DNA from: Amyelois transitella
Taxonomy: Eukaryota; Arthropoda; Insecta; Lepidoptera; Pyralidae
NCBI RefSeq assembly: GCF_032362555.1
Contig: NC_083508.1
Coordinates: 3,873,001 to 3,937,000 of the forward strand
Direction: 5' to 3'
DNA: 64,000 nt
Positions 1-64,000 of this stretch are shown in pieces (within the stretch, counting starts at the first letter, position 1; every line of letters starts with the position of its first letter). Position numbers and translations under genes: made by a program. The notes under the pieces are model-generated. The model searched no databases. It was not told the origin of the DNA and saw only the letters and a list, made by a program, of their open reading frames with translations.

Positions 1-280
1 TACGAGTTTGATAACCATTTTGGCAAATATATTATTTATTGTTAAAGGATTTAAGAAACATAATTATGTAAGATGCTAACTTAAGTGAGACAAGGATTGC
101 GAGTTATTAAATTCTGTATTAAAGTTACTGTTTTATGTTAAGAGATTGGTAGTTTTTTATTTGGTATTAGAATATTTTGTACCAGTGAGGACCTGTTGTT
201 GAGCATTTGTTTCATATACATAGTGCTATTTTTTGAAAACGGTTGTTGTTCTTCTTAATAAATAAATGTTTAATGAACGA

Positions 281-400
281 ATAGGCAGACCCAATAATCT
301 CGAAAAGATTCTATAGCTACGTCCAGCTTAAGACATGATATGACATTGAGATTCAGATAGTAACAGCAGTGCTATCTAATCGCCTAAAATGGCTAACACC
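281..400 (-). repeat. Degenerate copy of SINE-like family 1
   Basis: Read on the minus strand this matches, with many changes, the 3' half of the family seen in full at 36254-36510: the block ending in the region that reads as 'ggctctgtctacc' in intact copies, the 'aacgtgg' segment and the 'tcgcctaa' segment occur in the same order. It is heavily diverged and truncated. Confidence 0.45.
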
Positions 401-1559
401 ATCTGAAGGAGTTGTCCTTTTTCGTAAATTACTTTTACAATTTGCACAAAAGTAGAAGCATCTGGCACACATATTTATACTTCACAGCGAAATCAGCATT
501 CATCTGTAGTCTAAATTCCAAAGAAAAATTGTCCAGGAAAGTAAAATGAAATAAATGATGTCGAATAAATTTCTAAAAGAGCTCGAAACTTAAGCTTCAG
601 CTTCTAACAGTGCAACGGAAAACACTACGCCAAGACAAAGAGATTAATCTCCTACATTACATTTAAATGTATCTTCCCTGTCCGCTTTCTTAAGACTATA
701 CCACACACTTGCGTCCGTAAAAGCTGTGTTTTAGTTTTATTTAAGTGTTTCTTGAAGTGCACTTTCACTCTTTTCCGGTTGAACGATCTCGATTGTCCGT
801 CTCTCGCTAGACCAGCTTGTATAAAATTCTAGATTTCTAAATTTCAGAACGTCTAAAAAAATTTAGAACACCTAAATTAGCTCGTTTGTTTACTTGGAAA
901 TTATATGTAATGGAACAAATGCAATGCAAGCGTTATTGGCAACATATGCGATGGATAAGGAATTTAGAAATAAACCATATTTTTATACAAGATACATTTT
1001 GTATACAAAATTAGAATTTTGTCTTGTAGGGTACGTAACTTTAAAAAAAATGTTATTCGTCTAATTTTTAAATGGAGTATATCCCTGATAATACTTACGG
1101 CCTCTTAATTGACGAAGCATGTGGTGCAGTTTCTGTTGGGATTTCACGAAGCATATTGCTGATAATTGGCTGATTTTTTTGTATTGACTAATAAGAAATT
1201 AGTTATTAGATATAGATACGGAGAAAGGAAAGAGGATTTAGAAAATTCTCACGAGAACTCGAAAAATACTCATCATGCAGGCGAGTAGTAGTTAAAAGAC
1301 ATGCAAAGTTTATAAATGAATCGACTGATTAAAGGTAATGCAACTTTCAGTAACCTTCGGCTAATGACTTTTCATCATTAGCGGTGTAGGCGGTAACCAG
1401 TCATTACGATCACGAACTATGTATTGTGATAGGGCCGTTTCCGCCCACACCAAAATAAGTACAGAGTTTCCGGTCTTAAACTACAATCATTTTTATATGA
1501 GACTTATAATTAAATATGCTGATTGTAAAAGCCAATCAAGCGAAAAGCTAATGAACTTA

Positions 1560-1644
1560 GGATTTTTCTTTTAGGCGATGAGCTGGCAACATTTTACTAT
1601 TTGAATCTCATCATTAAATAACACAGATGAACGTGGACCATCGC
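1560..1644 (+). repeat. Fragment of SINE-like family 1
   Basis: Contains the family blocks 'cttttaggcgatg', 'tatttgaatctca', 'tcattaaa' and 'gatgaacgtgg' in the order found in the full copies. Both ends are missing. Confidence 0.6.
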
Positions 1645-2063
1645 TATTAAAGTATCTATCATAGCTCACCTTAGCCTCACATCTTGCATGTGAGGTGACG
1701 CAACCGGGACTAAAGTCAAGAGGATGATGAGAAAATTTTTTTTTTTATACAGTATCATTTTCAATTAGAACTCGTTCAGGGCAAAATGTTATTGCAAAAC
1801 TATAACAATAACTATAAACAGTGTCCGTGGTTCTGGTCGTGGCAACAGGGCCAATGTCACGCGCTTCGGATAACTGGTCTACTTAAGTCAGACATTCACG
1901 TTCATTATATCATTAGATAAAGGTATCATTAGATGCACGTTGAATGTCGCAGAAGGTGTTTTAAAGCAGATTAATTGCGGAAAGTCGGGGAAGTCTTGGC
2001 GGAAAGTAAGGATAGGATTATACTAAATTGTCGAACGTGCGCAAAGTGTGGTAGTTTGCGTGG

Positions 2064-2148
2064 AAAATGTGAGGCGAAAGTATGCGGGGATCATGGATAG
2101 ATTTAGTTTCTGCGTACACCTCTGGGAAAGAGGCGTTATTTTATAAAT
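2064..2148 (+). repeat. Fragment of interspersed repeat family 2
   Basis: Diverged copy of the family whose best copies are at 17403-17510 and 40512-40722. Shared blocks are 'gaggcgaaagtatgc', the 'cctctgggaaagaggcg' block and a following run resembling 'attttat'. Confidence 0.5.
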
Positions 2149-5100
2149 GTGATATAGTATTTTATCGGTGTAAAATAAAGTTGATAAAATCCAAGTAAAA
2201 CCTACCCTAAGAGGATACTAAGAATTAATTTTATTAGCTGTTCCACAATCTTTCATAAATCAAAAAGTGTATATATTGATACATGAAATGAATTAGATTA
2301 CGATGGAAAAATATTTATAATTTTCCCATATTTTAGGTTATGACAGTCATTAGGTTCCTATGACTATTTTTTATTCTCATATTTTTTTAACTTTTCAATT
2401 ATTTTGCTTTTACTGTTATTTATAATTAAATTTTATAGTGACCTTTGTTAGCAATTACTGCAAATATGCACGAGCGTAAAATATTACAAAAAGTTTTTTT
2501 ATGAGCGTAGCACCGGTTATTAAAATGATCTGTGAAACATGGTTAGCAAGCACAATTACTTAAGGTCGTGACGAATAGAAAATACATTTGTAATTGATAA
2601 CAAATCATTATGAAATACACACAATTACACAAAATAAGATAAAAATAAAGATTCTACAAACAAACAATTTTTTCCCATATTTTGTATTACTGATTTTTTT
2701 GTACCCAAACTTTCTGCACAAAATGTTCTTGACATACATGCTATGAAAATGTTTGACGTAGTTTTTAATACAATCGGCTATCTGCTGCACTAAAGAACCT
2801 TACCCTTTATGCATGCTCATTCTGCCTATTGTAATGAAAATACGGGTACAAAATTGCAGAAATATTAATAATTAATACATAACCGACATTAACGTAAAAC
2901 AGTGCCAATCGCACCGCCTCTAGCCAAAGGGTTGTCTAATTAGTTATCTATCATAGTTTGTGCTATAAATTGCTAGTATCTAACCTGGTTTTGTAAATAC
3001 GCTGCAGGCATTGCTCGGCTACTTAGGTTTTTGTAATCACTTCCTAGTGCCAACGTAAGAGAAAACAATGCGTTATATGTGACGGATTGATAATGCAACG
3101 ATGGTCATTTGTTTTGCGGGTGATTTAGGTATTTTCTCTCGCAAATTATTTATTTTATTAGAAAAGAAATCAGTATTAGATTTAGTTTAACGGTTAGTAA
3201 ATAAATATATAATAATATCTGTCTCTTCCATAAAAATAAAGTAACTAATACTTTGTACATCTAAAGTCCAAGCAGAAAGCGTAATTTTTAATGCATCTTT
3301 TAGAGTACTAACTTGGGATCTAAGAATGCAACTAAGAATAAATTTATGAACGATTGAATACTCAATAATGTAATAAATGTTATATAACTAAATTATGTAA
3401 TTTCTCACACCACAGATACAATTATCAGTGAATTATTGTAAATACTTGCAATAATAATAAATAATAGGATATAATATTTGTAATCTGGACTAATTCACTG
3501 TGATTTCGTTCAGATTCTACGCGATAAGTTTCCGCATGCATTCGCTGTAAATTATGGAGTTTACAGATGGACTAACTTACACTATTTTTTATGCATAAAG
3601 AGTACTTCACCAAGTGTTCTTATTAGTTTCCAAAATTAATTGAACCTAAATGTTTCTTAACAAACTTTCATGAAAATCCATGGAATAGGAAATGAGCGAA
3701 GTTAACAGACATAATTATACAATATTTTTTCTAATTCTGGTCTTACTACTATTTATTCTTCTGACTACAATTTTAGAAAATATATATTAAACTATGTATG
3801 TACATACACACACACTTCGTAGTGTTTTATTCCATCTATTCATTGACGAATTCAATTTATACAATATCAGCACCGAATTATTTTTTTATATTTAATTTCA
3901 CCTTTTTTGGTTATTCTGTTCTCTCTTTAATTTGCGTCATCGCTTTTATATAATATCGATTCTATGTAATTGTAAAATGCAATACTAAATTTAATTAGTC
4001 GTATCGGATAAAATCGATCCACTTTTCTTCCCGTATGCGGCCGATCGCTAAATTAATTACCCGGATAATTGTAGTTTGTTTAGATTCAGATACCTGACAG
4101 GCACTTTCAAAATGGAAAACTTAATTGATATTTTAAACTGAAAAACTAAAATTACAAACATACTTTATGTTCCCGGTAGCTTGGGAATTATTCCAACCAT
4201 TATTAAATATATGTGGGTAAATTAAAAAGTAATTGTACTTAAAAATAAATACCAATGAGTTGATAAGTTGAATAGTACGTCAATGTGGTATATAGCAAAA
4301 TAAATTGGGAATAGAAGATATAACAGTATGGATTTTCCCCCTAAATCTAGGGAACTTGAACTGTTAAGGGGAATTAAAAGAAGAATTCTTAAAAATAAAA
4401 TTATTTTTCAAAAAGGAAGAATTTTTTTATTGGTATACTTTCCGCTATAAGGCCTACATTTTTGGGGAAATTGAGAAATAACAAAAAAAAAGTAGGCCCA
4501 ATTTCGGTACCTAAGGGTTCACAACGGATTTTGTCGATTTTATACATAAATACTTACAACATGCAGCACTCAAAGGCAAATAATTGCAATTACACTTCAT
4601 ACAATTTAGCAATAATACTTAATCATGTTACCGTTTAGTTCATAACAATTTGTATTAATGATGATGTTACGTCAATAAGTCGGGTTCCCACACTTCAGGG
4701 CGATATTTCCATTAAACCGATTTTCAACGTATCCGTTTTGCCAATCGATTTGCTTACAAGTTATTTAAGCAACCACATGTCAAACTTACAAATATGTACA
4801 TCAAAAGTCAACTTAGGTTTGTATAGATTTAGGCAGTGTTCATTATTATAGCTATACCTAGCTTAATTTCTACCTGAGCGTCGAAGGTTAAGGTATCAGG
4901 TTTAAAAAATACTGCGACAATGTCGAATCACTCCTTTCTGAGTAACGTATATTAGTTTGATTCCTAACAGATGCACTTACGTTAACAAATAACATTATGG
5001 GAAAAACTGCATATTCAGGCAAGTGAGAGACACCGCGCATACTTCTTAGTCTTTGATAAGAGTTAAGTGCATAGTATTTATTAATTTAATATTGGATAAG

Positions 5101-7453
5101 GCAAATGTCTATTATCTAAATAGTCTTAAATATACCAACCTTACTAGTACAAAAACTTAATTATCGCCTATTTAACGCCTATATCCTTATTTGTAACATT
5201 CGTTTTGTAAGAGGTTAAGAGTAATTATCGACATTCAATTAAATTGTTTTAATTGCAAAACAGTATGTATTTAGTGGATAATACTACTAATTTGGAGGTA
5301 TTAATCGTTTTCAGATTGCATTTTTTTAATTATTTTATGTTGTTAATTCCTGTATTGCTTAGTAGCATCGGTAAGATTGTATTGCAAAAAAATATATATT
5401 TTACCAAAATTCTCACTTTAAAAATAGACTTTTCGTAAATCTTTAACCAAGAAAAGTAAGAATTTATAAAGTTTATTTGATCTTGCAACTGAAAGGCCAT
5501 CAACCTTAAATTTTGTATGACTAACATAGCAGGAAGTTAGATCTTTTAAAACGATAAACAAATTATTTCTTAATAAACTGTCCGAAGTTTGTTCTTATAA
5601 TATAATAGAATTCATAACAAAATAATTTTGATCGCTGACCGATAGTTTTAGCAATAAGGAAACAAGAGCAAAGTGAGATCAAGGTCTTACCATAAAAGAC
5701 TTCTAGTAATCATTGCATTTCTTATCTAAATCCTGAAATCTAACCAGTCACATTATTACTTTTTAATTTTAAACTATTAACGATTATACAAATCTTACAC
5801 GGAATCCGATCAAGGGTTTAAAATTTTATCAACTAAATTTTGATCACAGTGCCATCCGCGTTAAACCATTAATTAAAGCTAAAATACCCACCGATTCCCG
5901 TAGGAATTTTTACTTCTTACAAGAAAGAATGGAGAAAAATATTAAGAAAACGAAGACAAGAATATTGAACCAATTTTATTGTCTTTAAAGAGAATTAACA
6001 ATCACTTAAAATTTCTCATAATAATTTACAAAATCTACTTTTTATCGTGATGTACCCACATAAATGAATAACGTTATGAGGTTACTAAATAAAGATACGA
6101 GTATAAAACAGACTTATTAAAAAGTCTCTGTCTTTTAAACTCGGTAGTATCAAGCGAAGCGACGTAGTTGTATCTCATAACAAAATAACAGTATAGAGTA
6201 TAACAATAGACAAACAGTTTGATAGTATAATAGTTGGGTAACTTACTATTAATTGGTATGTAATGTAATACAACTGACTACATAATGTTTTAATGATTGT
6301 TACGATAACATGATAGATATTTCACAGCATACTTCATAATGATCACAAGAGGCTTATTACGTACAAAGGCGTTTACCACGACAAAATAAATAAGGAATTT
6401 CTTGTTTTTTAGGAATAAAATTATAAGTATGTTATTCCAAGACCCAAGCAATCACAAAATAATTTGCCGACGCTCACAAAAATATACTTTAAAGAAAAAT
6501 TTAAATATGCCGTTGCTGATATTATTACCGGCAGTAATAGTGAAACATTTTACATTAAACCACCTGTCTGTAACAGACTTATCTAACGAACTATCACATG
6601 AATCCATTATTACGACTACTGACAAATGCCTTGGGAAAACTTTGCAGATCATAGATACGTCTGCCGAGCGTGTAGTTATTTGCTCCGATGCAAATGTTAG
6701 AAAAGAAACAAATGGAATTTTTTGTTAGTCAACAGCAAGGAAATGATCTTACTGGCATGTCTGCGAGAGTTCTAATCTCTAGATATTTTGATTATGTGTT
6801 TTGAATCAGTCAGGTACAAATTATCCTTCCGCTCATCTTATAAAAGATTTTGACGTCATCGAATTGAAATAATTTAGTGCTGTAATTGAAAATTGATAAT
6901 ATACTAATAAAAAATAGCAATGCTGAATTGAAAATCATAGCAAGAGATAACTATCAATCTGCCTGTCTATTAAAACAGTTACAGTTATATTTTTTACACA
7001 ATCTTAAATCGTATTAAGTGGTTCTTTCCCGAGATTGGCGATAACGTTATTATGAAACGGAAACATGCTGTCAAAGTTGCAGCTACTGCTTACAATGAAC
7101 CTGTATTCGTATGAATGATAATGATAACTGCTAATTCTGAAGCCGGTTTGCTGCTGTCTATCAACACCAAAGTTTATGACACCACCCAACAACACAAGAC
7201 CTGTCTTGGACTGACTGTTATTGCAGCAGAACTGACCTAATTATTAAGTTTACGTAACAATTTTGATAAAACATTCAATCTATTAGTAAATAGTAGTCAA
7301 TCTTTTTAAAAATATTTTTTATCTTTTGGTCTTATACATGTCGTGAATTTTAATTTTATGGTTTCACTCTTCAATTAGGTAATGTTTTAACATATGTACG
7401 ACCCGTGTGTTTCATATTCACATATTATCTAATGTTATTTTTTCTTTTTACAG

Positions 7454-10400
7454 ATGCTATCCCAGATGACCAGTCGACATCAGCATCGTGGTGGTCAGCC
7501 GGCACAGCGACGCCATTCAGAGAGAGTTCTGCGTCTAGCAGCTCATTCGCTTCTACCCATGGCATTGTACAAACTCACCCAAGTTTAGACGATCCATTCG
7601 GATCTTTCGGGTCTATTGGAAGCACAATTGGACCTTCTTCTAACCCATTCGCTCAAGCAAGCGGCAGCGGTCCGCTCAGTGGCGGGGTTAGGAGCAATCC
7701 ATTGCCACCTCTGGCAAGAAATGCCAATGGAAAAACTACACTGAAGCATTTAGACTTTACAAGCAGCGCCACTGCGGAACTGAGGAGAAACCCAGCCTTG
7801 TCAGCTCCTGACGAATGTGCTAGAGCGTGTAGGGAAAACGAGCCGCCAAGGATTTGTTACTACCACTTCACATTGGAGTTGTACACTGTATTGGGGGCGT
7901 AAGTAGTGATATGTTAATAACAAGCTCTTATTGTAACGCAATGTCCATATTATATGGATTTTTAAACATACGTTCTTTCTAATAAATATTTTGCGGTAGT
8001 TTAGAAAAGTTATTAATTTGTCATTCTTTTGAATAATAGTTAATAAACCATAAAGAGCGTAATAATAAGGTTTATTACGTCTTCGATTACATTTCATTTT
8101 CACAAAGATAGACACCGATATAATTTCATTGAATTTAATAATACTCATGCAATCTTTAAAACTAACTATACAAAGGGTTTTATTATTATATTACAAATAT
8201 CTCAAGAGACTTAGGTAATCCTTACCCAACCGCTCCATTTTATCACCAGGCCATCTGAACCACGAATTCTCCAAATTTTTTTGAAGATCACGCGAAAAGT
8301 CGTGATATTGTAGAAAATAATGCACCGACCGACTTTTTTATTTCGCACGTTTTATGGCTCGTTTCACACGGCCTGTTAAATGCAAGGCTCAATGCCGCAC
8401 ACAAATATACTAGTAGTGATCCAAATTCCTTCGGGGCACGTAATTGATAGGTGACGACAGACCTTATGCAAACATTGCCGTTTCATGATACCGAACGCGT
8501 AGGTTGAGGAAATTGTGGTGAAACGAATAAAATTGATAAAGAAATATACTTATTAAATAGCTTAATTTGTGTCATTTTACCATAGCAAATTGGATTTCAT
8601 AAATTCCATGTCTAATTTCAGGGCTTGCCAAGTGTGCACACCGAATGCAACCAACGTCGTGTGGTCTCATTGCCAATGTGTCCTCGCCGATGGAGTCGAA
8701 CGTGGTATCCTCACTGCCAATAGGATGTTACCAGGACCATCTATTCAAGTCTGTGAGAACGACAGGGTTGTCATTGATGTAGAGAACCACATGGAAGGCA
8801 TGGAAGTAACGATCCACTGGCACGGCATCTTCCAGAGAGGAACTCAATACTACGACGGAGTACCATTTGTCACACAATGTCCAATCCAACAAGGAAATAC
8901 CTTCAGGTAAAAAACGTCTACATTCACCTTTTTGGCCGGCTACCTTTCAGTTTCAGATTTTAGAAAGTCGGTGTTTTCTTTTTTTGGACAAATTTTGGAC
9001 TAAAAAAAAATACTTTTCAAACAATTCGTCGAAACAATTTTCACTTTTAATATTATCTGTATTTTTATGGCTTCAACATTTTGTTTGTAATATACAAACA
9101 AAATCTTTGTGTTTTCTTTTTATTTATATTTTAACATATTTATAACAATTTAACAGATATCAGTGGCAAGGCAACGCTGGTACCCACTTCTGGCACGCGC
9201 ATACAGGTCTTCAGAAACTGGACGGATTGTACGGCAGCATCGTCGTACGTCAACCACCCTCTAAGGACCCCAACAGCCACTTGTACGACTACGATCTTAC
9301 CACTCACGTCATGCTACTCAGTGATTGGCTTCACGAAGATGCTGCTGAGAGATACCCTGGTCGTCTTGCTGTTAACACTGGCCAAGATCCCGAGTCTGTA
9401 CTTATCAACGGAAAAGGACAGTTCAGAGACCCTAACACTGGATTCATGACCAACACGCCATTGGAAGTATTCACAATCACTCCTGGAAGGAGATATAGAT
9501 TCAGAATGATTAACGCTTTTGCGTCAGTTTGCCCTGCTCAAATAACATTTGAAGGCCACAACTTGACAGTCATAGCTACAGATGGAGAACCAGTGCAGCC
9601 GGTTCAAGTTCACACTATCATTTCTTTCTCAGGTGATAATTTATATATAACATGTCTTACTGTGCAGCTAAACAATTATAAGTGAAATAATCGTTTGTAA
9701 ACATTTATTCCTGTATGGTTCAGTAAGTTTAAAACTTCTTTTTTGTTATAACTCTACAACCGAACCATGTCTGCTAATAAATATTGATCCACCTCCTTTA
9801 TTACAAACGTAATATGTACACTAATTCCAACACACTTGGTTTTTCCGACAAACTATCTTTGCAACATTAAGTAATTACATCAATAAAGTGGAACGATTCG
9901 GATGATTAGAGCAAAAAGCGTCTGATTTGAAAGTAAAATAACAAGCATAAAATCAAATGTTTCAGGTGAACGATATGATTTCGTCATTGAAGCCAATAAC
10001 ATTCCTGGAGCATACTGGATCCAAGTGAGAGGTCTTGGAGAATGTGGAATTAAGAGAGCTCAGCAATTGGCTATTCTTAGATACGCGAGAGGACCATACC
10101 AACCATCTAGCCCTGCACCCACATATGATGTTGGTCTACCTCAGGGTGTGGTGAGTATATTAGTAGATGTAAATAATAAAAATATATATAATATTGTATT
10201 ATAATAGTTAGATGAAAACTGTAGACTGTAGTTTACTCTTTGGTTGTGTATATATCTCGTAGACAGTTCACAATTTCGGGACTGGTCTATTAACTTTTTT
10301 ACTCTAGGATATTCAAGAAAAGAACTTTCGTCACAGCACTTGCCTGGATAAAGAATTAATGGGCGGATATTGCATACTAGATTCTTCAAGCCAGCACGAC

Positions 10401-11808
10401 AGCCACGATAAAATCTAGTGGAATAGTCGACTTTGTTGCAATTAGCTTGCTCAAACCTTAATACTGCTGCCTTCTATGTTTATATTTAAAATAATGTATG
10501 AAAAACTAAATTGTAGTTGTGCTTGATATAAGCCATGTATGTAGACCTACATTTCCGGCATCTTAAATATATTTATCTTCTTGATTTTGTAAATAATTTC
10601 TACAATAATTTCAATATGTATACTTGAATAGTGTACATTTGCATCACTAGTATTATAAAATTTATATAGATACTTTAGATATATTTTAATAAAGTTAACT
10701 AAACGTATTATCACCACCTTTAAGAAAAACCAACAAAGTAGAACCTTTTGACACAAATAAAGTAGACAAGGATTAGTAGTAGTTACCGCACGTTATGACT
10801 AGTAATTGCACGTACCTTTCTCCTCACTAACTATACAGGTGATGAATCCTTTGGACGCAAGGTGCAATGTTCAGAGGAATGATGCTATCTGCGTCAGCCA
10901 ACTGAAAAATGCTCAGAATATCGACCCCGCAATCCTGCAAGAGAGGCCAGATGTAAAAATCTTCTTGCCATTCCGTTTCTTCGTATACAGACCAGAAATG
11001 CTGTTCCAACCGAATACTTACAACAGATACTTAGGTAAGAATCTACCTATTTGATTGGATGGTTCATTGTTTTTAATAAATATGGTGCTTACCACTTTTA
11101 TTTCTCTAAATTTTCAGTTGCCCCTCAAGGAGACCATGTCATCAGTTTGATCGATGAAATTTCGTACATGTCCCCACCGGCTCCTCTACTCAGTCAATAT
11201 GACGATGTTAACCCTGAACAGTTCTGTAACGGAGATAACAGACCTGCGGATTGCGGACAAAACTGTATGTGCACCCACAAAGTCGATATACCGCTGAATG
11301 CTGTTGTGGAAATTGTACTTGTAGATGAAGGTACTTGATGAAACATTTTATTAAAACTTACTTATACTTTGAAAACAAAGCTATACGTTGTCTTTAAAAA
11401 TTACTTTATTTTCTTACAGTTCAAATCGCGAACTTATCCCATCCGTTCCATCTTCACGGATATGCTTACAACGTCATTGGTATCGGGCGATCTCCCGATC
11501 AAAACGTGAAGAAAATCAACTTGAAACACGCTCTCGACCTCGACAGAAGAGGTCTTCTTGAACGTCACCTCAAGCAAGGAGATTTGCCTCCTGCGAAAGA
11601 TACCATCGCGGTTCCCAACAACGGTTACGTCATCCTCCGTTTCAGAGCCACTAACCCTGGCTTCTGGCTCCTTCACTGTCACTTCCTCTTCCACATCGTC
11701 ATAGGAATGAGTCTGGTTCTCCAAGTGGGAACCCAGGCAGACCTTCCCCCAGTGCCTCCCAATTTCCCCACGTGCGGTGATCACCTACCGCCTATCCCAC
11801 TTCACTAA
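7454..11808 (+). CDS. Lac2: Laccase 2 (multicopper oxidase 2), isoform A; 5' exon not seen
   Basis: Exons 7454-7898, 8622-8906, 9157-9632, 9966-10150 (shared with isoform B), then cassette A: 10839-11034, 11118-11330 and 11420-11808 with stop TAA. They join in frame through GT-AG introns to give 728 residues after the split first codon. All four copper motifs are present: HWHG (exon 8622), HFWHAH (exon 9157), HPFHLHG and HCHFLFHIVIGM (exon 11420), i.e. ten His, the type 1 Cys and an axial Met. The first exon carries a Ser/Gly/Pro-rich N-terminal region and the Cys-rich segment (CARACREN...) that precedes the cupredoxin domains in insect laccases. In the family, Lac2 is secreted and oxidises catechols such as N-acetyldopamine and N-beta-alanyldopamine for cuticle tanning. 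The start codon and signal peptide lie on an upstream exon. A possible poly(A) signal is at 12694-12699. Confidence 0.93.
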
Positions 11809-14800
11809 CTCGGTTCCTAACAGTTTCCAGTGAAAAATGAATACAGCAATTGAATAATTATGTTAACTAAGTGTAAATTTATGTTTGTTTTGTGTGATGT
11901 GTCCGGCGGATCCGAAGTGCTCGATTCCGCCGGTTGTGTTTACTTTGTATTCGAATGATTCTATGGGAGATCATGACGGTTTGTGACTTTATTTAACGGT
12001 GATATCCTTTCCTGAGATTATTTCAACATAATTTAATGCCATATTCGGTGATATTTTGTAATTATTTAATATATCACCCTAAATGTCTCTCGAGGCTCTT
12101 ATACTTTGCATACCTCTCGGTATTTCGACTACAGGCTTAGTCCTGTCACTAACAACTTGCCATTTTTTATTATTCACCAAGGATATTTATTATTTGTATA
12201 TATTTAAAAATGTGAAGATGTATTCCTAACTTTCTTTATTCAAATTACTAACCAAATACGCATGTAATACAAAATTTATCATAGTTGTATATATAAGAGA
12301 TAACTGCAATACTTGTAAATACACATTTTACCTACGTTGTTGTTAATTTGGCAACTCACCACTTTTTATAAAGTTAATACCGTAAACTTTCAAGACTGTA
12401 AATAACTATTTGTAGCAAATAGGTATTCAGATGTTACCACTTCCATGTTACCATTATTTTAAGGATTATACAGTTTAATATTCATTCAACTGTGCCAACT
12501 ATGAATTAATTGCTTGTATTGGCGAATCCTAGTCTCTGGAAAATACACACATACTATGTGAATAATACAAACTGGACCTGGAATACTAAAAATATAATCT
12601 GAAGTATTGCAACACCTGCTATGCTTTAGCAGTCAATACCTTTCTATAATAATATAAACTACTTTAAGAAAAATGTAAATTTTTATACCATTTAATAAAA
12701 TTTATAAAAATACGTTTAATTTTATTTGAGTTATCCTCACATTTTATTGACGATTTATTATTAATAAAAAAATGCGCTGCATTGTACCTGCACTTTTTGT
12801 AAATAATTATTATACTTTGTTTTCTGTACAAATAATATGTAAATATATCAATAGTAGTAATAAATTTAATAATTATATATTTTAGCAATGACTATTTCCC
12901 TACTACCGTGGAAGCAGTAGTGGGCTGTTAGATACCACCGGTGCACAGGATTCAGGTTGTACATTTATTTCTTCAATCTTTTGTAAATAATTAAAGTTTT
13001 TTTTTGCTAAACAGATTGCAGAATAATTAAAATCTACATCAATCTATAGTAATAAACACATTCACGTACTGGTTGCATGAAAAAAAGGTTGCACAAAATT
13101 CTCAGAACTCAATTCAAAATCGATTGCTAAGAGTGTCTAGAAATCAAATTTATGCAGTATGTTTTGTTTATATTTTAAATCCATTATAATATTCACTAAC
13201 ATTCCGTTTCTTAGATTATGAACCCCCTGGATGCGATATGTGATGTGAAAAGGAACGACGCCGTGTGCGTCAGTAATCTGAAGTCAGCCAAGCCGGTTGA
13301 TAAAGCTATCCTTCAGGAGAGACCTGACGTGAAGATCTTCCTGCCGTTCCGGTTCCACTTCTACAAGCCGAAGGATTTGTTTAAGGAAAATACTTACAGG
13401 AATTTCTTAGGTAAATTTTAAAAAGTTAATTCATGTTGTTAAAAATAGTGACAACTATTAAGACAGTTGCTTTGTCGTGTCTTCTATGCCCTTAGATTAA
13501 AAGGAGCTCGCACAGATATATATCAAAATGCCTGTGTGTAATCATACTTTAGTCTTTTTAGCAACCAATGTTTACTCCATCCTACTTTATTATTAATAGA
13601 TACACATATTCAGATAAAACTTGGAGCCATACCCCGCGCAATGCATTTTAAAATTTTAATGTTTTTTTACCTGCAAATCTCTTGATGCTTGTCAGTTTTT
13701 TAAATGAATCATTAAAATTCTATTTTCAAATTCCAGTGGCCCCAGGCGGCGACCACGTCATCAGCTTGGTCGACGAGATCTCATACAGCGCGCCGCCAGC
13801 TCCCCCCCTCTCTCAGATGCACGAGCTGAACCCTGAGCTATTCTGCAACGGAGATAACAGACCTGCGAACTGCCCCGTGGACTGCCGCTGCACACATATG
13901 ATCGATGTGCCTCTTAACTCGGTTGTGGAGATCGTGCTTGTTGATGAAGGTGAGAATTTTTTGAAAACTCCACTAGTCTTCACTGTCTTAGGCAGGTTGC
14001 CAGAATATAAAATGTTTCGACCGTATCAAAATATGAACAATATAATAACACTAAAAGCGATGAATAAGAAATGCTTTAACTTAATAATTATCACTTTTTC
14101 TAACATTTGCCATGAACGAAATGGTTGGACAAAGTTACCCTATTTAAGTCACAGATTTACATGAAGATAAATAAATTAAGAAACAATACATGCCTGTTAT
14201 ATTCCTGAATAACAGACGAATAGGAACTATTACTTACTATATCTTATTTATTTTAGTGCAATCACCGAATCTGTCTCATCCTTTCCACCTCCACGGAGCG
14301 CCATACAACGTTATCGGCATGGGTCGCTCCCCGGACAAGAACATTAAGAAAATCAACCTGAAACACGCCCTGGACTTGGATAGAAAGGGTCTACTTCATA
14401 GACAATACAACCTGCCTCCTTTCAAAGACACGCTGGCAGTGCCCAATAATGGATATGTTGTTTTAAGATTGAAAGCAGATAATCCCGGTAAGAAATATAA
14501 ATATGTAACCATTTGTTACCATAGTTTTTATTGTTACAACTCTAATAGTGAGATGTATAAATGGAAGGTCTAATCGCATCTCAGTGTCAAATTGCATCAC
14601 AGTCGGTCCTATTTTTGGGTTTATTGATCAGGCACAAAAACAAAAAAAAATCCCTTTACAATGTTGATTTGGAGGTTCTTACATCATATAAATCTTACAT
14701 TAATTTCGCTTACATAAGTTATATGAAAAAGCATATAATTAACACCTAATTATTTCTTTCGTTACAGGATATTGGTTATTCCACTGTCACTTCATATACC

Positions 14801-14937
14801 ACATAGTCATTGGTATGAACCTGATAATCCACATAGGAACGCAAGCGGATCTACCGCCTGTTCCTCCGAATTTCCCTCGATGCGGTCACCACTTGCCAGC
14901 AATCTCCCCTCCCTACCCTGCGATACACCACGGATAG
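7454..14937 (+). CDS. Lac2: Laccase 2 (multicopper oxidase 2), isoform B; 5' exon not seen
   Basis: Uses the four shared exons (7454-7898, 8622-8906, 9157-9632, 9966-10150), then cassette B: 13215-13410, 13737-13949, 14257-14487 and 14768-14937 (stop TAG), giving 732 residues after the split first codon. Exon 9966-10150 ends at a codon boundary (phase 0), and both 10839 and 13215 begin at one, so either cassette splices in frame. Cassette B encodes the same segments as A, clearly from duplication: both start with [VI]MNPLDA and share the block ILQERPDVKIFLPFRF. It keeps HPFHLHG and HCHFIYHIVIGM, so it should also be an active oxidase. Unlike A, its last coding region is split by an intron (14488-14767). 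Lac2 A and B isoforms made this way are known in other insects such as Tribolium. A poly(A) signal is at 15412-15417. Confidence 0.92.
11809..13214 (+). other. 3' UTR of Lac2 isoform A and intron leading to cassette B
   Basis: No coding exon is visible. Transcripts ending here would carry the isoform A 3' UTR; transcripts using cassette B must skip it by splicing 10150 to 13215. A single canonical AATAAA was noted at 12694-12699, which would give a 3' UTR of about 0.9 kb. The acceptor used by cassette B is TTAG at 13211-13214, with only a weak polypyrimidine tract. Confidence 0.6.
12694..12699 (+). terminator. Candidate poly(A) signal for Lac2 isoform A
   Basis: Canonical AATAAA hexamer, the first I noted after the isoform A stop at 11808. 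The region is very AT-rich, so chance occurrence is quite possible. Confidence 0.3.
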
Positions 14938-17283
14938 TCTCTTTAAGAGAAAGACGAGATAGTCTGATCTCTACTTAGAAGATCATTTCTACTCACTCCG
15001 TAACAATATCTAGAACTACCCTTAAAAACGTCGGACTCAGTAGAAATGATCAAAAGGCTATGAACGCCAAATCTTTAAGCAAATAGGGTTTGACAATCTA
15101 ACCGTACTGCCATATTTTATACTACCTTTTGAAAATATGAAACGATGTACGAACGAAATGCGAAATGATCGTGGTAGTGTTAAGGTGCTGTTTTTTTTTG
15201 TTATTCCAAATAGCCATCTTAGTTATAGGAAGCCAAAGTTTAATTAATAATCATAAAGTCACATAGAAAAACTGTCTAAAATGACCTTCGACTCAAACTT
15301 ACTTTTCTTTTTTGCTTTTGCTACCACAAAATTAAAAAATAATAATTTGATTCCCTATTTCCTGCCAATTTTTATAAGGCCACTCTTTGTTAGATATTTT
15401 ATAATTTTGTAAATAAAATTAGGTTATTATCATAATAATTTTAAGATTCACTTCTTTTCTTTTGTTTGTCTGCGTGGGAAAGTGCAAAATATAATATTAC
15501 CAATATATTTAAAAATAGTCGTTTTATAAAGGTATGTATAGTTATTATAATTATCAAGTCCTTATAAACTGTTATATTATTATAAGTAATGCATATTTCC
15601 CAAATTATGTCTTAATTATCAAAGACATAGTTAAGGACATAGTTTGACTGTCCAATATGTGTTTTAACTTTTTTGTTATTTTTGCCAACTGTTTTGTTAA
15701 ACTCATAAAACTGAATGTCATTTGACAAGCAAATACTTTAAGTATGGGAACAGCGCACATTTTTTGATAAAATATGCGGCTGTGATTGGTTTGCTGATTC
15801 CGAAATGATCATCACTTCTAATTGTAAAATATATTATATTCATAAGACTATTTACTGGCATTTCCTTTTACATGTATTGTAATTACGACACCTTTATATA
15901 TGAAAAAGATTTCACATTTACAAGATTGAAATTTATTGATCCTTCTGAAAGTAAAGGATATATATAAAAAAAATGTTCCTGCTCCTACAGCTTGGCATTT
16001 GGGGATTTTTTCATATTTCCCGAAGTAAACCTGATACGAAATGATGACATGTTCCCATTACTTAGTATAGAAATAAATATTTGTTACAAAAATAAACATG
16101 TTCTTTTCTTTTTATCTGATTTTTGGTGGCAAAAAGATTTGTTGTCTTAACAATTGCCGATCAAAAGGTGACGTCTTTCGAATTGTGTTAGAACAATGTT
16201 GGTATGAATAGTTTGGGTAGTTTTTTTTCCTAACACGCAACGTTGCCTTTTAAAGTGCCCTCTATCAATGGAGAGACTAATCGTCAAATCATTGTGTTTA
16301 TTTACTAATGGCAAATGAGAGATTTTTTATTTTTGGCGGCCACCGGGACACGAAGCACTTCTGTGGAGGATGCAACCGGGAACACGCAGAGAGGAGACAG
16401 AGCAAATGAAAGATTTTAATTGGTTTATTTTACCCCGACTTTTACAAATGGGAGAAGTTATACTTTCGTAAGACAAAAACGATAAGCTTACCATCATGCA
16501 CGTATTACACAAACAAAACTCGTTACGTAACTAAACATAAAATTATTTCTTCACTAAATTTTGAAGGAAAAATAGCTATAAAAGTAAATGAACGGGGTAA
16601 ACTACGTTGTTGTAATACAATTAACATAATATAGTTAATTACTCTGAAGCAGTTCATGGTTTACTATAGTTGACGCCCGCATGTTACGAAATTTTTAGTG
16701 CAGATAATATTTGGTAAATTGCAGAACATCTAAATACCAATGTCAAATACCAAAGAGAAATGCAGAAGTTAACAACCTTCAGGTTAAATGTCATTTAATT
16801 TTACAAATACAACAATTCTTGTGATGAATATATTCAAATTCCATAAATCTGTCATAATGAGTATTATTGTAATATATGTACTTAATACGCACATTTTTGG
16901 GACTTATACACTTGGTATGCAATAAAGATATTGAATTGAATTATTAGTTTTGAATTGTCATCTTAAGTATAAGGGGAGGCTAAAGAAATGAAGTCGTTTA
17001 AGATCATATACAAGCCAATAGGCTTAAATCTGAGGTATGCATAGCGATGGAGGAAAAAACGAGTAGGTACATATGTACAAAGTTAAGAGATGAGAGAGAG
17101 AATGAGAAAGATAAAGTGGTCCTCTTCAACTCCGCCTATTCTATACTAGCTATGCCACAGGTACCTTAAAATGTAATATTTATTTCGGGTTTGATACTCC
17201 TGGAAATATCTAGAGGAAGATAACGAGATGTCTTAAATAAAGTTCACACCATTGGTAAACCCAAAAACATAAAGTAGTTTAAA
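14938..17283. other. Lac2 isoform B 3' UTR and intergenic space
   Basis: The AATAAA at 15412-15417 would end the isoform B transcript about 480 bases after its stop. Beyond it no gene is seen. A GC-richer patch at 16335-16410 lies in short open frames without any recognisable motif. Confidence 0.5.
15412..15417 (+). terminator. Candidate poly(A) signal for Lac2 isoform B
   Basis: AATAAA in an AT-rich 3' UTR, 475 bases after the isoform B stop codon. Confidence 0.4.
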
Positions 17284-20200
17284 ATGAATTTTATAGGAAT
17301 TTTAGTGGTGATTATATCACAATGTAGTATAGCACTAACAGGTAAGTGAACATATAATTTGAATAATGAACACAACATAAACTTGAAATAAACGATAACT
17401 ATAGTTATGAATGTGGATGAAGCGAAGGAAGTATGCAGAGATCGCGGCAAGTGGAATGAGGTATTCTCTGCCTACCCCTCCGGGAAAGAGGCGTGATTTT
17501 ATGTTATGTTAAACGATAACTAATAAACATCCATAAAACAAACCTTTTTTCCTATGAGTAAAATTATAAAGTGAAGTCTAAAGGAAATGATCTATGTTAA
17601 AAATGGAAACCTCGGTTCCGCAGCATAGCAGCTGGGAATCAGCTAATATTGTAAAGATATTAATCCCGATATACATATTTTATATTCTTAGCAACATCAA
17701 ACCGCGCAGACATGGGTTTGGGCAGAATAGTGGGTGGCCACGAGGCCAAAGCCCACGGTTATCCCTTTATGGTGTCTCTTCAGCTTCGATTCCTTTGGGT
17801 GCGAGCGCATTTCTGTGGTGGAACTCTGATCAGTGACAGCTGGGTGAGTGAAATTCTAATTTCCTCTAAGTTCTATTACTAAGTACGTATAATTTACGTG
17901 AGTCAACGATCATATGGTTGGTTGTGTCAGGAAGCGCCTCCTGTATGAACTCCGCAAACGTTGCAGAAAATTCTAACTCATTTAGGATCGTGGTGACATA
18001 TCCAGTTGCCTAAACATACAGGTTGCCTTAGGATGTATTCTCCTAACGTAACATTATCAATTACGATACAAACTAATCTACAGGATGGGATAGGATTTGA
18101 ACCTTGGCCTCCATGCGCATCCCGCATTTTTCTTCTTAATATTAAAAACAAATTGACGTCAACAAGTGATTTCATATTGATTTTGTTTTTGTATTCAATT
18201 TAACTCTAAAACTAAATATTGTTCAGATTCTTACTGCTGGTCACTGCATAAAAGGATCTTGGATTTTATACCTGCTCGGTATAGATGCCGTGGCCGGAGC
18301 CCACGATGTGGATTTCCCTGGTCCTACTGCTCAGATTATAAGAATTGCTGAAAGGATACCACACCCTGAATATAAAGGGTAAGAAAATTCACTCTCTTGC
18401 ATTACAATGCCACCAAAGATATGAGATTCAAGTGATCATTTAATATGCTGTAAAAGTTGTAGAAATGGTTTTACGATCGGGGACTTTCAACGAGTCTTCT
18501 TTTTTCTATTTGTAACCTAATACAACATACCTACTTATTTTGAGGAGTCAAATAGTCTGTTTTAATTGTGATCTTGATATTTCTTCTTCTTTTATGTATA
18601 AATCTCTTTGTGGTGTAGTCAAGTCAAATAGCGTTCTCCATTTTCTGTTAGTCCACCTTTGTTCAATACGATAATTAATCGAAAAATAGTCATTCATGAC
18701 AAAATAAAAAAGGACTAGCCTTGAAGTAGTGGGCTAAGGGCATTTGTATCATAATAATATGAAATTATAAAAAGAACAAGAGGAATATTATAATAATCTA
18801 TAATAAATTTATATACCTATAATTTTAATAATCTTCACATTCCAATCTTCTCACACCTATATTTCTTTAATTTAATATCTATATTTTCAGTGACATTGGT
18901 CCACATGACATAGGACTAGTAAAAACAAAACACCCGTTCCAGTTCACCAAAGAAATTCAGCCTATCCAGTTAGCTATGGACCCTATAATTTACCCTTCAC
19001 TTACACTCATCGGTTGGGGTGAATTGAGGACCACTTGGTTCTTCCCAGCGTTACCAAGTAAACTTCAAGAGGTCAAGCAAGAATACCTACCGCATGAAGG
19101 TATGCTTTACAATAAACCCCTAAAAGCATCCTTCTACAATCGTCTCTTCTTCGTCGTGATTATTGTACAATCAATAGTGGTTAATCAATCCTCTGATCTG
19201 ACGTTATTCATTCAGGAATTCTTAAAAAACTCTCCAAAACTATGAAATAGGATATTTTACACCATGTAAAAAAAAATATAAAAATGCACGTATCTTATAG
19301 ATTTTGTAAAAAATAAAAGAAAAACATCGATCATTATTCATAAAAGTGCAATATGGATTTTATAATTCAATTTAAAAAATCCTCTTTTTTAATCTGTTCT
19401 TCAAAAGTCGAAAACGCTATCCGCCATGTTGGGTACTGACGTGACGTCATACTTTTAGTAAACAAATATCGAATCGAAAACATATTGATGATGTCAGGCT
19501 GTTTATTTTGAAATTTTAAAATTTCTATCACGTTTTTGGGTTTTTACTCTTTAATAATTTAATAGAATCATGGAAGACGGTTTTGTGAAAGCAGACAATA
19601 TAAATCTACCGAGGATTAATACGTTGATGGTTTCTCATTTTAATATCACTTGGCAGTGGAATCCACAATTTTTCTGGTGTTTTTATACTTGTATTCTTGC
19701 ATTCAGGAACAAGACACCAACAATATGTATTGTAATTCATTATTACAAAAATCTTTTTACTTTAGTCTTACGTAGAGCCGTATTGTTTACTAAAAGTATG
19801 ACGTCACGAGTCAAAACAGCATGGCGGATGGCGTTTTCGCGCGAAAATACAAAATCATAAATAATAAATCGTTTTTAGAGCACTTTTCGGCTTCAAAAAA
19901 TTTTAATAAAAATTCTATAGGTATAACACAGTCTCAGGATTGATTTAAAACAGTTTTCAAAAAAGAGTGTAATAGCCTATTGCCATAATCATGTGCATAG
20001 CTACTTCAAATAAATGTTGGCCGATAATACGAAATAATTTTAATAAATTTACTTGTAGACAAATTTTGTAGATTGGCCTTGCCTCAAAGTTAGACTTATG
20101 TAATTGGATACATCATATCCGATACTTTATTTTATTATCAATGGTTAAAAGGAAAAAATCCCAGTTACTCAGAACCTAGGTGAATCAGAAAAAAAATCAT

Positions 20201-20607
20201 TTCTTGTTATCTTGATCAGACCGGGGATCGGTATTTATTATTATTTACTCTCTTTCACAGCATGTTACAAAGCTGTTGATGGTCTACTAGGATTTGGCGA
20301 GACCAATCCTCTGGTAGAATATGCAAACATTTGCACTGGGCCCATAACCGGTGGCATTGCAGCATGCAACGGAGACTCAGGAGGTCCACTCATAGAGTAT
20401 GTGCCAAAATTGAAACCAGTCAATGAAACTGCCGTTCAAAATGGACTTAAAGAAATTAGAGATGAAGAAAGTATTGACTATGTGCCTGTCATTTTAGGAG
20501 TTGTGTCATGGGGAGTAACGCCGTGTGGTGAAGAAGGCGCTCCTACAGTTTTTACGAATGTTACAGACAACATGAAGTTTATAGTAGATACTACAAAAAT
20601 AAAATGA
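17284..20607 (+). CDS. Secreted S1-family (chymotrypsin-fold) serine protease
   Basis: Five exons, 17284-17341, 17692-17843, 18227-18378, 18891-19099 and 20261-20607, join in frame to 305 aa. Residues 1-19 are a hydrophobic signal peptide on their own exon, followed by a short propeptide ending at R31 before IVGG, the usual activation site. The catalytic triad is complete: H76 (TAGHC), D127 (HDIGL) and S230 (GDSGGP). Six cysteines match the C42-C58, C168-C182 and C191-C220 disulfides. The S1 pocket is not trypsin-like: the residue at chymotrypsin position 189 reads Ala and position 226 reads Thr, suggesting small or hydrophobic substrates (inference). Between GGPL and VVSWG there is an unusually long charged loop (about 40 residues, with a sequon NET). 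Substrate unknown; digestive or haemolymph roles both remain possible. The last intron (19100-20260) carries an inverted-repeat element. AATAAA lies directly before the stop codon. Confidence 0.9.
17403..17510 (+). repeat. Interspersed repeat family 2 copy in protease intron 1
   Basis: Contains the characteristic blocks 'gaatgtggatgaagcgaagg', 'gtatgcagagatcg', 'ggcaagtgga', 'ctctgcctacccctcc' and 'gggaaagaggcgtgat'. The same blocks recur, on one strand or the other, at 2064, 28735, 29549, 39690, 40512, 41848, 52508, 56642 and 60249. Confidence 0.75.
19246..19983. mobile_element. Inverted-repeat (TIR) transposable element in protease intron 4
   Basis: The clearest arms are 19410-19463 and 19785-19839, which are imperfect reverse complements over about 54 bases (shared blocks 'atccgccatg', 'tgacgtcatacttttagtaa'). 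Weaker complementarity continues outward to 'aataggatattttacac' at 19246 and its partner ending near 19983 ('gtgtaatagcctatt'), giving an element of roughly 740 bp. It lies wholly inside the intron. It contains an open frame at 19570-19860 that begins [18 protein letters not shown] cannot assign it. This looks like a non-autonomous DNA transposon, or a deletion derivative. Exact ends and target duplication are not resolved. Confidence 0.65.
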
Positions 20608-21143
20608 TTTTACATAATTTAATTTTTATTTTAGTTCCTTAAGTTATTAAAATGTTATAAAGAAAACTACTATTGCCATAATATTTTTTATAATTAGTGT
20701 CGTATTGTTACTATAAGATACTTAAATTAATTAATTACTAATTCATTCATTATATGTTACATAGAAAAATACAAAAACATCCAAAATTTCACTAGACCTG
20801 CCACTCTAGATGAAACGACAGCATTCATCCATTTTTAAAAAGGACCCACAAAAACTTTAATTATCAATTAAAGAGTCACATTTATTCCCATAACATTGTT
20901 AAAATCGAATCAAAAATTCCAATTTCTACAAAGTTCGAAATTCAGAATAAAAGTACCCGATTTCAACATCGTTGATTACTCGGTATCTAACTGTTCACTA
21001 ATTGAAATAGCCTTACCAGTATCAATAGAAGTTTTAGTCCCATTATAATCAGCAACTATTACTACGAGTAAGACCATTGTGAACTAATTACTTCTATGAG
21101 TATCTATAACTATATTAAGTAAACTATCAGTCTCAACTCAGTT
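20608..21143. other. Convergent intergenic region, protease and MCORP 3' ends
   Basis: The two genes converge with 536 bases between stop codons. On the plus strand AATAAA at 20598-20603 sits immediately upstream of the protease stop. On the minus strand AATAAA reads from 20886 to 20881, giving the laccase-like gene a 3' UTR of about 260 bases. No coding sequence is seen between them. Confidence 0.5.
20881..20886 (-). terminator. Candidate poly(A) signal for the MCORP-like gene
   Basis: AATAAA on the minus strand, about 260 bases past the stop codon at 21144-21146. Confidence 0.4.
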
Positions 21144-24100
21144 TTAATTCAACAAGACATCAGGTGGCCTGAAGCTGCCACATTTAGATAATAAACTTGT
21201 AATGGTCTTGGGCAACGTCTGGGGAACATTGATGAGCACAGCTGCAGGTAAAGCCTGCCCACAGGATCGGCACTCCAGCAACCAACTACCTCCTTTGTCG
21301 ATTTTCACACGAACAATAGTATAACCTTTATTTTGTACTACTATAGTGTCCTTTATTGGTGGGGTTATAAGATTTCTGTAAAACATAAAGAGATGATTCG
21401 TAAGTTTACAGTTTAACTTTATTACGACTTTCTTTACCTTTATTAATGAAGCAACTGAATGAAATTACCCTAGACAATAATGTTTGAATCACAGCCATTA
21501 CTGACCTGTTAATTTTGTGCTCCGCATCAAGATTATAGAATTCTTCCTTCGAAAGAGGTTTGTTGTCAGCATTCTGCCCGGTAGCCACCACGTACATTGG
21601 GTATCCGTGCAGATGGAATGTGTATGATTCATTGCTACCAAATATAAATCCTAAAAATATGTATTTTTTTTTTGTAAAAATATATCGGCAAAGTACTTAA
21701 CTATAGTCTTTATTATAAATTAAAGACTGAAAGTGTTTTAAGGACATAAATATACCCAATTTCGCGGTGTGTGGACCCCGGCACTTAGAATAGGACGACC
21801 CCATCATTTCCATGGATGTCGTAAAAGGCAGCTAAAGGGGATTCATCTAGTGGATCTTTTACCATGAATCAGATTTCATGAGGTTTGTTTCGTGTAAAAA
21901 TCTGAATTGCCTAATCCAAGATCATGAATAAAATGTGCGAAAGCAAAAGAAATTAAAATAATGATAGTTCAGTCACATGACAAGATCACTAACCTTCATT
22001 CACCAATGCTATTTCAAGCAGCTCTCCCTCAAACGCCTTCAATATTTGTAGGCACTGTGGGTCCTTATCCCTGGTCTCTTCACCCACGTAGCACTGTGAC
22101 TCTGTCTTCACGCCCCGAGGACTTAGAAGGATCGGTGAGTTAGGGTAAAGGAAATTTTTACCGTTGATTTGGACTACACCGGTATCTTGAAGTGCTGGAA
22201 TAGTAAGATACGTAATAAGTTTAAGGTTTTAAACTCATAGTGCAAAGTTACTTAGAGCGCACAAAATTCCCTAATATCCATGAATAAGCTTTTGATAAAA
22301 ACACGGAAATAAGACTGATTTTTTTAATCTTAAACAAATATTGTCTTAATATATAACATATCTATGTTATATATAGTTATAGCACTTAGCTTTCTAACAG
22401 TGAAAGGATTTTTGAAATCAGTTCAGTAGTTTTGAGTTTATTCGTTACAAATAAACAAGAATACAAATCTTTTCTCTATTATATATGTAGAATATTATGC
22501 CAGTTTAGTACTTACATAGGGACGCTGGAAAGAATGGTCTCTTCGGGATAGCATCACTGATGTATCGGAAATCGTTGTCAGTCTCCTTGAACTTTATCAC
22601 GTTCCTGTCAATTCCCAAGTAGACGGGTCTAATTTTCTGATGGGTTGATGAATCCTGAAGAGAGTCTAACTGCTGACCGTAGACAGGGGGTGAAAGATTC
22701 GGCTCCGATACCACAGAATTCTGAAATATCAATATTTCGCTTTCATTATTAAAGCCTTTTTTCTTTTTTAAACAGGTTAGTCTTTATTTGGTATTTTTCG
22801 ATTCGCGTGAACAGACTTCAGAACTCGCAAGATCCACAAGGTCGCTAGAAATTTTCACTCGAGGCAAAAAGTCATAAATGAAAAATATTTAAACTAAGAA
22901 ATTTCTCCCAAACCTGTTGAATTCCAACACATAAAGTTATTTTTATTTGCATAGCTTTCGCCCTTAGCTTGAATACGCGTAAATGATGATTTTTTACCCT
23001 ATTCCGTACTCTGTTAGCAAGTCCGTTAACCGTGAAGAGGTAACAAACAAACTTGCTTTCACATTTATAATATTAGTATGTAAACTCGCTTTCCAATTTA
23101 TCGCAGTTATCATGATGATGAAGCTAGCCATGATTTCTCACTAGAATATGACCGCAAATTGCTAGTGCGAAGTGCTAAATAACCTAATGAAATATTGCCT
23201 TAGCCGGTGCCAGCTACTTCAGTCCCCGTGATAAGATAACCAAGAAAAAGACTTTACTCAGGATTCTTCTTTAAGGCGGTGGGTTAACAACCTGTCACTA
23301 CCTAAATCTCAATTTCATCACTTAACAAACCTGACCATTTAAACTATCTGATGCCGATTTCATTCTTTTAATCTCTTATCTTGATGTGTTCCCAACAGGA
23401 CCTACAATTACTTTTAATTTCAATCTTACCAGATCATCGTGAAGCATGGCAGTGTAATTGAACCCGGAGTAGATCAACATAGTGTTCGTAGACAGACCAG
23501 CGCACGCGCCGGTGCCCCGAGCATTCAGCCAATAGCCGCCGACTTCCTGCGAAGCCCGCACTACTACGTCCATCCGCTCTCCTGTGTTTGAGAAAATGTT
23601 GCAATCAGATATTTGCATGTGAATTATTATTTCGCATTTATCGCAGAAATCTATCGCTGTTTCGCTTTTTATTATGACGTGAAATGGGACAGCGATAGTT
23701 TGTATAGCGATAGTGATAGCTCCACAAAAGGGATAAGTACCTACTTATACGAATGTCACTTCAATTTCTATGATGACGAACGAACAGTTTATTTTAAAAC
23801 ACAGGCAGATTTCTAAAGATATCTACGTACGAAACATTTTGCTTTACTCTATTACACCTCTGCATAACAGATCGAATTTAAAGTAGAAATTTAAAGTTTA
23901 AATTATTTGTAGCTACAGAAATTTTACAAATATGAAGTATTGTTGTTTATCTGGTAATTTTAATTTTAAATTCTACACATTAACTGCGCATATTGGTGTA
24001 ATGTGGAGATGCCATGAATATAATGATTCGCTTGATCTTAATTAAGTTTAATAACAGCACTTAAAAATAACTAAACTAAAAGAAAGTGAAATACAAACAA

Positions 24101-27100
24101 ACGAAACCGGTGTAACGTGACCTTAAACTTGGCTGCCCAAACATATACAACAGCGGCCGCCTTTCTCCTCTCGCCGGGGACAAACGGAACGGAACAAATA
24201 AATACACCTAAGTACGAGTATATTTTACGGACTTTGTTATAATATTGCTATTTTCAATTCCAACCAGCTTTATTGGTAAATATTTTGAATTAATGATTTT
24301 GTGTTTTGATGCACAACTAGATAAGTTTTTATACAGTGATGACTTGTAAAAATATTTTCCAATTTTTTTGTAAATTTGGAAAATATATTTATTCCTACTT
24401 TTTGACTATTTCAATATAACGAATATTTCGATATATTTGGTTGTTTTAAAACAAAATAGCAATCTATTACAAATTTAATTGAGTAGATAAGAATCGGTTT
24501 AATCTTATGGGTTGGGTGGAAAAAAATAATAATTTTGAAAATAGAAGACAGTTCATTTCTATGACAGTTGCTTATTACACTATAAAATTATCATTTTAAT
24601 CTTGAGACAGTTTTTTATCTGTGCATAGTGGGTATACCATGATGCTGCCATTAAGCATAGTATCGTCGGATTACTTTCTCCATACTTTCACTCTCTCGGA
24701 GGCTTGGCCCTCGTTATATGCCAGCCTCTTAGAAAAAATGACTTTTAATAGTGTCAAGTCGTCTGCTTCTAAGTTGTTATGTCTGTCTTACATAGATTTG
24801 TAGGCAATGGACACGTTTTGAAATTTTCATACTTGAAGAAAAGATCAAAAATTAATTTACTTAAAAGTTCAAAAATTCTATTTATACTTTTATTTCTTAA
24901 GGAAATTTCCACAGCATGTTTGAACGATGAAATGATGAGCATTCCATTGAAAAAAATGGCAAAATGAGAAATTTAAATTTACTTTCCCATACGGATTGAT
25001 CGGTCTCAGGGTCGAAAGAAAAAAAATCGTATTTTGCTTTATGTTTTTATGCTGTATAAATTCAAGTTGTTTACGACATAATTGAAGTGTTAGAACTTTA
25101 CTATACTTAATTAAAATTATATAAAAAAATTATCGACACATTTCATCAAGGAAATTTGAACTACGATGGATAACTGTACAACGGAAGAAATCTCAGTAAT
25201 TGAATTCGTGAAATTTCTCTATTATGGTTATGAAATAGGTTTGCCTCAGCTATTATTATGCAGTAGAATCGGCGGTGTGGTATCTCACAGAGTAAAATTA
25301 GGACTTTTGTTAAATTTTATAAGAAACCGCATTTTCAATTAGTATAATACGAGTAATGCATGCAAGGTACTCGTAGAACTTTAAGTTCCGACAGTTGAGA
25401 ACAGAATCGGCAAAATGTATACAATAACGAAAAAAAAAAATACTCGTATAACAAATTACAGATTGAGCTAGCCGCAAAGTAAATTCGAGATTTGTGTTCT
25501 GGGATACTAACTCAAAGATATTGATATAATTATAAAAAAATACTTATATACAATAAACAAACATTTAAAACCAATCGGAAATATTTGATTTTCGTCAGTC
25601 ATTCCAATATTCGAATCCGGTCACAGACAAGCACACTACAGCAGCTCGCACTTCGAATGCCGACAAATTAGCGAATATCATTGATCTTACCTGGATACAG
25701 TAAAACGCTCTTAGCAGCCAGTGGTTTGACAGGTTTCCCGTCGGTCGCAATCACAAGCATTTCGTGTTGGTCAATGCTGACCACTACAGGACACTCGATA
25801 GCTATTGCGTTGATCAACCGCAGTTTATAAGCGAAGCCGGGAATAACGAATAACCTGGAAATGCAATACATGCCCATATCATTTCGTTATCCCGTACGCA
25901 GTAGACATAGTCACAAGACATGTTCAGCTTGATGGCAGTAATGGAAAATGATCAATCAATAAATAAAAACAAATTGATGATTCGTTTTTTGGTAAATCTA
26001 TTTGGTTATTTGTTGAGCTATCAATTAAAGCATCTGAAATTAAAGTACACTCGTAAAATACAACTATTTATCAATTCATGACTTAGGATTAAATTCGGCG
26101 ACAAAAATATGAAATATATCAGAATTTGGCTCGATTCACAGAGCGTACAAATATTTGCACAAATACTGGTCCTCGGTATTGTTCTGGGTGTGCTAAAGTA
26201 CTTAATTTATGATTTGCCCATCAACTATAAAGCTCATAGTCAACTGTGACGAACGTTCATTTATTTTGTAAGTTTTGTATTTACAAAATCTAACTCTATC
26301 TTAATAGATCATGCGACTCATTATAATGATATTACAAACACTTTGACTATTAACACCATTTAAATTACCTAAACTAGCACTGTTCCCATGAATTTTATAA
26401 TATATGATATAATTACCTACTTTTTGTGTAAAAATAAAGATTATGAAAATGTATACTATAATATATCTAAACGTGGCATTTCTGTCTTTTCAATTCTATC
26501 TTCGTTATACGTATGTATTCTTCCATAAAAATCTTGTTAAAACATTTTTATACTTACTTAAACACATCTTCTTCATACTCATTAATGACTAGAGCATTCG
26601 GGACCTTTCGACCCACATCTTCTAAATTACCGGTGAGTAGTTCTGGGAATTTTGCCGCAAACATAATAGTGTTCTCATTACTTCTGTCATAGTCATACAG
26701 AGCTGAATGAGGCTCTAATGGCTGGGGCTGGTTAACAATCAAAGATCCATAAACGCCATCACTCTGGTGAGCAACTAAAACAATGTGATTTATCAATGTC
26801 AAGTTATATTCATTAACGTTGCTGTTATCGTTTCTTTAACAAATGGGTACGTGATTTTTGTCTCAAATAAGTTGTCATTTTTTTAGTGTAGTCACGTATA
26901 TTTCCATTCATGAATTCTAAAAGATTCAAGTCTAAAGCGAATAAGGTACGAATGGATATGAAAATATTGCAAAATTTATTTTTCAATGTACCTAAAATAT
27001 TACCTTATCCAGTTAAAACTAATATTCAACACATGCGAGTCATAAACCTCAAAGAAAAGATTTACAGCAGTACCAGGAAATATAAGTTAACAAATACACA

Positions 27101-28137
27101 ATGCCAATACAAATCAATTTACTATCGACATACCTGAATCAGCATGATAAAAATAAGTCCCAGGGGATGAAGCAATGAATGCATACTTATAAGTAGTTTC
27201 ATAAGATATAGGACACTGCGTAACCATAGGAACTCCATCCATATACGGCGTTCCTTTCTGTTCTATACCATGCCAATGTATACTGATATCTTCATTGGGT
27301 ATTTTATTCTTCACTTCTACAACTACTACATCATTTACGCAGACGTTTATTGGAGGTCCTGGTGTCATCCCATTGATGGATATGGATGTCCGACCATTTT
27401 CTAGAACTGTTGGTTCTACGATGAAAGAGTAGTGGCATCGCCTTGGTTTCACGTTGAATTTACAAGGTCGGTAGCACGATGCATCTGTGAAATTAATTCA
27501 TTTGTTATTGCTTATAGGTAGTTGTTAGTAGAAGAATCGTAAAAGCAATTTGTTTACTTCAAAATAGCTGACGGGAATACCAAAATGAGAACCCTACATA
27601 AATAAGCGAATAAACCTATTATGATTTTGTCATTTTTGCCAAGTATATCTATCTCCTTCATTAGTTTTTAATCACTGACGCAATAACTAAGGTAAGGTTG
27701 ACTTGCTTTTATTGATACATAGTTATATATAAACTTGATGGAAACTTGTCTATGTGAATAGATAAACCTATTTCGATTCATTTATTTTTCTAATCTAAAT
27801 CTTTATCTTTGGATTGGTTGTTAACAATATATACTTCATGGAAATCGGCTCAGCTGTTTAAAAAGTGCAAGGGGTAAACAAGTTACCAGTTTTAGTACCC
27901 ACTCAAACATATCGCATTTACTTAAGTTTAGTTCAAATTGCTTATTTTTCTGCATAGTGAAATATGGTGAGAATAATTGTAAATTTACTACCATTTAAGC
28001 TTTACAAACTTACCGGAGCTTTTTGTAGTATCCTCAAAAAGTACGTGCGCATTTGCCGGCGCGAAGCTTTCCAAAGACGCTTTTCCGTTGTTGCTTATAC
28101 TCGTGATCATTAACAAAAAACATACTTCCAACTTCAT
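21144..28137 (-). CDS. MCORP: Multicopper oxidase-related protein (copper-site-deficient laccase homologue)
   Basis: Nine minus-strand exons join in frame to 596 aa: 28014-28137, 27134-27484, 26558-26774, 25691-25854, 23430-23581, 22516-22720, 21994-22194, 21506-21650 and 21144-21375. The start at 28137 gives a hydrophobic N-terminus ([14 protein letters not shown]), a plausible signal peptide. The cupredoxin order of a laccase is kept, but copper sites are broken. HWHG is intact (H111, H113) and H155 is kept, but its partner is D157 (YHAD where Lac2 has WHAH). HPFHLHG has become YTFHLHG. The C-terminal HCHxxxHxxxxM has become ECRSCGQ, so three His and the axial Met are gone while the Cys stays. 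Five of ten ligand His are lost, so oxidase activity is not expected. This fits the MCORP family described in insects, found to lack oxidase activity in Tribolium yet needed for viability and ovary development. The frame is intact across all exons, arguing against a pseudogene. The large introns hold repeat fragments at 21764 and 23260. Confidence 0.88.
21764..21848 (+). repeat. 5' fragment of SINE-like family 1 in MCORP intron
   Basis: Blocks 'cggtgtgtgg', 'ccccggcac' and 'tttccatggatgtcgtaaaa' match the 5' half of the family. It is truncated after about 85 bases. It lies antisense to the host gene. Confidence 0.65.
23260..23331 (+). repeat. Internal fragment of SINE-like family 1 in MCORP intron
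   Basis: Contains 'ggattcttctttaaggcg', 'aacaacctgtcacta' and 'atctcaatttcatca', the middle of the family consensus. Both ends are missing. Confidence 0.6.
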
Positions 28138-28734
28138 TTTAAGTCCTATTCACAATGCTCACAAAATATTATTGTTCATTTACATTTGTTCTTTTTATTT
28201 TTAATGATTAAAAACCGCGGAACGTGAGACGTGACCATGCGTATTGAGCGATAGTTGTATACTGAGAGAATCGTCGGTTTTAGAAAGGTGATTATGGTCG
28301 GTTGGTTAGTATCTTCAACTTTTGTTATTAAAAACTCAAATTTCCGCAGTTCGGCAACAGACAGTATTTTTCCCTTAAATTGCAGCTTTTGAGACAGATT
28401 AAAATTTATAAACACTAGTTCAAGTTCTTACCATACAAACAAAGTAAGATATTTGTTTGTACACGTTGAATTGGCTAATGATTACTTACCACTATACTTA
28501 CACTAGTGATATGCATTTGTCTTATATTAACGTCATTTCAAAATATTACAACAAGCTGAGAGGACTGAGGTCCCCTTACCAATTTACATAATCTGATTAT
28601 ATTATGACTGTTATACATTAATGAAATTCTAAAAAACTTAAGAAAATTAACATTCATAAATATGCAGAATAACAATACTTTCTTGCCGACATATTTAACA
28701 CATTTTTTCAACATTGTAGCTGAAATTATACATT

Positions 28735-28876
28735 CATAAAATCACGCCTCTTTCCCGAAGGGGTAGGCAGAGACTACTTCTTTCCACTTGCCACGATCTC
28801 TGCATATTTCCTTCGCTTCATCCACATTCATAACTCTCTTCATGCAGGCTCGGCGGTTTCGGGTACTTTTGACCTG
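28735..28876 (-). repeat. Interspersed repeat family 2 copy
   Basis: Good minus-strand copy: 'tcacgcctctttcccgaagg', 'ggtaggcagagacta', 'ttccacttgccacgatctct', 'cttcgcttcatccacattca' and 'ctctcttcatgcagg' are in family order, as in the copy at 40512-40722. Confidence 0.75.
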
Positions 28877-29548
28877 AAATCTGATGATGGTTCAGACATT
28901 CCTAAAACCAATTCCATCCTGACCTTTGTACTGAAATTATAATAATAACATATACGTATCCATCGAACTATATCAATGCAAAACATATACTTGACAGTGA
29001 TAAGTAAAACTACTATTACTGTCCACTGTTTGGTAACTTCTTTTGACAATTTGTAGTCTTTGAAAATCATTTCATAAGAGTAGACATTTTTTGTGTTAAG
29101 GTCAGACATGATATTAGTCTAACTGTAGGAAAATGAACATGAATTAGGTAGTTTCTGCAGGCTGAATTGCTAATGACTATATTGCACTATATTTTGTGGC
29201 TATTTTTGGCTGGTGCGTGACTAAGAACTATTTGCTGAGAACCTTGAAAAACCTAAGTGACACAATAGCATTATAAGTAATATTAGAAATGTGTAAAACT
29301 CATCTCGATTTATTTATTAGGGTCCAAGTAGATGATGATAGTGGATAGATAGGATATAGACTAGAGAGTTAGTTATTTATCGTCCATATGTCTATTGACA
29401 TGAAACTTAGGGTTTAGATAAAATTATAATACTTGTACTACCTTATGTATGAAGCAAAATTCCTAAAAGACGAGTATAAATAAACGACTAATTAATTACT
29501 ATAAGATTTATTAAATGTACATAAAATCGTGAAACGATACCTACTAGT

Positions 29549-29597
29549 GAAAAGATGTAGTCTGTCTACCCCTCCGAGAAAGAGGTGTGATTTATAA
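29549..29597 (+). repeat. Short 3' fragment of repeat family 2
   Basis: 'gatgtagtctgtctacccct' followed by 'ccgagaaagaggtgtgattt' is the 3' end block of the family only. Confidence 0.6.
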
Positions 29598-29681
29598 TAA
29601 ATATATGTCACGACAATTGTAATTTGAATCATTTTCAATCATGATCGTCTTGAAGTTAACAATATGTATAATCAAGAAAAG

Positions 29682-32198
29682 TTAAAGTTTGACCACGGTA
29701 ACGAATTTGAACATAGCCTGCAGTGTGGTTGCGAATGTGTAAATGTTCACGGGCACTATATCCGCCGCCAGAAGTTCCACCGGCTGCTGAGCCTGACGAA
29801 GCATCACGAACACCGCCTTCCTCTCATTTACCTCAAAGCGTTCCCAACCACACCCATATACCGCTCTTTCAAATAACTCTGATGCATCAATCAACCTCTG
29901 TCCAAGGAAATTGTAAAGAAAGAAAACTACGAAACAATATAGCAAAATTGGCATGAAAGGCAGCCAAGATTGAATCGGTAAGTAGAAGAAGAAACTGATG
30001 CAGACAGCGTTACCGAAGAAGTTGATACCGATTGGGACACTATAAAGAGTTTTCAAATTACCGACAATGTCTAACAAAAGTACATGCCGTCGAATCATGA
30101 ACGGCAGCTTTTTCTTGACATGTTTGTTGTTCTTGATATCAAAGTGCTTGGCGCTTGTAAAACTGAGCATTTCGTCTGACATCATCTGGTACATTACAGC
30201 GGTGTGACCTATCAGGAACACCAGCAGGGCTTGGAAGTTAAGCACGACTGCCATTATAGAAAGTTCTTCGGCAAGGAGAAGAGTTTGACAGATCTCTCGA
30301 TATGGGCTTGAGTTTAGTGGGAATCCTGAAAATTTATAAAATCCATTATATGTTTTTTGGTTCTAAACACAGAAAACTAAAAGCAACATTTTTTCAATAT
30401 TATATATTGCCGAGAGGTAACATAGCCAGTAAATTTGATGAGTACCTTTATAGAATAAATGATAAAGAGTCTCAGAGGACGAAATAGAGAATCTACACCT
30501 TAACTTACCAACACAAGGCCGCATGCTATACTGACTACTGACATCAATTCTAGCAGGAATGTAAATGAAAGCAGCGTTTGAGCAGTTCATGAAGTAAAAC
30601 GTTAATATCACGACTTTAATGAGAAATAACGCCCTTTCGTGTTTTTTTAATAAGAACTCTGCCGTCCTCGCCATCTCATCTGATTCACGGACTTTACGTA
30701 CTACTTCTTTTATGAGGGGTCTGTAATAAAAATATAGAATCTATGAAAATATTTTTTTAATTATTTATTTACATAGGTGACATGATAAATATGCATCTAT
30801 CTAAATAATTAAGAGGACACTGGCTGTTTGACTTTTAGATATAGAGATATGAAACTCCATAAACCAAAAATGATTAAGATTTATGGAGAAGTAGGAATTA
30901 CCCGAAATTTCCATGGGAACGGAAAAAAATGATTTTTTGTTGAATGCGTGCCCGCAGCTCCTGGTGTACTCTATTGATACTATCTTCATCTTATATTTTA
31001 GAGCCAACTCCTATTAGTTGAGTTCAGTATGTTTACTTTTTCTCTCTATTCCAAAAAAAAAACAATCCTGCAGCACTATTATTTTTGAATAACTTACCTT
31101 TTCGTAAGAAACCAATAGCTGTTATTGGCAGTGAAGCATAGAATGGAGACACTGACCAAATTCTGGACGAGGTCTCCGACATTCTCAGCATCCGAAGTCC
31201 AGAACACCACGCTGCCTGCGCCGTACACATACATCAGCAAGCTAATATGAATGCACCAGAATGACACTGGAATCAGAATTGTTCATTATTCAGTCCAATC
31301 AGAATTAAGATACCCATTTCTACTAACAAGTATTTACTTGAATTTTATCGTATGATGGTATCATTTTTAGTTGACGTTTAAGAGATTAGCCAACATTACA
31401 ACATAGCCAACCTTTGATTTTTTAAATATAACTTGCATCTTGGTGGATACCTTTCTGGAGAAAATAAAATAAATTAATTTATTATTCACAAGTTTTTTAC
31501 GAAACTTTCATAAAAACCTCGTAATTGCCGCTCAACTAGAAATGCATATAAACGTGGTCTTTGCATTTATGTTACTTTTAGAAAGCCAATACAAAATAGA
31601 AAAAGAAATGACAGTACCTTCAACATAATTGCACTTTTCCCTTCGAAAGCGCAACACACAATAAAACTATACACAAATTGATCAGTAATAAAGTTATTAT
31701 TTCAATGTTTTGATTTTATTCTGTTGACTTTTATTCTCAAGTCTGGCAAAAAATATTTTAGTGATACTTTACATGCCATGAAAAGGTATGGTTTTATAAT
31801 CAGCTGCCTTACTGTAATGAAGAAGGAATCCAAACCTTCCACTGAGTAAGAAGTTTGATACGATTTTGAAGTCTTTTAGTCGTCTTCAAAACAAGATGGG
31901 ATCTACTAGGTATACTTCACCAAAATTTACGAATGTTCATGAGGCAATTTTTATTAGGACTTTCTATTGTAACCAAAAAATAAAAGGAAAATAAAACGTA
32001 TCCCATGACAAGGTTCATGATTAGCCCGCCCTACTTCCAAATTCTTTTATTCGCAATATACAAACCCTGCACTTTATCCTTCAAAATTGAAAACCCAGCG
32101 ACGGTCGGAACTGCCATTACAATCTGCAGGAGATTTTCACAGCTGTTTTCAGTGAGACATGTTTTCATATAATTCAATCTCTTTTTAATACTCAACAT
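29682..32198 (-). CDS. Insect odorant receptor (7tm_6 family)
   Basis: Four minus-strand exons, 32066-32198, 31098-31266, 30509-30720 and 29682-30325, join in frame to 385 aa, a normal length for the family. The long last exon carries the conserved C-terminal part: hydrophobic segments, then the motif region around GQRLIDASELFERAVY, an aromatic/basic stretch, and a final TTLQAMFKF helix before the stop. Exon 31098-31266 holds a first hydrophobic segment (SFWCIHISLLMYVYG), and 30509-30720 a helix followed by ILTFYFMNCSNAAFIYIP. The first exon is inferred: Met at 32198, phase match, donor GTTTGT after 32066, and a sequence (LLQIVMAVPTVAGF) fitting the region before TM1. Insect ORs form ligand-gated cation channels with Orco in antennal neurons; the ligand cannot be told. 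The three downstream exons are well supported, the first moderately. Confidence 0.82.
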
Positions 32199-34482
32199 TA
32201 TCCTGGTCCTATTTTCTTCAGTAGGTTAATGTATCCGATGATATAAAAGTGAAGATTGAAAATATTGTCGAACATTTACATTATAATAAGCTTATTTTAA
32301 TTAATGTCCTCGCGACCTTTAATCAAAGCTTACGACAATAATAGCTACTTGAATTACTTACGCTTTCTTGTTTCTCTTGTTATCTTTTTTTTCATGTCCA
32401 ATTCTATTTCAATATAAATTCATGTACCTATAGATATTGTTCACTGAAGATTTAAAATATACATACATGACGTCTCTTTTTGTTACGGGATATACAGAGC
32501 CAACAATCTCCAAAAGACTCCACATAATACGCTCAACTGGATTATTTAAAGATAATAATGAAATTTACATAGGGACAGGAGGCTTAAGCCCGTCTACAAG
32601 CAGAATCTTAAGTTTTACAAGAATTTTCTTGAATTGAAATGAGCGAGAAGAAAAACTGAAAAAAAAATATACAAAATACACATACTAGATCGATTTAATA
32701 ATACTTTTACTGAAAGATAGATTAAATTATTGAAATATGAAACTCAATTTCTCCGTGGATGTCGAAAGACTGACAAGAGAATAAACACTTTCACCTAAAT
32801 GTAACAGCCACAGGTAATAGAGTAGCTCCCTGTTACTTGACTTACCCCCTCATGGATCCTGTCTCCAGAAAAACGGAGCAATGACCGAAAGAAATGAATT
32901 CAAAGCCGTCAATAGCGATGATAAAAACAAAAAGACAAACAATATTTTTATTATATTATGCGAAAGAAACGTAAATCAATAGTAAAGGTATAATTTTAAT
33001 TTCCATAATTAAAGTGTTAAATCAAATTACATGGGATGGAAGTACTCATAAGAGGTGTTATTAGCATTTGATAATAAATATAATTATAGATTGTAATCAC
33101 ACCTTTAAATGTATTTCTTTCAAATGTGCTACTAAGATCTCTAATGGAAATTTATATTAGGTATCTGAATTTAAGAATGACACTTGTCCGTCTATGGATA
33201 TAGAAGCTATGTATGCTATGTTTGCCGTGTGGTTCCCGGCAATACAAAAAAAGAATAAAACCACTCCATCACTTTCCCATGCTTATAAACTTAGATAGGC
33301 TTACAAACTTGGGATTCTTTTTTAGGCGATGGCCTAGCAACCTGTTACAATTTGAATCTCAATTCTATCATTAAGCCAAATAGCTGAACGTGGCCATTCA
33401 GTCTTTTCAAGACTGTTGGCTCTGTCTACCTCGCAAGGGATATAGACGTGACCATATGTATGTATGTCAGAAAGTACAGTTGTTAAGAAGTTTAGCGGAT
33501 GAATAAACTAAGTACACCTAAGTAAACCTAAGTACTGTGTAACCCAAAGGTTGATCAGCTTCCAAGGATCGGGTCCATTCACTTATAAGATGTAAGCAAT
33601 GAGACACAACTTAAAAATAGAAATATCTCAATAGTATACATCGTCACAAAAAAACCATTAGGATCTGTTTCTCACTGTACTGTGTTTACAACACAGCAGC
33701 AACCCGCCATCTATCGCAAAAGCATCAAAGTTTCAACACGAACATTATATCATAGATGGCGTTGTGATCACTCCTTACTTTTACCCTCTCAGTTCGATAC
33801 CTAGATGGCTATAGGTATTCAGTTAGTGTTGGTTGAAACAGATGTGAAAATTACCTACAAAAATTATTGTGGTTATTTTATTACAAGGTCATTTTCGTTA
33901 GAATGTAAAACTTCTTGTTCACTACTAATGCAATTAAATTTTTGCTAGTTCTTTGCTACTGAGAGGTATACAACATTTATACATAATTTTTTTCTCAAAA
34001 TGATTTTCAATAAAAAAAATATCAGAATTAATTGTTCTTAAATGTAAACTCTGTGATAAATAAGTAAAACACGTCTAATACTGCCATGTATATTTCAAGC
34101 AACAATTGACTGAATCTTCTCAAAAGCAAATTTTAACAGACTTACAGCACATACATTTATTAGGTAAGTTTAAAACTCGACATGTCTAAAATGTAAATAA
34201 ATAGTAAAACTTTATAAATACTATCCGTTCAACTACTTATTGTTTAGAGTTTGATTAATTTGAATCACATCAGCACTTCATTAAAGCAACAACATAAAAA
34301 ATATAGCTTTATGGAATCTTATCAGGTACTTATAAGCAAAACTCTGCAAATCTCATAAGGAAGTATTGGTATGACTCATCTTTGGTAACAACGTCTCACG
34401 TAGACCTAAGGGAATGTCTTTGACATTTAAAGCTTCGTTTTCATGTGACACTATACGCCGGCACCGACCGGCACGCCTCGTG
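32199..34482. other. Intergenic region between odorant receptor and GPCR
   Basis: No gene is supported. A near-complete SINE-like family 1 copy is at 33224-33468. The motif GCCATCTA and its complement (33708-33716 and 33766-33774) form a small inverted pair. Confidence 0.5.
33224..33468 (+). repeat. Near-complete SINE-like family 1 copy
   Basis: Begins 'gccgtgtggttcccggca', passes through 'ccactccatc', 'ggcttacaaacttgggattc', 'tttttaggcgatgg', 'ttgaatctcaattctatcat', 'agctgaacgtggccattcag' and 'agactgttggctctgtctac', and ends in the 'atatgtatgtatgt' tail. About 245 bp. Confidence 0.8.
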
Positions 34483-36229
34483 TCAGCTATCTCCACTAAC
34501 ACTCCTCACTCGTCTGATCAACTCCTCAACTCTTTTGTATGGACTTTGACCCCTTTCCTCGCTTACATCAATAAGATAGGGGCCGTTCGATTCCCTGCCT
34601 TCAGGAGTATGGTGGCCGCTTGAGCTATCTGTAATTCTATTCAGAAATGGCTCCACATCAGGCACCGCGGGTGCCGAAATACTCACAACTCTGCTTGCCT
34701 CAGCAGCCGCCGTTTCAGCTTCTTTCTGCCTGAGCCAAACTGGAGAATTAACGTATACTTTTGGTCGCTCCCTCAGAGCGTTACATCTCTCTAACGCTGG
34801 CCTCCTGACGGGGACTGGCGGTCTGTATGCTGCTGGTATTGGTACTCCTCTTCCAATAATAGTACAAAGAAGTCCCTTAAGAGCGGCTCGGAAGTCTTTC
34901 AAATGGTACGCGTAGAGTAATGGATTAATCGCAGAGTTTAGGTGGGAGAAAATGATACAAAAGTAAGTGAGAGAATTTGGGATATCCAAATCAGGCTTGA
35001 ACGTTTTGATAGCGTTGATGGTATAAAGAGGTATCCAACAGATGATGAAGAAGAAGACGATGATAGCGAGGTTTTGCGTCGCTTTGACCTCGCGTTTCTG
35101 AGCTGCCCCCAAGACACGGAGCATGGTGCCTCCAGCCATACGTCCTCGGCTACCTTCTACCGTCATCACCTCACTCATCTGAAACACGAAAAGAAATTAT
35201 GAAAGAACTTTGGAAATATATAAAGAAATTTAGAGAGAAATTTTACATATATCACATGTTTAATTTTTGGTTGTGGGAATGATCGGCCATCGGATTTCAG
35301 GGAAAGGACCATTCTGAAATTCTTCCTATGTATTTCGTAGGACACTAACAACTAGTGTATTATAAATCCCAACACAAGATTCGCTTTAAGCAGACAGCCG
35401 ACCGTAAAATTTAAATATTTTCACGTGATAATTTCGAAAATGAGAAGGAATAGTATTAAAAACTTTGACATGTGAGCGTCACTTGTGCACACTTTACATG
35501 AAATTACCGAGCGCATCCGTCACCATTTGATTCAGCAATAACAATGCCATATCGCAAATGTGACGCCTGGGGCAATTTATATGTCTACTCTGACAAATAG
35601 GTAACACTAGCTTTTACTCGTATATTCGCACGCTCGAGTTTTACAAAAAAAAATCTTATTTTATTGGGAATATCACGGCAAGTATTGTTTTTACTGAGAC
35701 AAAAAGTACCCTATGTCCTTCTTTAGACATTTAATTATAAAATTCAAGAAGACGACTGTTCAGTAATAACACGAGAACCCACAATAAAACAAACCAACAA
35801 TTAAACTTTCTTCCGTATTTATAATATTAGTTTAAGAACACTATTACGACGCCACTTATAAAACAATCAAACAAACATCTAATTCCAATATGGGTTTCCC
35901 AAAAGTTGAGAAGGTCGGGCGAGACTTGCTTTGTGTAAAAACCTTACTTACCCAATCTAGGATTCTGGTCCAAAGGCATTCACTAAACACTTCCATAAAA
36001 GAATTCTCGTTACAAACCTGTTTAACAACGACTCTGTAGATATGAGCATAGAAGCCAGCCAGAAGCACACTCGGGGTGACAATTGTGGCGAAGTACAGGA
36101 ACAGCAGGTAGTTGTAGTCCATGACTTCCACGAAGTAGCACCCTGGAGCAGCCTCCACGTCCGCGTGCCAGCCGAACAGTGGGAGTAAACCCACGAATGC
36201 GCCAGACACCCAGCAAACGGAGATTATAA
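34483..36229 (-). CDS. AdoR: Adenosine receptor-like GPCR, 3' exons only (TM4 to C-tail)
   Basis: Two minus-strand exons, 36018-36229 and 34483-35178, join at a codon boundary. The first encodes TM4 (VIISVCWVSGAFVGLLPLFG), extracellular loop 2 with its cysteine, and TM5 ending in HIYRVVVKQ. The second encodes the third loop, TM6 with the CWxP motif (CWIP), TM7 with NPLLYAY (NPxxY class), and a long tail of about 140 residues. The LPLFGW motif after TM4 and the EVMDYNYLLFLYFATI run resemble insect adenosine receptors as I recall them, so the name is an inference from pattern recognition. These receptors couple through G proteins to extracellular adenosine at the plasma membrane. The 36229 exon starts with two bases of a split codon, so exons for the N-terminus and TM1-3 must lie upstream (above 36.2 kb). 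I did not find them in the window. Confidence 0.8.
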
Positions 36230-36253
36230 CTGAAAAGTACACATGAATTGAAT

Positions 36254-36510
36254 ACATACATACATATGGTCACATCTATATCCCTTGCGGGATAGATAGA
36301 GCCAATAGTCTTGAAAAGACTGAATGGCCACGTTCAGTTATTTGGCTTAATGATAGAATTGAGACTTAAATAGTGACAGGTTGCTAGCCAATCGCCTAAA
36401 AAATATTTCCAAGTTTGTAAGCCTATCCCTTAGTCGCCTTTTACGACATCCATGGCAAAGAGATGGAGTGGTCCTATCCTTTCTTGTATTGGTGCCGGGA
36501 ACCACACGGC
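36254..36510 (-). mobile_element. Full-length SINE-like family 1 copy with target site duplication
   Basis: Runs on the minus strand from 'gccgtgtggttcccggcacc' at the high end to a 'tatgtatgtatg' tail at the low end, about 257 bp. It is flanked by a perfect 13-base direct repeat 'acatgaattgaat' at 36241-36253 and 36511-36523, the mark of target-primed retroposition. No protein-coding frame runs through it. I saw no clear tRNA-type A and B boxes, so the promoter source is undetermined. Confidence 0.85.
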
Positions 36511-36929
36511 ACATGAATTGAATTGGTACAAAAATCAGTGTGAATACTTTTCCGTTTATAAGTATTTGTCTTGATAGCTCGCATCGTTCTGTGGTTTTAT
36601 TTATTATTATAGGCAAAAAAATGGTACTACCATATTATTCGCAATATCACGGTATTCCTACTGCCTGCGTTTTAAATAGCTTGAACTTGTGTATCAGGTT
36701 TATATTTAGAAACGGCTATCAAAAACGCAGGTAGTTGTAATGCTATAATATAAGTATCCGTGGTACACCTGCGAAGCAATCTCTTTTACCTTATTTTTAC
36801 ATCTATTGCTTTAAATATCATTGACTAATTGAAAAGCGCGCTAGCCACTAAGGAAAAAGTTCTTAATTATTTAAGACATAAAAAATTTATAGCTATCGTC
36901 GATTCTGTATTTTCTTGTCCGTGTGTGTG

Positions 36930-37142
36930 CTGTTTGAATATCCCTTACGAGGTAGACAGAGCCAACAGTTTTGAAAAGACTAATAGCCAGTCCATCTGTG
37001 CGGCTAAAATAGTGACAAGTTACTAGCCCTTCACCTACAAGAAGAATACCAATTTATAAGCGTTTCCCTTAGTCACCTTTTACGACATGCATTAGAAAAA
37101 TGTGGCGTGGTCCTATACTTAAGTGTCGGGAACCACACGGCT
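36930..37142 (-). repeat. Diverged SINE-like family 1 copy
   Basis: Minus-strand copy with internal loss. It keeps 'tatcccttacgaggtagac', 'agagccaaca', 'ccttttacgacatgcat', 'gtggtcctat' and the terminal 'cgggaaccacacggc'. The part around the 'attctatcattaagcc' block is deleted. Confidence 0.75.
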
Positions 37143-37837
37143 ATATTCTGTTTCTCTTAAATAATTAAGTACTTTTTTATGTTAGTATCCAGTGCGTTTT
37201 TCAATTAGCAGTCCAGCAATCCATTGTTTGCATACTCATAATGCATCAGAGGCATACGTCATAAATCTATAAAATTAATAAAAGGATAGATGTAAACATA
37301 GAATAAAAATTTCGCGATGATCATAGCATTTTCTATGGTGTTCTCTTCAGCTCGCTTGATACAGATAGCTGTCCTGTGTAAGTATCTACAGAAGTAAGTA
37401 GGTATATGTATAACGACGCATTCTCATTTCATTGTAACTTATCCCGTGTATACTTATTATGAGTCATTCGTACACAATTCGCCACACGAGTTGAATGTAT
37501 TTAGACTATTACGAACAGAGGAATGAAAACCTTGCTGAGAACAATGATGTTTATTCAACTTATATCCTTTTGTTTTTAAGAGGCGATGCGTTCAGAATAA
37601 GTATCGTCGCGAATTACAACGCCAATACCACTGTAAGGTGGTCATTTATGAATATTCGGAGGATTTGAGCCGAGTATAAAAATAACCAGATACCTTTGCT
37701 CCGTACAAACATTTACGTTAGCGTACGTACTCCAGAAATCCAAGTATTCTTAAATATAAGTACTACATATTGTATCCACAATAGAACAAAAATAGAAACG
37801 CGACTTTATGCATAACAATGTTTCTTCTTGTACGCTG

Positions 37838-37928
37838 GGGGCGAGCAACCTGTCACTATTTCAATTCCATCACTAACCATACAGCTCTGTCTACCCCGCA
37901 TATGATATAGACGTGATTATATTGTATG
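37838..37928 (+). repeat. Short rearranged fragment of SINE-like family 1
   Basis: 'gcgagcaacctgtcactatt', 'tccatcac' and then directly 'gctctgtctaccccgca': the middle and 3' blocks with the section between them missing. Confidence 0.6.
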
Positions 37929-39689
37929 GTAAACAATGACGCAGAAATTTCGTACTTACACGTTTAGTTGCAAGTCTAATTTATTTGTCGAACCTTACAC
38001 GGTTAAAGGGCATGGAATATGTTCTTTATTTATTAGAATTTATAAAACATTATTAGTTTCTTACTTCATTTATCAGTTGAGTACACGCGGCGACAATTAA
38101 AGATACATTAATAAACTCAATAATATTGTCATTAATATCGAATCCATGACAATAATTACCTACTTCTGATTGCTTCGTTGCAGTAGTAAAGAATAAACCT
38201 CTTAAAACCTTTCCGTAGATATTGTAAAAAATTGCAAGGTACGAAATCTTCGAAACATAACTCGATGCCTTCCAATCCCTCTCGCAAAAAAATCGGCCTG
38301 AGGCAAATATGTATCTGCTAGTATTTTCACATACCTAAATCTCTATTATCATATTGTTTAAGTACCTACCTTCCCATGCGTGGGCACTTCACAGCGAAGT
38401 GAGATAGGCACCCAAAATGATCTAATTAATTAGTAACCATTTACCCTCTTATCTTACTAAAAGCCAATTAGCATCGTATTGAAGCAGCAGCGTCGATAGG
38501 ATGGCTGATGATGATAAAAAAATACTTTTCGGGAATGCCCCGACTGGGTCTTAAATAGACTGTATGTAGCACTGAATCTTAATTCTATCAAAAACTGGCT
38601 AAACGTTCCAAGTCTTTAAATTATTGGGTGTCTACTTAATTATAATTTCACTACATAATAATAACTATCATCAACATCACTACATTTGTGGGAGGTGGAA
38701 ACGTAGTTTAAAAGATAGAAGTTTATTATTTTCTTAATAAAATGTAGAATAATGAATCTGTTTCAGGTGAAGCAAGACGTTAAAATAACACACATTTTTA
38801 GGACAGCCGTGTTAAACTAGGAAGATACCATAGACACTGTTGATAAACAGTTATCTTTTGAAAACTGGGCTAAATAAAATGCGATAATAAGGTAGACATT
38901 CGGAGATAGCTTGAATGGCATTCTTGGAATTGTTGTTTTATTAAACAATTACAACTTCGCATTGAATTATCATTGGATGAATGCATGGTTGGTGAATGTT
39001 CTGTGTACTCAGTTGTCTCAATATTTGTCATGATTGACTCCGAGGCTGCAAAATATGTTAACTTGAGTTTAAATGACAATTTGTAAATCGCGATCATAGA
39101 AAATTCCTGGATCAGAGGATAATCGGTACACTAATAGTTTAATCTGAATTCGGTGTTTTCAACCCTGAATCTGGATGGATCTGGAACCCTGGATCTCAGA
39201 TCCTAAACTTGACTAGTAAATCAAAATACTTGAAGGATTAATTTAATGTGATACAAGAGAATAAGAACTTTGGTAAAGTACTTAAATAATATAGATTACT
39301 TAACTGTTACATTAACTTAGGTATTGTTATCTCGTAGATTGCAAACCTACACACGTTTTGGTTTGCAACCAAGAATTAAAAACGAATGCTGTTTATATAT
39401 TTTTCTCCATAGCCGTCCGACACGACCAATTGTCAAAACAATGTCTTCAATACAATGTAAATATTATAACCGCCTGGCGAATTGCTTGCTTGATATTAAC
39501 CAAGCAAAACAGTCTACTTTCGAAGGCCATTGGCACAATTGTTACTACTTATAATGCCAATCAGAAGCATGCAAACATGAAATACTTATTAGTCGTCGTT
39601 TTTGATGCAGGTAGGTAAAGGTGATGTCTTCCATTATTATATTGCAATACCCTAGTTTCAAGTATCGTCGTTATATATCGTAATTGACA

Positions 39690-39830
39690 AAGACTGCATT
39701 TTTTCCACTTGCCTCAATCGCTGTATAATTCTTCTGCTATTCATAAATATTTTTTATGCGAATTCGTCGATTCACGGTGGGAAATACCTGACCTTTCACC
39801 AGACTTCCCCCATTTGGTCAAGTCCTCTTC
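39690..39830 (-). repeat. Diverged repeat family 2 copy
   Basis: 'gactgcattttttccacttg', 'cctcaatcgctgtat', 'cttctgctattcat' and 'gacctttcaccagacttcc' follow the order of the better copies at 28735 and 40512. A minus-strand open frame (39741-39923) overlaps it and is probably repeat-derived. Confidence 0.5.
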
Positions 39831-40243
39831 CAATGTCTCGCTTGATCTCACCCACTCGATGAGAATAAACTGAACATATAGAACTACAGCAACACAAGAA
39901 CTTTGTGTTTGTGTGAAGTCCATTATGCCAAGGTAGGTATAGGAAGTGTGACCTTAGCTCACAGTTCGACTTGTAATATAAATAAATATTTGCTGGCTTT
40001 GGGATTAAATATTATCACTTAAGTTTGAAACGATTTTACTACCTCATTCGGGGTAAGTAATAACGTTTTACATGAACTGAAAAGCTTGACTGCTTTCGAG
40101 CGACATCAAAAAGTCGGTTAAAAAGTATTTTTCGTGAAAAAAAAACCAAATGGTTTAAGTTGTAAAATGTAACAGATTAGTAACTCTCGTTCCACTAATA
40201 TTAACTGTTCTACCTATACTACTTTGATAATTTAAAACATTAA

Positions 40244-40479
40244 TCTATGCTAATATTATAAAGCTGAAGAGTTTGTTTGTTTCAACGCACTAAAATCAGG
40301 AACAAATTGTTCGAATTGAAAAATTATTTTGGTGTTGAATAGACCATTTATCAAGGAAGGCCTAAGGCGAAGAAATAATGGAGAATGTGAAAAATATCCG
40401 GGAAAATTATTAATCCTTGAGGGCTTCAATGATGCCTACAATAACTATTCCACGCGGACAAAGTCGCGGGCACAGCTAG
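40244..40479 (+). mobile_element. Short Helitron-like non-autonomous element
   Basis: Begins TC (after an A) with 'tctatgctaatattataaag' and ends CTAG before a T, with a GC-rich near-palindromic segment 'cgcggacaaagtcgcg' just before the end. TC start, terminal hairpin, CTRR end and A/T flanks are the Helitron hallmarks. 236 bp, no coding capacity. Confidence 0.65.
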
Positions 40480-40511
40480 TGATGATATAAAACAGCACTC
40501 AGTCAGATGCA

Positions 40512-40722
40512 CATACATAAAATCACGCCTTTTTCCCGGTGTAGGCAGAGACTACATCTTTCCACTTGCCACGATCTCTGCATACCTACTTCTTCCGCTT
40601 CATCCACATTCACAACTCTCTTCATGCAAGCTTTCGGGTACTCTTGATCTGTCATTTTGCCAGGAAGTCTTTAATTTGATCAAGATACGTTCGTCTAGGC
40701 CTTCTCACTTCGATCTTCAAAG
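40512..40722 (-). repeat. Longest copy of repeat family 2
   Basis: Minus-strand copy of about 210 bp covering 'tcacgccttttt', 'gtaggcagagactaca', 'ccacttgccacgatctctgc', 'ttcatccacattcacaactc', 'tcatgcaagctttcgggtac', 'tttaatttgatcaagatacg' and 'ttcgtctaggccttctcac'. It shows that the family extends beyond the blocks kept in the shorter copies. Confidence 0.75.
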
Positions 40723-40992
40723 GTCAGATCAAAATATAAAAAAAGGGAGTTAATAAATACAGAAAAACATACAAAATAAAAATAATATATATGAATACGA
40801 TACAGATTTCCTTGTACAAGGTTTTAAAGGTCACACATCTCGTACCTCTCGTATCTTCAACTCACGGTATGTTATTTTTGACTTTAAACGCGACTGGATA
40901 CAAGCCATGTATGGTACTTATTATTATTTTTCATTCTTCTTTCTCTCTTCATTTATTTAAAACATAAAATTATCAAAGAAAAAACGCGTTCG

Positions 40993-41204
40993 CAGCATGA
41001 CGTTTAGATTCCCGCCAAAAACACCAAGCAGAGTAATAGTTACATACGTGTAGATCGGGCTAATCAAATGATCTTTTGCTCTGCTATTTGAATTTGTTGC
41101 GTTTTGGTGTTTTTGGAAAAAAATATGTATAAAATATAGTAAACACTACACTTAACCTATACGAAGACTTGGGCGGGAACTCGAACGTCATGTTGTTTGT
41201 GCTG
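40993..41204. repeat. Nested inverted repeat (foldback, MITE-like)
   Basis: Outer arms: 'cagcatgacg...tcccgcc' near 40993-41016 and its imperfect complement at 41172-41204. Inner arms: 'ccaaaaacaccaa' at 41015-41027 and 'ttggtgtttttgg' at 41104-41116, perfect complements, next to a second complementary pair around 'agcagag' and 'ctctgct'. About 210 bp, no coding frame. Confidence 0.6.
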
Positions 41205-41847
41205 TATTATTTTTATTACATCTGTAATTTCATTTTGCTTTTTCTTCTCATTCTATAAATTAATTTTAAGATGTATTTTTAAACAAGAAGACGCAACAAG
41301 ATTGTTAACTTTTATTTCAAATACCTAAAGAAATAGACTATAGGAAGAGCCTATTTGCAACGTGAGCGGTAAGCCCTAGGGTTCCTCAAAACATAGGGTC
41401 TGTTATACGTATTATACACACTACCAGGACACTCCATTCCCTTATCGAGGACCAGACTCCAGTTGCTTAAAGTGAAGCTATTTTTAACATAATTTAAAGC
41501 ATAATAATTGTTATCGTATGAGATATCGCATATAAAGCATAAAACGATGAGTCTACTTGTGTCATCACGTTATTATTTGTATAAACTAAGACAGACCATT
41601 TATGACGAAAAGGAATGCATATTTATTTTATCCTTCTATTGCTAATTATCTTACTCGTAAAACAAAATTAATTTTGTGACATAATTTGAATTCCGCCCTC
41701 CTATGCATAATCCTATATATCCTTGCAACAAAAAACGCCGTCCAGTAATTTTTGCGTGAAAGAGTAACAAAACAGAAAGACTAACCCACAAACATTGCAT
41801 TTAACTTATATGATAAATAGTTGAGTACCCTTAACGAGATGGAATAA

Positions 41848-41940
41848 TGCGAAAAGAAGAAGGTAGGTACACTAAAATCGTGGCAAGTGCATGGTTTAGT
41901 CTCAGTCTACCCTCCTAAAAGAAGTGTGATTTCTATGTAT
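41848..41940 (+). repeat. Diverged repeat family 2 fragment
   Basis: 'aatgcgaaaagaagaagg', 'atcgtggcaagtgca', 'agtctaccctcc' and 'gaagtgtgatttctatg' follow the family order with several changes. Confidence 0.5.
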
Positions 41941-42084
41941 CTATAGCAATATTATAAGTATGCTATTTCAATAAGCCAGCTTACCACGACACTTATATAT
42001 GAGAATATGATATTTTCCTCAAACTACTTAGAAATCAGCATAACATGTATGTGGGATATTGGAATAATTTGAGTAGAACAGTTA

Positions 42085-42123
42085 CCGAAGATGGTGTAGA
42101 TGATACCATTTAACCATCTTCGG
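42085..42123. repeat. Perfect 11-bp hairpin
   Basis: 'ccgaagatggt' at 42085-42095 is followed by its exact reverse complement 'accatcttcgg' at 42113-42123 with a 17-base loop. No terminator or gene context is obvious. Confidence 0.6.
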
Positions 42124-43371
42124 ATAGTACCTAATTTGAGTCATTTGCGTATTATCCTAAAATAGCATTTCTGATAATGTCTACTAAATTTTCTTCAGGT
42201 CATCCTCTCAACATTCCTTTATTAAATTAAGTGGGTATATTAGTGACCAATTTATGAAAGCGCACAGAAAACATAATGAATGACAAGTATTTTAAAATTC
42301 GTAAGATTTATGGTTTCCCGAATACTATTTTTTTACTACAATGTTTACGATCATTTACGACGTCACAACTAAAACTACGTCAAGTTAGTCAGCTGGTTAA
42401 AAAGATTAGTCATCAGATGACATCTACTGTGTAGTTATCGGGAAACTGAGCAATAACAATTGCAGTTAGGGAAACCACGGCAAAGCCGGTGAATAAAGAT
42501 ATGTAGTTATTTGACGTTGGTATTTTTACATGACAAATTTGAGTTTTTTGCGAGCAAATGAATGATGATAATTTCAAATATTTTGCTGAGTTAAAACAGA
42601 GCGATTGGTCAAAGTTTTAAGTAAATCGGTACAATGCTTTCAGAGATCATGTTATCAAGAGATGCAATAGTGAAATAATAAAAAATAATCTGGTTTGTTT
42701 GGTTCTAATAATTAAATTTAAACTACAAATTAAATAATACAACTCTGACGATAACTAAAATCAATACTAGGTACCTAGATCGTCTGCTCATGGCGGTACC
42801 TAGGCACTTATTACTTGCAAAGTGAATACTTTTTAATTACGAAATAAAATAAATGAGATAATAAGAATAAAAACATTTACTCATTAGGTATATCCATGGT
42901 ATATCACAGAAATTCTTATCGTGGTTTTTACGAGAATTTTAATAATAACTGCACAGTTCATAATATTTTTAGCAATCAACATATTTTATAAAAATTTTAA
43001 AGTAAGTACACAACGAGGCTATACTAATTAATTCTCTTTAATTTTATTTTAGTATTCAAAATGAACCTAAAATAATGTATTCAATTAGGTAATAAAGGAC
43101 AATGTACACATTTCTACTATGTTATTGATTTTGTATATAATAGACTAGACTGTAATTTAGGGCCAAAATTATTATGATACATTTAAAAGATGCATAATTC
43201 AATTAACATGAAAAAAATATAACGAGAACATACATAATTGGTGAGCGATTTGCTTATGATCTTGATTGTCTAAGCGGCGTATGATACTCCTAGAATCTTC
43301 TGGAAAGCATATTATCGAACAACTCACTATTCAAAGTTCAACATTTTAACATACCAAAACTCAAACCTACA

Positions 43372-44526
43372 TTAATAAACAACAAACGCAGCAATAATAA
43401 CTGTCAATACGGCGAACGTAGGAATATTTTGCACAGCGGAATTTTTACGCAATGATTGTTCTGCATATGCTTGCAATAAGCCACAATCCACTGACTTTCG
43501 CATGTTTGATGTAGGGGATGTCTTTATCACGTAACACTTCATCTTGGGCGTTACCGCAATAGGCGCGCCTTTCACTTCCAAAGCATTGACCGTCGTCGTG
43601 TTTGTTGTTGTCGTCGTGACAGTGACTGATGACGAAGAAGTACTATTAGCTGCATTATCAGTAACATTAGTCATCACTAGTGTTCCATTTGGTAACATGA
43701 CTTCGCCCCCCGTCGGAGCTACCGGGTTTGTCATATTGACAATTGTAGTGTTGGTCACTGTTGTTGTTACAACGGTCATATTGTTGCCCTGAGCATTTGG
43801 AGCTACGGTGGTCGTTGCCGTGTCTTGATATATATAACTGGATATAATCTGACAATCAATTCTCGTTTCCTCGTAATCTCCATTATCTTTCCTTATGCCG
43901 AATTTACAAACTTCACCTGGTTTGGCTTGGTAGGTCTTATGACTCTGGCTGTTTGCATACACGCCGCCGGCAAGGACACCAAGATTTAACAACGCCAGAC
44001 CAGCCAGTAGTGTACCGTATTTACTTCCTGAATCCTTATATTGGTAGACATATGTAGGTGGAGCACTACGATATACAGGGTAGTGGACTTGGGTACCAGA
44101 CGGACTAACGTATCTTATTTGTTGAGGAGGACTGTAATGGTAGTGATTATTTATTGTCGTATGAGTCGTATGAGATGTATGCGTCGGTGAATTGGGATAA
44201 TTATTATTCGGCTTGTAGCCTGGACTTGGGTATCCGTGGGTTTGAGGTCTCGAACCTGATCCTGATAAACCACCCGAGGATGGGTAAGAGTGTCCTCCCC
44301 CTCCGCCTGATAGCCCCCCGGAACTTGGATATCCATGACTTGGAGGTCTGTGACCGGTGCCGGAAAGACCTCCAGATGACGGGTATGAGTGATGGCCTCC
44401 ACCTGACAATCCACCTCGGTTGCTAGGGTAACTATGTCTGCCTCCAAATCCTCTAGCACCGATGATCGGATCGAACAAAGCGATCACGAAAAGAACACAC
44501 AACAGTGTCCGGGTATGTTTAAACAT
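43372..44526 (-). CDS. Secreted Gly/Ser/His/Tyr-repeat, four-cysteine protein with C-terminal hydrophobic tail
   Basis: Single open frame of 384 aa; I do not recognise a named family. Residues 1-23 form a signal peptide (hydrophobic core around LLCVLFVIALF). Residues 25-100 are low complexity, with a YPSSGGLSG-type repeat about four times. Residues 110-165 are His/Pro/Tyr-rich. Residues 171-190 are a Gly-rich hydrophobic segment (GTLLAGLALLNLGVLAGGVY). Then come two cysteine pairs, C207/C225 and C331/C348, separated by a Thr-rich stretch with seven N-glycosylation sequons (N249, 259, 264, 280, 287, 294, 309). The protein ends in a hydrophobic tail (FAVLTVIIAAFVVY), suggesting a GPI signal or tail anchor. 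Exactly four cysteines remain in the mature part. The next gene (46333, opposite strand) shares the cysteine layout. Poly(A) signal candidate: 43048-43043 on the minus strand. No intron is needed, but an upstream non-coding exon cannot be excluded. Confidence 0.85.
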   Translation of the reverse strand: MFKHTRTLLCVLFVIALFDPIIGARGFGGRHSYPSNRGGLSGGGHHSYPSSGGLSGTGHRPPSHGYPSSGGLSGGGGGHSYPSSGGLSGSGSRPQTHGYPSPGYKPNNNYPNSPTHTSHTTHTTINNHYHYSPPQQIRYVSPSGTQVHYPVYRSAPPTYVYQYKDSGSKYGTLLAGLALLNLGVLAGGVYANSQSHKTYQAKPGEVCKFGIRKDNGDYEETRIDCQIISSYIYQDTATTTVAPNAQGNNMTVVTTTVTNTTIVNMTNPVAPTGGEVMLPNGTLVMTNVTDNAANSTSSSSVTVTTTTTNTTTVNALEVKGAPIAVTPKMKCYVIKTSPTSNMRKSVDCGLLQAYAEQSLRKNSAVQNIPTFAVLTVIIAAFVVY

Positions 44527-46292
44527 TGTAACTTTCCTTATAACAACACTTCACAACACTAGGGGAAAGCGATGGCGTTGTTTACGGCACAAAAACGCAC
44601 AGCACTCCTACGCATACGATCGCTGCTTCGTGAACTAAAGTCAATAAAGTGGGACGAGGGCAGGCGGTGCACAGTCGGTGCAGCTGTCTCACATTTGTGT
44701 TGCCATTACTAAAATTATATATGAAACAACTATTTCTAAATTTAGTTACTTTATACGTTAGAGTACTTTTACAAAAACAATCTAAACAAACCAATAAATT
44801 AAATAACGTGCGCCATGATAAAAATATAATAAATATCTCAAATTCTGCTCCGCCATCTTCATAAAATCCTCTTTTTACTGCCATCTAGCGGAAATCAAGT
44901 AAACGATCACCATACTTCACGATGCTTACAACTCGGTTGATAATTTATATTATTTTTCTTCTGCCTCTGAATTGAAAATTCAATTTAATACAAATTAATT
45001 GTAGTTGTTAATACAGAATGATAGGTCAACTCAACAACTCTACACGTGCATGACATTATACACCAATATTGACGTGAAGCGATGCAAATGACATTTAAAA
45101 AAGAGGTTATATGTTTATTTATTAGCATAGGTATTTTTTACAGAATTTTAAAATAAATTTTTAAAATATTTCCGTGAGTGATAATTTTAAACGCCAATGA
45201 ACGCCATCTTCATAATAGTACTCGAAAAACTAGAATGGCTCATTCGCGCGGGAAAATATATAAAATCAAAATATTTTCATATAGCTGCTTGACACGTTAC
45301 CTTTTCTGCTCTTTATGTGAATTAAAATCAAATTTAAGTTCTTTATTTTGAAACTTAGTAAAAATTTATCTCAAATAATGACAGCAATTAGTCCAAAGCT
45401 CACTGAGAAAACGACGTCCAACAACCAAAGTTTCCATAAAGAAACTGTAGGCAATTCCAACAGTAATAGGAATAATATAGATTATTCCGAGTTTCACTGA
45501 ATCTCTTTCTTTGGTAGTCGTTAAACGGAATCAATAAAAAAAATCAAAAGCACTATAAAACTACCGCATTATTAATTTTAAAAGTTGGGTTCCTATCAGG
45601 CAAAGACTGCAATAGCCAAAGACAAAATGTGACAGAATTTTTAACGAGAATGGCCTTTTGATATGGCTTATGATTTTAAATTATGACATTATTATATATT
45701 GTATTGATATTCTTTTTCGCTGAGCGTGACTACGTAATCGTGTAGCTAGGTCACAGGCAATAACTTGCTTGACCTTTTCATAAGACTTTTTCTGATGCAC
45801 AGTAAACAATAATAGTTATTTTTTTAATTATTAGCTCATTACCTTTAGTATGCGTGTTTATTATTATTAACAGAAAGGAGAAAAATTCTTATAACTACTT
45901 AAAATTAACTTGAAATGCATTTGGTGATAATACTACATAAGTATATATAAACCAAATGAGTAAATTGAGTTTGCTCAAATTTAAATACCAATTAATTATA
46001 TAAATAATGTTTTAATACAAAATGGGTTGAAAGTAAACATGATTTTTATAATATATATTTTAAACATGAGTTTAAAATACCTAAACCCGATTGCAAAAAA
46101 GTTAATTATTGGCAAAGAATAAAACAACCAATAAGTAATGCAATGATAGCATCCGTTCACGTGGCTCAGTGGTGACAACAATGAGTAGTAAATTGCAATT
46201 TAATAATCTTTTTCATGCTATAATCACGTTTCGTGAAGCAGTAACTTAGTATTGTCTCATGGGTTCGGCCGCCACGGGAAACGCTCTCGCAA

Positions 46293-46297
46293 TCAGT
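46293..46297 (+). promoter_or_regulatory. Candidate initiator (TCAGT) of the 46333 gene
   Basis: TCAGT matches the arthropod Inr core; its A at 46295 would give a 38-base 5' leader. There is no TATA box or DPE match at the expected distances, so this rests on one pentamer. Confidence 0.3.
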
Positions 46298-46304
46298 TCC
46301 AATC

Positions 46305-46331
46305 ATGACGCTGCGCAGCCGCAACATTTAA
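46305..46331 (+). CDS. Short upstream ORF before the 46333 gene
   Basis: ATG to TAA encodes 8 residues (MTLRSRNI) and ends one base before the main start codon. If the leader begins at the nearby TCAGT it would be translated first, and reinitiation or leaky scanning would be needed for the main frame. Whether it is translated is unknown. Confidence 0.3.
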   Translation: MTLRSRNI

Positions 46332-46332
46332 A

Positions 46333-46929
46333 ATGTTGCACACTATAATACTCCTTGTTGCTCTAGTAGAAATCTACGGACAAGCAGCCCCAAGTGTCAA
46401 AGAAAAACCGATCAAACCTTACATGTTCCCGATACCTTTTGAACTACCAAACAGAAACGATAAAGCAGATCAGTGCTACATAAGAATAGAAGATGTGGAT
46501 ATTACTGAAACTCTAGTAGTGAAGTGTTATATAGCTCATGATTTCCTTCGAAGCTACATCCATGATTATAATGCTATCAAAATGACTGAAGATGACGTCA
46601 ACGTCAGTCTGTGGAGCGAGCGGCCGAGAAATCAAGAAGATACCATCCCAAAGATTCCCGAAAATGACTTTAAAGGCGTCAAAGATTGGAAGACGACCAC
46701 AGTTTTGGATCCTATTACGGGGATGAGGTTGTACGTCACCCAAAAAGCAGACTGCAGACTAGTGATGTACAGCAGAGAAGGCATGTCGAATTACAATGTT
46801 GACTGTGCCCCGTTTCTATACTTCGTGAATGACAGAATTAGTGGGAGCGGTGTGTTTTTACAGGGTGAAATTTTGCTGATTGCCATTTGTTTTTTCCTCA
46901 TATCGATCACAAGTCCGATATCAAATTAG
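46333..46929 (+). CDS. Secreted four-cysteine protein, diverged paralogue of the 43372-44526 gene
   Basis: Single open frame of 198 aa, no named family recognised. Residues 1-19 look like a signal peptide (LHTIILLVALVEIYGQA). The mature part has exactly two cysteine pairs, C48/C65 and C141/C158, each with 16 residues between; one further Cys lies in the C-terminal hydrophobic tail (residues 174-194), which resembles a GPI signal or tail anchor after the small residues SGSG. One sequon is present (N90). The second module matches the divergent neighbour: TTTV, then VTQKADC, then an SN motif and VDC, against TTTV, VTPKMKC, SN and SVDC there. The neighbour's repeat domain and Thr-rich spacer are absent, so this is the short form. 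AATAAA at 47038-47043 ends the transcript after a short 3' UTR. Confidence 0.85.
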   Translation: MLHTIILLVALVEIYGQAAPSVKEKPIKPYMFPIPFELPNRNDKADQCYIRIEDVDITETLVVKCYIAHDFLRSYIHDYNAIKMTEDDVNVSLWSERPRNQEDTIPKIPENDFKGVKDWKTTTVLDPITGMRLYVTQKADCRLVMYSREGMSNYNVDCAPFLYFVNDRISGSGVFLQGEILLIAICFFLISITSPISN

Positions 46930-47037
46930 TCATGTGGTTGGTTATTTCTCGTTTTTCCTCGTGAATGATACGTATACATTTGTGATAATATTTTTTAAGT
47001 AATTATAGTTATTTTTATGTAAATAACAAGTTATGGA

Positions 47038-47043
47038 AATAAA
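47038..47043 (+). terminator. Poly(A) signal of the 46333 gene
   Basis: AATAAA 109 bases after the stop codon, in a typical position. Confidence 0.6.
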
Positions 47044-47490
47044 GTCCAGTGAGAATTTTGTCTCCGATCTTTCCTTTAAACATTTAGTACATAGTTATAA
47101 GAAAAATGTTCTGTTTAAATACTTTTGTTTGATAAGACTTGTAAACCGGCACGACATTAGTTAAGTGAAGGTCGTTAACAACAATTGGTTCCAATTCATC
47201 CGTTTCAGACCAATTGAATGAAAAACCATAATAACTTAACACGCTATTACTTTAAATTAGCTAACTCGATACTTATATTTTTTATCTTTGTATCTACCAC
47301 ACAATTTTATTACAAATGTATAGGATTAAATAATCGACATTGATTTATCGCTTTAATAAAGTGATTTTTCTAAGAGATTGAACCTCGAATCAGGAAGATA
47401 ATACTTTTTATTCTATTTATGTTTGTAATGAGTAAACAAAGTATTACATACTTCATTGTATTTGCAGCAAGTAAATCATTTTTCATTTTT

Positions 47491-47577
47491 CATACATACA
47501 TGCATATGATCACGTCTTTATTCCTTACGGGGTAGACAGAGCCAACAGTCTCACAAAGACAGAAAGGCCACGTCCAT
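47491..47577 (-). repeat. 3' fragment of SINE-like family 1
   Basis: Minus-strand 3' end: 'catacatacatgcatatgat', 'cttacggggtagacagagcc' and 'aacagtctcacaaagac'. A plus-strand copy of the other half starts 390 bases on, at 47964. Confidence 0.7.
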
Positions 47578-47963
47578 TATTATTTTCTAGAATAGGCGTA
47601 ATTTTTTGTTCTGATAATAACTCCTTACAGTGCATCCCTACCCCCATATGGTTCTTGACAAACGTCAAATCTTTAGACCCTGTTGTTTCGGCTGTGCGTT
47701 GATATGTCAGTCAGTCAGTTTCACAAAATACGCCTACTATCAAATAAAACCGTACATTCTACAGGTATTGTGGAGTCAGTGGACCAAGATACTCAATGTG
47801 ATTCGGTTGAGTTGCTTCCCTGTTTGTCGCGAAGGCTGTTGTTCTGCAATTATTTTATCTGTTTCACAGTCCATAGAAAATAATAATGGACCCAACAATT
47901 GTTATACGGGTACACCATTTAAGCCGCAATAATAGTAATCCTTTATTACTTATTACAATTTCT

Positions 47964-48120
47964 ACCCATGAAAGTCGTAAAAGGCGACCAAGAAATAGGA
48001 AAATAAAATTCTACCTTTAGGCGACAGGCTAGCAATCTATCAATATTTGAATCTCAAGTCCATCATCAAGCCGTACAGCTGAACGTGGCTGCCAGTCTTT
48101 AGCAGTCTGTTGGCCAAGTT
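47964..48120 (+). repeat. Diverged SINE-like family 1 copy
   Basis: 'catgaaagtcgtaaaaggcg', 'aggcgacaggctagcaatct', 'ttgaatctcaagtccatcat', 'cagctgaacgtggc' and 'gcagtctgttgg' in order. The 5' end is missing. Confidence 0.65.
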
Positions 48121-49184
48121 ACGGTTGTAGTACAGTCAGTCAGTCATCATTCTCTTACGTATATGTATCTAACAAAGTGATGCCTGACTGACAGTCTAAA
48201 AACGCATAGATGTACAACAGTAACTTCTAGACTTTGCAGGCAGGCAGACATCGAGGTATTGTGCCTTGGGAGGAGTAACGGAGCATCATGAGAACCTCCC
48301 GAACATTTCACTGTAACGAGTAATAAACGAGATTTTTTATTATTCACGGACGGACCTGCGTGCTTATACTAGCAAGAAAATAATATAACTACCTCTTTAA
48401 TAAAACATCAATGATTGACGTTACATATAGCAACATTCTTTAGATAGCTTGTACATACTCGTACCTAACTCGGTCGGAAAGTTTAGGAATTATCCATGCA
48501 ATGCAAACTGCCAAACTAATATTATAAAAAGAGAATATCTGTATGTTGTTTATAAGGAATAAACTCAAAAACAACTTAGCCCATTTTGATGAAATTTTAC
48601 ATATAAATAGATTACACTCCAGGAAGGCATTAGCTACAATTGTTCCTAGTCATTTTTACGGAAGCAAAGTCATCACAGAAGTATGAATGTGGTATATGAA
48701 AATATTTCTTCTGTAATAATGTCTGATATTATCTTAGAAAATGTATGTATGTTATTATTATTTGGAAAAAAAAACATAATATTAGTCAGTACAAATATAG
48801 GCTCAGTCAGACGATTCTATTCATCATATAAATAATAATGTACATAAGTCAAATATTTACCTAGTACCCAAAGCAATCCGCCGCAATATACTAGTGGCAC
48901 GTTCCTTATTATAACCAAGAAATACTTAGTTATTTTACTGTCTACTAGCTTTTGCCTGTGGTTTCGTTTTCAGCCATTGTCGTTTATCGCTAAAACCATC
49001 AACCATCAACAAACGGAAGACAGACACAGTTCCTTTTTCTAAAATAAAAATTATAATTAATAGTCCTTCATAAGTGCAATTTCAAGACATTTTAATTATA
49101 TAGATAAAACGTGTAATGTGCCCAGACTACTAATTATATGTTTGTAGTCATTTTTCATAAAGTCATTATACTTAACTGTACCTA

Positions 49185-49270
49185 TAGCTGAACTTGACCT
49201 TTCAGTCTTTTTAAGACTGTTGGCTCTGTCTACCCCGCAAAGGATATATACGTCACTATATGTACGTATG
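49185..49270 (+). repeat. 3' fragment of SINE-like family 1
   Basis: 'agctgaacttgacctttcag', 'ttaagactgttggctctgtc', 'taccccgcaaaggatatata' and a 'atatgtacgtatg' tail: the 3' third of the family. Confidence 0.7.
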
Positions 49271-49831
49271 TTTGAAAAACTATGGGTTGCACTCCATTAC
49301 ATATTGTTTTTATGCTGACACTGGATGACAGTCTTACGAATTTGCGATCAGGTCGCAAGTCACGTGAATTAAAAAATTTTGACCGATCACAACACAATAA
49401 ATGAACAACGCCGCTGAAGGAGTCTTCTGTTTGAAAATTAACTTTAACTTTTTTAAATTACTAAGTAGTTCCGACCGCAAAAATTTTATCTTGGGCTTTG
49501 CTTGTGTGAGTTTTACTTACACTTAATCTTTTCGGGAACTTTTAGAAGCCTACGTCGTTAGGATAGAAGTTAGTAATTTTCATTCAATGAAGTTTCCCAT
49601 TCATATCGTAGGTTTTGGGATTGATACACTACAAACTAAAATCATCGAAAATGAGTCAATATAATTCTTTATCAGTTTTTTGCTGTTATTATTAAGAATT
49701 GGGGTAGATTACAAACCATCCATTATCACTTCGTGCTTTATACATAGTTATAGTTTACGTTTGAGATATTTCAACATATTTTATGAATGGTGCAATAAAG
49801 GTACTGAAAACCTATTTTTTTTTATTTTATG

Positions 49832-50028
49832 TGACGTGTGGTTTTCGGCACTTTATATAATAATAGAACCACCTTATATATTTCCATGGATGTCGTAAAA
49901 GCTGACTAAGGGATAGGCTTAATTATAAACATGGGATTCCTAACTTGCAACCTGTCACTGAAAACTATACAGCTGAACGTAGCCTTTTAGTCTTTTCACA
50001 ATTGATGGGTCTACCCAAGGGATGTAAA
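49832..50028 (+). repeat. Diverged near-complete SINE-like family 1 copy
   Basis: Starts with 'gacgtgtggttttcggcac' and carries 'tttccatggatgtcgtaaaa', 'gactaagggataggctta', 'gcaacctgtcact' and 'gctgaacgtagcc' before a degenerate 3' end. Confidence 0.7.
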
Positions 50029-51795
50029 AGTTACTTTAAATTAATAGATAATAAAAAAGCATTTTGGCGAGCAGCTTCATGATGTTTCGGCAATACGGAG
50101 ATGAGGTTGTAAAAGAAACTTAAAATATGACCTTAAAATTAGTGTACAATAATTCCCAAGCTAGAAGAATTCTGTGCTTTGGGAATCCGTGCAAAAGGAA
50201 TGTATGTGTAATATATATTTTATCATACATGCGCCTACGTGACATTATCTGCAAATTTTCTGTACTGTAAGTTGGTTGGCCATAGTCCCGATTGCGTTAG
50301 CTTCGTATAGAATAATCCGAGGTCCGTCTGATATTAAGATTGTAGAGTGAGAAATCCGGGTATTTTACACGAAGCAACTTTGGCGATTTCCTGAACTAAG
50401 ATGCAGATGAAATAACCTTTTCGTCGCTTATTTAAATATACACAGTGAAAACATGAAGTTGTAAACAAAAGTGCTAAGAAACACATACTGCACTAGGCTC
50501 CATTAACGCAAAATAATAACACAGCCATAACACCTGTTTACACCCTCGACAATAGAGCAATCCAAAGCAAAAAGATTCTTTTACGCGGAAGCACACTCCC
50601 AAAAAAATTATGGTTCTATAAAAGTTATACTGCGTAGTGATAATTGATTAGAGTAAACAGGGAATTCGCGTTGTAACCACCTACGCAATAGTTGCCTGAA
50701 CACGACTAAATTCACAATTAATTGCTGTCACTTGAGGTGTGTACAATAAGGGAAATCAATTTGCAATCCACGTTTGGTATCTGAACGTGTTGTTGCTATA
50801 GCGCTTTACCTAAATGCAAGTTCAAATGATTTTTCAGTTTTAACCTATTTGTGTGAGTTTAGCTGAAATTCAGTATTAATTAAACTGTGCAATTAATGTA
50901 TCTATGAGAAGAATGGCAATACTTGATTTGATTATAATAAACGCACGCATACTAGGTACGAATATTAAAATATTTACTAAACATACATATATTGCGGCTT
51001 TATTACTTAAGGGATTGGCATACCTACTGGTCACAAGGCTCGCAAGGAGATTCAGAGTCAGCGACAGACAAGTTAACTAACCCGCCGCCTGAAAGAAGAA
51101 TCTCAAGTTCATGAGCCTTCCCTTTAACTTCAAACTGCGTGGGAAGTTTGAAATCTCTAGATTAAAAAGTGTGAGTAATGCACTCTCTTTAAAAATGACT
51201 TTGGAAAATATATAGTTTGTTTGATTATAAACTTTTTCGGAAAAGTTTGGTCACCTACATCGCCGCGAGCGTTAAGAAATTAGTAATTTTCATTCAAATA
51301 AATCCACACTATTTTATTCGCTACCAGTCAATACGAATGCATTACACTATAACAATTGAGACGTATCGACACCGACGGACAGACGATCTAGAGATTTGAA
51401 AGGTATGTAGATACGTTCCTTATGTAGTCTAGGGGTGCACTAAGAGAGGATTTCCCAGAATTCTTTATTTCTTTACATTACGCGAGTGAACCCGAGGGCT
51501 TACCTACTCTTATATTTAAATAAGCAGTAACTAATAAAATTTACTGCCGCAAAACGAGCTGCATTACGTTGACGGGGAAATTCACCATTCTTTTTGCCAT
51601 GGTGCGACCACGCCTAGTAATTAACTTAACCTTGGAATACTGAATAATTTTAATCCTTATTTGCTACAGCGTTTACGACGTTATTAAAATGATGTTGTAC
51701 TTATTATAAGCATTTTATATAATAATACATTTTAGTTAAAAACAACTTTCAATCTGTAGTTTTGACTTATATTTTCATTCAAACACACAAAATTT

Positions 51796-51954
51796 ATAGA
51801 ATTGAAATGCAAATAGTGACAGGTTGCTAGCCCATCGCCTAAAAAAGAATCCCAAGTTTGTAAGCCCATCGCTTAGTCGCCTTTTACGACATCCATGGGA
51901 AAGGGATGGAGTGGTCCTATTCTTTTTTGTATTGGTGCCGGGAACCACACGGCA
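51796..51954 (-). repeat. 5' half of SINE-like family 1
   Basis: Minus-strand copy with a well kept 5' half ('cgccttttacgacatccatg', 'gatggagtggtcctattct', 'ggtgccgggaaccacacgg') but cut off after the 'aatagtgacaggttgc' block. A 3'-truncated SINE is unusual, so it probably reflects later deletion. Confidence 0.7.
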
Positions 51955-52415
51955 CGAAGACCAAATGATTAGCAAAACCATTATACTTTAAACGGTTACA
52001 CGCAAAGCTGAGAGAGGGTGTAATATTAGTCGTCTGTCGTTGATAGGAAAAATAATAAGTATATGTTTTTACTGAAAGTAAAAAGTAACCAGCGTTCGAT
52101 CAGAATCTGTATGAATAGTCAATCAAATGCGCAATCAGTGGCATTTGTTTTCCAAAGTTACGCAGCTAGAACTTGTGAATGATGATGATTTATTGGTCTC
52201 TGTACTTTACAAATAAGATCTTGGACATTTATAGCTATGTATCTTAATTCATATTTGATCAAATACAGTAAACAAAATAGGTTACAAATGAGAGTGATTT
52301 ATTTTTTAAGATTGGATGAGAAAATACATATTATCTGTAATTAAAAATAAACCAACTTCTGCTGTAAACATTTTTTAAAATATTATAATATATATAATAT
52401 GTTAGAAATATTATA

Positions 52416-52634
52416 CTAGCGTTCGCCCGCGGTCTGCCTTGTCTGCTTGAAATACATACACTATGTCTATGTCCTTTTCAATACTCCACAATATCGGTTA
52501 TGGTATCGAGGTAGTCTATGCCTACCACCCCTCCGGGAAAGAGGCGTGATTTTATGTATGTATGTATATGTATCGGTTATTGACGTCAAATACGGACAAA
52601 CAAGCACACCTCCACATTTATTATATTAGCATGA
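52416..52634 (-). mobile_element. Helitron-like fragment carrying a family 2 insertion
   Basis: On the minus strand the end reads 'ccgcgggcgaacgctag' before a T, a Helitron-type GC-rich terminus with CTAG. The other end near 52634 reads 'tcatgctaatataataaa', close to the 5' end of the element at 40244. A repeat family 2 block (52508-52570) sits inside. The 5' flank does not fit the A/T rule, so that boundary is uncertain. Confidence 0.45.
52508..52570 (+). repeat. 3' block of repeat family 2
   Basis: 'gaggtagtctatgcctacc', 'cctccgggaaagaggcgtga' and 'ttttatgtatgtatgtat', ending in a TATG microsatellite tail. Nested in a Helitron-like fragment. Confidence 0.65.
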
Positions 52635-53439
52635 AAGTTTGTACATAGGCTCACTGATCGACACTAATGAGCGTAAAAAATTGGGGCATGGAAATGAAAA
52701 ATAAAAGTATTTGATGCGTTAAACTCGCGTGCAAAAGCTAGTTAAACTGGTAAACAATATTGATTGTGTCTAACGATAGCCTTAATAATAATGCAGGGCC
52801 TTATGAAATATGATTCGCCTGTCGTCGGAACTCGCCCTTCGTCCGCTCAACAAGGGTCATGTTCCGGGATATTGCAACTTTCGCCCTTGAGCCTTGACCT
52901 TGAAAAGGCAAAACCTGCCGAAAATATTTTGTAGTACTGATATTTTAAGTATTAATTATTTTATTAAAGAGTTATTTATATTTTTTATATATCTATATAT
53001 ATAAAACTCTTCCGTTACTGAGTGACTGACTGACAGACAACGCACAGTCGAAACTACTGGTCGTAGACAGCTGAAATTTGGAATGTAGGTTCCTTGGGAT
53101 ATGTAGGGGAGCACTAAGAAAGGATTTTTGGAAATTCAACCCCCAAGGGGGGGAAAAGGGGTAAAAACGTTTCTATGAAAAATCTTATTCCTTGGGTTTA
53201 TAAACTTGAAACTTGGCATGAACACGTACATAGGCAAGTAAATATGTTTGACATTATAAGTTTTTTCAAACTACCCTCCAATCGTGATTTAGGGGGTGCG
53301 ATTGGGTGACTGATTTATTAACGCAAAGCCGAAACCGCTCGGTATAGGAGTCTGAGATTTTGAACAGAGGTTCCTTTAGTAACATAAGTGAGCACTAAGA
53401 AGGGATTTTTGAAATGTCAACCCCCAAGGGATACGGGAT

Positions 53440-53600
53440 AAACTGAGCCGGGGCTGCGGGAAAGTTCTAACGAGATACCGTGGCCCCGGAACGCAAAGGG
53501 CAACTGAAGGAACGAGGTGGGTTTTAGTCAGTAAAAGTCTGACACTCCCTTCCGTTCCACCCAGAGCGGGAGAGGTCATTTGATGATTTCCCATCCTTAA
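53440..53600. repeat. GC-rich interspersed repeat inside the composite element
   Basis: Markedly GC-rich compared with its surroundings, with blocks such as 'gataccgtggccccggaac', 'gaacgaggtgggttttagtc' and 'acccagagcgggagaggtca'. I recall similar segments as common in lepidopteran genomes but cannot name the family. Confidence 0.4.
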
Positions 53601-54525
53601 AAAAAAAGACTTTGTATGACAACTTTCGGTCGTCTCTTTAACATACATAATAACATACATAATTATGTACATACATGCATAACATTAATAACATCACGCC
53701 TTTAAATCCCTATTTTGTGTTAACACTACCCATACAAACAGCTACGAAATTTGTCCGCATCCATTTTCACCTAAATTCTTAACGTTAATGAGATTTACTT
53801 TTTATTATCAGGTTAACCTAATAGCCTCACATGTACGTATAACTTCGTAAGAATTTTCTTTCAACTCCTAACCGTTGAGGAGTTGTACCTTCCATCATCA
53901 GCTCATTCACATGGGATGATGACTATCAGACGCAAATACTTAAACAGATCTATGAAATTGTCAAAAACGTAATTGCCTGTAAATTTGAGGTTTGCCCTTG
54001 ATTTCCCTGGAATACCATCATCAGATCCTGACTAGGTAACAACGGGACCAACTTGAAAGTATACTCTACCGAACAAAAAAAGAATCACGTAAATCGGTCC
54101 ATAAATCTCGGCGTAATCGGTATGCATAAATAAAACACCCGAATTTTATTTTCTATTAACTATCACGAGTTGTCTCGATGCTCGATAGATGGCGTTAGCA
54201 TCGAGATAGATCGCGCTATGGTTTCGTTACCGTCATTTAGCTAGGTAGCGTAAAATATTTTAAATTATCGTGTAATTTTAGCAGCGCCCCTAGCGGACAT
54301 ACGCGAAACTACATATTACACACTACAAATATTTTGATTTGAAATTATTATTCGTTTGATTCATTAACTTTTAACTTGACTTATTTTACACTCTATTTCA
54401 GTTAATTTTTGATTTGTTGATTAGATTTGATATTTTTGATAGTGATAGGTGTCGAAGTGCGAGAAGTCTTAAATATTGGTTAGTAAAAAATACGTATCAG
54501 TTGCGGAAAGCAGGATGGCACTAAA

Positions 54526-54620
54526 TAGGATGGGATGGGACAGGATAGGACTGGACGGGGCAGGACGGGACACAACAGGTTGGGACGGGACGGAACAGAA
54601 CGAGAAGAGACAAGACGGGA
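54526..54620 (+). repeat. Purine-rich degenerate simple repeat (GGGAC/GGGAT-like)
   Basis: Runs of GGGAT, GGGAC and GGAC units such as 'gggatgggacaggatagg' and 'gggacgggacggaac' across about 95 bases; the strand is almost entirely purine. It creates overlapping open frames on both strands that are not genes. Confidence 0.7.
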
Positions 54621-55690
54621 GAAGCCATATGAATTTAAACCAAATATTATTATAAACATAAAACAGCCCCGCACGATACGGGATAAAAAAATGGGTGAAA
54701 TTTTATGGCGTATCCTTATAATATAAATACATTTGCGCGGGCGAAGCCGCGGGCAAAAGCTAGTTATATATATTTTTTGCCAGTTCGGATTATAAGCCGT
54801 TTGGCAAAAACTATTCATACACGATTTTTATTTAGATTTGTGTGATGTTATTACTATTTAATAGAAAAAATAACTTTTATAATTTGTTCAGATAAGATAG
54901 TCAATGTCCAAGAAAAACTATGAAACTTCGTTCAGGTAAATTTATTACAAGATAGCTACAAATCAGTCTTGTTAGCAATTCAACGTTATCGTGCGACTGA
55001 CCTCGCGCTCGCTTTGTTAAATAATGTGGACTTATCGTAAAATTGCCTTTGAATAGCTTGAAAACGGATAAAAATATACCAGGAAAACGGTGATTGACAT
55101 CAGTCTACGCAGAACAGTTACTACAGTAACAGTAACGTTTGGGAACCCATGGAAACAATACTTTTTCTCAAACACAAATGCATCCTTTTTCAGTAACGTG
55201 TATGCGAAATTATTAGAAGATTTCGTTAATTTGATAAACCGTTTAGAGCTGACAAACAAATAGGTACGTGTACCCAAACATTGATTTGCCGAAGAAAATA
55301 TTCGGTTTGGACGTACTAAGCTGTAGTAAGTAAAAAAAAATATTTATTCTTCTATATATTTATTACTAACTAGCCTTATAATTTTAATAGAAAGTTTCAC
55401 GCCAGAGCTTCACTTAACTTCACTGAAGGAACCTTTTTATCGAAATACCTTCATAAATATGTATGAGGATAGTTTCCGCCAAACCCTTGACAAATCTTAT
55501 CTTGCGCCCTTAAAACTACGCTGATTTAAACCGGAAGGCTTTGATTGGTGTTCAACAGTGTACTTTGATGTAACTTTTAAGCCCAAAAGAAAAAGTAATA
55601 TAAATGTAAGTGAAAAGATGTTTGTCCTGAAACATATTATTCCAATTTGAATGTGGTTTTATCAGATGTACATACATACACTACACATGG

Positions 55691-55800
55691 CTTCATGATA
55701 TAATTGAAATTCAAAAAGTAACAGGTTGGTAGCCCGTTAACCACAAGAGGAATCCTAAGTTTATAAGTCTATCTCTTAATCACCTTTTACGACATCTATG
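55691..55800 (-). repeat. Diverged internal fragment of SINE-like family 1
   Basis: 'cttcatgatataattgaaat', 'aacaggttggtagccc', 'aatcctaagtttataagtct' and 'tcaccttttacgacatctat' correspond to the middle of the family on the minus strand. Confidence 0.6.
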
Positions 55801-56641
55801 ACCAAACATCAAAACTTTTTTCCGGGTCAACCTTTTTTCATTTTAAAGCGAACGAAGACGCGGGTAACTGCTGTAAAAATTGTAAGAAGACAAACTTACT
55901 ACAGTCAAAGTTGTTAATATACTTCTTTATTTATGTCACGTGGCTCTTCTACACACTCACGAAATTGTTCCTAGCAAAATAGGTGTAATAAACTATACGA
56001 CCAAATAGTGTTTCAACTAAGCCATAAAGGTAAGTGACTAGTTACGTGTCCGGTACACGGTCACTAAAATAGTACCTACTCTCTAAAATAAAAAGGGTAT
56101 ACCTTCAGAGTACGATTTCGGTAATAGGGGTTTACAATGCATAGTAATTCGATTTAATTTTGCGTTTTGAAAAGGCTGCGTTTCATTATGTTTCGAAAAA
56201 AATGTGGGGCTTTACTAACTTTCGTCCGCGGCTTAGCCCGAGCGAAAATTACCCTATGTCCTTTTCCGTACACCACACCAACTACACACACTTCTACAAT
56301 ATTTTCGAAGACATGAATGTCTTTCGAAAACATGAATCATACAAACATCCATTTCAGTGAAATACTGAATATGCAAACATAATATTTTTACTGTTTTATA
56401 ATATACATAATATATATACGTGTAAGAATATGCTCGTAACGTTATTTTCGCATTCACTATGGAAACTATCATTCCACAAGGAAGCACACAAATAAACATT
56501 TGTCAGCTGAAAATTCGATTTGGAATACTGTATGATGAAACAAAGGGAAGCTTACCAATCATCATTCCGAGACGGGTGGTGTCTCTGCCTGAACTCCAAT
56601 ATCTTCATAGCATGCAAGGATTATTAGAAACGAAATAGGAG

Positions 56642-56744
56642 CTTGAATGTGGACGATGACAAATAAAGTACCATGAAGAGATCGTGGCAAGTGGCAAGAT
56701 GTAGTCTATGCCTTACCCCGAAGGAAAGCAGCGTGATCATAATG
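56642..56744 (+). repeat. Repeat family 2 copy
   Basis: 'cttgaatgtggacgatg', 'gagatcgtggcaagtgg', 'gatgtagtctatgcc' and 'ccgaaggaaagcagcgtgat' in family order. Confidence 0.65.
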
Positions 56745-56826
56745 TTTATAAAAATAAAGGACTTCAATATCACCATTATATCAACCTTAGAAATGTGAAA
56801 AGATTATAGACATACATACAAGTACA

Positions 56827-57021
56827 TCCTACTAATAAAATAATTGCGAAAATTAGTAGGGATGTGGGGATGTGTGGATGTATGCATGCCCTTATTACGC
56901 AAAAAACGAACACGTCTAGTAGAGACTTTTGTACACGGGTAGAACATTATTGTTACCTGAAATAACAAAGTACTTTTTATACCGGAATTCCCACGGGAGC
57001 GGAGTCTCAAGGCGCAGCTAG
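56827..57021 (+). mobile_element. Short Helitron-like non-autonomous element
   Basis: TC start after an A ('tcctactaataaaataattg'), end 'ggcgcagctag' before a T. It resembles the element at 40244-40479 in both termini but is internally different. 195 bp, no coding capacity. Confidence 0.55.
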
Positions 57022-58933
57022 TATACATATGTATATGCTCACTCACTCGCCGGATGAGACTTAGCAAACAAACCATGGTATTTAGACATTCAAACCCGGT
57101 CGAAGTAAACATGAACTTGTGATCCTGCCAAATTGGTTAACTTCGTTGCAGACAATTTCACTCATGTACGAATGTAAACAAGGAAATGAAATTAATCTTG
57201 GCGTAAACAAAGATTAATTTTATGATATTGGGCTTAGGTAATAGTGTAAGTTAATTTAAGTTTTATTAAGATGATTAGAGTTTATCGTAATATAGAAATT
57301 TCGCGCGTTGTAAGTCACACAGCTTTTTGGGTAGCAAGTATAAAACCGTCAAATTTGTTAAGGACTTAAGATCTGTAGACTAGACTATCCTTATCATATA
57401 AAGACTATATATATCATAAAAATATTTACAGTGTAAAAAAATCATAAATCCCAAACAAACGTGAATTCTTTTTAAATATAAAAATTATAATTGCTCGTAA
57501 GTCTAGGGGCGTGCGTTATTTTTTATCCGACGTTGTAAATCTGAATTCAAACGTTCAAAATTTATAATTTAGCCAAAATATAAAAATGTCCCAATATTGA
57601 GTACCGTTTGTACAAATATTCTGAAAACAAATAGCATTGTAGACACGTCTTTTGACAAATAATGTAATTGGATGATAATTTATACTGGTAATATAAATAA
57701 TGAACGCAATAAATCACTGCATATAAACGGGAATTATAAAAAGAAATAGCATATTAGTTGGATTTATACTCGAACCTATTTATTTTCACCGTGACCAAAT
57801 AATATTTCAGACAAGCTTCTAGCACTGACTTTGTTCTCTCTCATGTTTTAGTGTTTCCAGTCTAAAGCGTCTTTAGTTTTAAATCCTGGGACTTACTTAT
57901 GTGGAAAAATCCATCCTTGGCAATTGTTGTATTGTTTTCTCATTTATTTTTACTTTTTTGTGAAACTTGTAGTTTTTTCTTGGATATTAATGCGAAAATA
58001 CAATAAACGAAACTGATAACTATCTTTTTTGCATTTTAAATTTTTATTTTATTTTCTCGACCTCCGAGTCGGTTTCTTATTGAATTCCCGTATTGATGCT
58101 TCCTCCCGTATTGATCAGGAAGAGGGAGATTCGACTTCCCCTTCAATAAAAATACTGTCCCCTAAAACTTTACTCAACAAAGCGACTGTGTGTAGTGCTG
58201 TTTGTTATTTTCTTATATTTTTAATTAAAATGTTAGAGGATTATATATATTTCACATAACTGATAGTAACTATTACATCTGATTTATTTATTCAAGGTAA
58301 AAATGAATGGCCACCAGTCCGTAGGAGTTTATGACAAGCGCGCTCTCGTAAAAGCGTCGTCGCCGTTTGATGCGACAAAACTGATGTTAGCACACTCGTT
58401 TTGTGTGTTTCCTGTATTTTTTATTTGTATGTTTTATTAATTTTATACATGGGGTTTCAAAACAGCTTCTGTTCTTCTGATTCTTATTTTGGTATCATTA
58501 TTTTTTCATCCAAAATTTAATTTCAACTAGTTCAAATATGTGACATGGTACGCGCGACGCCATTTTAAAGTCGCAAAATCTTTTTGTAATCTTATTATTT
58601 CCGAATTCTATGGTTGTAATAAATACCTTTACGAGTGAACATTGACACTTTACTCCTTAACACATACATACTCATATCTCGTCTTTATCCATTTCGGGAA
58701 AACATACTAATACTAAGTCACAATCCATCTAGCTAATCATGGCTTAATCGAGATTCAAAGATAGAACATTTGTATAATGTCGTTTACCACAATTAATATC
58801 AGTATAAATAAATTTACAGGTAGTAAAAATAGTCCGAAACCATTTAATTTTTATCTGTGACAGCCATAGAGTACCTACGCTTGTGAAGAAAGGGCTTTTT
58901 TATGGGTTCTTGACGTCAATCAGGTTACATCAT

Positions 58934-59036
58934 CATGTATGTATGTATATCCATACGTCCATACATATAATCACGTCTTTATCCCTTATGGGGTAGACGG
59001 AGCCAACAGTCTCGACAAGACTAATGGCCACACTCA
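58934..59036 (-). repeat. 3' fragment of SINE-like family 1
   Basis: Minus-strand 3' end with its microsatellite tail: 'catcatgtatgtatgtatat', 'aatcacgtctttatccctta', 'tggggtagacggagccaaca' and 'gtctcgacaagactaatggc'. Confidence 0.7.
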
Positions 59037-59289
59037 GATGTATGTTCATAAATATGTTTAATTCTCTTTCACGCAAAACCCACATATTTGATTTGGGTGA
59101 AACTACAGAAAATAGCTATATACACTACATATACAATCATACAAATCGGAATAATATAAGACTATTCGATTTCCATGGCTACAATTTACAAGCTAGCAAA
59201 TTTTTGAGATCGTAGGCGGTCGAATTATTAAGATGGACTAAGATGCGTGTGAGGGCACAAGTTTAAAATCCTACCTAGGCCATGTACCA

Positions 59290-59635
59290 ATAGTATGATT
59301 GCTAACCTATGCTCTTACAGTGAGAGATAACATTGTGAGGAAACATGCACATTCAACATTAAAAAAACGCTTGCCCTTCTTACTGAACAGTTTGCCGGCA
59401 GACATTAGATCTATATGTGGGACCAATGCATCAATTAAAAAAACTCAAAAAAAAAAATTACTTCTCAATTTCTATAGAAGTATGTAAACCTAAAACTAAA
59501 TTGTTACCTGCACGTTATAGATATATAGTTTTATTTGTTGTGTTAAATTAGTAACTTTAAATGAGACTGACCGCAGTCAAACTGTGAGAATAAATAAATG
59601 AATGTTGTGTAATAAATAAATAAATAAAATAAGCA
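59290..59635 (+). mobile_element. 5'-truncated LINE 3' end
   Basis: The frame 59299-59487 encodes 62 residues with a stretch VRKHAHSTLKKRLPFLLNSLP followed by a Lys-rich run and a stop. This is the sort of sequence found at the very C-terminus of non-LTR reverse transcriptases (family knowledge, recalled). It is followed by an AT-rich 3' region ending in tandem 'taaa' units ('aataaataaataaataaaat'), a typical LINE tail. The reverse transcriptase core is absent, so it is a dead 5'-truncated copy. Confidence 0.5.
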
Positions 59636-59935
59636 ACTGAATGGTGTAATCATGATCCAATATCAAAATGTCAATTTGTCAAAACAATACCCAACACTTG
59701 CGGCCAAAGGAAAAAGTTACAATGACTAAAGTTGCCCTAACTACTTAGCTGTAGTTGTTGGTTTGTTGCAATTTCTTGGAGCCAAACCAAGTTCCAACCG
59801 GGTTATAAGACTAACAATATGACAACTTATGTATCTATAATCAATATACAAAGTTATAACTATACATACATATCTTTGAGTAATAAAGACTCAAGCGGTG
59901 CAAGTGAAATATGGAAGCTATTATTCGGTATTCGG

Positions 59936-60203
59936 TGCCGTGTGGTTCTCGGCACCATTAGAAAAAAGAATAGAACCACTCCATCTCTTTCCCATTGATT
60001 TTGTAAAAGGCGACTGAGGGATAGGCTTATAAACTTGAGATTCTTCTTGTAAGCGTCAGGCTAGCAACCTGTCACTATTTGAATCTCAATTCTATCATTA
60101 AAGCAAACAGATGAACGTGGCCCATCAGTCTTTTTAAGACTGTTGGCTCTGTCTACCCCGCAAGGGATATAGACGAGATTGTATGAATATATACATATGT
60201 ATG
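59936..60203 (+). mobile_element. Full-length SINE-like family 1 copy with target site duplication
   Basis: From 'gccgtgtggttctcggcacc' to a tail 'tatatacatatgtatg', with all internal blocks present. The 12-base repeat 'tattattcggta' occurs just before it (59919-59930) and just after it (60204-60215), consistent with a target site duplication. Confidence 0.8.
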
Positions 60204-60248
60204 TATTATTCGGTACATACATATGTAGCTTAATTATTTTTCAAGTTT

Positions 60249-60322
60249 TGTCCATTCCACTGGTCACGATTCTTGCATACTTCTTTCGCTTCATCGCATT
60301 CAAAACTCTTCATAAAAGCTCA
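60249..60322 (-). repeat. Fragment of repeat family 2
   Basis: 'tgtccattccactggtcacg', 'ttcttgcatacttctttcgc', 'ttcatcgcattcaaaactct' and 'tcataaaagc' correspond to the 5' half of the family on the minus strand. Confidence 0.55.
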
Positions 60323-61177
60323 TTGTCTTCTTATAACTGAACAATTAATAAAAAAATACTTGTGTTGACATACACATACATATATATACTTATTGTTTGG
60401 GAACAGATTATAATAACAACAGCTGTACATTAGCCATTTTACGAAAGAGGGTCAGTAATTAAGAATTCCTCCCAAGCCTCCGGCCTCAGAGGGAATTGAA
60501 ACAAAACGTGCCTGAAAGAACTCTAAGAAGCCACTTACAAAGAGCCAGTGTAATACTTCAATAAAGGAAAGTAGCACAGTTTTATCGGTCGTGCGGGAAA
60601 ACTTCGGTTTTTTTTTATAATTATTGTAAAGTTCATTTTTTTGCGTTTTAGCTGCTATAAAGATATTTCAAATTATTCCGACAATATTTTACCGTAAAAA
60701 GATGTAATCATATGGACATGAAATGTTAAGTTTATTTATTTTAATAGTCAATTTTTTTTTACCATATTTATAAAAATTACCTATACTTTTTTTTTAATAT
60801 TACTTAACTGATCAATAGACAATCGTTACAAATATGATCTCACCAACTACGTACTTAAATCTTGTTTACACCGTAGGAAAACTGTGACGCCATTGTTTTG
60901 AATATTTCGAATTTAAACACACGAACACTCCATTAAAATTTTATTATGTCATCAAATAAATGGACGCCGTTAATCATATCTGCGATTTGATTATGAAGTT
61001 AACACCAACTGCTGAAAGTATTATATGAATACAGTTTATCACTGACATCCCACATAACAAATATCTTATATCTTTAGACAAGCGTTTAGAAATTAATCTT
61101 TTCGTACAAAACCCGTTTCTTTTTTATATATTATGGATTAAGATAAAATTTTCTCAATTTACATATATTTATTTTAT

Positions 61178-61395
61178 AATAAATTCAAATTCAAATTCAA
61201 AATTTTTATTCATTATTATAGGATATTATTATATCGCTTAATAATTGTCGTATGGTTTAACAACTTGGTTGACGTCAAATAAATTACTTAAAAACTAAGT
61301 TTACTGCCGCTTCCAAGGCGTCAGTGCAGAAGAAGCGGTAACAAACTGCACTGCAGCATTTTCATCAACAACGTCAACTTCACAATATTAAATTA
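61178..61395 (-). repeat. Interspersed repeat with tandem CAAATT tail
   Basis: A tandem 'caaattcaaattcaaattc' run is followed by 'tttttattcattattatagg' and, further in, a GC-richer core with 'tactgccgcttccaaggcgt', 'cagtgcagaagaagcgg' and 'caaactgcactgcagcattt'. I recall such cores as common lepidopteran retroelement 3' ends, but the name needs a repeat library. Orientation is inferred from the tail at the low end. Confidence 0.45.
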
Positions 61396-64000
61396 TACTT
61401 AGAATAGAATGTGGACGGGAGAATACATTGTTCACGGATACGTTCAATACAATTGGTATCTGCAATAAAAACTATAATTTTAATTTTTTATGTTTTTAGG
61501 TACTAACGGTCTAAGATATAGATGATCCCCTTTGGTAAAATTACTTGAATTTCTTTGTAAGAAGGCTTAACTCAATACACTTAGAATAATTTCTGTGTAC
61601 GTTTCTAGTAGACAACACCTTATGTGCATTCAACTACAAGTTAACCATGTGCATACCCCTTACATTATTTATAACACATTTATTCACACAGGGTGGGTCT
61701 AGATTTCGCATGCAGGTTTATCTTGTCTAAAGGTGCATAAACAAAGAAACGGAAAGTAAAAAGAAAACGGAAATTAGCAAGATCCGTCGTTTTACGCGAG
61801 TAAAACCACGGTCGTAATCTAGTATTACAAATTGAAAAGAATGATTAACGCCTTTCGTGAGGTAAATTTTATATACTTTTCTTCATACTGAAAACAACTA
61901 TTTCTACGCATACTTATCCTAGAAAGGAAAATAAAATGTAACGAGCATTTAAATGTCAACCATAATATTATGTTCACCTTATGAAATGATACATAAGTAA
62001 TTAAGTACGGACATATACGGACGGACGGACGGTTTGACTACAACACACAATAAAAGGTACGATTTTTTCTACAAATATATAACACGACTCTATACGTTAT
62101 ACACAAAGCCATTAGCCTAGAAAAAAGATCATGTTCAACTAAATGTTTGCTTCTATAAACAACATTCGATAAAAGATTTAAATATAATATAACCTTAACA
62201 TGAAATGAACTGACTTGGAGACCGTTCAAAATTAATTACTTTTCGAAAAAATGCAAATCTAGCAGATAGAAATCTTGGGTTACCTTTACGCCGTAAACCC
62301 GTGTCTACCTTGAAGGTAACTTCAAATAAACGACGACATAACTGTAGCAGGCCGACAAGACAAATTGATCTTATTATGCGGCGGTGTACTGTGTACAATT
62401 GTAAGCACAATGATAAAGAGAAAAGACAAAAGTAGTTCATTAATCTCTCGAGATTTCTCGTCAGGGGGATGATGATGCAATTGATCCCTCCATAATTGAA
62501 TTTGAAAGATACACTTGTAGGAAATAAAAAAATCAGCTACAAAAGAATACAGGTTTTTCGCAAATTCCACGGGATCTGTAATTTTTATCGGTATAAAAAT
62601 TACCCTCTGTTCTCCTCCAGACTCTTAATAATATAATTTTATAAACGCAAAATTTCAAGAAGATTGGTTTAATAGATAATGCTTGAAGAGAAAACAAACT
62701 ATTTTTGCATTTATACTATAAGTATAAATAGGCAAATACAAATCGAAAATTTAGATAGCAAATACATCTAAATTAAAAAAACATATTGCACAACTTGGTA
62801 TATACTCTTTATTACACTGTATAGATGTATTGGAATGCATGGTACTGTTAAGATTAAGCCATTTTTAGCTTGCATTTGCTAAGTCTACATCACATCTGCA
62901 TTTGCGGATCCAATCCGAACAGATGATCAAATAAAAAGAAATTGGTAAAAACTCGAAAGAACAAATTTTACAAATCATCGGCGTTGGATTTATTTTTATT
63001 CAGTCACCTTGTGATTTTGCTTTTAATGTCTAACACAATTTAAACACATCCATTTAGTAGCAGCTGCGCTATTCCATCTTGATGAAGAACTTCAAACATA
63101 ACATGTTATAAAGAATATTAAAACTAAAAAAAATGTGTCCTTCTTTCGACATTGATAGGAAATGTACCTACATAAAGCTTTCGACGCAGTTGTTTTGAAT
63201 CGAAGTTGAAATATACTGAAAATTGGATCAATATTATGATGTTACAAATAAGGAAAAGAGGAAAAAGCGGTTGAATAAAATATTCATTTTATTTTTGCAT
63301 CACCTCAATGAATGATAACGAACCATTTCCTCTTTCCTATTGAATGTGTCTTGTTACCATATGTAGGCATACCTACGTTGACAAAATAAAACAGCATTAA
63401 GGAACCTAAAAAGTCATATTGTGTTTTGTTTTGTGCGTCACTTTTCATATTTGGGTTTTTGTTAACGAAATCCTTTGAACAAGCCTTCGTGTATTCGTGT
63501 TTATTAAAAGTGAACAACAGTATAAGCTTTTCTCTGACATTAATTTTTTTTGACACTTTATTGTGAACCTTCAATTGTGTTGAGAGTGAAGTTTCAATCA
63601 TTTACGAAGTGAACGAACTTTACTTACTCTTCTATTTTACGTACACTTTTTTTTTTTAATTTGAATAAAACATAATTAAATTACTTCACTAGGTGGACTC
63701 ATCGACATTTGTAACACACGAAGACTTATTCACACTCACATATGTTTTAATAATAGGTACAAAAAGAAATAAAAAATGGTGTTATTACACTTAACTCTCA
63801 AAACATGATTTCATTTTAAAGCTATTATTAGGCTCAGAAATCGCTTTAAAAGGGCTTCATAAACAAGGAAACCATTAAAAAGGGATAATTAATATTTTGG
63901 TCGCTTGTTTTTGTTCTAATTTATGGCGACTTGACATATTTTTTCTTATGAAATTTATTGCCTTTGATTATTATTTTGATCTAGGTTAACATTTTTTAAT

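Follow-up and report, generated by a model that had tools for sequence, protein, structure and literature searches.

Two open reading frames, encoding proteins of 384 and 198 amino acids that we call P1 and P2, lie on opposite strands of the window, the whole stretch of 64,000 nucleotides of Amyelois transitella DNA analysed here (Table 1). Both are intact, as an earlier note on this DNA had described them, and stop-to-stop frames of at least 206 codons number four in the window, against none in 30 first-order Markov copies of it. Hydropathy places a hydrophobic stretch at both ends of each protein, and the open frames suggest that each gene is a single exon, as had been proposed. The two start codons are 1806 bp apart, and a shared core promoter is therefore not obvious. 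Counts of TATA, TCAGT and sigma-70-type patterns (the last being a bacterial model) were uninformative with regard to a bidirectional promoter.

Table 1. Features of the P1/P2 locus and of the surrounding host gene, in positions of the window.
Feature	Position	Strand	Basis or remark
P1 ORF, 384 aa	43372..44526	-	One open frame; full-layout member
P1 signal peptide, residues 1-23	44458..44526	-	Hydropathy; cleavage site judged by eye
P1 N-terminal HSYPSSxGLSG repeats, 4 matches, residues 31-89	44260..44436	-	Motif match
P1 conserved tract, residues 165-184	43975..44034	-	Alignment with P3-P6; not seen in P2
P1 cysteine module A, C207-x17-C225	43852..43908	-	Cysteine pattern and family profile
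P1 Thr/Asn-rich linker between modules	43537..43851	-	All 7 N-x-S/T sequons, residues 249-309
P1 cysteine module B, C331-x16-C348	43483..43536	-	Cysteine pattern and family profile
P1 hydrophobic C-terminus, residues 362-384, GPI-signal-like	43375..43443	-	Hydropathy
P2 ORF, 198 aa	46333..46929	+	One open frame; short member without repeats or tract
P2 signal peptide, residues 1-17	46333..46383	+	Hydropathy; by eye
P2 cysteine module A, C48-x16-C65	46474..46527	+	Cysteine pattern and family profile
P2 cysteine module B, C141-x16-C158	46753..46806	+	Cysteine pattern and family profile
P2 hydrophobic tail with C186; GPI-signal-like or one transmembrane helix	46864..46914	+	Hydropathy
AATAAA polyadenylation signal, 3' of P2	47038..47043	+	
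Open stretch with adenosine-receptor coding exon 2 (TM4-5)	35856..36269	-	Acceptor CTTTTCAG; low edge of 52-kb host intron
Open stretch with adenosine-receptor exon for TM6-7	34483..35196	-	

The cysteine partners and their spacing of 16–17 residues are as the earlier note had given them, with 17 residues in module A of P1 and 16 in the other three modules. Its count of exactly two mature cysteine pairs holds for the pairs themselves in both proteins, whereas mature P2 has a fifth cysteine, C186, within its hydrophobic tail; the fifth cysteine of P1, C10, lies inside the signal peptide. Likewise, the proposed alignment of the second modules stands for TTTV, VTxKxxC and VDC, but not for the SN dipeptide, which starts 8 residues ahead of the final cysteine in P1, as against 6 in P2. 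Both genes, together with a further family member (P4, below), are nested in one 52-kb intron of an adenosine-receptor gene, whose exons were found on both sides of the three. Among the literature matches listed on genes nested in adenosine-receptor introns, none concerned this arrangement.

How far does the family extend? Four genes outside the window are paralogous to P1: P3 on contig C16, P4 and P6 on C4, and P5 on C29. P3 is its most similar member (44% identity in a full-length alignment; 38.8% over 338 amino acids in tblastn), and with the low-complexity filter off, P1 also finds P4 (E = 2e-18) and P5 (E = 1e-15). As a genome query, P3 leads to the same two (E = 7.8e-19 and 6.9e-13), and P5 leads to P6 (E = 1.0e-8). 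The family thus comprises at least six genes in this genome, apparently intron-less to judge from their coding regions, all six of which are single open frames. The full layout starts with a signal peptide and continues with a flexible tail of Gly, Ser, Tyr, Pro and His that carries the HSYPSSxGLSG repeats; next come a tract that is conserved and in part hydrophobic (TLLTGLALYNLG) and a pair of C-x16/17-C modules. By hydropathy, the C-termini of P1 and P3 are GPI-like, P4 ends instead in a likely transmembrane helix followed by a cytoplasmic tail, and there is no strong hydrophobic end in P5 and P6. The repeats recur in P3, P5 and P6, with no match in P2 and P4; histidine runs of 3–5 occur in the same three proteins, and none in P1 exceeds two. 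The tails vary in length and are rich in Tyr and His, the upper end of protein size being 840 amino acids (P5). Nor is the four-cysteine rule strict, as P4, P5 and P6 have further cysteines. The tract, which the earlier note did not mention, is the best-conserved part of P1 other than the cysteine modules and aligns across five of the six members (P1 and P3–P6); the modules align as well. It rises above a hydropathy cut of 1.1 only in P1 and P6; that of P3 lies under the cut and was recognised by alignment. Hydropathy reveals no tract at the corresponding place in P2, which therefore fits the family by its modules only.

Searches of reference libraries brought no accepted match, in agreement with the earlier claim of no recognised family. 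Pfam scans at E up to 10 returned nothing for P1–P5 and, for P6, only a sub-threshold DUF7527 (E = 0.039; 13.9 bits, where the cut-off is 27). NCBIfam, whose models serve bacteria and archaea, gave no match at E up to 0.1, and the best E in the PDB was 0.13, the names of the matches being mutually unrelated and none of weight. No viral or prokaryotic relatives were confirmed. Single-sequence AlphaFold2 predictions, run with no alignment, were too poor to read (mean pLDDT 32.5 and 34.3 in two models). The literature covered, which takes in a minority of subscription journals, had nothing on such an insect family among the matches listed, as judged by titles and abstract starts, and a search by the letters of the tract gave no match in the same coverage.

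Does P2 truly belong here? In pairwise module tests with 2000 cysteine-fixed shuffles each, module B of P1 resembled modules B (p = 0.002) and A (p = 0.019) of P2, and module A of P1 gave p = 0.12 and 0.20 with the same two; modules A and B of P2 did not resemble each other (p = 0.94). The whole mature regions yielded p = 0.0165 under such shuffling. This pairwise similarity is modest by itself and becomes convincing only once the paralogues are added. Against a profile of the other five members, P2 scores 17.6 bits, above every one of 10,000 cysteine-fixed shuffles, and for that reason we count it as a divergent family member with neither tail nor tract; the best window frame apart from P1 and P2 reaches 5.3 bits. 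Leaving P1 out of the profile gives P2 17.8 bits (0 of 5000 shuffles as high), and in leave-one-out profiling of the modules each of the six members outscores all 5000 of its shuffles. Taken singly, the modules of P2 are weak evidence of membership: module A reaches 3.7 bits, a value matched or exceeded by 61 of 10,000 shuffles, and is outscored by three unrelated window frames at 7.2, 4.8 and 4.6 bits, and module B reaches 7.2 bits, matched or exceeded by 12 of 10,000. Similarly weak is the profile of P1 and P3 alone, with which 6 of 5000 shuffles reach the score of P2.

These results bear on how the two neighbours came to look alike. The held-out two-module profile, with and without P1, led us to reject the idea that P1 and P2 are not related and that these small secreted proteins agree in their four cysteines and local motifs by chance. 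This is now very improbable, despite the unimpressive pairwise p for the mature regions, the standing of P2 module A below unrelated frames, and a BLAST search in which P2 as query found itself as sole match. The paralogy that the earlier note had put forward is thus borne out by the held-out and leave-one-out tests; less so its history, an inverted duplication of one ancestral gene in which one copy gained or lost the repeat spacer. The two genes are indeed adjacent, divergent and housed in the same intron, and the six-gene tree joins P1 with the same-intron P4 (support 80/59) and places P2 beside the P1/P3/P4 group (51/0, that is, unsupported). Yet over the joined modules P1 is 58% identical to P3, on another contig, and 18% identical to P2, its least similar member; P2 in turn scores higher with a profile of P5 and P6 (13.4 bits) than with one of P1 and P3 (6.7 bits), different two-sequence profiles being only roughly comparable; and repeats are found in P3, P5 and P6 as well. 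A recent duplication as the simple story was accordingly discarded, and because of the repeats in those three members, P2 would be likelier to have lost them than P1 to have gained them. An ancient local duplication is possible, since no fork of the tree reaches the support mark and the branches, that of P2 included, are long, but local origin in general seems to us unlikely.

What, then, might these proteins do? The reading we favour, at slightly better than even chance, is that the family to which P1 and P2 belong makes secreted or membrane-anchored glycoproteins with a PrP-like surface mechanism, in which P2 is a Doppel-like partner. Family membership, the part order and the nesting of P1, P2 and P4 in one intron are established by the results above; secretion, disulfides, glycosylation, GPI anchoring, metal binding and the companion role are our inferences. 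The two cysteine modules would probably form two disulfide-closed beta-hairpins, and this domain, possibly GPI-anchored and glycosylated, would sit at the cell surface. From there, the disordered, presumably sticky His/Tyr-rich tail may extend outward, binding metal ions or partners in the matrix, with the tract acting as a hinge or docking site by analogy with vertebrate PrP. Without tail and tract, P2 could act on the same partners as a compact companion, by competition or by modulation. A role in structure and not in signalling is a tentative alternative to which we give clearly less credence, namely that the proteins help to build the matrix or the apical surface, as components of the cuticle, peritrophic or egg-coat type, their tails cross-linked or phase-separating and their cysteine domain serving as anchor. 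Insect extracellular matrix proteins often have repeat-rich, Tyr/His-rich tails of this kind, and P5 and P6 lack a clear membrane tail. Harder to accommodate are the Pfam result (five of six proteins without any match, the sixth with a sub-threshold one), a tract and modules that align across members whereas P4 has no repeats, and the complete lack of a tail in P2.

How close, finally, does the favoured PrP-like reading come to the prion family itself? On sequence grounds the likeness is one of analogy, not membership, because no family protein matches a prion model. In the accounts of PMC4207050 and PMC8704586, PrP is ordered as signal peptide, repeats, conserved hydrophobic segment, a domain with disulfide and N-glycans, and GPI tail. 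The same order is found in P1, and in P3 with its tract known from alignment; it is not found in all members, P2 and P4 being without repeat matches and P5 and P6 without a strong hydrophobic end. Almost all vertebrate prion genes have their coding region within one exon, according to PMC3203146, and the six insect genes are likewise single open frames. Against this, the domain of PrP is described as mostly helical and with a single disulfide, and the insect proteins have two short C-x16/17-C modules. Scanning all six proteins to an E of 10 brought up neither the Prion (PF00377) nor the Shadoo (PF14999) model of Pfam, and within the same limit the family profiles retrieved no PrP chain from the PDB. 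Searching this genome with the Prion model gave no match, and with the Shadoo model two sub-threshold stretches (E = 1.97 and 2.65, on C18 and C29) that do not coincide with any gene of the family; both searches are weak by themselves, as none of 14 control genomes matched either model.

Shadoo (SPRN), as PMC8704586 presents it, resembles the insect layout in that its repeat tail leads into a hydrophobic domain and a GPI anchor, and differs in being described as fully unstructured, whereas a cysteine domain is present in the insect family. With Doppel, whose gene PRND lies 16–52 kb from PRNP according to PMC4207050, P2 has in common that it is short, repeat-less and near a full-length paralogue; it differs in having no Pfam match, in a start only ~1.8 kb away from P1, with the two genes on opposite strands, and in being the least similar member. 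The prion-like ectodomain of LIV-1 ZIP transporters, present in non-vertebrates and marked by a CPALLY motif, is the proposed source of PrP in PMC3203146. ZIP genes are present in this genome, and several insect members have, by eye, leucines and an aromatic residue soon after the fourth cysteine; the exact CPALLYQ-type pattern had no match in the genome (one in the backwards control), a search that an intron-split or varied motif would escape. We take this link as a lead only. That insects own a prion-type family independent of vertebrate PrP, perhaps from an intron-less retrocopy of a ZIP ectodomain, with a PrP-like and an adjacent Doppel-like member in the adenosine-receptor intron, is the least probable of the ideas considered here. 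Prion genes are described as vertebrate-lineage only in PMC3203146, a paper of 2011. Should the likeness be superficial, the surface-protein family would still be one that the Pfam copy searched does not list. Should it go deeper, an insect family with the same part order and a tail-less neighbour would offer an independent natural test of what the repeat tail, hydrophobic segment and disulfide domain are for, in animals made useful for it by the ease of gene removal.

How is P2, the 198-aa protein encoded head to head with the 384-aa P1, related to its neighbor? Compared alone, the two sequences are suggestive of a relationship. We turn to a profile of the joined modules (the first and second cysteine pairs, A and B) of P1 and of its paralogues outside the window, P3 to P6, with P2 held out. 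Against this profile P2 scored 17.6 bits (single-sequence E 1.4e-7), a value reached by 0 of 10,000 cysteine-fixed shuffles (7892 scored; maximum 13.7); among 366 entries including P2, the top window ORF other than P1 and P2 gave 5.3 bits. Singly, both P2 modules were weak. A reached 3.7 bits, a score matched or exceeded by 61 of 10,000 shuffles and surpassed by three unrelated window ORFs (7.2, 4.8, and 4.6 bits); B reached 7.2 bits, matched or exceeded by 12 of 10,000, with the top unrelated ORF at 5.0. When each member was left out in turn, all six exceeded every one of 5000 shuffles, from P2 (18.7 bits) to P1 (75.6). P2 scored 17.8 bits from a training set lacking P1 (0/5000 shuffles as high), 13.4 bits from P5 and P6 (0/5000), and 6.7 bits from P1 and P3 (6/5000).

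Identity to P1 over the joined modules was 58% for P3, 26% for P4, 24% for P5, 22% for P6, and lowest, 18%, for P2. Together with the profile scores, this marks P2, as judged from sequence, as a diverged member of the family rather than a recent duplicate of P1. The paralogy proposed in the earlier note is thus borne out, P2 ranking above 10,000 of 10,000 shuffles, while its inverted duplication does not hold as a recent event. A six-protein tree joined P1 with P4 (80/59), then P3 (85/92), then P2 (51/0), with no fork passing the support mark and very long branches for P2 and P6.

Both genes of the pair are intact ORFs of the predicted lengths, and stop-to-stop ORFs of at least 206 codons numbered four in the window versus none in 30 Markov copies of it. 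The cysteines lie where they had been placed, P2 having an extra C186 in its tail; the supposedly shared SN dipeptide falls out of register in the alignment.

The window covers C4:3873001-3937000 of the source genome (327 Mb, 33 contigs), taken as lepidopteran in the earlier note; its odorant receptor exon is in keeping with an insect. In this genome, the C-terminal half of P1 matched P3 on contig C16 (E 1.8e-14 and 4.8e-10), whose full-length alignment with P1 shows 44% identity (38.8% by tblastn, over 338 aa). P3 in turn retrieved P4 on C4, the window's contig (7.8e-19), P5 on C29 (6.9e-13), weakly P6 on C4 (0.0188), and an additional stretch on C3 (1.31); P5 found P6 (1.0e-8) and P6 found P5 (1.3e-9). 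Genome searches with P2, P4, P5, and P6 gave no seventh member among the best candidates, which alone are scored, so that six is a lower bound. Searches of the viral and prokaryotic collections yielded no confirmed relative. P3 to P6 measure 315, 288, 840, and 519 aa (start codons of P4 and P5 picked by eye); all six genes consist of one open frame, with more exons downstream possible.

Positions of the features, on the window, contig C4, or local stretches (L)
Feature	Position	Strand	Remark
Adenosine-receptor gene in window	window 34483-36269	-	
Receptor, first coding part	C4:3961554-3962012 = L016:4754-5212	-	matches adenosine A2A receptor, PDB chain 3pwh_A, positions 7-118
Receptor, second coding part	window 35859-36269	-	3pwh_A positions 123-208
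Receptor, further part	window 34486-35196	-	3pwh_A positions 225-306
P1	window 43372-44526 = C4:3916372-3917526	-	384 aa, intact ORF
P2	window 46333-46929 = C4:3919333-3919929	+	198 aa, intact ORF
AATAAA 3' of P2	window 47038		
P4	L014:8660-9523 = C4:3945660-3946523, without stop	-	Cys-rich, Lys-rich tail replaces GPI-like end
Multicopper-oxidase (laccase-like) stretches	window about 8566-14573	+	partly Pfam (Cu-oxidase, 9149-9685 and 11401-11808), rest by eye
Multicopper-oxidase (laccase-like) stretches	window 23376-27497	-	by eye
Trypsin-like serine protease exon	window 20152-20607	+	Pfam E 1.7e-9
Odorant receptor exon	window 29685-30362	-	7tm_6, E 6.6e-19
Putative transposase, 430-codon open frame	L017:7887-9176	-	by eye; ~3.5 kb downstream of P5

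The first two receptor parts are consecutive coding exons separated by an intron of ~52.3 kb, since a GTAAGT donor at the end of the first, a CTTTTCAG acceptor just before the second, and a frame kept across the junction were read by eye. Inside it lie P1 and P4 on the receptor's strand and P2 on the opposite one. This nesting of intron-less genes suggests retroposition or local copying.

Each of the six proteins carries two pairs of cysteines in which 16 or 17 residues separate the partners; P4, P5, and P6 have extra cysteines. Before module A, P1 and P3 to P6 share a tract (consensus TLLTGLALYNLGR) that exceeds the hydropathy cut in P1 and P6 and is recognized from the alignment in P3 to P5. 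HSYPSSxGLSG-like repeats match four times in P1, twice in P3, five times in P5, four times in P6, and never in P2 or P4. All seven P1 sequons fall within the segment separating the two modules (residues 249-309), and P2 has a single sequon, at 90; those of P3 to P6 were counted as totals only. A hydrophobic C-terminal stretch ends P1, P2, and P3, with none of strength in P5 and P6. In P4 such a stretch precedes a polar end with a lysine run, as in type I membrane proteins, and is likely a transmembrane helix with a cytoplasmic tail. For the family we infer disulfides, glycans, and anchors. Structure predictions from single sequences (n = 2) gave unreadable models.

What might these proteins do? 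From tail composition (15 histidines in P1, 25 in P3, 32 in P5) and the prion analogy, the likeliest role would be that of a glycoprotein at the cell surface whose tail reaches outward and perhaps binds metal, with P2 as a companion that lacks the tail. The main rival is a matrix or cuticle role for the family.

Membership in the vertebrate prion family (PrP, Doppel, Shadoo) fails on sequence. With the cutoff set at E 10, Pfam scans of P1 to P6 listed none of the prion families, and two family profiles retrieved no PrP chain from the PDB, which contains such chains. Across the genome, the Prion model had 0 matches and the Shadoo model two sub-threshold stretches away from the family genes, both searches being weak alone because control genomes were silent in each. 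Judged on these searches and on the order of parts, the resemblance is one of analogy. In several members, leucines and an aromatic residue soon follow the fourth module cysteine, a faint likeness to the CPALLY motif of the ZIP ectodomain as given in PMC3203146; an exact CPALLY-type pattern had 0 matches in the genome. In the order of its parts, P1 is like PrP as PMC4207050 and PMC8704586 describe it. According to the same papers, Doppel resembles PrP without the octamer repeats and its gene lies near PRNP; its parallel here would be P2, repeat-free and close to P1.
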